Below the pieces are notes generated by a model, which made no database searches, was not told where the DNA came from, and saw only the letters and a list, made by a program, of their open reading frames with translations. DNA of 64,000 nt, from positions 5,556,719 to 5,620,718 of the forward strand of contig RPFO01000667.1 in assembly GCA_009746045.1 (NCBI GenBank), read 5' to 3'. Made by a program: the position numbers and the translations under genes. Below are positions 1-64,000 of the stretch, one piece after another. The first letter of the stretch is position 1. Every line of letters begins with the position of its first letter. Origin of the DNA: Mesostigma viride. Its lineage: Eukaryota; Streptophyta; Mesostigmatophyceae; Mesostigmatales; Mesostigmataceae.

Positions 1-3000
1 GTGGGATATTGGAGGTGTGCAATGGCGCTAAAAATAGATTTAAAACTTTGGATGATGCCATTATGATATTGGAGGTATGCAACCCCGTTTCTCTTCTGCT
101 CCATAGTTTTGTGCATACAAGGACCCTCCAGGGGTTGTGCTGGAATTTTTATCCCTGTTTTATTGCTGGGAAAGCATGGTTTGCATGGTGTTGAGCTTGG
201 TTCAGTGAGAAGTATTTCACGTAACCGCTCGGCTACCATCTTACGTTACAGGCCCTTCCATGGACTGCAGTTGTTTCCCTCTTTTTTTTTTTGCACTGCT
301 CATCGCGATCATGCTGGATCAAACTTTGGTGCCTGGATTGATAAGGTTCTTGAAGTTGCTCAGCTCAGTGGCCCAAAATCTCTCCATTCTTTCAGGGCCA
401 TTGGTTTGGTAGCGGAGTATTTTGCCCACCCATGGTTGTGTGTATATGACACCTGTCTCACCTGGGTGTATTGCCCCTGTGCATTGGTGGTCAAATTGAC
501 TTGCAGTCCATTGCTGTAAGCGAAGCGGATCGTTGCTTGCGCCACATCTGCTGCCTGCTACATACTCATTGGTCCCTCAGGTCAGAAGACCATTCGCCCA
601 TACTGGAGAAACTACTATGACTCCACGGATGGACTGGTATGTGCGCCATGCGGCTTTTGCTGGCTTGCAGTTTCTGTATGCTTGTCTGGGCTTGGGAGCA
701 GGGAGTTGGGAGGAGTGGAAGTTGGGCTTTAACTTCAAAATACCTTTTTTCTGGCCTCGATGGGTCCTGCGTGGTAGAGGCGTCCTGCACATGTGCCCTG
801 TTTTTGTTTGGTCATGTGCGGTGCCATAGGTTGGCTTGCCTTCCCATCAAGGTCACTAGGGCAGGGGATAGTCAGTCAAACCAGGCGTGCTCTTGGGAAC
901 GTACATCTTTGCGATGCTCTCATGTATAGTGGTGGCTTTGGCAACTGGCGCCATCGAGGACATGCTGGTCTGAAAAAGGGTTAGTCACTTTGGAGCCTTC
1001 TTGCGCTACAGGACGTATTGCTTGGAATCGTTATTTGTGTGATGTGACCTGTGGGTGCGATAGCAAGAGGGACAGTGTCGCTCGTATGATGTTGTCAAAC
1101 GAAGGGAAGGTTCCAAAAGCCTTAGAAAGGAAACATGGTGTTGTGGCATTGCTTTACACTGCATTTTGTAGGGGCAGCCTCTCTTGGCTCCATAAATCCC
1201 CGCTCGATTTGTATGGCCTTGTCAATGCATTCGCTGGGTGTGCTCCCGCTGTCTCTGCTGACCCTTTGGTGATATCCCCATTCTGGTTCCATCTCTGTGC
1301 AGATCTACGTCATTGACAGTGCGGACAGGCGGCCAGAGAGGCTTGAGGAGACTGGTACGGCCCTGCTCTTTCTTTCTCTGTGCATTGATTATATGCGTCC
1401 ATGGGCCGGATTTTCCAGATCTCAGGCCTGCGTTGGTCATTGTTTTGATGTCATCTGGGGTGATTGGTTGTCAGATCGCAGCAGTGTCTTTTAATAGTGT
1501 CGGATCGGGGCATGCGTATACTAGGCGTGTGTCTGTTGGTCGTGCTTGGTTACCGCTTATGCAGTGTGTCGAGATGTTTTACATTTGATCCCCCGATATG
1601 GGAACGCGCCTGATCCACGTTTGATGATACATTCAAATTATCTACTGCATTCAAACTATCTACTACATTCAAATTATCTACTGCATTCAAATTATCTACT
1701 GCATTTAAATTATCTACTGCATTCAAATTATCTACTGCATTCAAATTATCTACTGCATTCAAATTATCTACTGCCTAGTTGATCGCTTTTATGGCTTGGC
1801 GGAACGGGCAGAGTAGGGGAAGTGTGAGTTTGAGCACGGTGGAAGTGTGGGACAAGTGAGGGAAGCAAAGGGTAAACTGTGCTGTTTTGGGAAGTGGGGT
1901 TTTCAATTAGAGTTATCCTTGAATTGCAGCCTTTTTCGGCTGTGTCCCGGTAGGCCCAGGAGATGTTACCCAGGAATTGGCTGTGTCCCAACCCAGACTA
2001 GGTCTGGTTGGCTTGGGGCGACAGTTTGCAAGTGGCCAGTCCCTTGCAGCCCTGGGAGAGAATCCATGGTTGTAATAAGTCGTTTCCTGTTAGCCATGGT
2101 GCTGTGCTTTGGTCAATTGTGCGCGCAGCATTGCTCCCTCTGCTGCGCCGCCTTCAAATGTTGGTTTACATTATCATGCCTTAACATGGCTGCGCCTTCC
2201 TGTTGAATCACCTTCAGATTCTGCCTGCGCACTCACCTTCACAATCAACTAACCACCAATACCCCTTGCCCAATAAACCACCAAAACCTCTTACCCAACG
2301 AACTGCCAAAACCCCGTGCCCAATGAACCACCTAAACCTCTTGCCCAACAAACCACCGAACACCCGTGCCCGACAAACCACCAAAACCCTGTGTCCGACG
2401 AACCACCAAGACCCCTTGCTTGACGAACCACCAAATCCCCGTGCCCAACGAACCGCAAAACCCCGGTTGCAACGAACCACCAAACCTGTTGCCCACCGTG
2501 CCTCCCCTGCCCCTTGGCGGTAGGCGTGGAGCTCGCCGAGTTGCTGCAGGAGGACAAGCTGGCAGGCGTGCCGCTGCTGGTGCTGGCCAACAAGAAGGAC
2601 CTAATGCATGCCATTCCGCCAAACGAGGTAGGCTGGCGCGCTGCGCGTTAAATGCAGGCCTTGTATTTTCATAAGTGTGAAAAATGGTGCTGCTGTTTCA
2701 AGGTGCAAGCATGTTGGTTCGCCTAGGGGGGAAGCGTCAGTTGACAATCGAGGGTTTGACATTGTTGTTCCAGATCCGGCTTGGATTGAGCTTTAGAGTG
2801 CCTTTGACCAGTATTTTTTGCCTTTGGGCTTTAGGTTGCCTTTTACTAGCATTATTCGCCAAGGCAATAGCCCTGAAGGCCAATAGGAGAAGGGAATGGG
2901 TGGTGTGAGCAGTAGGTCAGGGGAACCGGCTTCCACCCACGAGAAATTTCCACAGGCTTTGTCGTTGTTGGTTAATATCATAGCGGCTGTCTGCCCAGAG

Positions 3001-5078
3001 TCCCAGCCTTCACTTGATCTCACCGCTGCTGTTGGTGTCCAGTCCAGATGATTAGTCCAGGCTCGATTTTCCATAACCGGAATCCCTGTTCAAGGCAGGT
3101 CTGGCTTTTCCTTGATGAGTCTTTCCACTCTTGCCTCGCCTTGGGGGTACCAAAACAAAGCATAATTGCTTTTGCCACTGTAGGCTTGCTTGCCCAAGCA
3201 GCCAACATGCTACCGTAGTGGTCAAAATCACTTTGCGACTAACTACTTTGTGACCCAAAATGAAGGTGAAATTGAAAGTTTGAAACCCAAAATGAAAATT
3301 TGCGACCCAAAATGAAGGCAAAGTTTTAGGTTTGCGAGCCGGTCGACTTGTTTAGGGCCAGGCGAGTCACTTGGCCTGCGTTGTCTCTTTCTGTTCATCT
3401 AGCAGTAATGGTATATTACTTCAATAAGGATGTATTAGATAAGGATGTTTTTTAAATAAGGATTTATTACCTAACTCACGCGAAAATTGTGGCGCGACGC
3501 GTTCGCTAGCCAAGCTTGAGCGGGCTCTAAAGGCCCGGCGCGGCGCGGGCGCGGCGCGGTAACTTTTGAACTTTGCGACCCAAAATGAAGCCCATTAATA
3601 GCAGTTTGCGAGGTCGATTCGCAAAGTAGTTAGACGCAAAGTGATTTTGACCACTACGGTACACCGTCCGCATTGGTAGTTTTAATTATAAATATTAATT
3701 ATTTTAGTTCGCCACCTGAAAGTGCTAAATAAAACAAACAATTTGTAAATAATTAATTCACGAGTGTGCTCGTCTGTCTGTTTTCGGGCTGCCAAACAAA
3801 CAAAGAAGTTGTAAATAATTATTATTTTCCTGTCACGTGTGCAGCTTTCTCGCTAACAAACAAAGAAATATTAAGTCTCTGCCTGAAAAATGTGCTTTTC
3901 CTAACCGTAAGAGCAGTGCATCCGGCTGGGTTATACAGAACAAAGTCAACAAACAAAGAATTATTAAATTTCGCAGCCAGTTCAACGGTTGTTCGGTAAC
4001 CAAACAAACAAACTAATAATTAATTAATTGGGCGGACACAGTAGCACTTTCAACCAATAAAACACTATTGTCTAATTCCGAAGGGCCTTTCGTCTGAACC
4101 GAATTAAAACTACCAATGCGGACGGTGTATTATTTTTCATTAGCAAGAACTTGCTCTTCTCTGGCAAAGAGATTCAGCTCACGATTGATGGCATTTGCTG
4201 AGTGTTCGCACGCTGCACCTGGTTCTGCCTATCCCATGCCTGTTGATGCGCTGGTTCTGAAAAGTCTATGGTTCTCCCTCCTTGTGATTCTCTCTCCCTC
4301 TGGTGTGCTTGTTCCTGCCATCACAGCTTCTGGAAGGCTTGAATCTCAGCAGCATCCGTGACAGGCCATGGGACCTGGTCGCCTGCTCAGGTACAAACGC
4401 TTTGGCAAAATGTAATGGTTTGTTTGGATTACAGCTAGTGATTATGCAGCATGTAGTGAGAGGAGGCCTGTGTAGTCAGTCCGGCATGTGCTTTTTTGTT
4501 TCTTCTGTTCTAGCACGGCTTTGTTTTCCAGTCCTACAATATTGCAAACATGGACCAGGGTTTGCCAGCCTTCTGGTTTTGACAATGAGCACTGGGAGAT
4601 AGTAGTGTTGACCTGGGTGTGGCATATTTGGCTTCGGGGTCGAGCATATTTGGCTTGTATGAGCACAGTCTAGACTTGCACTTGTTTTTTGTGAGGTTAA
4701 AGCGGCTGGAGAATTGTGAGGTGAAAGTGGATCATTTCCGGACCTGATTGTGTTGAAAAGGGCACTGCTAAGACTGGCTGGATGAGCTCAGAACAAAATT
4801 GAATGTTTTTGGAGTTTTGTTTCCCCACATCACCCGGCCCTCAGACACCAAATCTATGTCAATCACTAACGTGGCTTTTTTACCACTCCCACCTGCCACC
4901 CTACTATTTTCTTTTCTACCATGGCATCAAGCCTGTTAATGTTAGAAAGTAATGAATTTTGTTCGGTTTCCTCTGGTGGCATGCACGTGCCTGGCTGCTC
5001 GCTTGTGGATGCGCAGCCAAGACCTCGGAAGGTCTGCAGCAGGGCATGGAGTGGCTGGTGAAGCAGACATGCAAGTAA
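1..5078 (+). CDS. ARL3: ARF-like GTPase ARL3, 3' portion in six exons
   Basis: ARL3 is a small GTPase that acts with RP2 and UNC119/PDE6D-type carriers in delivering lipidated proteins to cilia. Exons read from the sequence are 1-14 (partial, coding WDIGG), 581-636, 1303-1354, 2524-2627, 4327-4390 and 5017-5078 (stop TAA at 5076). Every junction is GT-AG and the phases agree. The joined product runs through [47 protein letters not shown], the guanine-specificity motif [20 protein letters not shown] and CSAK, ending KQTCK. This follows ARL3 rather than ARL2 or ARF ([28 protein letters not shown]). There is a two-residue insertion after SADR. The P-loop and switch I exons lie upstream of the window. 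Introns of 0.6-1.7 kb carry repeats. No other cellular gene is evident nearby. Confidence 0.93.
1629..1776. repeat. 18-bp tandem repeat in ARL3 intron
   Basis: About eight near-perfect copies of an 18-bp unit (ATTCAAATTATCTACTGC) lie in the intron between the exons ending at 1354 and starting at 2524. One copy has ACTATC and one has CTACAT. It is a minisatellite without coding value. Confidence 0.92.
2218..2500. repeat. Degenerate ~30-bp CCACCAAAACC tandem repeats
   Basis: About eight imperfect units built on AACCACCAAAACCCC...GCCCAACG run up to the acceptor of the ARL3 exon at 2524. The minus strand reads as a low-complexity glycine/tryptophan ORF, which is a by-product of the repeat. Confidence 0.85.
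3211..3661. mobile_element. MITE 1, TA-flanked, with ~40-bp terminal inverted repeats
   Basis: The left end (TACCGTAGTGGTCAAAATCA, from 3211) is inverted at 3617-3661 over about 40 bp with one or two mismatches. TA flanks both ends, suggesting a Tc1/mariner-type target duplication. The interior repeats the phrase TTTGCGACCCAAAATGAA and has a very GC-rich patch at 3520-3560. There is no coding capacity. It sits in the ARL3 intron between exons 2524-2627 and 4327-4390. Confidence 0.85.
3660..4129. mobile_element. MITE 2, TA-flanked, abutting MITE 1
   Basis: Terminal inverted repeats start CACCGTCCGCATTGGTAGTT (3662) and are mirrored at 4105-4127, with TA on each side. The left TA is also the right TA of MITE 1. 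The interior has several CAAACAAACAAAGAA-like phrases and AATTA stretches. It is non-coding. Confidence 0.85.
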
Positions 5079-5402
5079 ACGTTGCAACACCAATAACGCA
5101 AGAACGTTAATGGAAGCTTCATTAGACTTTTTTGGTAGCGAGCTTTGACACGCTGGGCAAAGATCGAGTCATTTGGCTTCTTCGACACATCCCACCCTGA
5201 GCTCTTTGATGGGAAGAATTCCTGCACTGCCGCGGTGCATGTTTATGAAAGCTTTCTTCGAGAACATGGCTGCAGTGGCTCAGCTGAGTGTATTGCTTTG
5301 GGCATGAATTCCCTGCCTACTCACTGTCCAACACCCAATGGGGAGTTGGGGACTTGCTTGTAGCCTGATATGCCGAGCACTTAATGATTCTTTTCTTGAT
5401 GA
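5079..5402. other. ARL3 3' flank and UTR
   Basis: About 320 bp between the ARL3 stop codon and the first LINE fragment. No second gene and no clear TGTAA-type polyadenylation signal were found. Confidence 0.4.
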
Positions 5403-5880
5403 ATGATCAATGATCAATTAAACAAGTCTGCACCTGCTTGCCTGCTAGCTAAAATTCTGTTTCATAGATATTGGCTGTATGATGGGTCCACCACCTCGGT
5501 GCGCACTTCCTACGGGACCACGCCACCATGCCCTTCACAGAAGGGTGTGTGGCAGGGCTGTGTGCTCTCGCCATACCTGTTCATTATTGTGGTCGAATAC
5601 GAAATGATTCAGGCACGCAAGCGCTTTGCTCGCATTGCGGGTAGGGAACCAGGGGTGAAGGTCGCCAACCATTTCTGGCATGGCGGAGCGGACACGGAGA
5701 TCGGCGCGCGGAAATCATCTTTGAACCCCCTCCCGTGGGGAAGCGCCCGCGTCTTTGCAAATGCAGGAAGCATGCTAGACAAGAGCCCCTAGGGTAGAGG
5801 GCACCATATAGATATAGAGTTGGCTCGTTGTTGTAGATAGATTAGACCGGTAGGATTGCGTGTACCCATCAATTTGGTGA
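5403..5880 (+). pseudogene. RTE-type LINE reverse transcriptase fragment and 3' end
   Basis: The translation contains the RT segment GVWQGCVLSPYLFIIVVEYE, close to the same part of the longer element at 10.4 kb (GVWQGCAIVLSPYLFIIAVD). It then jumps to a 3' end (CCCCTCCCGTGGGGAAGCGC, 5727 onward) that recurs near 29850. The palm motif YADD and most of ORF2 are missing, so this is an internally deleted, 5'-truncated copy. Confidence 0.75.
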
Positions 5881-6305
5881 GCTATGCTCATTTTATCTAT
5901 GACTAACCTGCTGAGCGGAGAATGCAACGCCGTATAGCACAATAAGAAAAAATAATTTTAGAAAAAAATAATTTTTGTGCTGGCACCTGTACCCCAGCCA
6001 CCCAGGTAGGGGTTGGCTGGACAGGTGGTTGCTATAAAAGGTGGGCTTCCATTCTAGGGAAGCAGGTTGTTTCTTTTGCCTGAGAACCTCACGTGACCAC
6101 ATCACAAAAAACAAAACGCAATATAACACGCAAGAAGGCTCCAGCCGTGTTCAGCCCGTCTCACGTGTCGAGACTGAACGATTCTCGAGTGGACACGTGT
6201 GTAGTACTCCTACACACACAGATCTCGAATGATTTATCTAGTACCAAATCCGAATGGCTTGCATTGATCACTCCCCGGAAAGGAGAACTTTTGCGGTTGG
6301 ACTGT

Positions 6306-6412
6306 AGGCCGGTGTCAGCTGGCGATGCCTTAGGATCAGGAGACGTCCGCCTCCTATAGTCAGCAATTAAAAGTGGGTGCGATAGGTCCCCAGTTCGATT
6401 CCGGCCTGGATT
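6306..6412 (+). other. tRNA-like sequence (Arg-CCU-like), probable SINE head
   Basis: The stretch contains GTCCGCCTCCTA, which matches the anticodon arm of tRNA-Arg(CCU), and a B-box-like CAGTTCGATTCC. AGGCCGG at 6306 is complementary to CCGGCCT at 6401-6407, but the T stem does not pair properly, so it is not a working tRNA. It lies in about 600 bp (5938-6540) that is absent from the otherwise similar LINE 5' region at 34.2 kb, consistent with a tRNA-derived SINE or a relic inserted there. Confidence 0.35.
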
Positions 6413-6796
6413 CATTTGCAGATCGCGTTTTCCGCGGACTGGCACTGAACGCAAATGGTTTTCACCTTTGCGGCGTGCCACATCAGAAAATAACACATCA
6501 AGCATTATAACCATGACATCAGTGGGTCATGCGGTGTGCCGAGCTATGGATGCCGAGAATGCTCATAACTTTTGACTCCGGGCATGAAATTTGGTCGGGT
6601 GAATTGCAACAGACTCGCTTTTTGATGACGAACACGCTGATCTAATTTTTGGCAGCCATCGCCCAGGATTTCGCAAGTTATCGCCAGCGGCCTGCCCAGC
6701 AGATATCGCTATTTTTCTGCACGATATGGCGGCACCACGCACGTGAACCGTGTGCCTGCGCCCCCTGCCATCGTCTAGGTGCTATTCAACGTAGCC

Positions 6797-7948
6797 ATGG
6801 AGGTCCCCGCATCGTCTTCAGCTCTTTCTGCCGAATCTATTGATGCCCACATTGCTGCAAACAAAGTCGCCCACGACATTGTCGTCGCCAAGAACGCCGC
6901 TAACAAGCGATCAACCAAGACTTCGGCAGCGCCTTCGGAAGCAACTCCGATAGCGACTGAAACCTCAAGCTACGCTTGCCGGACTCCATTTCTTCCTCAT
7001 TCTACATGCCAGACAAGCGTTTGAGCCTGGACGACATCGCTGTCTTCCTCGGCTTCAGCGACGCCGAAGTGCTAAACGTGCTGAAGCTACGCAACGAACA
7101 CGACGCCCCGATTCGTCACCCTCGCAGCGGCCAGGTTCTGGACGCTCCTTCGGATAGGTGGCCTGAGTGGGAGCCCAACGATTACCGTCTTGCTTGTCTT
7201 ATTTCGTGCTGCCCTGAACTTCGAGCTGCTTATTTCGAGCTGCCGGCGACGCCCATCGCCAGGCCAGCCCCCGCGACCGATCTTACCGTGCCGCTGCAGG
7301 ACCTCGCACAGTCTTTTACGACCGTGCAGGATGACATTAAGGTCCTGAAGGCGACGATGCTGGAGCTGAAGACAGCCAATGATGGCAGCCCCTGCCAAAA
7401 CTACCACGCCTTGCCGATGTCACCGGCAAGCAGTTGACCACCATCGTTCAACAGGCGGCCAAGTCTGCAGCTACCGCTGCGGTCACCCATGCAGAATGCA
7501 GTGCAGCAACGCCAACGCAATATGGTAATCAAAGGATTCCAGAAAGGCGAGGCAGCACAGGAGACATCACACTCACTTGCCGAGGAGCTGTGCGGCCCAG
7601 CGTTTCTGGGGAAGCCGCCTGCAGCTCCAGAACCGTGTTGCCATCAGTTGAACGTGCCATTCGGCTGCCAGGCCCTCTGGGCCTGGTCGTCGTCACCATG
7701 GCCTCCATGCACGACAAACGCCTCGTGCTGGGCGCACGTCGTCTGCTCCAGCACGGTGACTTCAGCCTCGACGAGGACTACACACCGGCTCAACTGAAGG
7801 CGAGGAGCGTGGTGTGGAACAGCACCATCGTCCAGGAGACCAAGAAGCTCGAGACCAAGGGTAAGCGCATTAAGTTGCGTCTGCTTCAGGATGGCTCCTT
7901 TGCAGCATTCTTTGATGCATGGGAAGCAGATTACAGGTGTTCCGATTA
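6797..7948 (+). pseudogene. LINE ORF1 (nucleic-acid-binding protein), frameshifted
   Basis: The ATG at 6797 opens MEVPASSSALSAESIDAH. The frame shifts near 6990 and again near 7430, the last piece running to a stop at 7947-7949. The C-terminal part (ARRLLQHGDFSLDEDYTPAQ... followed by a basic region) corresponds to the C-terminal domain seen in the ORF1 copies at 28.8, 32.6 and 35.2 kb (LDDDLT..QQQRR...VYW.G). L1-type ORF1 proteins bind LINE RNA; the role here is inferred from position and similarity among copies. Confidence 0.65.
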
Positions 7949-8090
7949 ACACCCCCGGAGCGGAGTCTCGTCAGGTGTCTAGCCAGAAGGGTGCTGCCTC
8001 TGTTGGTAGACAGTAGGTAGACAACCTTCCTCGTCGGCTCGCGGCTAACAGGCTTCGGGGACAGCCTCTAAACAGTCCCGTTCCACTACC

Positions 8091-11000
8091 ATGCATCGAC
8101 CTAACAGTCGACTGAGACACATGGTGGTGCCGGTATCTCGGGCTAGAACGACAGCTCTCAGCTGCCAGCAAGATTATAGCAACACCCAACGCATGCTAGA
8201 TTTTCTACGCCTCTGCGTTGCGCAAGCATCCCCGAATACCCAGAGCAGGCGGCAGGCTCGCATCCTACGCCTGCAGGACAAAATAAATGCGATGAAAAGC
8301 ACTATTTCCTCCGCTTCCCTTCCCGGCCCCTCCGTTCCACCCCCACCTCCATTCCCCGCCGCATCCACCCCCATCACCCATCGCCGTTCTCCCCTGGTGG
8401 GCCAGCAGGCATCCTTGGCCCTTGCCACTTTCAACACACGCACATTGCTAGCAGATGACGACCATAACTGCCGGGTAGAGGAGCTTGTCGCATTTTGCAT
8501 TGCACATCGTGTATCTATTCTAGGCGTGCAGGAGCACCGTCGCCAGGTGCCATTTGGCACGGTGATCATGAGCACTATAACCGCCTTGCAGGCGGTTGGC
8601 GTTTCTACTTCGCTGGAAGTGGGACGCCAGGCCAAGGTGGTGTTGGTCTTTTGTGTTCGCCGTTGGCAGTTGCTAGCCTCAGTACGCTTAAGTTTCTAAC
8701 ACCACGCCTTATGGTAGCACATTTCACCTCCGTCGAGGGGCGCGCTCCCCGTGGGCACTGCTGGCAGTCGCTTTGCGCCTGCTGACACGGAAGCTATTAA
8801 CACTCCCCTGTTTTCTGCCTTTTTGCGGGATAGCGGGATGGTTGCTGTCAACTGCCACTTGTAACGTCCCTCACAGGACTTGGTCACTTTTCGTGGCCCT
8901 AACGGCCGTCAGGCCTGTTTGGACTACGTGGTGGTACGGCAGCCCAGGTGCACCTCGGTTCTGGACGCCCGAGTGTTTGACACGCCCACGGTGTGCTCTG
9001 ACCACCGGTTGGTGCGCGCGACCCTTCGGCTCCGGTTCCACGTCCCCGCGCGCCGCGCCCCAGTGGTCCGCCCTGACTGGTCTGCTCTACGCCCGGTCAG
9101 GGGAGATCCTGAGGACTGGACGGACGCCGAGCACGAGCGGAACCGGTGCCGACGGGAGTACTAGCTGTCGGCCCTGGACGCCCGGGCGGACGTCGACGAG
9201 CTGGACAAGGGTGCCCCCAACGCCGCCATTTTTGCGGGCTTTGCGGCCCGTGCCCCGTTGATGGCGGCCCGGCACCTGCCGGTCATGCCTCGCCGCCGCC
9301 CCGGCCCGCTCTACCGCCAGGACCCCAAGGTCTTGACCGCCCGGCACCGTCTCAAGCGTAACCGGGACCCGCTGCAGAAACCAGTGCTCAAGGCCGCCCT
9401 CGTGGAGGCCTACGAGCATGCTCAGGACGCGGAGGCGGCCCAGTGCATCGCGGATGCCAAGGCCTGCCAGGCTCGCAACCAGGGCAAGGACATGTGGTAC
9501 CACCTCGACCGGCTCGATCGGCGGCCGGCGGCAGCGCACGTACCCCGGTGGAGCACACGGGGGACGGCACGGCGCCGGTCAGCCTTGACCGCTGGTTGGC
9601 CCACAATGTTTCCTTGACCGGTGGGGCTCGCGCGCCCCCCCGGCGCTTCACCCCGAGACGGCCGCCCGCCTCGGGGTCGCCGGACCCCCGCCGCCGCCAG
9701 CGCCCCCCTCCTCGGCCGCGGACTACCAAGTCCCCGCCTTGCAGGAGGGCTGCCTTGCCACTGACGACGTCGTCCCCCCCTTCACTTTGAAGGAATTGGA
9801 CGGCGCCCTTGCTCGCCTGCGGTACGATGCGGCACGCAGTCGGTGCCGACCACCTTTCTGCTGAGCTGCTGAAGACCCCTGATCCGGCGGTTAGGGATCT
9901 TCTGCTGGCGTTCTGCAACCGTGTCCTGCTCTCTTACGAGCCTCCGCCTGCTGAGTGCATGGCAGACGGCCATCCGCGTCATGCTGTACAAGAAGGGCTC
10001 TGCTGCTGACCCCGGTAACTACCGGGGTGTCTGCCTCCAGAGCGCCGCGCTGAAGGTCTTCATGCACATGATCTGCTGCACAGGCTCCGCGCCGCGCTGG
10101 ACCCACACGTACCTGGGTGAGTCTCAGATGGGTTTCCGTCGTGGTCATAACACTGTCATGGCTGGGTTTGTCGCACGCCGGTTGATGGAGGAGGTGCGTC
10201 GCCTTCCCTCTGACAGTTTGCCGCTGGTCTTCATTTTTGTTGACTATATCAAGGCCTTTGACACGGTTCTCTGGGAGCTAGGCTCTTTGGGCCATCCCGT
10301 AGCTCTGGATCGGGTGCCACCTGCGTTTATTGCTGCCATTCGCCGACTGTATGAGGGCTCACAGGCAGTAGTGCGGACTGCGGAAGGCACCACCCCACCA
10401 TTCCCCCTTCACCACGGGGTGTGGCAAGGTTGTGCAATTGTCCTGTCCCCATACCTGTTCATTATTGCCGTGGATCACGTCATGCGCCAGGCACGTGCGC
10501 GCTTTACTGCTCTTAAGGGGTTCGAGCCAGGCTTGGACATCCTTACAGTAACGTGAAAGAGCACGGCGGGGTTAGACCTGGTTACCGCCTTGCCGACCTG
10601 ATTTATGCGGATGACACCACCCTCATCGAGAGCCCCGAGCATATTTAGACCTGGCTGGACTGTCTGGGCCTGGAGGCGCGGGCGGTGGGGTTGGAGATTA
10701 GTGTCAAAACCGAGGCGATGGTGATTGGGGCCTCCAGTACACCACCGCTGCCGCGCCTGCTCGACGGGACGGAGGTCCCGTTCCGCGACCGCTTCAAGCT
10801 GTTGGGGAGCTGGCTTCCTGACACTGCCGACGATGTGGACACACGCATCGGCCTTGCCTGGGCCAAGCTCCGTTCGCTCAAAACCTACTGGCGCTCGAAG
10901 GGCCTGGGCGAGCACCGCAATTAAGCGCATGCTCCTCAAGGTCCTCGTCCTCACGGTGCTCACGTATGGCGCCGAGGCGTGGACAATCCGGCCCACCCAA

Positions 11001-11487
11001 ACTGGCAGCTATAGGCTAGACGGCACGGTTTACAGGACATTGCTCCGACAGGTCCTTACATAACGTAGGGTTTTCCGAGCGTCCGTCATCAGAGTCTTTG
11101 TATCATGGCATGCCTCGTATTTCGGACGAGATTAGGCAGCGTAGGATAACATTTGTAGGACACCTTGCCCGCACCAGCCAGGTCGACACCGGGCCCTTGG
11201 TCTGGCCGGCCCCCAGCGGCTTGGCCAGCCAGGGCGACACATTCTGACCTGGCCTGGCCCCGAGGGCATTCCCAAAAGGGTAGGGAAACCTGTCACGAAC
11301 TACGTCCAGATGTTGCTGGACGACCTAGTGGTCCCAGCCCAGTTTGAGCACCGCATCCACTCTCTCTCCCGTCTTTGGACTGCCATGCAGGACAAGACGC
11401 GGTGGAAGAGGATTGTCAAGGCGCACACGCCCGACCCTGTGGGCAAGCCCCCTCCCCCCAAGCGGAGGAGGCGTTTTGATGAGTAGT
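8091..11487 (+). pseudogene. LINE ORF2: AP endonuclease and reverse transcriptase
   Basis: The endonuclease starts near 8410 (LALATFNTRTLL, then VSILGVQEHRR) and ends with LDYVVV and SDHRLVRATLRL (8900-9040). The RT follows: RVMLYKKGSAADPGNYRGV, MGFRRGHNTV, FVDYIKAFDTV (motif A), GVWQGC, LIYADDTTLI (10597-10626, catalytic YADD) and KLLGSWL. The C-terminus is LTYGAEAWT, GHLARTSQ and a basic end KRRRRFDE before TAG (11485). Together this nicks target DNA and copies the LINE RNA. At least six frame changes and an internal TAG (10647) make it a pseudogene. Confidence 0.87.
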
Positions 11488-11639
11488 GTAGTTAGGATTT
11501 TCTAGATAGCTTAGAGTTAGGATAGTTCGATTACGCGGCTTCCTCCACCCCATCCATCATGGAATATGTGCTACATGATCTCCCCACGGAGGCATGTTAT
11601 AATTTAATTTAATTTTTAATGACCTCAGTGACAGCCCCA

Positions 11640-14340
11640 GAGCGGAATTTCATAGCAAAACTCAAGCAAGCAGCCACTGGGAGGGATGCACCCCAAAGGA
11701 GGCCGCCACTGCGGTCAAGAAGATCCTAGGGGAGGGGAATTGGCTATACTAGAGCGGATCCATGCAGAAGCTCAATCCGGGGCGTGCCAAGAACGTCATG
11801 GATGTATTGGAGAAAAGGGGGTTTGTCAGCGACTAGCTGGGATGGGGACTCAGGAGGCCCTGGTCGATGTGCTAGCAGCGCAACTGGGGGAGGCTATTGC
11901 AGAGCCGGATCCACCCGTTTCAGCAGGTGGGGTGGGAACTGGGGGTGTTCCCCCTTCGGCAGGTGGAAGCGGAGGGGCGGGGCATGGAGGAGCGGGCGCT
12001 GGGGAGGAAGATGGCGCCCCTGGGGCGATCGACCAGGATGTGGTGGACCTAGACCGAAACATAGGTCGGCTGCTGGGGACCGAGACGGGCTATGCAACGC
12101 CGGCTGGAGGGCTTCCATCCCGGCCGGGCAACGCCCGCACTGGCGGAGATATTGGCGACCTGATATCGGCCATGTCGAAGCTGCTGGACCAGGCAAAGAC
12201 TCCAGCAGCTGCAAGCCCAGCCGCATGCAGCGACGACTGCTGGCAGGCTGGCGCGCACGAAGGGCCGGAGTGCATGGCGCTGAGCGGGCATGCAGTGCCG
12301 GTCCTGGTGAGCAACATGCTGTCCAGAGGCGGTGCTGCCTGGGATGCTGGACTACGCGGAGAGCGTGGGGGGGAAGTCGATCCGTGCATCGATAATGCTG
12401 ACGATGCACGGCAGCACTGAGCCAGCTGGGAGAGGCGAATGCTGCATGGTCCTGCATGCAGATGGCAGGGATTCTGGACACGATGGTGACAGAATTTGGC
12501 TACTGGGCCACGCCACGCTCCGAAGTAATTCTGGAGCTGGCAGCAGCCGAGTACCTGGCGAAGCTGATCAAGGCGTGCCAGCTGCGGGTGGATGTGGGGT
12601 CGACGGGCTGGAAGGGCACTCCGTCGGCAATGCTGCCATTCCATGCATGCAGGAGGGTGGTGTGGCGATGCTGGCGTCGATCTCCGGCGGTGCGGGCGGC
12701 CATGAGCATGGGGAAGCTGCAGCACAAGCTGGAGCAGGGTCCCGGCAAAAAAAGCACGGGGCGGCCCGTCCAACAACAAGTGAGGGAGCGGTGCCTTCTT
12801 CCACTACCTCTTCCAGCACCCCTCAGTGCCACCTCGTGACTGGTGGCAGCAGGTACGCTCAGGCCGTAGGCGCGATAGGATGAGTCGGGCTTTTAATGCT
12901 CGCACACTAGCCTGTCAAGCGGTTAGGGCGTTAAACTGGATGGGGGGGGGGGGGCGAGACCCGCCTACTGTAGATTCAGCCTGTGTGCCCGGGCCTCTGC
13001 AGCAGGCGGCCCTAGATGGAATCAATGATGCTTGCAGGTCCTTTGTCCGCCGGAACGGTGGTTCCGTAGCGGCAATGGCAGGATCTGTACATAGTGGATG
13101 GCCGGGGGTGAAATTATATGCTGCATGAAGGAGCCCCTTACGAACTAACCGTTAGTAGCCGCACGCTTGGCCTTGCCTGGTCCGGGGGAAGCTGGCCAAG
13201 TGGATGTGCTGAACTTACTACCCCCCTCTTGGGGAGCAACTTTGAATGATGAGAGTAGGATGGTACGGACGCTGAGCCCAGCAGAGCGGATCTTGCAGAA
13301 GTCGATGCGGATCTCGCGGGGGTGTAGCATGGAGGAGTTCGCGCGGTTTTGCACGGTGCATGTGTGTGGAGAGGGGGATTTTGGGTGGATTTTTTGAGGA
13401 GGAGCCGCCTATGGTGAACGGTACTTTTGGGGTCGGAAAGCCCGACGGGCGTATACGGCTGATTGTGGACAACCGACGTGGCAACATGCCGCTACCAGAT
13501 CCTATGCCCGCTTTTTTACCACTGTCACCTTGGCGTGATTTGCGATTTGCCCACGCGCGCTGCATGGGGAGGATGTTTTGGGGGGCGTATCAGATTTGGA
13601 TTCGTACTACAACAGACTCCGCCTGCCCGTTTGGATGCGGCGGTACTGTGCGTGGATGCCGGTGTGGTCGGATCTTGTGGGCCTGAGTGGGGCTCGTCGG
13701 AACTTAGGTGTGGCCGTGGCCGGATGTTGTGCTGGCCAATGGGAAACAAGCTGGCCGTCGCCGTGGCTCAGTGTGTGCATCAGTCTGTGTTGTACCGCTG
13801 TGGCCCCAAGCCGCCGTTGGAGGCTAGTCGTGGGCTGATCGAGCATCAACATGTCAGCGCTAATCCTGGTGGCGGAGGCCAACGCGGCGGGGGAGACCGT
13901 CCGGCTGAGGCTGGAGGAGGACCCTGCATGCTGCGCCCTTGGCGCCCTCGCCGTGCTTCGAATCTCGGCAGGATCTGGAAGGTATGCATGCTGTGACGAT
14001 CCATGACCTCCATTTCACCCACTGTGCGTCGGTGGACGGGGTGAATCAGCAGCTAGATCGTGTTCAGGCTGCCTACGCAGCTGTTGGGCTGGTGCAGAAG
14101 TCTGACAAGGTGGTACGGGCTACAGCTGAGCAGACTGGTGTGCAGGCGGTGGGTGTCATTCACCAAAGAGACTGGTGACGTGGTGCCTGTTCCTGAGCGT
14201 GTGGTGGCAGTTATCGCTGCTACTCATAGAATCTTGGATCGCGGGTTTACATACTACCGCGAACTTAGTTCTGTGCTTGGGAAGTGGGTGTGGATGCATC
14301 TGCTGTGCCGCCCCATGCTTTCGGGTGTGGTCTGAGACGT
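11640..14340 (+). pseudogene. Decayed RT-like retroelement region
   Basis: The upstream part (11686-12420 and 12332-12883) holds long, low-complexity Gly/Ala-rich frames I cannot assign. From 13220 the frames show FGVGKPDGRIRLIVDNRRGN (13420-13490), resembling the RT finger region (KPDGR.R...D.R). At 14010-14335 they show a palm/thumb-like tract ending VLGKWVWMHLLCRPMLS, which resembles the conserved G.W.W..L.RP.LS stretch of some algal and protist RT-like proteins. I see no convincing catalytic DD motif. Many frameshifts are present. The family assignment is tentative. Confidence 0.4.
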
Positions 14341-14439
14341 ATATCGGCTGCTAGCAGCCATGAACGCCTCCCTGCCTGGGCGCCGCTGGCGCCTCCCTGC
14401 GGGGGCCCGCCAGGACTCAAAGCGGCTTCAGGCGGCGAA

Positions 14440-14660
14440 TTCTAGGTTGTGAAATACGTGCATATTGTCAAAATAAATACGGCAATACGCGTTTTTTGGG
14501 CCCCGACGTATTATACGCGTATTTGGTCCCGAATACGTGATTTGGACTTGGGCAATTTTCTAGGTTCGAGCCGGGCTGAGCCGGGGCAGTGCTTGGCGCG
14601 AGGCCAGCCGGAACGTGGCGCGGCGCCGTACCTCCCCCAAGATCTTCTACTATGCAAACT
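14440..14660. mobile_element. hAT-end-like fragment with CGTATTATACGCGTAT motif
   Basis: ACGTATTATACGCGTATTT at 14509 followed by GATTTGGACTTGG... and a GC-rich tract parallels the left subterminal region of the hAT element at 53840 (CGCGTATTATACGCGTACTT, then CGGTTTGGACTTATAA). It is probably a relic end of that family. No transposase is nearby. Confidence 0.5.
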
Positions 14661-14679
14661 AGGCTCGATTACTACAAAC

Positions 14680-16040
14680 TAGGCGGGCCGGGTCCGGTCA
14701 GCAGCAGAACCCTTCTTATATAGCATGACTCGGATGGCCGCCGGTCTGCCACCGTCAGCTAGCAGGCGGCTCAGGCTCATCAGAGAGCAGAACACGGTTG
14801 CAGAATGCCAGCGGAAGCTCCCGCACCGCCAGGTCAGGGATCTTGGGCAGCTCAGACTCGGCCGAAACGGGTGGTCGGCACCGACCGCCGCATCGTACCG
14901 CAAGCGAGCAAAGCTAAAGGGCACCGTCCGATCATGATTCCTCCAAAGTGCTGCAAGGGTGGACAACGTCTTTCAATGGTGGCAAGGCACTGACCCTCCC
15001 GGAGGGTCAGAGGCTCATGAACTCGGGGGCTTGGTATAGTCCGCGGCCGAGGCAGGGCGCCGGCGGGCCGCGGCGCGGGGGTCCAGCCGACATGCACCAA
15101 GACGGGCGGCCGTCTCGGGGTGAAGCAGGGGGGGGGGACGCGAGCCCCACCTGTCGAGGCAATGTTCATGATGCAGCGGTCGATCTGACACTGGCCGGGC
15201 TGTCAGACCGCGGCGCCGCGCCGGCGGTCCCCCGTGTGCTTGGCCATGCACCGGGTACGTGCGCTGCCGCCGGCCGCCAAGCCGGTCGAGGTGGTACCAC
15301 ATGTCCTTGCCCTGCATGGTTGCGAGCTAATTAATGGCAGGCCTTGGCATCCGCGATGCTCTGGGCCGCCAGGCTCTGCGTCCTGCTCAAGCTGATGCGC
15401 GTGGGCCTCCACAAAGGCGGCCTTCAGAGCACCGGTTTCAGTAGCAGGTCCCGCTTATCCGTTATACGCTTGAGGCGGTCACTGGGCGGGCTGCCAGGAC
15501 CTTGGGGTCCTGTTGGTATAGAGCGGGCCGAGTCGGCGGTGGGGCATGCATCAATGGCCGCGGCAGGTGCCGGGCCGCCGGCATGCAGCGGGGCGCGGGC
15601 CGCATAGCGGCCCGCATAAATTGCAGCATTGGGAGCACCCTGGGCCAAGTGAGCGCGCCGGCCGGCGTTGACGTCAGCCTGAGCCCCGAGGGCATCCAGG
15701 TACGCCCGCCGGCACCGGTTCGATCCGCTCGATCGCGGTCTGCGTCCGTCCAGTCCTTGCTTGGGGTCCCTGCGGATCGACCTGGCGTAGCGCAGTCCAC
15801 TGATGCAGACCGGCTGTCCAGTCAGGGCCGACTACTTGGGCGCGGCGCTTGGGGGCCTGGCACCGGAGCCGCATGCGGTCGCACGCACCAACCGGTGGTC
15901 AGAACACGCCGTGGCCGGCCGGTGGGTCGAACACCAATTAATCAGGGATCCAGAGAAGCGCACCCGGCCGGGCAGCCGGTGTTGTACCGGCCGCCACGTA
16001 GGCCAGACAAGCCTGACAGTTCAGTTGTTAGTTAACTAGT
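14680..16040 (-). pseudogene. Inverted RTE LINE fragment (endonuclease end to RT start)
   Basis: Minus-strand translations repeat pieces of the 9.0-10.0 kb LINE: YDAAVGADHPF and AAIRVMLYKKGSAAD (14720-14920), GKDMWYHLDRLGGR (15270-15317), and at 15700-15990 the endonuclease/linker part. It is a truncated, heavily mutated copy in the opposite orientation, with a Gly/Pro-rich interior. Confidence 0.7.
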
Positions 16041-16059
16041 TAGTAGGGCCCCGAAAAGT

Positions 16060-17060
16060 GACGCGACATGCATCACAAAGCTACGACACCGGCAGCAACA
16101 TCGCTGCCAGCCCACCATGCAGGCATGGGAGGGAATCATCTAGACCGGCGCATGGGTCGCGACAAAGTCGGCCCGGGTGCGGCGGAATAACACATCAGCC
16201 ACGTCGGTGCGATCTATGTATGTCAGAGGGCGCGAGTGACAGGCGCTGGCATGCCAATACGAGGACCGCGTCAGTGCGGGCAGCTAGACCACAGCTGGGC
16301 GCGGTCTGACCCTCGGGGTCGAGGCAGTCTTCACAGCGCTCATGGCAGCACTCGTGGAAAAACTCCGCTGTCTTGGGGCCCATGGCCCTGAACTCCTCAA
16401 GGACAAAGGGGATGACCCGGCCGGTGGGGCCCCACATTGCCGTAGGAGGCACTGAACTTGTCGCGCTCAGCCACATGAGCGGCAGCAGGGCCGGCTGCCA
16501 TCCACAGCCGCCCGGAGGATGTGGCGACCGGAAAGCGGCCGAGCCACGGAGACATCGATGAGCAGGTGGCAACCCTGCCCCGCGTCGTAGTCAAGCATGC
16601 ACGGTTTAATGTCGGGGCGGTGGTTGGGTGAGTAGAGGGCGGCCCCATCCGCGTCCTCGCACGTACTTGATGGTGGAGTGGGGAAAGAGCGACCGAACCA
16701 TGCACGGTCACACATCACCCGGAGGAGAGCGATATGGAGATAGAGGACTGACCAGTTCTGGTTCTGCTGGCCACCCATGCACGCACGCGATCTGGTGCGT
16801 CCCAGTATACTGAGTATCGAGAGCAAGCCCCGGCCCGCTGTGCATGATGAGAGGTTGCGGGGCAAACAGCTGGTCACTGGCGGAGAGCGATGGCATAAAG
16901 GGCCGGAACCAGCGTGAACAAAGGGCTCATGGGGAGGGTGCGCAGGAATGCGGACCCCACGCTCCCCTCAAGGGAAACGGAGTGAAGCCAAGCCTTCCCC
17001 TGATCGTTCAAGCTCGCATGCAGACCCATCCAGTCGGCACAGTGCATGTCTAGTGGCCCG
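16060..17060 (-). pseudogene. Degenerate RLE-type LINE C-terminal copy
   Basis: Minus-strand pieces match the intact copy at 30.2-31.2 kb: ACMGGQQNQNW, SPNHRPDI, LLIDVSVARPL, VIPFVLEEFRAMGPK. RPD...DVSV is the restriction-like endonuclease core. Numerous substitutions and frameshifts make this the oldest copy of the family here. Confidence 0.75.
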
Positions 17061-17095
17061 CGTAGTAGGTCTTTTGTCGTTTTTCATGAATGCAG

Positions 17096-17696
17096 GTATA
17101 TATATTCAACTCTGCTGTAAGTAATGCTGTAAGTAATGCTGTATATATGATTTCACTCTGCTGTAAGTAATTATATTTTTAATATATATTAAAAATATAA
17201 TTACTTACAGCAGAGTGAAAGCACTCAAACCAAAGCAAACGCCCAGCTATAAACCTATATACAGAGCCATGGCAAAGCTCTATATACTACGATAAGACCA
17301 ATGGAAACGCCTAACGGGAGGAACCTAATAGCCCTGCTGCACCGCAAAATCAGCCCGCGTACGGCGGAGCATGATGTCAGCCATGGCCCGAGTCAGCGCC
17401 ACCGACAAGCGCTGACGCCAATATGACGTCCAGGTCCGCGCCGACCATGGGGCCCCGCTGGCCCTCCAGGTCCAGCCGGTCCTCCCGGAGCCGGCAACAC
17501 TCCTTGAAGAAGGCGGAGGTCAGGGGCCCCATGGCCCCAAACTCCTCCAGGACAAAGGGCACCACACGATGGTGCCCGACGTCGCCGTAGGCCAGGAGCT
17601 TGGCCCGCTCCGCCCGGTCCGCCGTGTAACCTCAGTGCGTGCCTCGAGGGCGGCCCGCAGAGCATCGATGACAAACGTGGGGTATTTTAATATATA
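17096..17696 (-). pseudogene. RLE LINE 3' ends in inverted arrangement
   Basis: A short plus-strand tail (17096-17190, CTCTGCTGTAAGTAATTATA) meets the tail of a minus-strand copy head on, giving a palindrome centred near 17188. The minus copy runs from there up to 17696, carries the ...MADIMLRR C-terminus and 3' UTR, and is 5'-truncated at an ATATATTCA junction. Confidence 0.75.
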
Positions 17697-17924
17697 TTCA
17701 ACCACCGGCCTGACATCGTGGTGCTGGACTTTGAGGGGGGTGGCCGGCATCTGCTTATTGACGTTTAATTCGGTGGCGCGGCCCTTGGCTCTTAGCCACG
17801 TGGCTGGGGCCTCCCTCACGGCAGGTTACACGGCGGACCGGGCGGAGCGGGCCAAGCTCCTGGCCTACGGCGACGTCGGGCACCATCGTGTGGTGCCCTT
17901 TGTCCTGGAGGAGTTTGGGGCCAT
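17697..17924 (+). pseudogene. RLE LINE copy, upstream half (split by copia insertion)
   Basis: It begins right after ATATATTCA and encodes the endonuclease core region (HRPDIVVLDFEGGGRHLL) up to EEFGA. The reading continues at 28315 after the 10.4-kb LTR element. The break falls in GCCAT, duplicated at 17920-17924 and 28315-28319. A short insertion (TTTAAT) disrupts LLIDV. Confidence 0.9.
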
Positions 17925-18420
17925 AGTTAGTCTCCATGCTTTGCTGCAGACTATAAGTCTCAAAGGCATTGTGAATACAAGGTATGAATAAGCCCCATGT
18001 AAGTAAACCTACGTTGGTATGTGAATATAAATACCACGTGGGCTATGCAGATAGGAATGCTAGTCGAGTCGCATACGTTTCCCTAGATAGGTACTTTGGG
18101 TACTGGGGTACGTGACAGATGTCAGTACCCAGTATACGTAGTGTCCTGTCATTGGACGGTACCACTAGAGTATCCTAGATAGGGACCGTACTGCAGCGTG
18201 CATTGTTGATCTGTGATCACACGATGCAGTGACTAGACTGCTACCTGTCATCGTGCGGCCTCGGGCCAACGGTCTGCACCCAACGGTCACTGGCGGCGCG
18301 GCCAGTGAGAGGAACGTTGATAAAGGGTAAACCTATTTTCTAATGAACCAAGCAATTCATTGCTCACAGCTCACTGTGCTCTCAAGCATTATACCAAGGT
18401 ATCACATTCGTTTCCTAACT
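17925..18420 (+). repeat. 5' LTR of copia-like element
   Basis: 496 bp, beginning AGTTAGTCTCCATGC and ending TTTCCTAACT. The ends form a 6-bp inverted repeat AGTTAG...CTAACT instead of the usual TG...CA. The next bases, TGAATTTAACAAACG, are where the primer-binding site should be; I cannot name the tRNA. Confidence 0.95.
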
Positions 18421-18460
18421 TGAATTTAACAAACGCTCTTCAGCAACATCAAACTCAGCA

Positions 18461-18970
18461 ATGGTTCAAACCGGCACTGGAAAAAAAAAAAAAAAAAGAA
18501 AGAAACTATATCTTGGGGACGACGATGATGATCAGCGTCGTCCGCCAGACAACAGGGCACCGGCTGATGTCGGTGCGCCTGCATGCAATAACAACAAAAC
18601 AAAAAGAAGACAAGGAAAAAGAAAAAGAAAAAGAAAACAAAAGAACAACAATGACAATACCAGCCAGGTGGAGGGTCCGGCTGCCGCGAGGCAGTCCAAA
18701 CAACCCCCCTCCCCTGTGCGCCAGCCGGTGGCGGAGCCGGTTCCCCTACGGCGCACCGAACAACCCTCTTCCCCGGCGGCTGCGACAGCAGCACCCACTG
18801 CTGGAGCAGCCATGGCGGCGGCAACGCGGCAGGAAAACAACCCCCCAGGAGGCACCGGCTCCGCGCCGGCCCCTGGGGCTTCCAGCGTAAGCAAGTCCGT
18901 TGCTTTCTTTCCTCATGCATGCTCTGATATAATGCTCAAGAGCGGTGGCTATCTTTTCAACATATCATAA
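18461..18970 (+). CDS. Copia-like gag N-terminal ORF
   Basis: A 169-residue ORF starts 40 bp after the 5' LTR. It opens with a poly-lysine tract from an A-run (residues 7-15), then DDDDD, a K/R/N-rich stretch (about residues 43-66) and a Pro/Ala-rich second half. It looks like an RNA-binding or nuclear-targeting N-terminus of gag. No capsid fold is recognisable. The A-run invites slippage, and the track may be separated from the zinc knuckle (24 kb) by introns or decay. Confidence 0.5.
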   Translation: MVQTGTGKKKKKRKKLYLGDDDDDQRRPPDNRAPADVGAPACNNNKTKRRQGKRKRKRKQKNNNDNTSQVEGPAAARQSKQPPSPVRQPVAEPVPLRRTEQPSSPAAATAAPTAGAAMAAATRQENNPPGGTGSAPAPGASSVSKSVAFFPHACSDIMLKSGGYLFNIS

Positions 18971-19454
18971 CCAAACAGAAAGCTATCGCTGCAGCATGAG
19001 GAGCATAGAAACGCTCCAGCTGTTATGTGATAAAAGCACTCCTGCCGGCCTATCCCCATCGCCGGCGGTGGGCGGCCTGGGCTGGACGGCATATGCAAAC
19101 GAGACAAGTATCACCGTCCACCCCAACGTGAGTTATCTGAATGAATGTCATGTCTTTTGAACGCAGATCTCCCCATTTTATTTGGGATGAGTGTAAGGGT
19201 ATTGTTGCTTTCTATGGCAGCACAGCCTCTACCCTCTAGGGAGACTGTTGATCCTCTCTATGTCAGGGCTGAGGGCCCTTAATCAAACCCACTGCTGTCA
19301 ACTCCCAAGACATGGAGCTTGCCCAGCAGCCGCACATAATCAATAACGCATGCAGTAGTGGCAGAAGCCATTACCAAACGCATGTACTTGCGGGTAAAGA
19401 CATGGCTGGTGCTAACGCTCAAGCAGCACCGGGAGGCAATAACAAGAAATACTA

Positions 19455-20204
19455 TTAAGATCACTCAGCTCCCAAGAAGACCAGCATTTGATTGAATACA
19501 ATAAGTGCAGCCCTGCCACAAATGCAGCAGTTAACAGTGGCCTTAAGGTTTCTCAATCCGCACGCGGAAGCAAGAAGCCTCCAGCAGGGTGGGAGGGAGG
19601 GGAAAGAAACAATTGCGGATCATTGCCTGCCTAGCTTGCATGGCCCGCCGACACACAAGCTGACATCATCCTAAATTAATTAACACCGGCATGCGTCACA
19701 CACCGGCCTGAACAGTGCTGAAAACGCCACTACAAACAGCGTGGCCACGCACCCCCAGGCTAGTGCGTTAACCGTACAGGTAGTTGTACAAGGTTCCCAA
19801 GACTGACAAACATAAAACGCGCCCATCGACCCCTTGGGCCGGTCCGAATCCACTATACAATAATTAATCACGACTCACTAAATAACCCAAATCAGCCAAA
19901 GATTCGGTAAGCAACCAGCCGACCCTACAGGTCCCCACCTAACCTCAGCTGGTGCAACCAAACACGAATCTTTGCAAGTGAAGTCGTATAAAACCTACAA
20001 TTAATTTTCTCGGACCGCTAATTAACAGCCACCGACCCTTATAAACAACCGGGTCATCCAAGGAAAATTCGGGCGAGCAGGAAACCCTTTGAACAAATCG
20101 AATTAGTCAGCCCATGTCGCAGACAGCCTTCCACATCCAGGCCAAGGCATGGCGGCCTTATCTTTCCCGCATGCGTTAATTAAACTATATTCAGAGAAAA
20201 CCGA
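19455..20204. repeat. Tandem duplication, unit 1 (compact)
   Basis: The unit begins ATTAAGATCACTCAGCTCCC and ends ...TTCAGAGAAAACCGA. Its segments recur in the same order in the next unit at 20205-20333, 21178-21365 and 22438-22858. Here the first two are joined by only 19 bp (GCAGGGTGGGAGGGAGGGG), so this copy either lost or never had the 840-bp stretch at 20334-21177. Confidence 0.9.
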
Positions 20205-21365
20205 TTAAGATCACTCAGCTCCCAAGAAGACCAGCATTTGATTGAATACAATAAGTGGAGCCCTGCCACAAATGCAGCAGTTAACAGTGGCCTTAAGGTT
20301 TCTCAATCCGCACGCGGAAGCAAGAAGCCTCCACCCAATTACCCCCCCCTGGCGCCAACCCCATTGCGCCGATTAAACTCATAACCACCGTGCGCGAAAG
20401 AGCGTGTCGCAATTAAAAAAAACAGGCGACTCAGCCCGCGCTAGGCTATATTAACCCCCGCAGGGGCCCGCTGGTTACAATGCGACACAAGCCGGTGACC
20501 ACCCCAAAAGCAAGCCCTCAAAAAGAGCCAGCATTTCGCAATTCCGGAACCGTCCAAAAAGGAAAGAGGTTTTACGACACCATAATAGACTGAGCCGCGC
20601 AGCAGGTGCTGAGACGAAAAGGAACGACAAAGGTCTGGCGTAGCCTCGCCTCCCTGAGACGCCCTCCCCAACTCGAGTCTCGCAATAGGGAAATTTCTAG
20701 CTTCGGAGCGCAACTCTCGCGCGGCTCCTACTGTCCCCAACCATGCACCCCTCCTCGGCAGGGGCAGCTGGACAACTGACCTGCCGCCACAAAAAATAAT
20801 TTATGAAAAAAACAGGCCGTTGCTGACAGGAACCTGGTTCAGGACCTTTTGAGTCCAGGTCACGTCCCACGCTGCCACCATCGCAAGGTGGCAAGCCTGC
20901 GATGTGACACTAGAGCTGTTTTAGAAACTTATAAACAGTTCCGCCGAAGCTGGCCAAACCGCCGGAGTAGCGCCCCATCCTTCGCCCATGTCAAAAAGAC
21001 CCGCAGCCGGGGAAAACGACATGGGGGTAAATTTAAATTTTCTTTCCGTTGCACGACCAACTATACTATGCTTGGTCGAACAACTTAGCGGTTGTGCCAC
21101 CATCTGCCTCGGCTACAAGACAGATGCAACCCGCGCTAGAATGTGCAATTTTGCACAGGCGGCCATTACCGCCATTGTGAAAGAAACAATTGCGGACCAT
21201 TGCCTGCCTAGCTTGCTTAAGGCATGGCCCGCCGACACACAAGCTGACATCATCCTAAATTAATTAACACCGGCATGCGTCACACACCGGCCTGAACAGT
21301 GCTGAAAACGCCACTACAAACAGCGTGGCCACGCACCCCCAGGCTAGTGCGTTAACCGTACAGGT

Positions 21366-22438
21366 ACATACAGTCATTCCCGCGTTAAGTTGCGATCGCC
21401 CCCTAAAACTTGGCGCCGCAACTTAACGCGGGAACGCAACTTAACGGTAGAATTAGGCTAGCAGCCCACCACCTCCTCCTCTGACGGACTTCTATACGTC
21501 ATTCGACAGCTCTCGTCAAGCCCGATCCAGCTGCAGCGTCAAAGCCGGCCAAAGTCCATTTTCCAGGCCAGATATTTTGGACAAAGGCGGGCTGCAAAAC
21601 ACGCGGTGCCTGCGTTTTATACTACAAATGTGTGGTTTAACCCTCTGACTTCGGCTCTCTTTTTGGCAGGTTACTTACTTAATTCAGTGCCAGCCGGCTC
21701 CACGTTTGATTGTGACAAAACATGGGAACAGTGGTGAGGGAACTGAGCTCCATTTACTGTCAACGGCCTGCATGTAAACAATGATAATAACAGCATGGAG
21801 GCCACAGTCATAGTGCAGGCAGCGAGACTGCCTGTGGCCTCAACCACCTTGTCTTTGCCCCCTTCAGTGGTGCATTCGGCATGATGGTGGTAATTTCCGG
21901 CAAGATGTCTCAATTACCGTAACAGACCCTACATGGTCGTGGATTCTTATGTACCGCAGCCCGCAGACTGCAAAACTGAATTTGTAAGGTTGCATTCGCG
22001 CTTTCACCTAAGCCAGCAGGCGGGTAAATTTGCGCGCCAGTGGGGCTTGCGTATTTTGCCGCCTGAAATCCCGTAGCGGGTCCGGACTTGGAAAAAAATG
22101 GCCTCCTGCGCGGCCAAAAATGGCCTGACACCTACAATTAATTAATTAATTATCAACATCGCTCCGTTGGGAGTCAATGTAGCGCATATCCCTGAGAAGG
22201 GGCATATGGCTTTTAATACATCCTAGGCTACTTCATGCAAGGGTGGGAATGTAAGCTACCCTTGCTCTAGGTGCACCAGGGCACCTGCACCCTCATGACA
22301 CCTACAAATTGAGTCATTACCGCGTTAAGTTGCGATGGCCTCCATGCTTAAGTTGCGGTCGCCCCCCAAACGTCGGCGCCGCAACTTAACGCGGGAACGC
22401 AACCTTAAGAAACGCAACTTAACGCGGGAATGACTGTA
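21366..22438. mobile_element. 1.07-kb TIR element inside copia-like element
   Basis: Terminal inverted repeats of about 24 bp (CAGTCATTCCCGCGTTAAGT at 21370, mirrored to 22436) lie next to TA. The empty site exists in unit 1 as CAGGTAGTTGTACAAGG (19778-19794). Four extra bases (CATA) lie at the left edge. Subterminal copies of AACTTAACGCGGGAA occur at both ends. Inside is a minus-strand LINE 3' tail (22139-22310). No transposase is seen, so it is non-autonomous. Confidence 0.85.
22139..22310 (-). mobile_element. LINE 3' UTR/tail copy (minus)
   Basis: Reading the minus strand: GGTGCACCTAGAGCAAGGGT, GCATATGCCCCTTCTCAGGG, a diverged GCGCTACATTGACTCCCAAC motif, then an (ATTA)n tail. It matches the plus copy at 29400-29560. 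Only the 3' end is present. Confidence 0.85.
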
Positions 22439-22861
22439 GTTGTACAAGGTTCCCAAGACTGACAAACATAAAACGCGCCCATCGACCCCTTGGGCCGGTC
22501 CGAATCCACTATACAATAATTAATCACGACTCACTAAATAACCCAAATCAGCCAAAGATTCGGTAAGCAACCAGCCGACCCTACAGGTCCCCACCTAACC
22601 TCAGCTGGTGCAACCAAACACGAATCTTTGCAAGTGAAGTCGTATAAAACCTACAATTAATTTTCTCGGACCGCTAATTAACAGCCACCGACCCTTATAA
22701 ACAACCGGGTCATCCAAGGAAAATTCGGGCGAGCAGGAAACCCTTTGAACAAATCGAATTAGTCAGCCCATGTCGCAGACAGCCTTCCACATCCAGGCTA
22801 AGGCATGGCGGCCTTATCTTTCCCGCATGCGTTAATTAAACTATATTCAGAGAAAACCGAA

Positions 22862-23155
22862 CAGAAAACAAACAAACAAAACTGTTACCAAACCATGGTT
22901 GGTGTTGAGGCAGCACAGCAGATGCTGTCCTCCCACTACAAACAAACAAACGAAACGGTTACCAAGCCATGGTTGGTGTTGAGGCAGCACGGCTACTGTC
23001 CTCTCACTACCAACAAACAAACGAAACGGTTAACAAACCATGGTTGGTGTTGAGGCAGCACAGCTACAGTCCTCTCATTACAAGCAAACAAACGAAACTG
23101 TTACCAAACCATGGTGATTTTGAGGCAGCAAAGATACTGTCCTCTCAATCAATAC
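22862..23155. repeat. ~70-bp tandem repeat related to coding sequence at 24.3 kb
   Basis: Four units of about 70 bp, each with CAAACAAACGAAACGGTTACC, ATGGTTGGTGTTGAGGCAGC and a CTGTCCTCTCA end. The same phrase occurs once in the pol frame at 24318-24350, coding DFEAATLLSSQ. The array therefore looks like amplified coding sequence with CAAA inserts. Confidence 0.85.
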
Positions 23156-23156
23156 A

Positions 23157-24239
<1,083 letters not shown>

Positions 24240-25260
24240 GTTCTCTCACCTTGCTTACTCTGAGGATGATGATCTCATTAACATTGCATGCATGGGATGG
24301 CAGCCAGGGCATAATTGACTTTGAGGCAGCAACCTTACTGTCCTCCCAACACCCTGTACTGGAACCTTACATAAAAGCACTAACCCCCACTGTTGACAAC
24401 TCCATTGATATCAAGGAGCTTGCTCACCAGCTGCACCTAGCCATGGGTCATGAAACAGTGGCTGAGGAACTGGCCAGACGGCTGGGGGGTAGTAGCATAG
24501 GTAAACCACTCAGAAATGCAGTAAAACTGGCTAGACAACACTGTCGAGAATGCCCAAAACCTCAAAAATGGCATACTGCAACTCCCTCCACCACTAGAGC
24601 TAGGCATGCATGATAGTGGGGGATGTAATGCACATCAACAAAGATGTCCAACCCTACCTGATCCTAAAAGACTCATGGTCCAGGTTCACAGTCATGGAAC
24701 CCCTATCTGGCATGTCTGCCGGGCAGCTACGTGTGGCACCCATGATTGCTTTACCCAGATTCTACCCAGTTGACAGAATTTTGCTTGATCAACAATTTTC
24801 TTGTCTGACTGACCTGGAAGGGTGTGAAGCAATAGAGATTGCTGGGCTGGAAGATCATGAGGGTCAGGGGGTCATTGAAAGAACCATCAGATCTGTCAAA
24901 AACCTACTAGCCAAAAATCCCTCCAAGGATGCTACTTCAGGGGTCTATTGTGACAGGGCACTCTGGTGTCATGAAATGTGCTGACAACCCTAAACATGAG
25001 ACCTGTCCTGCATGCCAAGTGGGGTGAGGTAATCCCAGAAGGACTGCAGGCATGCAGGTGTATATCCCCCAGAGGTGATAGCACTGTACAACACTGCACG
25101 TGCACAAACCTCAGCAAAACTGGCAGAAAAAGATAAAACCCATCCCAGGCCAGTATTCCAAAAAGGTGATCAAGTCCTCTACTACAAGCGAGAGTGCCTT
25201 CACAACCTGGGGATAGCTTAACCAGGCACGAGGTAGCTGGTCTGGAAGCACATCAGACCC
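24240..25260 (+). pseudogene. Copia-like integrase
   Basis: The N-terminal HHCC zinc region reads HLAMGH...CREC (24428-24555). The catalytic core in the next frame has GDVMHI (first Asp, 24619), RILLDQQFS (second Asp, near 24780) and EGQGVIERTIRSVKNLL (Glu, near 24860-24905). A C-terminal piece reads FQKGDQVLYYKRE (25160-25195). Integrase inserts the cDNA. Frameshifts near 24600 and 25000 and a TAG near 25220 break it. Confidence 0.8.
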
Positions 25261-25379
25261 AAGGCACCAAATTGTCTGCCAACCCTCCCGCTCTGAGGTC
25301 AAGATTGGCAGTCGCCTTGCAAGCACTACACAGGTCACATAAGCAACAAGCTGCTGTGGCCGAAGGGCTGGCAAAAGTC

Positions 25380-25720
25380 TCAGCTGTGTGCACTAGTCAG
25401 GACCCCTGGACCCTGGCAATAGACACTCAGGCACAGGTCAGTGTGATCAGTGCACAAGCCATCCCTGGTCTTGAGATTGCACCTTCTCCTTGGGCACGGG
25501 TGCAGGATTTCTCAGGCCAAAGCTCACTGGATGTAGTGGGACAAGTGTTAATTCCTATACTTGGTATTCAGACACCCTTCCAGGTGGTGGCAGGGTACTC
25601 TTGTAACACCTTGTTGGGGGACCTTTTGTATCCTATCCTGGGGTGCTTATCTCAGCTAATGAGCTCAGTATCACAGGGGTGGGTGCAGTTCCTCTGGACC
25701 ACTTTAAAATCCCTCTCTCC
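25380..25720 (+). pseudogene. Retropepsin-like aspartic protease, downstream of integrase
   Basis: The frame reads WTLAIDTQAQVSVISAQAIP (25408-25467), then DVVGQVLIPILG and, near 25600, NTLLGDLL. This is the retropepsin layout of an active-site loop (DTGA-like, here DTQA), a glycine-containing flap region and a terminal LLG. The Gly-to-Gln change in the active site should inactivate it. In ordinary copia elements the protease precedes integrase; here it follows the integrase C-terminal piece. A frameshift occurs at about 25640. Confidence 0.7.
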
Positions 25721-25959
25721 AGTATTGTCCCTGGTATGGATGCTGTCATCAAGGCAGTCAACACTCAGTATGCACCAGGGGAGATCCCTGATCTGGACAA
25801 GTTAGTGCACAGCCAGTTCCTCCATCCCTCCCAGCTGGCCTTTGGGCTGGGTAAGTGGGACATAGCCATGCACTCACCCCAACAAATCTCGCACGTCATA
25901 CAGGAATGCAAAACACAAAAATGGTTTACCAAGTGGCTGATGGCCATTGTCCACCAAGC

Positions 25960-26850
25960 CACTGAGGCAGGAATGGGTCCTGCCCAACCCCCAAAACCCT
26001 CAATACAAACCGCCTGTCACCCCTTCATGGGATGTGCCAGAGGGATCCAAAAAGCTCAGATTAAAATTTGTTCTCAAACAAAAACCACAAAAAGTGGGCT
26101 CCCCAATTTTCCATGCCAGACCATGTGTCACAGAATTAAAGGGGACCTCCACACTGCCAAAAGGGGAAACTTACACTCCTGGGCTGCAACAAACCTCACT
26201 CATGAATCAGGATCATGCTCTCCCTATTCCTCCACAACCTCAATGCAGGCCAAGACTTTGTCTGCAAAGCCACTGATATTAAAAGGGCCTTCCTCAGGGG
26301 GGACCCAGAAAAGGCTGAATCTGTGTGGAAAGGGAAGGTGTACGTGGTAGACACCCCAGCTGTGTGGAAACCTTACATTGATGAGCCCCACCTTATCATC
26401 AACATTGGGGTGGAAGGGCTTGTCAGTGCCCCCAAAATTTTCAGAGACTCAGCAGAGGAAGTATTCAAAAAGCTCAAGGCCACGTATGATGACCTGGACC
26501 CATGCTTTTTTGTTGTACCCACCCCCTCTGGACTGCTGTTCTTTGTGTGGCATGGAGATGACCAACTCATTTGTGGGCCTTAGAGAGCTGAGGTGGAAAA
26601 ATTTATTCAGCAGGTCCAGGAATCATATGAGATTGGCAAACAGGTGGAATTGAGCACAACCGGCCCCATCCAGTTCTGTGGCATCATGTTGCAGCTGCAC
26701 AGGCAGCAGGATCAGTGGGTCTGCTCTCTCTCTCCTCCTGCAGAATATATTCAAGATTGTCTAGATCTGCTGCAACACAACTACCTCCCCCTACACATGT
26801 GTGCCACTGTTCAGGGTGGTGGTCAGCCATCTGTGGGGCTCCCTTAGCTG
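25960..26850 (+). pseudogene. Copia-like reverse transcriptase
   Basis: Finger region: KLRLKFVLKQKP..., HARPCVTELKGT, GETYTPGL (26050-26190). After a frameshift, motif A is ATDIKRAFLRGD (26264-26300), followed by VWKPYID and GLVSAPKIF. The catalytic box is FVWHGDDQLICGP (26543-26581), HGDD in place of the copia YVDD. TAG follows at 26581, and the connection region continues in another frame. It matches the second element at 62.4-63.4 kb motif by motif. Confidence 0.85.
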
Positions 26851-27389
26851 TCATCAGCAGGGTCACCCATGATGTTCTAGTCAAAATCAAATGCAGTCAA
26901 ATCCTCGATGGTCTGAATCTGATGGAAGACATTCACATCCACAGTGTCATGGATAGCTCCATGGAGAGCAGAACGATCAATCAGATGGGGGCAGCCTCGG
27001 GAATCAGGGCTGTTTTTCTCACCAACAGGTCAGATTACATGTCCCTCACTTCCTGGTACAGCAGACTACACCGCAGAAAACCTGGCAGCAGCAACTCAGC
27101 TGAATGTCGTGCTGTGGTGTCTGCTGCATTGCATGCACGTTCCCTGCAGCACATGCTCACCTGGTTACAAACCCAGGCAGGCAGCACATGTAATGTCATC
27201 TCACATCTCTATACTGACAGCTACTCTGTGATCAGTTTTCTAACCAAGAACTCTGTTTCTGCTGCTGTCCACACTGACCTGGATTGGGTGATCCTCAAAC
27301 AGGAGGCCACTTACTTTTCCAGCTGGACTCATGTGGACGATGAGGACAACCCAGCAGACGCCCTAACGAAGCTGCGGGATGCTGCTTGA
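26840..27389 (+). CDS. Copia-like RNase H domain
   Basis: Motifs: HSVMDSSMESRTINQM (catalytic Asp), SWYSRLHRRKPGSSNSAECR (Glu), LYTDSYSVISFLTKN (Asp) and a C-terminal NPADALTKLRDAA, the usual end of copia pol. It removes the RNA strand during reverse transcription. This last segment is open to TGA at 27387. It is cut off from RT by the upstream stop and frameshift. Confidence 0.85.
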
Positions 27390-27829
27390 CTACAGTACCA
27401 GCTCCTCTTTGAAAACATGAACCCCTATGGGATCAGAGTCAGTGTATGAATAAATGTATGGCCACAGCTCAGTACACAACCACCACACCCCCCTACCACA
27501 GCGATAGCTGCTGGGCGCCATAAAATTCAACACATTTTTGCTGTGGGGTGTGAGTGCTGACTAGGTCAGATTTCTATCCATTTGAAGCTTGAGGGCACAA
27601 GCCTTGTATCCACTTTATTTTATGTGTGCTCCAATACCTGGCAAACCAAACCAGCCAGCTGTGTACACCTTATTTAATGTGCAATCTAACACCTGGCCAG
27701 AACAGCCAGCTGTAACCAACCTGGCTCAACCAGCCATGTCTCTTTTGTACCCCTAATCAACTTAAAAACAATAACAATAATGTTGGGGGTGCAGACCTGC
27801 ATAAGAAATAAAGAATAAAACAATACTGG
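27390..27829 (+). other. Copia-like 3' untranslated region
   Basis: 440 bp between the pol stop and the 3' LTR. It repeats the phrase ACACCTGGC..AACCAGCC two or three times. The purine stretch AAGAAATAAAGAATAAAACA just before the LTR is the likely polypurine tract. Confidence 0.6.
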
Positions 27830-28314
27830 AGTTAGTCTCCATGCTTTGCTGCAGACTAAGTCTCAAAGGCATTGTGAATACAACGTATGAATAAGCCTTG
27901 TAAACCTACGTTGGTATGTGAATATAAATACCACGTGGGCTATGCAGATAGGAATGCTAGTCGAGTCGCATACGTTTCCCTAGATAGGTACTTTGGGTAC
28001 TGGGGTACGTGACAGATGTCAGTACCCAATATACGTAGTGTCCTGTCATTGGACGGTACTAGAGTATCCTAGATAGGGATCGTACTGCAGCGTGCATTGA
28101 TCTGTGATCACACGATGCAGTGACTAGACTGCTACCTGTCATCGTGCGGCCTCGGGCCAACGGTCTGCACCCAACGGTCACTGGCGGCGCGGCCAGTGAG
28201 AGGAACGTTGATAAAGGGTAAACCTATTTTCTAATGAACCAAGCAATTCATTGCTCACAGCTCACAGTGCTCTCAATTAGCATTATACCAAGGTATCACA
28301 TTCGTTTCCTAACT
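27830..28314 (+). repeat. 3' LTR of copia-like element
   Basis: 485 bp, same termini as the 5' LTR (AGTTAG...CTAACT), followed directly by the target duplicate GCCAT (28315-28319). It differs from the 5' LTR by small indels (for example GACTAAGTC against GACTATAAGTC) and substitutions. Confidence 0.95.
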
Positions 28315-28672
28315 GCCATGGGGCCCCTGACCTCCGCCTTCTTCAAGGAGCTACTAGTGTTGCCGGCTCCGGGAGGACCGGCTGGACCTGGAGGGCCAGC
28401 GGGCCCCATGGTCGGCGCGGACCTGGACGTCATATTGGCGTCAGCGCTTGTCGGTGGCGCTGACTCGGGCCATGGCTGACATCATGCTCCGCCGTACGCG
28501 GGCTGATTTTGCGGTGCAGCAGGGCTATTAGGTTCCTCCCGTTAGGCGTTTCCATTGGTCTTATCGTAGTATAGAGCTTTGACATGGCTCTGTATATAGG
28601 TTTATAGCTGGGCGTTTGCTTTGGTTTGAGTGATTTCACTCAGACTGCTGTAAGTAATTATATTTTTATAAT
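28315..28672 (+). pseudogene. RLE LINE copy, downstream half
   Basis: It continues the LINE interrupted at 17924 (MGPLTSAFFKE...), with a small insertion after KE. It carries the 3' UTR and the tail ending TATAATATATATTCA, where the next LINE copy begins. Confidence 0.9.
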
Positions 28673-29041
28673 ATATATTCATCTACCTCTCTTGCTGACG
28701 AGCTCAAGAACCAGCTTCTTACCCTCATGGGCCTGGTAGGTGAGGTAGCACTGAGCGGGTGCCACCGCCTTCCCCACTCACGGGACAAGGCGGCTCCCCC
28801 ACCAGTCCTACTCACCTTCCCCTCCCCTGAGGATAAGCAGCGGTTCCTCTCTCGTCGCAAGCGGTTGCACGACCTCACCTGGACGCTGGATGACGACCTC
28901 ACCCCCGCTCAGCAACAGCAGCGACGCGACCTGCGGCCGGCATACCTCCGCCATAAGCAGGACCCCCAGAAGCCCAAGGTGTACTGGAGGGGCGGGGACC
29001 TGATGATCAACCACAAGATGTGGACGCCCCCAGCGGGCTAG
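28673..29041 (+). pseudogene. LINE ORF1 C-terminal fragment
   Basis: A 122-residue open stretch to TAG: LADELKNQLLTLMGLVGEV, then LDDDLTPAQQQQRRDLRPAY and VYWRGGDLMINHKMWTPPAG. It is the same C-terminal domain as the full ORF1 at 32534-33919, 5'-truncated at the ATATATTCA junction. Confidence 0.8.
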
Positions 29042-29555
29042 AATAGCAATAGCCCTAGATTGTAACCATTGGCGTCACAGTCTGCCGCTACGGCAGCCAT
29101 GCCTAGAATGTTTGCCTAGCTGTGCCAACACACCTAGTCACGTGCCGCCAACGCACGGTACACAACCAGCCATAGCCTTAGCCTATAGTCCTAGTACAGC
29201 CATGCTACGCCCTGGCTATGTTTAGCCAAGCCATGCCTATAATGGGACCCCCCCATGGATGTTGCCATGCTATGCCATGCAGAGAGATGCTCTCTGTCGA
29301 GAAGCCATGTCCTAGCTCTTGTATAGCCATGATGATCTTCCTCCCCCGTGCCAGGATCCCCCCCTTAGGCGGGTTGAACCTGAGACAGCATGGTGGTGCG
29401 GGTGCCCTGGTGCACCTAGAGCACGGGTAGCTTACATTCCCACCCTTGCCTGAAGTAGCCTAGGATGTATTTAAAGCCATATGCCCCTTCTCAGGGATAT
29501 GTGCTACATTGACTCCCAACGGAGTGATGTTGATAATAATAATAATAATAATATT
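29042..29555 (+). mobile_element. 3' UTR and (AAT)n tail of ORF1-only LINE
   Basis: The ORF1 stop is followed directly by the family 3' UTR with CATATGCCCCTTCTCAGGGA, GTGCTACATTGACTCCCAAC and a (AAT)n tail. No ORF2 lies between. A CCATGCxTAG-rich stretch (29090-29290) has a loose repeat character. Confidence 0.8.
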
Positions 29556-30145
29556 CATCTATCTAGCGGCGCCTGCTGCTAGTAGGGCACTTAGCTCGCA
29601 CCAACCAGGTAGCTACACCTCACGTGGCCCCCCCACGGGGCTGCGCCCAGCTCAGCCTGGCCGGCACCTCCGTCCTTACGTGGGCCGGGCCCAGCAATGC
29701 TCGCCGCCGCAAGGCCCGCACGTAAATCAAAGAACAGCTAGTCGCAGACATGGCGGGGGGCCGGGCTAGGTCTCTCCGTGATTTGGAACAAGATGATCGG
29801 GACAAGGCCATTGAGTGGGCCGGCCCAGGTTATAGATCGAGGACAACGAGCCCCCTCCCGTGGGGAAGCGCCCGCGTGTGCAAACATATACTGATATGGG
29901 AGCTACAGTAGGCCGGCCGATGCAAACAGTATGGGAGGCCGATTTCTGGCCTGCGCTGGTTGTCTCGTTGATATGGGAGGCACGCCAGACAGGTCCCCTA
30001 GGGTAGAGCGCTTAGACTACTGTTGTTGTGGATAGATGTTGTAGATAGATGTTGTAGATAGATGTTGTAGATAGATTAGACCGGTAGGACTGTTTGCATC
30101 CATCCATTCATCCATCGGGGTTAATGCTCCGTGACTCCCCGACGG
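29556..30145 (+). pseudogene. 5'-truncated RTE LINE C-terminus and 3' end
   Basis: The frames contain LARTNQVATPH, then LEQDDRDKAIEWAGPGYRSR, the C-terminal part after the GHLART motif of RTE ORF2, and the 3' end CCCCTCCCGTGGGGAAGCGC shared with 5727. Three direct GATAGATGTTGTA repeats (about 30030-30070) precede the 3' terminus. Confidence 0.7.
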
Positions 30146-30156
30146 GAGCACAAGTC

Positions 30157-30217
30157 TAATTAATTAATTAATTAATTAATTAATTAATTAATTAATTAAT
30201 TAATTAATTAATTAATA
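30157..30217. repeat. (TTAA)n microsatellite
   Basis: About 60 bp of pure AATT/TTAA repeats, probably the tail of the preceding LINE, followed by CTAGTATATATATTCA. Confidence 0.95.
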
Positions 30218-30234
30218 CTAGTATATATATTCAG

Positions 30235-31218
30235 GCTGAGATCCAGCAGGCCTGTTCTCCCGTCCGTGCCGCTCAGGCGGTACAGCGCCACCTCCCTCGC
30301 GGCACTCCCTCGGTCGCCTCCGTTCAATCTCCCGCCGCATTCCCTGCTCGCGTCATCGATAAACACCAGAAAACCTACGCGGGTATTCTGCACACGGCTG
30401 ATTGGATTGCTCTTTTCGCGGACCTCAACGCCCAGGGACGTGCGTGGCTGTTCTCGCTTTCCTTGCGGAGTGTGGGCTCGGCGTACCTTCGTGCTCTTCC
30501 CATGGCCCCCCCATTCGCCTTGGCTCCCAGCCACTACTCGGTGGCGCTCCGGCACCAGCTATTTGCCCCGCAGCCTCTTGTTCCGGCCGGGCGGCCTTGT
30601 GGTAGCTGTGGGCAGCCGCTGGATCCCACGGGGACTCACTACCTTGCCTGCATGGGGGGCCAACAGAATCAGAATTGGTATTTGTATTTGCACACTGTCC
30701 TCCTGACGGTGGTGCTCGCCATGATTCGGTCGGTTTTCCCCCACGCGAACATCCGGTCCGAGGATGCGGATGGCGCTGCCTTCTATTCCCCCAACCACCG
30801 GCCTGACATCGTGGTGCTGGACTTTGAGGGGGGTGGCCGGCATCTGCTTATTGACGTTTCGGTGGCGCGGCCCTTGGCTCTTAGCCACGTGGCTGGGGCC
30901 TCCCTCACGGCAGGTTACACGGCGGACCGGGCGGAGCGGGCCAAGCTCCTGGCCTACGGCGACGTCGGGCACCATCGTGTGGTGCCCTTTGTCCTGGAGG
31001 AGTTTGGGGCCATGGGGCCCCTGACCTCCGCCTTCTTCAAGGAGTGTTGCCGGCTCCGGGAGGACCGGCTGGACCTGGAGGGCCAGCGGGCCCCATGGTC
31101 GGCGCGGACCTGGACGTCATATTGGCGTCAGCGCTTGTCGGTGGCGCTGACTCGGGCCATGGCTGACATCATGCTCCGCCGTACGCGGGCTGATTTTGCG
31201 GTGCAGCAGGGCTATTAG
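30235..31218 (+). CDS. RLE-type LINE ORF, C-terminal 327 residues
   Basis: One uninterrupted frame runs from the 5' truncation point (just after ATATATTCA) to TAG at 31216. It has a CCHC-type zinc finger CGSCGQPLDPTGTHYLAC (about residues 122-139). The restriction-like endonuclease core follows: HRPDIVVLDFEGGG, then LLIDVSVARPL (about residues 189-212). This is the R-PD...D arrangement of R2-like endonucleases, which nick the target DNA. The C-terminus is MADIMLRRTRADFAVQQGY. The reverse transcriptase part is missing. It is the best-preserved of five copies in the window. Confidence 0.85.
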   Translation, partial: AEIQQACSPVRAAQAVQRHLPRGTPSVASVQSPAAFPARVIDKHQKTYAGILHTADWIALFADLNAQGRAWLFSLSLRSVGSAYLRALPMAPPFALAPSHYSVALRHQLFAPQPLVPAGRPCGSCGQPLDPTGTHYLACMGGQQNQNWYLYLHTVLLTVVLAMIRSVFPHANIRSEDADGAAFYSPNHRPDIVVLDFEGGGRHLLIDVSVARPLALSHVAGASLTAGYTADRAERAKLLAYGDVGHHRVVPFVLEEFGAMGPLTSAFFKECCRLREDRLDLEGQRAPWSARTWTSYWRQRLSVALTRAMADIMLRRTRADFAVQQGY

Positions 31219-31370
31219 GTTCCTCCCGTTAGGCGTTTCCATTGGTCTTATCGTAGTATAGAGCTTTGACATGGCTCTGTATATAGGTTTATAGCTGGGC
31301 GTTTGCTTTGGTTTGAGTGATTTCACTCTGCTGTAAGTAATTATATTTTTAATATATATTCAGGCCACAG
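31219..31370 (+). mobile_element. RLE LINE 3' UTR and tail
   Basis: Starts GTTCCTCCCGTTAGGCGTTT and ends GCTGTAAGTAATTATATTTT then TAATATATATTCA. The same 3' UTR is found at 28530-28672 and, inverted, at 17190-17340. Confidence 0.9.
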
Positions 31371-31700
31371 GTCGCGTCGCTGCTGCTGCTGAGCGGGGCC
31401 AGTTGACCGGGTCGTCGTCCAGCGTCCAGGTGAGGTCGTGCAACCTCTTGCGACGAGACAGGAACCGCTGCTTGTCCCCGGGGGAGGGGAAGCGGAGCAG
31501 GACTGGTGGCCGGGGGAGCCGCCTTGTCCCGTGAGTGCATGGGGATCAAAGGCGGTGGTGACCCGCTCAGTTCTACCTCACCTACCCGACCAGGCGCATG
31601 AGGGTAAGAAGCTGGTCCTTTGAGGTCGTCAGCAAGTGTGGTTGACGTCTCACCTGGCTTCTGGGGGAAGCAACGCCGCAGCACCACTCGGCATTCGCGG
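31371..31700 (-). pseudogene. LINE ORF1 fragment (minus)
   Basis: Minus-strand pieces correspond to the ORF1 C-terminal region (GEVELSGSPPPLIP, SSQEVARPHLDAGR in shifted frames). It is frameshifted and truncated at both ends. Confidence 0.6.
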
Positions 31701-32078
31701 CGAGCGCGGTCAATTAATGGCCTCCCGTTGTTTCGGGCCTGGCGAAGGTCCTCAAGCTCCTGGAGGCTGGAGTTTCGTAGCGATGGCGTCTGTGGTCAAG
31801 GCAGTCGCTGACCGCACGGTCAGTAAGCACCGCGCCAGGAGGCACCGTGCAACGATGCTCCTGCAATGATGCTCCAGCTGGATGCCTAGAATAGGGCACA
31901 CGTTTTGCAATGCAAAAAGCAACAAGATCCTCCGGCACCCGGTAGCCTTTGGTCGCTATCTGCCAGCACTGTGCGTGCGTTGAAAGTGGCAAGGGCCAAG
32001 GATGCCTGCTGGCCCAACAGGGGAGAACGTAGAGTGGATAGCTGCAGAAAATCTAAATAATCTTTGAGCGATAGCTGC
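31700..32078 (-). pseudogene. LINE endonuclease N-terminal fragment (minus)
   Basis: The minus strand reads LLGQQASLALATFNARTVLA and EDLVAFCIAKRV, the same start of the AP endonuclease as at 8395-8520, then decays. It ends next to an (AATTC)n run at 32079-32100. Confidence 0.75.
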
Positions 32079-34200
32079 ATTGAATTGAATTGAATTGAAT
32101 TGTAACATAACTCCGTTGGGAGTATATGTAGCACATAGCCCTTGAGAGGGGGGGCATATGGCCTATCATACATCCTAAGCTACTTCCTGCAAGGGTGGGG
32201 ATGTAAAGGACCCTTGCTCTAGGTGCACCAGGGCACGTGCATCCCCATGATCTTCAAGCTATATGCCCAGCGAAGGGGGAGCCTGTCACATGGGGGGGAA
32301 GATCAGCATAGCTATACAAAGAAGCTAGGGCATGGCGTCTCAGCAGAGAGCTACTCCCTGCATGGGCACAGCATAACTAAATAAAGCTAGGCATCATCTG
32401 GAGTGTGGCTCATCATAGGCACACATGTACACGATTAAATAAAGCGCGTGGCTTAGCTGGGATAGGGCCTCTAAGAGGCGTACATGTACATGGCCACGGT
32501 CTATCTAGTCTACACTACTACTGCTGTATTCCCCTAAGCTGGGGCGTCTGGAGTCGCTGGGGCCGCGGTGGTCGAGGGGGTCGCCTGCCAGGGCTTGTGG
32601 CCGACGTAGATGGCCGCCCCCTTCCAGTACACCGGCTGCCCCGCCTTGGTCTGCCGGAGCTGGAGGTAGGTCGGCCATAGCTCCCGTCGCCGTTGTTGCT
32701 GCGCCACTAGGGTCAAGTCGTCGTCAAGGGTGAAGAGAGTCTTCTCGAGCCGCTTGCGGCGTCTGAGAAAATAAATCTTGTCCGCCGGGACCCGTCTTAA
32801 AGGTGAGAAGGAGCGGGGGCGGCCCTGCCTTAACCCGCGCGCGGGGAAGGCAGTGGGCGGCCAGCTCGATCTCACCAGTAAGGCCCATGCGATCAAGGAT
32901 TTCTCTCTCAAAAGCACGCGCAAGCTTCTCGGAATTCTCACCTTCCTCCATCTTGAGATTCTTGACAATGACGTTGAGGCTGCGCTTGGCGAGCTCGGCC
33001 TCCTCGCGGAGGTCAAGCGTCTGCCGTTGAAGCTGGGCTGCGACGGCGGAGGTGGTGGAGGTGGTGTGTCCGCCCAGGTGGTGATGGGAGGAGCATCGCC
33101 GGCCAGGCCAGCCGGGGCTGGCTTGGCGGCAATGTCCTTCACTGCCTGGGCGGTGAGGCCTGCGGTGTTCTGCAGGACCTCGATAGCGATGGCATTGTTC
33201 TGAAGACGCTGGTCGATGTCGAGGAGCTGGGCTTTGATGTCGGCGGTGGAGGTGGAGGTGGCAGTGGAGGTGGAGGCGAGGAGGGTGGAGGTGGAGGTGA
33301 CGGTGGTGGAGATGTGAGGGAGCTCAGTAGCCAGCGTGCCGCCCATTGCCGCCACATCTGCGGCAAGGGGGGTCACGTGCTGCTGGAAGGCTTCCGTGAG
33401 GATGGAACGGAATGTGGCTGCGGAGATGGTGGGGGCCCAGATCTCGCCGTCAGACTTCTTGAGGAGTGAGCAGAGAATCAGGTGCTGAAGGTCAGGCCGG
33501 TTGTAGTGGAGGCCCGTCAGCAGCAGATCTCGGCTTTGAAGCCTGCGGCCATTTGGCTCGAGAAGGCGATTGATGCTGTGAAGGTGGAGGCACAGCTCAA
33601 GGAGCGAGGCGTAATCCCCGAAGAAAATGCACTCCAGAGCAGTGCACGGGGCAATGTTGTACCAGTCGTAATCGTCGACATTGAAGGTTTTTAGCTTGAA
33701 ACGCGGTTCGCGTGGAAAGGATGAGCGGCTGCGTTTAGGGTCTGGCGAGGCCGATGGCGAGGCAGGAAGCCCGGGAGGGTGCTGGGCGGCCACCAGTGCG
33801 CGACTAGTGTCACCACTGCCTTCCGGCCCTGATGGCGAAGCTGCAGCCGGAGCTGCAGACGTATTTTCATTGCCGAGCGCAGCCGTCAGGCTGCGTTGCG
33901 TCGATGGGCGTTTGCTCATCGTATATTGCGTAATAGCGTCGGAAAATTATATCAGCGTGTGCGTCTTAGAAAGACAAAGCGATTGTGATATTCACGACTA
34001 AATTCGGTGCTCAAACGTGAAAGTTATGAGCGCCGCCGTCAGCCATGGCTACCTCGTGGCTCGTGGCTCGTCAATGTACAGATAGCTGCATGCAGAACAT
34101 TATTATATCAAGCGTGTTCGTCATCAAAAGACGAGTATAATGCAACCACCCCGATGAAATTTCATGGGGCATGATGCAGACGATATATTTGTAACTTTCT
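32079..34200 (-). mobile_element. ORF1-only LINE (minus), complete 5' UTR to tail
   Basis: On the minus strand: 5' region with TTTTGATGACGAACACGCTT (34106-34125), ORF1 (33919-32534), 3' UTR, the terminal motif ATGTGCTACATATACTCCCA-like (32110-32135) and the tail (AATTC)n. The stop of ORF1 is followed directly by 3' UTR with no ORF2, as in the copy at 28673-29555. Confidence 0.8.
32534..33919 (-). CDS. LINE ORF1, full length with one likely frameshift
   Basis: 461 residues open from MSKRPSTQRSLTAALG. A basic, Ser/Pro-rich N-terminus is followed by a region rich in Leu/His, a Ser/Thr-rich stretch (residues 205-230) and a predicted coiled coil (IKAQLLDIDQRLQNNAIAIE). An RRM-like part sits in the alternate frame (LNVIVKNLKMEEGENSEKLA, about 32890-32965), so a frameshift pair lies between roughly 33010 and 32790. 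The C-terminal domain is LDDDLTLVAQQQRRRELWPT and VYWKGAAIYV. By analogy with L1 ORF1 it would bind LINE RNA. Confidence 0.7.
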   Translation of the reverse strand: MSKRPSTQRSLTAALGNENTSAAPAAASPSGPEGSGDTSRALVAAQHPPGLPASPSASPDPKRSRSSFPREPRFKLKTFNVDDYDWYNIAPCTALECIFFGDYASLLELCLHLHSINRLLEPNGRRLQSRDLLLTGLHYNRPDLQHLILCSLLKKSDGEIWAPTISAATFRSILTEAFQQHVTPLAADVAAMGGTLATELPHISTTVTSTSTLLASTSTATSTSTADIKAQLLDIDQRLQNNAIAIEVLQNTAGLTAQAVKDIAAKPAPAGLAGDAPPITTWADTPPPPPPPSQPSFNGRRLTSARRPSSPSAASTSLSRISRWRKVRIPRSLRVLLREKSLIAWALLVRSSWPPTAFPARGLRQGRPRSFSPLRRVPADKIYFLRRRKRLEKTLFTLDDDLTLVAQQQRRRELWPTYLQLRQTKAGQPVYWKGAAIYVGHKPWQATPSTTAAPATPDAPA

Positions 34201-34544
34201 TTTTCTCGATATTTGTGGTATACGTACGGCGTTGCATTCTCCGCTCAGCACTGAGGTTAGCCATAGATAAAATGAGCATAGCTCACCAATCATTAATTTT
34301 CTAATTATGAGATTAGCATAGGTACTCCGTGGCATGCATGCCCATGCGCATGACACGCAAGTACTTACGGAATAAATTCTCATTGATAATAGATGAATTA
34401 TGCCGGCTGTTCCTGTGGCCTACGTCCATGCACCGACTGGTGGCATGCAGCGAGAGAAGCTAGCCTGGCGCCCTCCCTTTTTCTCATTGTGTAGAGCTAG
34501 GGGTCAGTGCATGAAGGTTAAAAAAAATAAAAATAAATTATAAT

Positions 34545-34690
34545 TAACATGACTCCGTTGGGAGATCATGTAGCACATATTCCTTGCTGGGTGGGTGGAG
34601 GTGGGCGAAGCCGCGTCGAACTAAGCTAACTCTAAACTATCGATCTAGTCTAGAAAATCCTAACTACACTACGAGTTCAGCAAAACGCCC
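34545..34690 (-). mobile_element. RTE LINE 3' end (minus)
   Basis: Inverted copy of the 11.46-11.60 kb 3' UTR: TAGTTAGGATTTTCTAGACT and ATGTGCTACATGATCTCCCA, next to an (AAT)-rich tail at 34528-34550. Confidence 0.85.
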
Positions 34691-34919
34691 CTTCCACAGT
34701 GAAGGTTCCTCTGTTGGCGCCCACGTGACGCAGTCACTTGATCATTAATCAATTAAACTTTAATTAATTTGCGGGCGGCTGTGTCTTAGTCTCGCGGGTG
34801 ATCAACTCTGATGACTGGGCCATGGTATCAAGGAGACAACCAGCAGGTATATGCGGTTGGGTTGGCCATCGATTGAGATGTATCGTTACCGGTGCAGATC
34901 TGTATCGTTACGGTCGATG

Positions 34920-35190
34920 CAGAACAAGAGGAGGTGGCAGACCATTGTCTAGGCCCACACGCCAGCCCCTGTGGGCAAGCCCCCCCCGGCCCCCCCAGGA
35001 GGAAGGGGCGCCTTGCTGAGTAGAGAGTAGTTAGGATTTTCTAGATTAGCTTAGAGTTAGCCTAGTTAGGTTTCGCGGCTTCGCTCTCCTCCATTCATCG
35101 AGCAAGGGAATTATTATGTGCTACATGATCTCCCCACGGAGTCAACATGTGTTATAATTTGACTTAATTTCTCCTTGATAATTTAACTTA
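34920..35190 (+). mobile_element. RTE LINE C-terminus and 3' end (plus)
   Basis: Matches 11395-11620: CCTGTGGGCAAGCCCCCCCC, TAGTTAGGATTTTCTAGATT, GTGCTACATGATCTCCCCAC, then a TTTGACTTAATTT-like tail. 5'-truncated. Confidence 0.85.
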
Positions 35191-35195
35191 CAAGT

Positions 35196-35335
35196 GTACT
35201 GGCGGGGCGGGGACCTTTATGTCAACAAGAAACTGTGGAAGCCCCCCCGGGCTTCCCCAGGATAGAGCACTCAAGCTAGTTGTCTAGATGGGGGCAATCG
35301 ATTATGGGATAGCTTAGGCATTACAGCACTTGAAA
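35196..35335 (+). pseudogene. LINE ORF1 terminal fragment
   Basis: Encodes VYWRGGDLYVNKKLWKPP and ends at TAG (35263-35265). It is the last part of the ORF1 C-terminal domain. Confidence 0.7.
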
Positions 35336-35359
35336 TGATATTAGCGCACAGCGTTATTA

Positions 35360-35820
35360 ATTAATTAGGAACATAACTCCGTTGGGAGATCATGTAGCAC
35401 ATACTATGCTGATCGAGCCCAGAGAAGGGGCATATGGCCTATAATACATTCTAAGCTACTTCTTGCAAGAGTGGAACGTAAACAACACTTGCTCTAGGTG
35501 CACCAAGGGCACCTGCACCCCCCAGAGTCTCAAGCAACACCCAACCAACTAAGGGGAGCCTGTCATGGGGGGAAGAAGATCAGCATGACTATACACTCGC
35601 AAGTGTACAAGAGCTAGAGCGTGGCATCTCAGCAGAGAGCAGCTCTCTGCTGCATGGGCACATCACAACTAAATAAAGCTAGGCATCATCTGGAGTGTGG
35701 CACAGCATAGGCACACATGTACATGACTAAATAATGCTCGTGGGTCAGCTGGTATAGTGCCTGTAGGAGGCGTACGTACATGTGCAACATGGCCACGGTC
35801 TATCTATTCTACACTTAGTA
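35360..35820 (-). mobile_element. ORF1-only LINE 3' UTR (minus)
   Basis: About 460 bp closely parallels 32107-32520, including TAAATAAAGCTAGGCATCAT and the terminal ATGTGCTACATGATCTCCCA motif. It is bounded by an AATTAATTAA-type tail at 35355. Confidence 0.85.
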
Positions 35821-35834
35821 CTAAATTAAATCAA

Positions 35835-35903
35835 ATTATAACATGCCTCCGTTGGGAGATCATGTAGCACATATTCCATGATGGATGGGGTGGAGGAACT
35901 TAG
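35835..35903 (-). mobile_element. RTE LINE 3' end, cut by gypsy LTR
   Basis: A minus-strand 3' end (tail, CTCCGTTGGGAGATCATGTA, then CCATGATGGATGGGGTGGAG) stops abruptly at 35903, where the LTR starts. The last five bases, CTTAG, are the candidate target duplicate. Confidence 0.8.
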
Positions 35904-36470
35904 TGTTACGTCCTAAAATTCTACCTCCACCTCTACCTCTACTGGGCCTGATGCTACCTAAATTGGCCGTCAGGCCTCCTCTACTCAAACCCCTAGCGAA
36001 AGACGAACGAGACGGTGCAGATCTCAATGCATTCACGTATGTGTTGCTGTAATACGCCATACAACCATTTACCCGAACCCGTTTATTCCAGGAATAGAGG
36101 AAGGAAACACACTACACTGCCGTGACCCAAGCCTATATGTGTTAATTCATTTAACACACGCCGAGTGACCACACAAGGAGTGGAACGTGCATAAATGGTC
36201 ACCAACGGTCCAACATGCTCGGGCCGACCTGGCCCTCGCCTACAGAAGCACAGGCAGATGCACAGATGCACGCTGGTCCACTACATTCTACCAAAGGATA
36301 AGGACCACTAATAAAGTACGCGGCGCGGCGCCCAAAAGCACCCAATGTACCACAGTACTGTTACGAGGACAATAGTGTCCCAGTTGGAACTACACGTAAA
36401 CCTAGGAACAACCGAGGCAAAGGACCTAATTTACGTCCGTAACTACAACGAATTGTTACGCGACGTAACA
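35904..36470 (-). repeat. 3' LTR of the chromovirus
   Basis: 567 bp. On the minus strand it begins TGTTACGTCGCG directly after the purine run GGGGGGGAGG (36471-36480) and ends GGACGTAACA. The ends TGTTACGTC...GACGTAACA form a 9-bp inverted repeat with canonical TG...CA. Confidence 0.85.
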
Positions 36471-37988
36471 CCTCCCCCCCCACAAAAGGTAGGGATCGAG
36501 CCATCTCCCTACGCACAGGGAGGAAACCAAAGGGGTAGGAAAAACCTAATGCACCCAGCACACACCAACACAATCGATAGGCCATCCAAGATACAAAGCA
36601 CCAATAGTTCACCCGGTCTCCACCACCACGCCGGGTGGTGTAGGGTTAGCCAGCACCAAGCCTGGTGGGAGGTTCCCCTAACTGCCTGGAACGGAGTCCT
36701 TGCCGGGGGGGGGACGGCACTGGGCAGGACACACAGAGTAAACAAATCAGTACCAAGGACCAAGAACAGCCAATCAACTGGCCAGAATATGAGGGTGACT
36801 CTATATACCGGAGGGACAACACCCTCAGGTCGGGCCTAAGGCCCTCTATCTAGTTGCCATCCGTCTGGTAAGTGCCACGAGAGGCCAGCAGAACCTCCAG
36901 GTACGCCTGGTAATGGGCCACGTCATCGACATTGTCATGCCTGTCTACAGTGAGGAAAACATCGGCCCACACTGACGCCATCAGGAAAAAGGCCCAGAAA
37001 GGCCCAGTAATACCTATGCTGCGTAAGAACGACCTGGCCACGGGCCCAGTCCAGGAAACCACAGGCAAAGAGGCGAAGGAAAGGCTCTACCGCGATCAAA
37101 CAGAGGGCCCGCAGGAGTAGGCGATGGTACCGGATCCGAGGGCGCAAACCCGTCGGGAAGAACAGATCTACCAGGGGCTCCACGTTAGACGGCCACATCC
37201 GGATGTGCCGAACCTCACGGGAGCGCCACCGACGAGCACACTGTCGCGACCCGAACGTCTCTAGGTAGTCGCTAGCCCGAGGAGGGGGATGGCCACGGGA
37301 GTCCAGACCCTGGCCAGGGATGGGCGCAGGACGACGGGCATCCCACTCCAGGATGGGCTGGAGAACCGTGCTGTACGTAGCACCCGGCACCGCAGGAAAC
37401 TCTACCGTAAGGGCATCTGAAGCCATAATGCCCAGAGGCGGAGGGTAAGCCCACTGGAACCCACCGTAGGTGTCCAAGTCGTTGTGACGCCTAGCCCAGC
37501 GATACAGAACGCGCCGAACCAGGATCTCACCCTGGAACACAGGATCAGCTAAAATAACCATGTCGAAAGGAGGCCGATCAGTCTCAATGGGTAGGCCACG
37601 GTCCCGCGGGCGCGCCCGACACACCTGGGAGAACCCGTAGGACATGGACGAAATGGCAAGCTCGGCGGTCACAGTGAACGCCAATACGCCGTATAATACG
37701 GTAAATACGCCGTATTATACAATACGGCGGGGTTTGGCGTACTAACGTACTAGAAATACGGCGTATTGCGTTCTCAACGCCAATACGGCGCATAATACGT
37801 ATTTTTCGCGTATTATACGGCGCCCGGCACCGGAATTTGGCGCCAGAGCTAGTTTTGGCGTAGCTCACGGCAGCCGACAGCCTTGCGCGCCAAAAGTAAC
37901 CGCCGCTACCGAAGCTGAGGCTTGAGGCCGCTAACACTAAACATGCAAAAGGTGCTGCCGCCTGTGTACCGGGCAGTTTGGTAGCACA

Positions 37989-40406
37989 GTGCTGGCATTT
38001 ACTAGCTGCATGGAAAGAAGAGCGATGGCGCACGGTCGAGGCAAGGAACCTGCCCTCGAAATAGACTACGATGACATGTCAGAGTCGGAGTACGAAGAGG
38101 CCAAAGCACGACATCTTGCTAGCTTGGAGTTAGATGAGGATGCCGACAACAATGACGGTGGGGACGAGGAGCCTACTGGCCCCGACAACAGTGGGGACGA
38201 GGGGGGAGGTGATTCAAAGCCGGCCAAGGCTACCGTTTGGGAGTTTGTCAAGAAGGAGCGCATTGTAGTCAAAGGCTTGCTGACGAACAACTACAAGCAA
38301 TCCTGCCTTCAGTGCGGCGCAACCTGGAGGGGAAGCGCCACTAGGGCAAAGCTCCACATCGTGGGCCCGCCTTGGTGCCGGGATGTGAAGCCTTGCCCCA
38401 ATCCGCCGAAGGTATATAAGGCGCATTTGCAGGGGATTTTCAGGGCCGCGGACCTGAAGAGGCGTGGCCAAGCGGACCACATGGAGCTCGTGACCAAGCG
38501 GCAGCGACTCAACTGTGATGGCCTCGTGGAGGGCAGCGCCTCTGAGTGGCACGACGCCCAGGTTGGCTCTTCACAACAGCACAGCTCGAGCAGACCTGAG
38601 GCATCCGAGGAGGGCCTGACCATACCGCAGATGATGAAGCTGGACAAGCTGCAGCTGGACCTTGCACTGTGCAAGGGTATGATTTCTGCTGGTATCCCTT
38701 TCAATGTCCTTAACAATGATGCCTTTCGTGCTGCATTGACCAGCATCAGCCTGGGGGGGGGGCCTTGGTCAAACTCGGCGGGTACAAGCCGCCCGCGCCC
38801 ACCACGATGAGGACTCGCGACGTCCCCCTTGTTGCCGCCGAGGTGGAAGCGCAGGTTGTTACTCGCCTGGAGCTGGCCAACACCACGGGTGGCACCCTGA
38901 TCACAGACGGGTGGAAAGACTGCTCTGGCAATTCGCTGATCATGACTGTGTTTCAGCTGCCAGACTTTGTGTACTTCCTAGGAAGCGACAATGTCACCGG
39001 CAGGACCAAGACTGCCGCCTTCCTCACGGAAACCCTGCAGCCCCACATCGAGAAGATCACTGCAGGCAAGGTGGTGCAGCTGATTACGGACACCGCGAGC
39101 GTCATGGAGCTGATGAAGCGCAAAATTGAGGAGATTTATCCGAACATCATTATCTCCCAGTGTGCATCGCACAAGCTGGACCTCCTGCTGGAGGACATCG
39201 CCAAGGTGGACCCCATCAAGAACGTGCTGGAGCAGGCACAGCAGGTGGTGGGCTACGTGCGGTCCCACGAGAAGGTCAACCATCGCATGATCAATGCCGC
39301 GCCTGGAACCCTGGAACTCAAGAACTACGGCGAGACCCGGTTCGCCACGAGGTAACACAATTGTATATGCTTTATTGAATGCTATTGCTATTCAAGCTTG
39401 CCTGCTAGTGCTTCAGTGCTACTTGCCGGTTGCCTTCCCATTTTCCACAAGCCTTGTTTTCCATTGATGCCTGATGCCGGCTACTTGCACATCAATCCGA
39501 CATCTCTCTCCTTTCTGCTTGTGGGTGGGCAACATTGCTGCCTCATACCCCCTGTCCAACGCTTGCATGGCCAGGTACCTTTCGGCCATGAGTGTGCAGC
39601 AGAACATGACGGCGCTGATGATTACCTTCAAGGACGCTGCGTTGGAGAAGTACGCCATGCTGCAGCGCTGGGCAGTGCCGTGGGCGACCATCAAGGCCAT
39701 AGTCTTGTCCCCAGCCTTCTGGGCCAACCTGGACATGGTCGTGACCATGTTTAAGCCTATGCACGAGGTGCTGCGGCGCACCGACACCAACACGCCCTGC
39801 ACGGGGTGGCTGTACAACGCCATGGCCGACCTCCGCACGCAGCTCAAGGAGGTGGCTGCGCTGCCGGCTGAGCTGGCAGAGGAGCTGGATGGCATTGTGA
39901 TGACTCGCTGGGAAGAGCTGCACTCTCCCATTCACGCTGCAGGGTACCTGCTCAACCCAGCCTTCTGGATGGTCGACCCCCGCGGGCACGAGGCTGAGAT
40001 CAAGGAAGGCTTTCTCATCTGCTGCCGCAAGCTGCTGTCATCCTCCAAGGTGGCCCGCGCGATGAGCCAGCTCACCCAGTACCACACGAAACGTGGCAGC
40101 TTCGGCGCCCCAGAAGCCATTGCGGCCGCTTTGCATGTCGCAAATGGCAAGCTGGAGCCGTGGGAGTGGTGGATGACGTGGGGAGATACCACCAAGGAGC
40201 TGCAGGACGTGGCGATGAAGGTGCTGGCCCAGCCGGTCTCCAGCGGTGCTGTGGAACGTGTCAACAGCAGCGCTGGGTGGATCAAGAGCCTGCGTCGGAA
40301 CCGGATGAGCCACATCATGCACAACAGGCTCATCAGCACACACCACAACCTGCAAGCTTTATCAAAGCTGAAGGAGATTTCCGATGAGGATGCCCTGGAG
40401 GCATAA
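37989..40406 (+). CDS. hAT transposase (BED finger, DUF659, hAT dimerisation)
   Basis: Exon 1 (37989-39351) has an acidic N-terminus, a BED-type zinc finger (CLQCGATW...KLHIVG, near 38307-38365), and a DUF659-like core: GGTLITDGWKDCSGNSLI, LITDTASVM, CASHKLDLLLEDIAKV, ending ETRFATR. A run of ten G at 38752 shifts the frame between the two parts. The intron 39352-39574 is GT-AG and joins RFATR to YLSAM. Exon 2 (39575-40406) has MITFKDAALEKYAM, PAFW and the C-terminal VSSGAVERVNSS dimerisation region, ending at TAA. It cuts and pastes the element. Apart from the G-run it looks intact. The upstream Met could be 37989, 38010 or 38025. Confidence 0.9.
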
Positions 40407-40559
40407 GCCAGTTTAGTTTGCTGGCCTAGATTTAGAGTGCCGTGCATGGTGGCGCTAGAGCTTGGGGCTGGCCACTGGCTGGCCAGCCGGCAGCTCGCCT
40501 CATTTGTACGTGGCATGTGTACTTTGCTTTTCAAGTGGTAGGACGTAGGACTCACAATC

Positions 40560-41215
40560 TCACATCATGATGCATGTTTATGGCATGTTGCATGACATTG
40601 TATGTATGGCAATGATGGTGGTGGCTGCCTGCATATGTGTTTATGGCATGGTGCATGACATTGTATGTATGGCATGGTGGTGGCTGCCTGCATAGTAGTA
40701 CGTGTTTATGGCATGGTGCATGACAGTGTATGGCATGGTGGTTGCCTGCTGCAATGATGCATGTCTCTAGAACTGTAGACAGATAGGATTTTACATCTCA
40801 TATGATGATGCATGACATTGTATGTATGGCATGGTGGTGGCTGCCTGCATATGTGTTTATGTATGGCATGGTGCATGACAGTGTATGGCATGGTGGTTGC
40901 CTGCTGCAATGATGCATGTCTCAAGAACTTTAGATAGATGGGATTTTACATCTCATATGATGATGCATGTTCATGGCATGGGTGGTGATGCTACCTGAAT
41001 TTGTTTATTGCCATGTTGGTTTTGGCCTTTTGGGCTTCTAGGTGGAGGAACTGGACCTTCTTGCCGCATGACTTAGCAATTAATTAATGGTTGTCATAAT
41101 TAAGGAATAATAAAGAATTTGGTCAATTAGCATTAATAAAATAATGGTTCATCATGGTGGCTGCCTGCAATTGTGTTTAGTAGGGCATGGTGCATGACAT
41201 TGTATGCATGGAATA
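40560..41215. repeat. TGCATGACATTGTATG-type subrepeats downstream of transposase
   Basis: Repeated phrases (GGCATGGTGCATGACA, GGTGGCTGCCTGCATA, ATCTCATATGATGATGCATG) recur four or more times with 60- to 130-bp spacing. They are non-coding and lie inside the hAT element. Confidence 0.8.
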
Positions 41216-41429
41216 AAGATTAATTCAATTATACAAATGGGTGAGTATATATCACACTTCATGCAACTATAGACAACCAAGTGAGTGTCAATAGGCTATG
41301 ATCTTTGAGATGCCATGTGTACACCAGCTATAGCCTAGCCACATACCCTCCACCCCATATGTCATGCAGGCCCTCTAGGCCCTCTCCTCAAGCCCCCCCT
41401 GGGTGCCTGTGCTTGATAAGTAGGCATGA

Positions 41430-41610
41430 ACCATCATGGCGGTGCAGGTGCACCTTGTGCACCCAGAGCAGGTGACAGTTGTACATCCTCCACCTGCAGG
41501 TTGTAGCCCTGATTGTATTACAAACCCATAGATGCCCCTTTCTCAGGGCTATGTGTTACATATGCTCCCATCGGAGCTATGATTTTAATTAATTAGTTAA
41601 TTAATAGGCT
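41430..41610 (+). mobile_element. LINE 3' tail inside hAT
   Basis: GATGCCCCTTTCTCAGGGCT, ATGTGTTACATATGCTCCCA and a TTAATTAA tail match the 29.4-29.55 kb copy with more divergence. It inserted into the hAT element or was carried by it. Confidence 0.8.
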
Positions 41611-43474
41611 ATGACCAGTCTACGTGCATTGCATTGGTATTCATCAAGTTTGAGACATAAGCAAGAGTTTTTGAGAGGCACACCCATGGGATAAACACCT
41701 TAGAATATTTTATCCTATTTGAAAATCCACTTTTCCGGTCAAAAAACCACTTTTTTTTTTTTGGCGTATAATACGTATAATACGCGTATAATACGGCAAT
41801 ACGCAATACGCCGAGGTTTTGCCGTATTGCCGTATTGCCGTATTGGCTCACACTGTCGGCGGAGGCGCGCGGCAGGTCACACTGACATCGGCAGGCGAGC
41901 GCGGACATACCATACCCGGGGATGGGCGTGTCGCGCGTCTCCGGCGTCGCATGCACCACAGAAGGGGCCCTGTCCCGATCGCCCTGGGACAACTCCCGGA
42001 GGGAATCAGCAGCGCGGGTGGCGCGAGGATCCGGACCGCTAGCCGGAACAACCGCAGCCAAAGACCGCGAGGCCGAAGGGGTAGGGGCCGAAGCAGGGGT
42101 AGGAACCGGCACAGACGCAGACGGCGCCGGTACAACAGGAGGTCGCGCCGGACCCGAAGCCGAAGGGGGCCGCGACGGACCCGCCACCGCAACTGGCGCG
42201 CCGGTCTCCGTTGACGGCGCACCCCCAGGCCACATATTGAAAACAGGGCCCGTAGGGGCAGGCAATCCGGCATAAGATTGGTTGCCATCCAAGCTCCAGT
42301 CGGGCACCGGAATCCTCTGCGGAGGACCACCCTCCCAAAGCCTGGGAAGATCGCCCGTGTCGCTAAAGAAACCCCGCAATGGCTGCGATCAATTGGCGCG
42401 GCGGGCGGCCCAGAGGCGGCGACGGCGGGCGCGGCCGCTGGAGCGGAAGACTCGCGCAGAGGCGCAGGTACGTCGGTCGCAGGCGCAGAGGCAACCAGAG
42501 GCGTAGGAGCCGCAGCAACAGAGGAAACCGCAGCTACCGAAGGCTCACCCAGCGCAGGCGAAACCGTAGGCGCCGAGGTAACCGAAGGGGTAGGGGGCGC
42601 AGATACAACAGACACCCCACCTGGCGTGGCTGGAGCCTGCGCCTGGGCCGCCTTGAAGGCCCCGAATGCCGCGGTCAGGGACTGAATCTGGGCCTGCATC
42701 GCCGAAACAGTCGCCGAGAGATGATCAGGCTCGCGATCCAAATTACCCAAAGGGGTAGGCTCCACCGACGCACGCCGGGTCGACCGTGGTGACGACGGGA
42801 CAGGGGAAGGAGCCGACGCTGAGGAGGAGGACGCTGCACTTGAGGCTGAATACTCTGGAGTGTACTGCGCCTCGACTGGTGCGTCCGTAGGGGAAGGGTC
42901 GCCAACTGCTACTCCCTCTGACTGGTCTGCGATTTCCATGAACTCTACTGCCCGTAGGAGGTCACAGGGGTTGTCATCTACTTCTGCCTCACCCTCGCCC
43001 GGAAGCCAGGGGAACACCTCCCGTAGGCAGGAGCGGCCCACAGGGGTAGACAGGTAGGAAAACACCCGGGGGCACTGAAGGACAGCGGCTATCTGCTCCA
43101 AGGCTGGACAGCGGGAGCCACATCCTAACAGACAATGCCCGGCATCGTCGAACCCATGCACAACTATATAGCTGGTGCGGATCATCGGGGGCCGGGCCGA
43201 ACCACGCGACCCCAAAGAGAGCAGCCCTGACTAAAGTCGCATGCTGAGCCTGGAGGGCAGGCAGCCTGAACGATGCCACCCGGATAACTGGAACGTGACA
43301 CCCAGCAGCGGCCCGGAAGGGCCTCGAAGTAGAGCTCTGGGTCCGGTGGTGGAGGGGAAGGCGGCAGGCTCTCCGACGGCTGGGTAGAGTCAGCCCGTGA
43401 TGGCTGCGGAGGGGAGGGGACAACCAACCATCCACCAACAGAAGGAATACAATAAGGGAGGGGCAGGTTGCCAG

Positions 43475-43975
43475 CTAGAGCTGGTGTAGGGTTTTGTAGT
43501 CCTGCAACAAGCGGCTACAACCATCTAACTCACTTTCCGTGTACCATACTTTATCTACCTCACTACGAGCATACATCCATTTCACCTTATACTGGCGCTG
43601 GGTACCGCGGCCCTTTTTGATATCTCTATGGGCCACGATACTCTCTACCTCGTCTTCTACCTCACCAGTATCAGGGTTATGCTCTAAAGGGGCAGGAGCT
43701 AGTTCTCTACCAGCGAACGTGCTTTGGTGATAAAGCTTCAGCTGGCTTCTATGGAAGGTGTTAGAATGTGTCTGCCAAGAGGTAGGGATATCTATTTTAT
43801 ATAAGAAATTACCTACTCTAGACAACACACGGAAGGGTCCTAAGAAGGCGGGCCTAAGTTTCACTTTAAGTTCTGCTTCGAACTTGTGAGCAAAACGGCC
43901 AACACGGGGGCCTTCTACTAAGACTAAATCTCCTATATCTATTTCAGGCGCTCTTCTATCTAAGGAGGCACGCAA
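43475..43975 (-). CDS. Chromovirus pol C-terminus: integrase tail and chromodomain
   Basis: 166 residues: IDIGDLVLVEGPRVGRF and the LRPAFLGPFRVLSRVGNFLY fold of the integrase C-terminal domain, then a chromodomain (VESIVAHRDIKKGRG, QYKVKWMYA, VWYTESEL, stop after LLQDYKTLHQL). Chromodomains of this class steer integration to heterochromatin marks. Confidence 0.9.
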   Translation of the reverse strand: MRASLDRRAPEIDIGDLVLVEGPRVGRFAHKFEAELKVKLRPAFLGPFRVLSRVGNFLYKIDIPTSWQTHSNTFHRSQLKLYHQSTFAGRELAPAPLEHNPDTGEVEDEVESIVAHRDIKKGRGTQRQYKVKWMYARSEVDKVWYTESELDGCSRLLQDYKTLHQL

Positions 43976-45437
43976 CCTAGCAAGGTACTTAGCCTGAGCC
44001 TTTTGGTACCCTGAAATCGCGTGATCATGTGCATTTTCATTTTATCTAGCAAGGCCTGTACACCTTCTACAGTATCCCGGGACACATCGTCCCTGTCCCG
44101 TAAAGGACTAGCTAAGAGAGAGGTAGGAGTAAGAGGCTGTCTACCAGTATCTAGGAAGAAAGGCGTATAGCCATGCGCAGCCTGGGGCAATTGTTAAGGG
44201 AGAACTCTACCAAGCATAGATAATCCTCCCAATCACTCCCGAGCCATTAACATAGTGCCTCAGCGCTTCTTCCACTACCCTATTAAGACGCTCTACTAGA
44301 TGAGAGGAGGAGGAGTGGTAGGCAGTACCGAAGTAACCTTGGTACCGATAGCAGCGAAAAACTGCTGCCAAAAGTCAGAGGTAAATAGCTTATCTTTATC
44401 ACTAATAAACTGCCTACTCAAACCATGATATCTATATACGTTATTAAGGTATAGGCGTGCGCAATCGCGTGCGGTGAGTTCTAAGGGACACGGCACGAGA
44501 TGACACATACGAGTAAAACGATCTACGAAAACAAGGATCTGGGCGTTACCTCTATCATTCTTCCTAAAAGGTCCTACAAAATCCATCATAATGGAGTCCC
44601 ACGGCATGATGGGATCAGGTAGGTCCTAGGTTCTGCTATCTGTCCTACATTGTTGGGTTTCATCTCCTGGCAAGATTGACAGGTTCTAACATACTCATCT
44701 ACATCCTTTAAAAGGGAAGGCCAGTAGTAAGAGCGGGCTACTAGGTCCCGTACCCGTTTACCACCCTGATGAGCAGCTAAGTCATGCAACTCAAAGAGCA
44801 AGGAGGAGCGACAGATAGGAGGGACATACAGGCGCCATTGAGGGGGAGAATCTGCTATCTGCACATATAAAAACCCACCTACAAATTTACAAGGGTGCTT
44901 GCCTAATTGTTGGGGATGGGCAGCAATGGCAGCTAAAGCTTCCGGCTCAGTGGCCGTAAATCTACTAATAAGGCGTTCAAGATCAGAGGTAGGCATCGCT
45001 ACAGAGGTATCCAGAACAGGTTTAAAGAGGTCTCCTACCGCCTTGCCAAAGAGAAGGGGAGGTCCTAGAGGGACTATGTTATCATAAGACTTTCCTGACC
45101 TAGTCGCTATATGGCTAAGCGGTATAGAAATTTTATTTTTCCCCTCCCCCCCCACCGAGGCCACAGGAAGGGCCTCACACGGGAGAGAGAGTCCTACGTG
45201 AGAAAGGAGATCAGGCATGCGAACAGCTGTATGAAAGAGGTAGGCATAGGATTCATCATCAGGTAGTTCACCATAAGGGGTTACACCCATAGTAGTAGGA
45301 ACTAGAGTAGTATTGAGAACATCAAGGTCCTCGAAAAAGGAGTAATCTGCGCGACGGGAGAGTGCATCTGGTACTATGTTATCTACACCCTTAACATACT
45401 GAAGTTTAAAAGGGGAAAACTGTGCTAAAAACTCCAT
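43960..45437 (-). pseudogene. Chromovirus integrase
   Basis: HHCC zinc domain: ELHDLAAHQGGKRVRDLVAR and CQSCQEMKPNN (about 44660-44790). Core: DSIMMDFVGPF (first Asp), QFISDKDKLFTSDFW (second Asp), and HLVERLNRVVEEAL in another frame (Glu, about 44265-44305). Frameshifts near 44600 and 44310 break it. The segment also carries the end of the RNase H/connection upstream (QYVKGVDNIVPDALSRRADY). Confidence 0.9.
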
Positions 45438-46702
45438 CCAGCGCGCTTGACGAGGGGTAAGGTTGGGTTGGAGAGAAGATGGGTAAGGGGACGGTGATCC
45501 GTCTGGATAACTAATCTATAAGGATCTATCTCACAGGGTTCATTCAGGCAAACATCAAATTGAGCACCTTTAAGAAAGTGCTGCCACGCGTGGCAACAAT
45601 ACACCACAGCTAAAGTTCCTGCTGGTGTACGGGATAGTTACGCTCCGCAGGGAGCATTGTCCTAGAGATATACTCAATTGGCTGTAAGCCCTGACCCTGA
45701 TCCTGGAGAAGGACGCCCCCTATAGCTACCTTACTAGCGTCTGTAGCTACCACAAAGGGTTTAGTAGTATCCGGTAGGATGAGTACGGGAGGGAGAGGAG
45801 TAGGGATTTTAGACACTGAAAAGCCGACTGACATTCACTACTCCAAACAAAGGGGATATCCTTCTTTAATAAATGATTAATAGGGGCTGCTATAGTTGCG
45901 AAACGCGGGATAAAACGCCTATAGTAAGAAGCAATCCCTAGAAAACTACGTACACCTTTAACGTCGGTAGGGGTAGGCCATTCCTGAATTGACTTAGTTT
46001 TATCCGGGTCGGTAGCGACCCCGGCATCTGACAGAACGTGCCCTAAAAATGGGACACTCCTACCCGAACGAACTTTAGCACGGCGCGCCCACAAAGAATT
46101 TTCAGCCATTATTTCTAATACTTTCTTTAAATCACGTAGGTGCGTTTCAAAATCAGGAGAGTAAATAAGGATATCATCTAAGTAAGCTTGAGCACAAGAA
46201 CGGTCATGCTCAGATAAAGAAACAGAGGAGAAGGAAGGATCCTTTAAATCAGAGGACACTTGAGGAAGGTGAGAATTCCCATAACAGGTCTAAGCACTTC
46301 ATTCATTAACATTTGAAAAGAGGCAGGAGAGTTACAGAGTCCCATAGCCGCTACTCTAAACTGGTAATGACCAAAAGGGGTAGCAAAGGCGGTTTTATGG
46401 CAATCCTCAGGAGCTATACGCAGTTGCCAAAAACCATCCGCACAATCCAGTACTGTGAAACAGGTGGAACCTTTAACCTTATTAAATATATCATCAATAC
46501 GAGGTAGAGGGTATTTAGACTTCACAGTAATATCATTTAACTTCCTATAATCAGTAACTAGGCGAAACTTGCCATTTGGCTTAGGAACTAACAGGACACC
46601 AGCTGAGTAGGGGGAGTTACTAGGCTCTATCAATCCTGCTTCTAATAGTGACACTAAAATCTGTTTTAGTTCCTTTAATTCGGTAGGGCCCATTCTATAC
46701 AT
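45434..46702 (-). pseudogene. Chromovirus reverse transcriptase and RNase H
   Basis: RT: VPKPNGKFRLVTDYRKLNDI, CFTVLDCADGFWQLRI (motif A), PFGHYQFRVAAMGLCNSPAS, and the catalytic box AQAYLDDILIYSPDF in the next frame (46170-46210). Then FLGHVLSDAGV and WPTPTDVKGVRSFLGIASYY. RNase H: PFVVATDASKVAIGGVLLQD (catalytic Asp), QTDHRPLTHLL. Frame changes at about 46250, 45790 and 45600. Confidence 0.95.
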
Positions 46703-46737
46703 CGGAGAGTGCGTAGGAACTGCACCGTCCTTGATAA

Positions 46738-47472
46738 CTACACGGTGTAAAACAGAACGAGGAGGAGGATAAGAAGGAGTCTTTTCTTCAAAACTTTTGA
46801 GGAATCTATCACAGCCATGTATCTTACTATTTCATTTTCAGTAAATCCCACTCCTATTGTATCCACTGTGTTTACATCTATATCCACACTATTATTAGTG
46901 ATAGGTATCTCCTGTACTTCTAACTGAAGGAACATACATAATAGGTATCCATATTCCTTTAGTTCAGATCGCAATTCATCATTGGACATTAATACTTCAG
47001 GTATAGGTCTTACAGGAGGATCAACAGGTGTAGGAGGAGTAATATCTACCAAGGATAAATTTTCTAATCTATAATGACGTTCCGGTACCCAGTAAGAGCT
47101 ATCTGGAAACCAAATGACCATGGTATCATAATTAATAGTAATCTTATTATCCTGGTGCCAATCTAATCCTAGTAATACATCAGCTGTAGTGATAGGGCCT
47201 ATAGTGGCCGTCAGGTTGACCGTACGTCCTTGTATGACCAGGGGAAGGGACACCGTACCCGGGGAATGACTGGTGCGACCGTCAGCATAATGGACAGTGA
47301 CAGTTTTTGTGTGAGGGATAGGGACTAGTCCTAAACGCCTAACTAGGGCCTCGCTCACAAAGGAGCTAGCCGCACCGCTATCCACTAACACAGAGACATT
47401 CAAAAGTTCATCAGCATGCAAGAAGGGGTCTACAACAGTATGGGGAACGGTTAAGCCACCATTCAAGAACAT
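46738..47472 (-). pseudogene. Chromovirus aspartic protease
   Basis: Active site VSVLVDSGAASSFVSEALV, then HYADGRTSHSPGTVSLPLVI and ADVLLGLDWHQDNKITINY, a retropepsin with intact DSGA and terminal LLG. It is separated by frame breaks from gag above and RT below. Confidence 0.92.
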
Positions 47473-47578
47473 AAGAGGACGGACACGTAGTGGTAGGGAT
47501 GATTCAGCTCCTACAGAGGTTATAAAAACAGGCAGGCAAAAATTATTATCTGGGGTACTATCTAAGGACCTGTCCAGG

Positions 47579-49338
47579 TTACCCCCGGCTGACAGGCCTA
47601 CTGTTCCCCCTCCCCCCCAAATCCATAGGAACTAACCCCGAAGAAGACCCTGGCGAAAAAGCCACTGCTGGAGGGTCACGAGGGATCGAAGAGGGTGCGG
47701 GAGCCTGATTATCATAGGGGAACCCTGGGGGTCCTGTCTGCACAGCATTCAGCCTACTAGGGGTAGCTGAGGGAATGCGTCCTGAAGTGGGACGAATAGG
47801 AGCACGCTGAGGGGTACGAGGAGGGCGAGCGTCGGGATGAGGGGGAGCACCCGAAAGGAACTTGGGGCACTCACGTTTAAGATGACCTACTTCCTTACAA
47901 TGATAGCATGTAATATGAGAGACATCCAGAGCTGAAAGGTCAGTAACGCAAATATCTAATTCTTCTACATAGGAGTTCTCCTCCTCAGGGGTAAGGCTAA
48001 TATTATTAATACGGGAACGGGTAGGAAGAGAAGGAGTGGTGAAGAAATCTGCTACTCGTAAGAGATGCTGACGCACATGCTTGAGGGGCAGATCAGTAAA
48101 ACGGTAGGCAGAGAACTGGCGCTTTACTTCACGTAATATAAGGGTCTACTGAGGCCTTGTAGGAAGCGAGCACGTACTTCTGCGCCCGACAAATCCCTAA
48201 TTCGTACCATCTGTGCATCAAATTCTTTCATATACTCCTTAAAACGATTTAGTACCCTGCTGCAAGGTACCAAAGGCTAATCTATCCTGCCAATCTGCAT
48301 CAGTCAGGAGGGACTAAATGGTTCTCTAAACGCTTAAACAATTCTGCTACTGAGTTAGGGTAGGCATGAGAGGCCAAAGACTCACACTGGATGAGGTTAG
48401 CAAGCTCAGGAGTAATACAGGTAGTAAGATAGTGAGGGACTAGTACAGCATCAGAGAGACGCCATCTATTATGGTTTTGCCACAACTCTGTGTTCTGGGT
48501 AAGCAACATAATAAAAGTGAAAAACTGTTGAGGGGTAGACTTGACATCCAGCTTGGGAAGGTTAGCAAAGAGGGGAAGAGCAGGGGGCTTAGGGGGATTA
48601 GAAGAGTCAGTTTTTCCCATAGGGCCACTGTCTTCCACTGCTACATAAGCGGGATAGAAAGAAGGAAGAGGAAAGGTTTTGGATAGGGGTCTAGAAGGGG
48701 CCACCGTTTCAGGCTGGTGCCCATAGGAGAAGGGGACAGTATATTGCTCACGAAGGGAGGAGTAGGCAAAATGATCATAATTTCTGTCATCTAGAGGCAT
48801 GGTGCTGAAATCACTATTAACTTCTAAATCAGCCACACGGGTAGGAACCTGGGCAGCCTCGTAGGCCGTATCAGGGTATGACCAGGAAGCAGGTGGGTAA
48901 AAGGGAACTGCACTAGGGCGCCCAGAAGGGCCGACAGGGGCAGAGGTACGACCCGTGTTAAAAGCAGGCATGGAAGGCACAGGGTGGGAAGGAGGCCTAG
49001 CTAGAAGCATTGTTAGTTAGTGAGGACCTGCTGGAGGGTTGAGCCAAGGTTGCAGGAGGGGCAGGGGCCTGGTTCAGGGTAAAGGAAGGGTCATCACTAA
49101 ATCTGACACGTAGTATACGTTGTTCATAGGTAGGTGGGGTAATTGAGGGACGAGGGCGACCACCAGTGACAGGAGAAGGAGGTGAGGTACGCAGATTACC
49201 TTGAGGAGTGAGATGGTGCACCGTTTCCAAGGAGTCCCGTCGGTTACCACGAGTATTGTTATTGTTATTAGTATTATTATTAGTAGTAGTAGTAGTATTG
49301 GTAGGTATAGGCGACATATCTCCACCCACTGGATCCAT
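47579..49338 (-). pseudogene. Chromovirus gag with zinc knuckle
   Basis: The N-terminus (49338) is MDPVGGDMSPIPTN followed by an Asn-rich microsatellite. The middle part (49010-48300) contains LPLFANLPKLDVKSTPQQFF and LSDAVLVPHYLTTCITPELA, the retrotransposon gag region. After a broken stretch (48077-48299) the C-terminal part has a CCHC knuckle CYHCKEVGHLKREC (47876-47917) and a Pro-rich end. It would form the particle and package RNA. Confidence 0.88.
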
Positions 49339-49380
49339 CTTTAATTAAGTAAAGGAATACTGAGGGCAAGTTTGTGAGTC

Positions 49381-49500
49381 ATACCAATCATATATATACA
49401 TATATATTCATTGAGAATGATAGATTACGGAGGTGAGTGTGGCATATATATGTATATATGTATATTCATTGAGAATGATACGTTACGGAGGTGAGAGGGG
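49381..49500. repeat. Duplicated TATATTCATTGAGAATGATA block
   Basis: Two copies of TATATTCATTGAGAATGATA followed by G/CTTACGGAGGTGAG and ATATATGTATA stretches, about 62 bp apart, just upstream of gag on the minus strand. It may be part of the element 5' UTR. Confidence 0.8.
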
Positions 49501-49755
49501 CATGCAGCATAAGGAAAACGCGGAAAAGAAGAATATGTCGGTATGACTCACAAGCACGCGCTGGCAACGAATCATACCGGCAACCTGTAGATTACATATA
49601 CCAATGATCCATACATAGCAACCAACACCTTCCGATCCTTATAAAGCTGACAGGGTCACCATGGATAGCACGGCCATGTGAGCTACCGGCCTAGCATGGG
49701 CCAAGGGGGCATATCTGACTCACTAGGATGAAGGCATGAGCGACAACACAAGCAT

Positions 49756-49768
49756 GCACACACACACA

Positions 49769-49807
<39 letters not shown>
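49756..49807. repeat. (CA)n microsatellite
   Basis: About 50 bp of CA dinucleotide with one AA interruption. Confidence 0.97.
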
Positions 49808-49809
<2 letters not shown>

Positions 49810-49811
<2 letters not shown>

Positions 49812-51807
49812 GGCATGTGCAGTTTCCGTGCACTTAAACATTCACGTGATTCTACTCCTTGACATTCCTGCCCTTGATATTTCTGTAGCTAGAAGGAAAA
49901 GCGGAAGCCAGTTTCACAACATACCGTAATGAAGTCTAGCTGGCACCCTTCACGCTTGTTGGCGCAGAACTGAGACCATCCTCGTCAGACAAGGTGGGGA
50001 GATGCAACATCCATCTTGATGTCACAGGCGCCATTATCGCATCCATGCCATGCTGTTCAGCAAGCTCTTGAAGAGTGTAGAATTTTATCTCGCCTGCATT
50101 CGTGCAGCCATCACATGGCGCAAGAGACATGCCACGTAATATTAATTTTAATACGCAAGTTTACTATGCATACTATGCGCTTCCATGGCATGTAATTACA
50201 TCAGCACCTGCTAAACTGGCATAATGCCAAACGATCATGCCAATGACCATAATACTGAGTATGGTGAACAGTGCTGAAGAGGATGAAGAAATAATGTGTT
50301 TCGAACACAAGGTTAATTGTCGGGAATTACGACGAACAGAGCAACCGGCAGGCTAGATATGCTAGCGTTTAACTGCAACGGCTATGTGTCGAATGAGACT
50401 TCTGCCATCGCACGCGGGGATGTCAATTTCGACGACATATTGACGGAACGGCCGAGAGTTGAAGTATGGCATTTGATCACATAGAGGCAAACACTTGTCT
50501 AGCTAGCGCTAGCAGACTACTCCAGCCTGCATTCTGAGAACACTCGTGTTGCAAGAGAACACCCCTGCTCCCCCATATGGAGTCTCCTCGGAGTCTTTTC
50601 TTTCCAGTCTTCTCCCGGTTCTCGCTCACGCCGGGAAAAACAATTGAAGGTTTATGACGTAGACTAATAGTTAAATAATTATATACACGAAGATAATAGA
50701 TAACATAAATAATTATATAAATATAATATAATATAAATAATTATATGCATACATGGCTTTAATATTAGCAGCTCCAAACCACAACTTAAGAGTACACCTG
50801 ACGTGACATAAGTGAGGTCAGCAGTACAGCACAGCTGGGGGAAGCTTCGTTAATCAAGGCCTAGACTGCAGGAGGCCTAGGTTTGAGCAAACCAAAGTGG
50901 GGACGTGAAGTGGGGTCTCAGAAATGCGCATCGCTAAAGACCTTCCCATTCACGCCCCTGTTCAACTGGATCAGTTGTAACGAAACTGCCAGAATGCGGC
51001 AAAGGAGTCACGTACCCAGCTGGCATTCTTCGGTAGCATTCTTTACGTGCAGTGGACAAGGAGGTGTAGTAGGAATAGTTTCGCCCTCCCCTTCGGCAGC
51101 GGGAGACATGACAAATGTTATGGAGGGATCATGATTGTTGTTGTTGTTCTTGCCCACGCCGCGCATGGGCAGCAGAGATTCGGAAGAGATTTGGAGAGGG
51201 ATCATTATTGAGTTGAGTTGAGTTGAGTTGCGTTCGACGTCTCAAGATTCCTGCTCTGTTGTTGTTGTTTTGTTGTTGTTGTTGTTGCCCACGCCGCGAA
51301 ATGGAGCGAAATGGTAAGATTCCTGCTCAACATGCAGAGTTCTGCAAGAAAGCGCGTCACCTGGCTCCAGAACACCGCGTGCCGCCCTGTAATATTCTCT
51401 AGTAGATCTTGGCTGGCTTGTCCCCAGCGTGCGACATGTGCACGCCGCACGGCCAAATCCCATGCGATCACAGTGATTCCTTTTTGCTGGTACCACTGGC
51501 TGGCGAGGAATGTGCCTGCTAGCTGGAAATATACTGAATGCTGCTGTTCAGTCTTCTGGCCCTCGGCCGTTTCCAACGCCGATGCTTGACGGGATGGCAA
51601 ACAATTGACGGGAATCAATTGACGGGATCCAACTCCGACGGGGCCTACTACTTGACGGTGGTTACCATGAAATGATTAAGAGGATCAGATTTACTGAACG
51701 CGCAGTTGCGTGCACGCGCAGTGGCTTGGACACGTTGCAGTTGTTGTTGTGTGGGTGGTTTTCCGGGTAAATGGGTATTTTTTATTAACCCTTAAACTGT
51801 ACTACTG
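49810..51807. other. Unassigned 2-kb region
   Basis: No convincing gene. It contains an AT-rich stretch (50640-50760, TATAATATAATATAAATAAT), a (GAGTT)n run at 51209-51232, and two copies of TTGTTGTTGCCCACGCCGCG-like sequence about 150 bp apart (51135-51165 and 51270-51300). Confidence 0.5.
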
Positions 51808-53504
51808 GCCCGGTCTATACGGATTTTAAGTTAAAACCGAACCGGTCATTTTTAGCTGAAAATTGGGTCCGGAGGTAAAAATTTCAGTCTATACGAAACT
51901 GAACTGTCTGGACCGCAAGTAGAGTGGTTCCCGCCAAGTCGATGACGTGGCGCCAGCTCCGTGCCCGGGCAATCAGGCAATTACAGGCAATTAAAGCCAA
52001 AACACTGACGGCGGGGAAGGGGAAGATGACCCGCGGTCGCCAGCCATGGCGGACAATGCCGAAGGAGATGGACCATTTCTGCCACCCGAAGCGCGAAATC
52101 ATTGCGTGCCATGCGGAGTCGCCCATGGGAAAACGCCGAAGTGGACGATGAGAGAAATAGCGCGTTTCGGGCATGTCCTAATTGACGAAAGCATCCGAGC
52201 AGCGTATTTTAAAGGATATATCGGTTTCTTTTTACTTTTTATGATGACTTGTAGTCGTAAACTTGCAAGGGTGGCCAGAAAAATCCGAATCTAGCGACCA
52301 TGCTGCACAACTTTGGCGTGCCGCAATGCGCCATTTTGCGGCCACCGCCTGGGCTAAGGTAATGCCAGCCATGCCAGGTAAAGCTGAGTTATCGTTTCCT
52401 TGTCGACGTATGACGTTTATGTATACGTTCTAGCTTGTGTAGCACATTCTTTTTGCATTATTCATGTTCTTTCTTGACCATGGCCTGGCCCCTTCCTAAA
52501 ACACCATTCTTAGATGCCTCCCTCAGTCAGTTGACCTGCAATAGTGTGATGGTGATAAGTTTTAGAGGCTGTATGGGTTTGAATACCTCCATATATGTTT
52601 GTTATACATTTCCCACACACATATTGCATGAGTGTGAGGCAGTTGGCTGGTCTCTGTGGCATCATCAAGCATGTAACCGGTGAGTAGAAGCTTCCCATTG
52701 TCAGTGAGCATGTGCCACCAGGTGTGCTGGCCATCACCTGGCAAGCTATAGCAGCTTAGGCCTAGTTTATCCTTGCTAGGGCAAGCTGAAATAGGCTTAA
52801 CATCACTAGTTTGTTGGTGGCTGCCTCATAGAAGGCATGCCTTGCGTAGGGTGTCCGTACCACGTTACGTACGTGCATGGACAAGGTGGCACCTGCACAT
52901 AGGTGCCATGTAAGGGCAGTGTGATGATGCAGTTATGTTTCCCCATCACTGTGGAAGGGAAATGTATTGTATGGCATGGTTGGTGGCCTTATTAGTAGGT
53001 AGTATGCCAAGCCCTACCCCCTTGGTTGCTTTTTACCAACGGTACCCCTATGGGCTGTACTGGGTGTAGCTGCTGGTATACCCAACCAAGTGATGACCCC
53101 AATGGCTCAAACTGCTCAGCAACTAATTGTTTATCATCCCTGAAGTGGTAGGTGCCTAGCTCTTATAACATGATTCAAAATGCACATTCTACCAAAACTG
53201 AAAACGCGCGTCTTGACCGCCCTGACTTTGACGGTAGTTATACATGGCCTACTCTGAATATATGTAAGGTTGTGATGTATCAACCCGAAGAGCAACTCAT
53301 GCACATGCTTGGCCCCCAAGGACAGCCATTGGATATGGGTAGGTTGGATGGCATCTGGTTTGCAAAGTTGTGAAGTTACAGCCGATGCATCGGCAGTATT
53401 TCTGCCCATTTAGGGGTTAAGGTTGACAACTGTGATGACTACCATTGCACATGCATCCTTTTTGACATTACAATAGCGGGATTAGGCAACATTCTCATCC
53501 TCAC

Positions 53505-53839
53505 CGTTTGTGGGTAAAAAAAACTGGCAACCAAACACCATGCCACACGTGGCACACTCAAGCATACACCAAGGTGGGTAAAAAAAACTGGCAACCAAAC
53601 AGCATGCCACACGTGGCACACTCAAGCATACACCAAGGTGGGTAAAAGAAACTGGCAACCAAACACCATGCCACACGTGGCACGCTCAAGCATTACACAC
53701 CAAGGTGGGTAAAAAAAACTGGCAACCAAACACCATGCCACACGTGGCACACTCAAGCATACACCAAGGTGGGTAAAAAAAACTGGCAACCAAACACCAT
53801 GCCACACGTGGCACACTCAAGCATTATACACCAAGGTGG
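53505..53839. repeat. 64-bp satellite, left part
   Basis: Five copies of a 64- to 66-bp unit starting GGTGGGTAAAAAAAACTGGC and containing ATGCCACACGTGGCACACTC. Copies differ by an occasional ATT insertion (CATTATACACC against CATACACC). Confidence 0.96.
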
Positions 53840-55155
53840 CCGGGTTGGTCTGTACGCCGTACGGATGCGAAAAAATGCGGGATAAAGCATATTTTAGGCC
53901 TCCGCGTATTATACGCGTACTTTACTTCAGACTACGCGGTTTGGACTTATAATTTTTTGGGGGTACCAGCGGGCAGCGCCGCAGCGGGCACTGGCGCGGT
54001 GCCCAGGTTCTGGGCGCGGCGCGCTCACTGCACAGTTGAGATTTTTACTACTAGAAGTAGATGCGTACAGTTCTTTTCATAAAGCGCAAGCCTTGCAAAA
54101 TGTTTGGCCGGTAGGAGACAGCAAGGACTAGGTACATAACGCATAATAACAGTGTGCCAGCAAATGCCAGCTGTGCTACTGACGGTGTAATGCAATATAG
54201 CGACGACGAGGCCAGTGCGACTGTGCGACAGTGTGCAGCCATTTTCGATTTGCAGCTGCATGAAGAAGAAAGGGCCTGAATGGGATTTGGTTCTCGAGAA
54301 GAAAGAAGCAGTCACAGATGCTGTTAGTAACAAAACGCAGTTTGCGTCGAATAAGTTCTGCTCATTTTGCAACAAGAAGTTCTCATACGGGGCGGGGGCA
54401 ATCAGCGTATTCCGAGTCCGTGCACACTTTGCCGGAATCGCAGGGGAAGGGATGTTACCCTGCGACAAAATTCCACCGAATATCCGGAGCAGGTTTCTCA
54501 GGATTGCTAACAACAACTGAGTTGCAGAAGTCAGACGCCAAGAAGCAGCACAATTTGAACAGGGCAATGGCGGAGATGGGAGGGGCTGCGCCGGCTGACT
54601 TGTCGTCGGTTCCCAGCAAAGGCCAGCTGAGCATCACCAAATGGCTGGTTCCCGTCGACGAGAAAGGTGTCCAGCTGCTGGCTGCCGAATTTTTTATCGA
54701 GAACGGCATTGCCTTCAGTGCGGCTGAGAGCGCCTCTTTCAAGCAGATGGTGGCCGGCATGATCCAGTACAAAGGAGGGCACGTCACCCCTCCTTCTCGG
54801 AAGTTGTGTCTTATGTCCTCTCATGCATTATATAGTGGATGGCTTTCCTTACAATCAATTAATTAATTGATTCCTTACTATTCCCGTTGCAGCCTGCTCC
54901 CCCCTGCATTTAACAAATAATAATCAGATAGGATTCCAGGGCATAAATGGAAGATGTTAATAAATAAGCATATACACCAAATTTCAGTTTCAATAACTGC
55001 ATGACCATCATCAAGGAGCGTGCTAATTGGGTGACCGACAATTGGACCACAAAAACTGTCGCGTATTTTACCGCCACGTATTTTACACCCCCCACGTATA
55101 ATACGCGTATTTTAGGTCCGCGTATTATACCCCGCACACGTATTTGCCAACCCGG
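53840..55155 (+). mobile_element. Small hAT element inserted in the satellite
   Basis: 1316 bp with 9-bp inverted ends CCGGGTTGG...CCAACCCGG and a perfect 8-bp target duplication CAAGGTGG (53832-53839 and 55156-55163). Subterminal CGCGTATTATACGCGTA-type repeats occur on both sides. It carries only the N-terminal part of a transposase, so it is non-autonomous. Confidence 0.95.
54215..54866 (+). pseudogene. hAT transposase N-terminal fragment with BED finger
   Basis: First frame: WDLVLEKKEAVTDAVSNK, BED finger FCSFCNKKFSYGAGAISVFR..HF and PPNIRSRFLRIANNN. After a one-base frame change near 54500: KQHNLNRAMAEM, LSITKWLVPVDEKGV and AAEFFIENGIAF..AES.SFKQM, the usual start of the DUF659 region. 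The catalytic core is deleted. Confidence 0.85.
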
Positions 55156-55376
55156 CAAGGTGGGTAAAAAAAACTGGCAACCAAACACCATGCCACACGT
55201 GGCACACTCAAGCATTATACACCAAGGTGGGTAAAAAAAACTGGCAACCAAACACCATGCCACACGTGGCACACTCAAGCATACACCAAGGTGGGTAAAA
55301 AAAACTGGCAACCAAACACCATGCCACACGTGGCACACTCAAGCATTATACACCAAGGTGGGTAAAAAAAACTGGC
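55156..55376. repeat. 64-bp satellite, right part
   Basis: Three further full copies and one truncated copy of the same unit continue after the hAT insertion. The last copy (ending AACTGGC) joins directly to the Harbinger transposase frame at 55376. Confidence 0.95.
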
Positions 55377-56187
55377 TAGCATTTTGCATGTCGTAGGTCA
55401 CATGTCAATGCACGGTGAAGGATGCCAAAGCGGTGAATAAGAATCCCAAATGCACGCTCTATGACCTGCCTGCACAAAGAGATGTAATAGTTACATGCGT
55501 CCTCTTGGACGCTGAGACCCCTTCCTGGGTAGGGAGTCACAAGCCAAGGCTTGATGATGTATGCCTCATCTGCCACTATGTAGAATCCTTCTGGCAGGCC
55601 AACACGTGCCATTGCCGTGTGCAAAGAGCTGACACGAAATGCGACACTGTCATGGGTACTGCCGCAACATTTGTTGCAGCCATACAGAAAACGACATTTC
55701 GAATCGCACACAGCTTGCATGACAAGCGCATAAAACCCCTTACGATTGTAGTACTGCCTGGGGTTCGCTACCTCCGACTTGAAGTTTTTTTTTTTTTAAT
55801 CTTGATTGCGATACCATCGAGCGCACCAACACAACCATCAACAACTCCCCTGGTCGTCTGGTTGAATCGAAACCATCGGCCAAACGCGACAGTTCGCCCG
55901 AATCATCCGTGGTTGCGAGTGCGCTTCTCATTAGCAGCTCGCGGCAAGCCAAACCGACTTAGGTAGGGCTTGGAAACGTGCACCACGCCTTGAGAGACGT
56001 ATCTTTTTCCTGTACGCCTTCGCTTCATCTTCAAATCCTGCAAATCATTCCAGTCCTCCCTGTCAATCCTGTCCTCGTCGGGCTTGCGCATAAGGTGGTA
56101 TGACTGGCGAGACATAATGGCCGAGTGTTTTCGTGCTTTAAATACGCAACTGGAATGGTCGGAATTACAAACTGCAATGGCACACAC
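55376..56187 (-). pseudogene. Harbinger transposase (DDE_Tnp_4), frameshifted
   Basis: The minus-strand N-terminus from 56187 includes SRQSYHLMRKPDEDRIDRED. The core has CVGALDGIAIKIK (first catalytic Asp), then after a run of twelve A (about 55786-55797) that shifts the frame, NPRQYYNRKGFYAL, CRFLYGC, FYIVADEAYI (second Asp), TPYPG and VIERAFGILIHRFGIL (Glu). The triad is present, but the C-terminus is replaced by satellite at 55376 and another frame change lies near 55920. It would cut and paste the element together with a Myb-like partner, which I did not find. Confidence 0.85.
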
Positions 56188-56451
56188 AGCTATGGCAACC
56201 AGCCTTCACGTCGGTAGTAGCAGCCTGACCACCAGGGTTTTCCCGCCAATTATTCCTTTTTAACTTTCTCCGAAAAAAAAATAACAGGGGTCCGTGGCCA
56301 AGCCCGTCTGGAGTTATTTTTTATATCCGGTGAGTTAAAACCGCAAGTTATTTTTCACCGTTAATTGGATGAAAACCGGCCCTCAATCTCACCGTCCATT
56401 GTTTCCCGCCACTTTTAACTCCGCGAAGTTAAATCCCGTATAGACCAGGCC

Positions 56452-58519
56452 TCAGGCCCGGTCTATACGGCCGTTTTCGTGGCGCCAGTTGAACTGGCGC
56501 CACTCTAACGGACTGAGTTTGTGCGCCTTGCAGGCGCCGCGCCAAAAATAATTTGATGGTGCTACCTGGCGGGATTGAAAGATCTAGACGTCAGCAGGAG
56601 TGGTGACATGTCCAGCCAAAATTCCACGGGTACTAGGGTCTGGCCCCAAGGCTGCCGGTGGCTGCATTGGTCCGGCCCCTAAATAAATATAGGGGCTGCG
56701 GCTGAAATAGCCTGCCGGCGGGTGGTCATGGCCCCCATACAGTACTGTATGGCGAGCCTACTGCCAAAGGGGATTTGCCACGTGGCAAGTGCTCGTCTGC
56801 TGCGTTGTCTTCCGCGTTGGCTACAATTCGCTTCCGCGGACACCTTTCAGCGGGGAAAGTTCCCCCGGGCTTCCGGGGCAAATTCAGCAAGCGCTGCGGA
56901 ACTTCGATACTAAAATTTCGGTTTTTGTTCGTACCGTACAGCCAATCATTTTGCGCCCGGATCAAATTGTGATCTGGCCACTGGACACGAATATTTCAGC
57001 GCGTTGGGGGGGGGCATATGGGGGCCGGCTGTCGGCGCACCGGTGGCGGCGCCCCAGGGGGGCGCTAGCATACTGGGGGCCAGCAAGTTTCATTCCGGCG
57101 GTTGGCATTGGACCCTGAGTTCAATATGGGGGCCGGACATTTCGACCTGGCGGTGGCGGTATTGGGCCCCCAAATAGCATATGGCTGTATGTCACCACTC
57201 CTACGTCAGCTTTCCGTAGAGCACTTCAGACCGTACTTTGGACACCTGGCCAAGGAGATATGCTTGAGCAAAGTTACAGTACTGTAGGGGGGTACCATGG
57301 TCCAACGGGACCGACGTGCATGAAAAATATTGACGCGCACGGCTATGGCGGTGCACACAACTGACTGGTACGAGAGAATAGCTTGACATAATGGACTCAA
57401 ATTTTGTAGGCATGATTTTTAAGTCATAAAAACGTTATACCCCTAGCCATGTAACGTTTGAAGATGCGTAGATGGGTCTCGGGGTGCTGGTAGGCGCAGC
57501 AAATCATGTTAGCGGCCAGGCGGTGACCGTGCGAGTCCTGCATGTTGCCAGGCGGAAATTTTCGAGATATTTGCGCATGGATAAACGTTTGACGTTGTTC
57601 CCAACCAGATTTGCTAGAACTGGCAGCCAGGAAAGGCTCGAGGCTACGTCCATGAATCGTGCGTTCTGGCTCCCGCAGGAAAGGTAATGTGCTGTTCCGA
57701 CCTGGTACGTTCTAGCCTCCTAGCGTGTTCCGTTAACCGTATATTCTGATCCGTATATGGTTGTATTGTTGTTTCTAACTAATATCAGGGTTATAATCGA
57801 GGGCTTGTGATTGTCATTTTGTTGTTTTGCTGCCTCTACGCATCGGCTTGTCATGGTTGTGGAATACCATCAGGTCAAGCAGATTTTAGACCATGTTTGG
57901 TCGCTGTTAGCTGAGGCTGCAACGGAAATAGCGTGATAACGGTTGGTATTGGTTAGTAATATGGTAAATGTGATTACCCAGTGCTTTTCCTGGCTCAAAC
58001 ATCCCGAGAAAAGTTCTTTTCTGACCAGTTTTAGGCATGGCTTCTTGTTTTGCTGGCCAACGCCCACCTCCTTATTTTGCATCCATGGCATGTGACAAAC
58101 ATGGAGATGCCCAACAATACCTGTCTGCATGGAAGCATTACCAACTTGTTCCTTTTGTTTTCTTTATTGTTGCAAAGAACGTGGAGGTGTTTTGTCATTC
58201 ATTGGGTGCGTTAGTGATGTAGCTCCTTGCCACCCCTTTGACGCGCGCTTGAGGCCTTGATTAATGAGCATTTCACCTATTTTTTAGCATGGTCTTGTGT
58301 CTTATATGCTGGCTTATCTCAGGTTCCACGCTGGGCCAGTGGCTGGCCTCGACGACGACGCCTGCCGCCAGCGTGCCATGCAGCCCCTGTCAGCCCGCAG
58401 CCCGGCTGGCCGCGCAAGGGCTGAGGCCAATGGCCGCACTCGTGACCCACACGCTGGCAGCTGGCACCCAGCTGACAGGGCCTCGTAGGAGGCAGTATCT
58501 GCGCACCCAGAGGCGTAAT
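56452..58519. other. Unassigned 2-kb region
   Basis: It begins with another GGCCCGGTCTATACGGCCGT end and a near-palindrome GTGGCGCCAGTT/AACTGGCGCCAC (56478-56502), suggesting a second small Harbinger-like element whose right end I could not place. A plus frame at 56789-57118 and GC-rich frames at 58289-58525 look possibly exonic but match nothing I recognise. Confidence 0.4.
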
Positions 58520-58524
58520 CCGTA

Positions 58525-59483
58525 AGTTAGGTTAATATTGTGCGGAAACCTTTTTGCCACTTGGGCTTCTCAGGTTCCGCACAATATTACCCTAACTAAA
58601 ACCTAGCCTCTTGGGGCGAGGACGAATCACTAGGCTCGGAACACCCGTAGATATGAATATGATCGAATATAAGCAACTCGTTGGTGCAAATATCGATATG
58701 AATATGATCGAATATGAGCATCTCCTTGGTGCGCATATGATTAGAGCCGGGTGCCAAATCGGAACGAATTATTCCCCAAATAATCCGCTTCCGAGTGGAT
58801 TCGAACCTGCGCCCCGCAAGGATCCAGGTCTTAGTTAGGTTAATATTGTGCGGAAACCTTTTTGCCACTTGGGCTTCTCAGGTTCCGCACAATATTACCG
58901 GCGATAACCACTCGCCGGACACTCAAGTTCACGACGTCGTGAACTTGAGTGTCCGGCGAGTGGTTATCGCCGGTAATATTGTGCGGAACCTGAGAAGCCC
59001 AAGTGGCAAAAAGGTTTCCGCACAATATTAACCTAACTAAGACCTGGATCCTTGCGGGGCGCAGGTTCGAATCCACTCGGAAGCGGATTATTTGGGGAAT
59101 AATTCGTTCCGATTTGGCACCCGGCTCCGGCTAATCATATGCGCACCAAGGAGATGCTCATATTCGATCATATTCATATCGATATTTGCACCAACGAGAT
59201 GCTTATATTCGATCATATTCATATCTACGGGTGTTCCGAGCCTAGTGATTCGTCCTCGCCCCAAGAGGCTAGGTTTTAGTTAGGTTAATATTGTGCGGAA
59301 ACCTTTTTGCCACTTGGGCTTCTCAGGTTCCGCACAATATTACCGGCGATAACCACTCGCCGGACACTCAAGTTCACGACGTCGTGAACTTGAGTGTCCG
59401 GCGAGTGGTTATCGCCGGTAATATTGTGCGGAACCTGAGAAGCCCAAGTGGCAAAAAGGTTTCCGCACAATATTAACCTAACT
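58525..59483. mobile_element. Palindromic-LTR miniature element, array of three terminal repeats
   Basis: 959 bp between perfect 5-bp duplications CCGTA (58520-58524 and 59484-59488). Layout: terminal repeat 58525-58597 (core-deleted, 73 bp), segment S 58598-58832, terminal repeat 58833-59038 (206 bp, perfect palindrome), S inverted 59039-59277, terminal repeat 59278-59483 (206 bp). Each repeat begins AGTTAGGTTAATATTGTGCG and ends with its complement ...CCTAACT. S contains a tRNA B-box-like GGTTCGAATCC 25 nt from the repeat edge. It has no coding capacity: the matching 78-residue ORFs on both strands are by-products of the palindrome. Confidence 0.85.
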
Positions 59484-59489
59484 CCGTAG

Positions 59490-60170
59490 TTTGGCACATA
59501 GCCAGGTAGCCTAATTGACATTTAGCTACACCCTTGGCTAGTCATGCGCAACATATACCGCGCGCGCGCACTAGTGCCATTTTGGCCCCTTGCGGCATGT
59601 TGGCATGTGTTATATGGCATGGTCTCTTGTTTTATCACCTGGGTATGGTGCATTATGCCCATTTGGGCATCCCTTGTTGTTTCATGCCAATTGGAATAAA
59701 GTTTTGTGTTGTTATGCTACCACTATTTATACCCCTGCCAGCTGGCACCGTTATAACGGTGCCAGCTGGCTTTGGCCATTTTGTAGCTAGCGTTCACAGC
59801 TTTGTGACATTTCATGTTGTGAATGCATTGATGGCATGTCTATGATTATAATAACCTGCCTTTAAAAGGCCAGGGCCAACTGATTTGTGTAAATGGTCGA
59901 TAATGCATTATATATGTCTCCAACCCCAATAACCCCATGTGCACTGTACCCCCCTGAGGGGGGTGCTATTTTATATAGCAGGTGTAGGGCATGGATATGT
60001 GACCAACCAAATTTCCCAAACATTATTTGATATAAAAGCATGCTCGGTTCCAAGGGTGGGCCAGAAAATGTTATTTGGCTAAAGTTACTCTCAGGCGCAC
60101 AAAGATACCCACACTCAGTCCGTTCTCGTGGTTCGAGTTTTGACAGTTGAGGGGTTAACCAATAGAGTTG
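59490..60170. other. Unassigned 0.7-kb region
   Basis: Apart from the 34-bp palindrome and a CCCCCTGAGGGGGG inverted repeat at 59949, nothing identifiable was found. ORFs are short and unsupported. Confidence 0.45.
59737..59770. repeat. 34-bp perfect palindrome
   Basis: GCCAGCTGGCACCGTTA followed immediately by its reverse complement. It could form a long hairpin. The neighbouring sequence (59.5-60.1 kb) has no recognised gene. Confidence 0.95.
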
Positions 60171-60179
60171 TGAGGGTGA

Positions 60180-61732
60180 GAATGCCACGAATTCCGCCAT
60201 GGTTCTTGCAGGAAGTTGCCTTTATTAATAACAAGGAAACACAGATGTAAGTCACGTCACTTCCAAGACTGCACGCAGCACAGACGACAGGGTCGCAGTG
60301 CCAAGAGAACGTGCACGCAAGAACTAGCGTCCCGGTGTGACCAAGTCACTCATATAGCTTGCTAGGGACGCGTCCAAGTATTCAGCTGCACTGTCACAGC
60401 TGAACTGTCAATCAATTGATTACACAGACTCTGGCACGCCTTTGGCGCGCAGATCTATCAATTGTCCATACGGCTAGTCCTGTGGACCTACCCGTACACT
60501 AGTCAGCATCAATTGTCTCATAGGTCCTGGCGCGCTACAGCACGCCTACCTATCAATTGACCATCAAGTCCTGTACAAGTCCTGTCAACGTCCTGCGGAC
60601 TATCAAAGTGACACTTGTACATCCTGTGTCCGTACGCGCCCACAGTGGCGCGCCGGGTACTGTCGGCACAGCCTAGGAAACGTCATAACTTTTACGTTCC
60701 TTAACCAAATGAGGCGTTCAAGGTGCCGTTGGAAAGAGCGTAACAATCTCTATCCATCTAACGTAAATCCTTTACGTTAACTCCAATCCCTTCTTTTCTT
60801 TAGGGATTACATCCCCTGCCAGGGACCCTTGAAGTAGCTTGAAATGTCCTTCACTCCAGCTTGAAGCTTGAACAGATGTCTTTAATGGCCAATGCCATTC
60901 CCCCAGCCCTTTCTTTTAAGGAACTGGAAAAGAAACAGATCTGCCACAGGGAAAACCATTCCATGAGAAATGGATAAAAACCTATGGAAGTGGCATTACA
61001 GAGTACCACCAGATATTAGAAGCACACAAAATTAAATACATACAGGTTAATTCTATGAGGTCTTCTCCAGGAATTAATCCCATCACCTCGGTAGAGCCTC
61101 CAGTACAATGACCTTCTGGCGGTGAGTTACATTAATCCCAGATACTAATCCCATAAAACCCAGTACATATTCAATATAAGTACAATAAATCCATGACAAT
61201 TAAAATACCACTTGACAAAGTAAGGCGTATTACAATAGTTTGCCTGTCATTCTCTCAACAGGGGTCTATTGGCGCCCGTCTTACGGCGCCCGTCTACTTG
61301 CCAGATGGTAAACTGCCACAGCAAACAAATGACAAAATGAAAACACATAGGCAACAAGTAAATCCTGCCCTGGGGAACTAGGGAAGTCTGAACAGGCAAA
61401 CACCTGAACAGGCCAGCTTGTAGAAACATAATACCAGGGAATCGAACCCCGCCCTATAAACCCCAGAATAAAGGTTCCCAGACCATTGTGAGAAGTATGT
61501 ACAAATATACATTTCTTTTAAAATAGAATACATGGCCTGTAATGGACCTGTCAACCTTGTGTAGTCAACAGCATGAACCCCAGCCAAAACCTGGCTGTAC
61601 CTGATTAAAATCAGAGTGAGTGTACCATGGTCCATGAGCCTTAGTACAGAGTAAGATACAGGTATTATGCCAGTCACAATGCTGACACTACCACACAATC
61701 TGCTCTCCAATGCCCTATAACCAGGCCCCAGC
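60180..61732 (-). other. 3' region and probable LTR of second copia-like element
   Basis: It lies downstream (minus strand) of the RNase H domain. TTTATTAATAACAAGG (60220) gives AATAAA-type signals on the minus strand. Four copies of an ATCAATTG-centred motif at 60412-60560, spaced about 45-55 bp, look like LTR promoter subrepeats. LTR boundaries could not be fixed because the partner LTR is not in the window. A B-box-like GGGTTCGATTCC lies on the minus strand at 61437-61448. Confidence 0.45.
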
Positions 61733-62476
61733 TTAGACAGCTTGCTGAGATGGGTCCATCAGAGACTGAAGAACCTTGTATTGCACTGCTGCCTTCTGCA
61801 CTAGCTTGGTCAAAGCATCAGCAGGATTGTCAACCCCAGGGATATGCTCAATATTGGCCAAGGAGGACAATTCCTTAAGAAGGAGATAATCCAAGTCCCT
61901 ACTTCTGGCCATCTGCCTGTGCACAAACTGCACCATCCCCATGGAGTCTGTTTTTAGAAGAGTGGTAACCTGAAGTGGCCAAGGAGTGTTAGAAGTCATC
62001 TGATGAAGCAACTCCTTCAGATAAAGGCTTGTGTGAATGCCTTCACAAATAGCCCTGCATTCTGCCACATCACTGCTGACAGCCACCCGTTTGTGCAGGC
62101 GACTAAACCAGCTCACCAAACTCCCCAGGCCTTCCTGTCTGAGCACAAAGAGCCCTGCAGCCCTGCCCCTGACCTTGGAGACCTGCCTGCTGTCCATTGA
62201 GCTATCCACATACAGCTCCATGCAAATGGGTTGTGATAAATCCACTGCAGACAACAGAATGCCAGATGAAGCCCTGACCTGATCAGCCACCTTGGCAGAC
62301 CCTAGCTCCACCAGCATGTCATCAGGCAACCTGGCTATGACCATAAGATCTGGCCTGGAAATGCCTGCCACCCAAGCAACCATGCCCCTCACCATGGGAC
62401 ACAGTGCCTGTGTGATGGTTGGAGGAAGCTTGCTAATGAGGGTCTCTTGATAATCATTGCCCCCCACCAGCAGCAT
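61733..62476 (-). CDS. Second copia-like element: RT connection and RNase H
   Basis: 247 residues ending QKAAVQYKVLQSL...QQAV. Motifs: MELYVDSSMDSRQVSKVRG (catalytic Asp), SWFSRLHKRVAVSSDVAECR (Glu), LLKTDSMGMVQFVHRQ (Asp), NIEHIPGVDNPADALTKLVQ. They align with 26.95-27.38 kb (DSSMES, SWYSRLHRR, NPADALTKL), so both elements belong to one clade. The RT ORF overlaps its start in another frame. Confidence 0.88.
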   Translation of the reverse strand: MLLVGGNDYQETLISKLPPTITQALCPMVRGMVAWVAGISRPDLMVIARLPDDMLVELGSAKVADQVRASSGILLSAVDLSQPICMELYVDSSMDSRQVSKVRGRAAGLFVLRQEGLGSLVSWFSRLHKRVAVSSDVAECRAICEGIHTSLYLKELLHQMTSNTPWPLQVTTLLKTDSMGMVQFVHRQMARSRDLDYLLLKELSSLANIEHIPGVDNPADALTKLVQKAAVQYKVLQSLMDPSQQAV

Positions 62477-63390
62477 ACGCCACTCCCCCCCTTCTTCACC
62501 AGTGTGGCCTCCATGCCCACAAACAGCAGAGGCTCATTCTCCACCTGCCATTGCTCCCTACCCAGAGGAAACTTGGACTTAATGATGGTGATCAGCTCCT
62601 TAAGCCACGACGTGGGAGCTATCAGATGTAGGTCATCCCCGTGCAGCGAAGCATACACTGGCAGGCCTTCCCATTGCCCCAGAAACAGACAGGGGTCTAC
62701 AGGAGAGACCTTCAAGTTGCAATGTTCCTTCAGGAAACGGTTGAGAGTCTCCCTCCAGATTATTGGACTTGACCTCAGGCCCTCCAGGCCCTTGAGGATT
62801 TTAAGGAACTCCGTGTGGATGTCCCTTTTCCATACAGCAGGCACCCTAACATAGAAAGGCGTCTTGCCCTCCCACTTTTCCTGTGCCACATCTGCATCCC
62901 CCTCTAGAAATGCCCTCTTGAAGTCTACCACCACTGAGCCATAGTCCAAGCCCTTGTTGAGAAGGCCTAGAAATACACACAGCAGCAGCCTCCAAGTATC
63001 ATGCAACATGCCAGGGGTATACAACTCCTCAGCAGTGCACTCACCAGTACCCTTGAACTCATTCAGCACTGGCCTGACATGTGGTACCTTGACCCCGTCC
63101 ACCTCCTTCATCTTGATGACAAACTTGAGCTTGAGTAGACGTCGTGCAGGAGGCAGGTCATTGACAGGTTCCACGCATTTCTTGGAGATCCAGTCCTCCC
63201 CAGATTTAATCAAACCCAGTGTGACCTGGGGACACATAATGGGAGAGGACATGAGCTTCACCAGGCCTTGGTAGTTGATAGGGCTGTGTCCAGCAAGTGA
63301 GTGAGGACCAATGCCCAAACTGCTTGGATGACTAGCAGCTGGCAATATGAGGTCATCAACCAAGGGCTCCTGCCCCTGGCACACTTGCAC
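62389..63390 (-). CDS. Second copia-like element: reverse transcriptase
   Basis: 333 residues: LLKLKFVIKMKEVDGVKV, VRPVLNEFKGTGEC, EELYTPGM, motif A SVVVDFKRAFLEGDADV, VWKRDIH, GLRSSPIIW, and the catalytic box PVYASLHGDDLHLIAPTSWL (HGDD, about 62620-62680). This copy is better preserved than the first element. Its upstream part (integrase, protease, gag) is absent because a palindromic element starts at 63458. Confidence 0.9.
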   Translation of the reverse strand: MQVCQGQEPLVDDLILPAASHPSSLGIGPHSLAGHSPINYQGLVKLMSSPIMCPQVTLGLIKSGEDWISKKCVEPVNDLPPARRLLKLKFVIKMKEVDGVKVPHVRPVLNEFKGTGECTAEELYTPGMLHDTWRLLLCVFLGLLNKGLDYGSVVVDFKRAFLEGDADVAQEKWEGKTPFYVRVPAVWKRDIHTEFLKILKGLEGLRSSPIIWRETLNRFLKEHCNLKVSPVDPCLFLGQWEGLPVYASLHGDDLHLIAPTSWLKELITIIKSKFPLGREQWQVENEPLLFVGMEATLVKKGGSGVCCWWGAMIIKRPSLASFLQPSHRHCVPW

Positions 63391-63457
63391 ACGCTTAACC
63401 GACCTGGTTACTGCACGTGATAGGTGAGTGGTCCTGAAATTAATCAGTGGGACCTGA

Positions 63458-64000
63458 AGTTAAGTAATGCAATACGCATTACTTTTGCATACTTGCAAGT
63501 ATGCAAAAGTAATGCGTATTGCATTACTTAACTAAAATTGGGCCGCGTGGGGAAATCCGGCGTTCCGCACACACCGCTCGTTACCGAGGTGACTCGATTA
63601 ATTACGACTCGGCTATTCCCAGCCTCGCGCCGTAATTCCTATTTCGACTTGGCCTACCCGGCCTCCGCCAAACATAGAAATCCACAAATATTTCGACTCG
63701 GCCTCCCAGGCCTACCCGCCGCAAATATTTCCGTGCCTCCGAGAGGATTCGAACCCGGTACCCCAGGAGCGAACGCCAATCTTAGTTAAGTAATGCAATA
63801 CGCATTACTTTTGCATACTTGCAAGTATGCAAAAGTAATGCGTATTGCATTACTTAACTAAGATTGGCGTTCGCTCCTGGGGTACCGGGTTCGAATCCTC
63901 TCGGAGGCACGGAAATATTTGCGGCGGGTAGGCCTGGGAGGCCGAGTCGAAATATTTGTGGATTTCTATGTTTGGCGGAGGCCGGGTAGGCCAAGTCGAA
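63458..64000. mobile_element. Second palindromic-LTR miniature element (runs off window)
   Basis: Terminal repeat P at 63458-63533 and 63784-63859, 76 bp each, a perfect palindrome beginning AGTTAAGTAATGCAATACGC and ending with its complement. Between them is a 250-bp segment S (63534-63783), which reappears inverted from 63860 to the window end. The palindrome centred at 63821.5 therefore reaches at least 63643-64000. S contains GGTTCGAATCC 28 nt from the P edge. There are no genes; the 63538-63789 ORF is fortuitous. Sequence is unrelated to the 58.5-kb element except for the termini and the B-box motif. Confidence 0.85.

Follow-up and report, generated by a model that had tools for sequence, protein, structure and literature searches.

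How can an element whose terminal repeats are perfect palindromes be copied, and how do such repeats stay perfect? The question is raised by positions 58525 to 59483 of the window (the whole 64,000-nucleotide stretch of Mesostigma viride DNA analyzed here), which read P(73 bp)-S′-P(206 bp)-S-P(206 bp) between two copies of CCGTA. The P copies at 58833 to 59038 and 59278 to 59483 are identical, each is its own reverse complement over 206 bp, and arms of 103 paired bases far exceed chance occurrence. S′ and S are one segment in inverted copies on either side of the central P. Self-comparison of the sequence bore out the preliminary description, which had reported terminal repeats of 73, 206, and 206 bp, the 206-bp ones perfect palindromes, and an internal segment in opposite orientations, all within a perfect CCGTA duplication. 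The parts are as follows.

58520 to 58524, no strand: left target site duplication, CCGTA
58525 to 58597, no strand: short outer P, 73 bp, P positions 1 to 67 joined to 201 to 206
58598 to 58832, minus strand: S′, inverted internal segment, 235 bp
58833 to 59038, no strand: central P, 206-bp perfect palindrome
58841 to 58897, plus strand: inner hairpin of the P arm, 58841 to 58855 pairing with 58883 to 58897
58934 to 58937, no strand: ACGT centre of P (P 102 to 105), site of broken junctions in other copies
59034 to 59047, plus strand: A-box-like sequence TAACTAAGACCTGG spanning the P/S border, with a counterpart in family 2
59039 to 59277, plus strand: S, internal segment, 239 bp
59064 to 59074, plus strand: B-box-like sequence GGTTCGAATCC, then [AT]CTCGGA[AG]GC as in family 2
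59269 to 59277, plus strand: S end CTAGGTTTT, complementary to the S start AAGACCTGG, with TTTT at the P border
59278 to 59483, no strand: right outer P, 206-bp perfect palindrome
59484 to 59488, no strand: right target site duplication, CCGTA

The P centre reads ACGUCGUG, and in copies elsewhere S is mostly 235 to 236 bp long. TAACTAAGACCTGG resembles an A box and GGTTCGAATCC a B box. ARAGORN found no tRNA in the 64-kb window, a scan of viral contigs gave no match to the S start, and Rfam matches over P, all below the curated scores, were put down to its hairpin shape.

Is the structure a mobile element? Family 1, to which it belongs, has hundreds of matches in this genome (440 Mb, 2,243 contigs). 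First-look candidates numbered 641 for P plus S and 330 for S, 40 being scored each time, and the outer P end, counted where the next base is not A, occurred 148 + 151 times versus 0 + 1 for the control, with the first 100 of these places listed. We read 20 loci of 6 to 9 kb, 20 of about 1 to 2 kb, and three of 8 to 9 kb. The preliminary description had looked to copies with 5-bp duplications, and the family has them: 43 of the 54 elements inspected (49 insertions, as the loci L053b/L024/L033, L058/L075/L076, and L065/L067 form three groups with common flanks) have matching flanks of at least 5 nt. The other 11 lack immediately matching 5-nt flanks. L059 and L060 are split by nested elements, with 5-bp duplications present over the whole span; L081 has clean ends and unmatched flanks (ATCTC/ATCTT); the end of another S precedes the element in L013; and one end is broken or interrupted in L023, L028, L036, L038, L041, L049, and L055. 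The right P of L055 is interrupted, near position 3599, by the start of an LTR similar to that of the element at 17925 to 28314 described below.

The commonest form among the fetched loci is PS′PSP (~1090 bp). Counting singles against inverted arrays, as the preliminary description had envisaged, gave 37 S′PS (PS′PSP) runs of 54, 12 runs with a single S, and five arrays that are longer or direct, at 51 loci; 34 of the PS′PSP runs are left once duplicates are removed. PSP singles, direct arrays, and solo-P-sized spans all occur. The PSP singles of L046, L063, and L024, like PS′PSP, have near-identical repeats at both ends, which cannot be told apart as direct or inverted because P is palindromic. 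A single PSP insertion, flanked by the same sequence each time, occurs on three small contigs (L024, L033, and L053, 5333 to 5979), so that the assembly contains duplicated or allelic sequence. An autonomous element with a palindromic LTR was absent from the loci read; two spans of about 8.5 kb between P ends, considered as autonomous partners, turned out to be PSP singles with Copia-like elements nested in P.

A second family, 4 kb from the window element, lies inside a Copia-like element, and the window holds a further LTR element.

17925 to 28314, plus strand: LTR element, ends AGTTAG...CTAACT, duplication GCCAT, weak RVT_2 match (0.014, under the cut-off)
60166 to 64000, minus strand: Copia-like element carrying the family 2 insertion, continuing to 68728, LTR ends AGTT...AACT
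63453 to 63457, no strand: left duplication CCTGA of the family 2 insertion
63458 to 64000, no strand: family 2 element, ending at window coordinate 64185 in L061

The family 2 element, P2 S2′ P2 S2 P2, covers 728 bp (63458 to 64185; 177 to 904 of L061), and P2 is a 76-bp perfect palindrome. It follows the plan of family 1 with unrelated P and S. Its insertion lies within the Copia-like element of 60166 to 68728, of which a ~99% identical relative in L060 preserves the empty site, with a single CCTGA and no insert. By eye, the two families have in common AGTTA...TAACT, AAGA..TGG, GGTTCGAATCC[AT]CTCGGA[AG]GC, and the final TTTT, and the P2 arms, too, begin with an inner hairpin in their sequence. 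In both, the S start pairs with the S end, with the same G opposite a T of the TTTT and with a compensating change between them (CC/GG in family 1, TT/AA in family 2). Central P lengths in family 2, judged by spacing among the matches listed, are 52, 63, 64, 76, 78, and 82 bp.

The structure is thus a genuine mobile element, and its integration is LTR-like. LTR ends of the form AGTT...AACT together with 5-bp duplications are found in the nested elements of L059 and L060 and in the window element at 17925 to 28314, and P ends likewise in AGTT...AACT. That these ends and duplications are common to three Copia-like families supports mobilization by Copia, and the other elements with AGTT...AACT ends in the loci read are Copia-like only; the element at 17925 to 28314 is a possible helper type. 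Matches to RVT_2 (Copia) are 3.4e-4 in L059 and 1.3e-3 in L060, both under the family cut-off, and 5e-7 in the window copy of the L060 Copia-like family, also under the cut-off. Among named sequences, the Copia fragment comes closest to a Mesostigma viride prediction (62%) and to Prorocentrum lima (59%), and a JGI contig matches at 98%. Elsewhere in the window, 39474 to 40406 encodes a hAT dimerization domain, and 44586 to 47472, from another retroelement, encodes retroviral-type protease and integrase zinc-binding domains.

On balance, the evidence leans towards a non-autonomous retroelement, probably mobilized by Copia, whose repeats and inverted dimers come from fold-back or end-to-end priming at the P centre. 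The RNA would start at the P centre with a half-P leader (A′), continue into S, and finish in UUUU at the S end. Its 3′ end would pair with the S start and prime DNA copying of the leader into arm A, which would begin with AGTTAGG. With arm A at the RNA end, the self-complementary ACGT would pair with itself or with a sister end, and extension would yield, in order, A-A′ (which makes a complete P), S′, and A. PS′PSP would result when ends pair a second time, in some elements probably those of two cDNAs, and integrase would insert the product by its AGTT...AACT ends, leaving a 5-bp duplication. In this scheme, fold-back would stand in for the polypurine tract and perhaps for the tRNA primer. 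By reading, neither family has a polypurine tract at the S/P border (GGTTTT/AATTTT at P); its absence, together with S ends that stay complementary as CC/GG or TT/AA, supports the fold-back model, as do the common plan of the second family and its empty site. As motifs, the A- and B-box-like sequences suggest RNA polymerase III. The P centre lies ~100 nt upstream of the A-box-like motif in family 1, a distance beyond the usual polymerase III start, which counts against the model.

What distinguishes fold-back from recombination between palindromes? The chief alternative is an ordinary TRIM with a palindromic LTR. Homologous recombination between copies of P would produce its inverted dimers, and mirrored variants would come from near-palindromes corrected during chromosome replication, the correction of quasi-palindromes being a well-established source of mutations. 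LTR recombination typically leaves direct arrays, solo-P-sized spans, and PSP singles, all of which speak for this alternative. Under it, the two kinds of inverted junction should be equally frequent. In family 1 (51 loci), S starts face each other across P at 40 junctions (37 without known duplicates), seven junctions are direct, and S ends never face. In family 2, the first 100 of 218 matches give 24 S-start-to-S-start, 25 direct, and two tail-to-tail junctions, as taken from match coordinates with duplicates kept and the intervening P and S unread. Over both families, S-start ends meet 64 times (61 once known family 1 duplicates are removed) versus two for S-finish ends, although these junctions are not mutually independent. 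The bias supports the fold-back model and speaks against palindrome recombination as the main source of the inverted form, which the preliminary description had offered. A founder PS′PSP copied as a unit would also yield such a bias within one family, but here it has the same sense in two unrelated families. Against the fold-back model, direct junctions in family 2 are as common as S-start ones, and the two tail-to-tail arrangements fit an ordinary TRIM. These two (C447 and C1413) are spaced, by coordinates, at exactly one P2 length in one and about 25 bp in the other.

The variants in P bear on the same choice. We sampled 41 loci (the window element, L039 to L058, and L062 to L081) with 121 full-length P, of which 108 are perfect palindromes; among 125 substitution site-copies in 206-bp P, 114 are mirrored and 11 one-armed. 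Subtracting three duplicate loci, which contribute nine P, leaves 99 palindromes of 112 and 105 mirrored site-copies of 116, with the same 11 one-armed. The mirrored variants occupy five sites only. Four variants, numbered on the left arm, make up 120 site-copies, of which 113 are mirrored: 43A, 100A, and 101C, each found in many elements, and 56C, found in the three P of L052. Five variants are confined to single P, 58G being mirrored and 19A, 25T (both in one P), 67C, and 73T one-armed, so that four of five private substitutions are one-armed compared with seven of the 120 other site-copies. L039, L079, and L081 carry a mirrored deletion of 1 nt per arm; non-palindromic length variants occur in L042, L048, L049, L054, and the central P of L039. 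Ten further 3-kb loci, outside these counts and including two that repeat known loci (L033 and L012), fit except for a one-armed change in one P of L022 and one of L023 and a non-palindromic length variant in each of L016 and L028. At the few sites that vary, the symmetry of P appears to be regained at some stage of the life cycle and not quickly in the chromosome. Mirrored variants beside one-armed private ones that persist support the fold-back model and are awkward for an ordinary TRIM.

Some elements appear to combine two molecules. The central P has unlike arms in L051 and L052, the outer P are palindromic yet unlike the central P in L040, L044, and L050, and left and right outer P differ in L040, L044, L050, and L051. 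These patterns favour two cDNAs joined at the centre in some elements, and since the outer P of mixed elements is often unlike the central one, copying must sometimes pass between molecules. This requirement and the differences between the S arms within L022, L050, L052, L058, L065, and L068 count against the fold-back model. An A-to-T change at S position 10 recurs in independent insertions (L022, L050, the L058 group, and L068), in one S arm or, in L050, in both. Random pairing of two RNAs as the origin of the A10T/T66C arm differences was dropped, as L058/L075/L076 and L065/L067 are single insertions.

In broken copies, seven junctions coincide with the four central bases of P (ACGT/CCGG), in L036, L038, L045, L049, L054 (two), and L068. 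In L038, L045, L049, and L054, unrelated sequence gives way to arm A′ at P 102 (ACGTCGTG or CCGGTGTG), and in L036, L054, and L068, arm A stops at P 105 and is followed by unrelated sequence. The L038 junction is exact only given a truly palindromic centre, a mixed centre shifting it by 1 nt, and the junctions of L022 and L028 lie within 1 nt of the centre. With 27 edges in P, 0.3 would be expected at two of 205 places and seven were seen (binomial 6e-9, for a place chosen post hoc and a hand list of about 28 edges). The centre junctions support the fold-back model, as they suggest an intermediate with its end at this point, and such exact junctions are unexpected for an ordinary TRIM. In L028, L038, and L049, the centre directly abuts host DNA with no duplication, so integrase did not make these joins, a point against the model. 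In L068 (568 to 655), three bases, 83 nt of a high-copy repeat, and then the last bases of S come after the centre. The 83-nt stretch has 100% matches at at least 39 other places (40 scored of 272 first-look candidates), and neither hmmscan nor comparison with L059, L060, L061, and the window gave it an identity. The junction looks like template switching, and the switch could perhaps have been onto a co-packaged RNA.

The short P forms are consistent with the fold-back model as well. The left P of the window element and of L016 joins P 1 to 67 to 201 to 206, the right P of L016 and that of L066 join P 1 to 65 to 198 to 206, and another short P occurs in L054. They can be read as products of arm-A copying that broke off early, after which the end paired via the inner hairpin and was extended to AGTT. 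With the polypurine tract absent as well, we consider an ordinary TRIM unlikely; the fold-back step at the P centre explains more than palindrome recombination does.

A hairpin-ended linear DNA replicon, copied by a parvovirus-like rolling hairpin and captured as monomers or dimers by a retroelement integrase, would account for the perfect palindromes, the mirrored arms, the inverted dimers sharing P, and the defined end at the P centre. Hairpins at both ends would, however, permit tail-to-tail dimers, an RNA-primed product accounts better for the complementary S ends with TTTT and the AGTT...AACT ends, and the small part of the genome read held no replication gene or autonomous form; such a replicon is decidedly unlikely. 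The preliminary description had also suggested an inverted concatemer of hairpin-ended DNA, which points in the right direction, but fold-back copying at the P centre explains more. Still less probable is a DNA transposon derivative (a MITE or foldback element with 5-bp duplications) whose inverted repeats became perfect: it would have terminal inverted repeats and be non-coding, of high copy number, and flanked by precise duplications, as here, but the ends match local Copia-like LTRs, the loci read held no transposase with such ends, and the direct arrays sharing P and the centre junctions would be left unexplained. Long perfect palindromes are difficult to assemble, but with dozens of loci in different flanks and matching 5-bp duplications, the family 2 empty site, and one PSP insertion on three contigs, an assembly fold-back artefact has next to no likelihood.

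If the fold-back model is right, a bolder claim could be made, which we put forward tentatively and would not be surprised to see fail. The elements may represent a class that replicates by rolling-hairpin reverse transcription, in which an RNA of half-repeat leader and internal segment suffices to rebuild whole palindromic repeats, priming by fold-back at the self-complementary 4 nt of the centre and using neither a tRNA primer nor a polypurine tract, and in which the normal integrated product is an inverted dimer with a central two-way promoter. Such a class would be an LTR-type element that lacks both standard priming sites and remakes its ends by fold-back, and its two repeat arms would evolve as mirror images. 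Retroelement replication would thereby be tied to the rolling-hairpin principle of parvoviruses, template ends and switches would be clearly legible in the sequence, and it would become apparent how normally unstable palindromes can spread genome-wide and stay perfect.

How do these elements compare with known systems? Parvoviruses replicate by a rolling hairpin, with palindromic ends, inverted dimers that share a palindrome as P is shared here, fold-back priming, and a nickase of their own. The palindromic ends, the inverted dimers sharing one palindrome, and the proposed fold-back priming are alike; the 5-bp duplications and Copia-like ends differ from a DNA virus with a nickase. Judged by titles and abstract openings, the literature search returned no palindromic LTR or inverted-dimer TRIM, and "palindromic LTR" led mainly to retroviral integration and LTR software.

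Like TRIM/SMART elements, the elements described here are about 1 kb or less, non-coding, with repeats at both ends and 5-bp duplications, and they form direct arrays and solo-repeat-sized spans and have LTR-type ends in common with local Copia-like elements. The 4- to 6-bp target site duplication of TRIMs is present (43 of 54 elements; the family 2 empty site). Unlike TRIM/SMART elements, they have a perfect palindrome as terminal repeat and the inverted dimer as commonest form, and no tRNA primer site was recognized in them; the S start, at the candidate position for such a site, reads AAGACCTGG/AAGATTGG. Repeat ends of the TG...CA type are absent, AGTT...AACT standing in their place as in three local Copia-like LTRs. 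Of the TRIM-like element in the preliminary description, an idea that likewise points in the right direction, the 5-bp duplications and LTR-type ends stand, and the polypurine tract is missing.

TRIMp3 elements (Helenus, Ajax, and Cassandra), in the part of Kojima 2024 (PMC10886601) covered here, come close: they are small and LTR-type, with tRNA-gene-like boxes and, in fungal and plant Helenus, 5-bp duplications. Helenus has a PBS and a PPT, and its tRNA-derived A and B boxes lie inside the LTR; here one motif spans the border of P and S and the other falls within S, so that they mark the beginning of the internal part. The terms "palindrom" and "inverted" are absent from the main text of that article. 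In Tf1/Tj1, according to the portion of PMC4600332 covered, a 5′ piece of the element's own RNA is proposed to prime at the usual primer site. Its own RNA is likewise the primer proposed here, from the complementarity of S start and S end, but it would be the 3′ end that primes, and the second strand, too, would be primed by fold-back. TRIMs and TRIMp3 are thus nearest in kind, and Tf1/Tj1 is nearest in self-priming.
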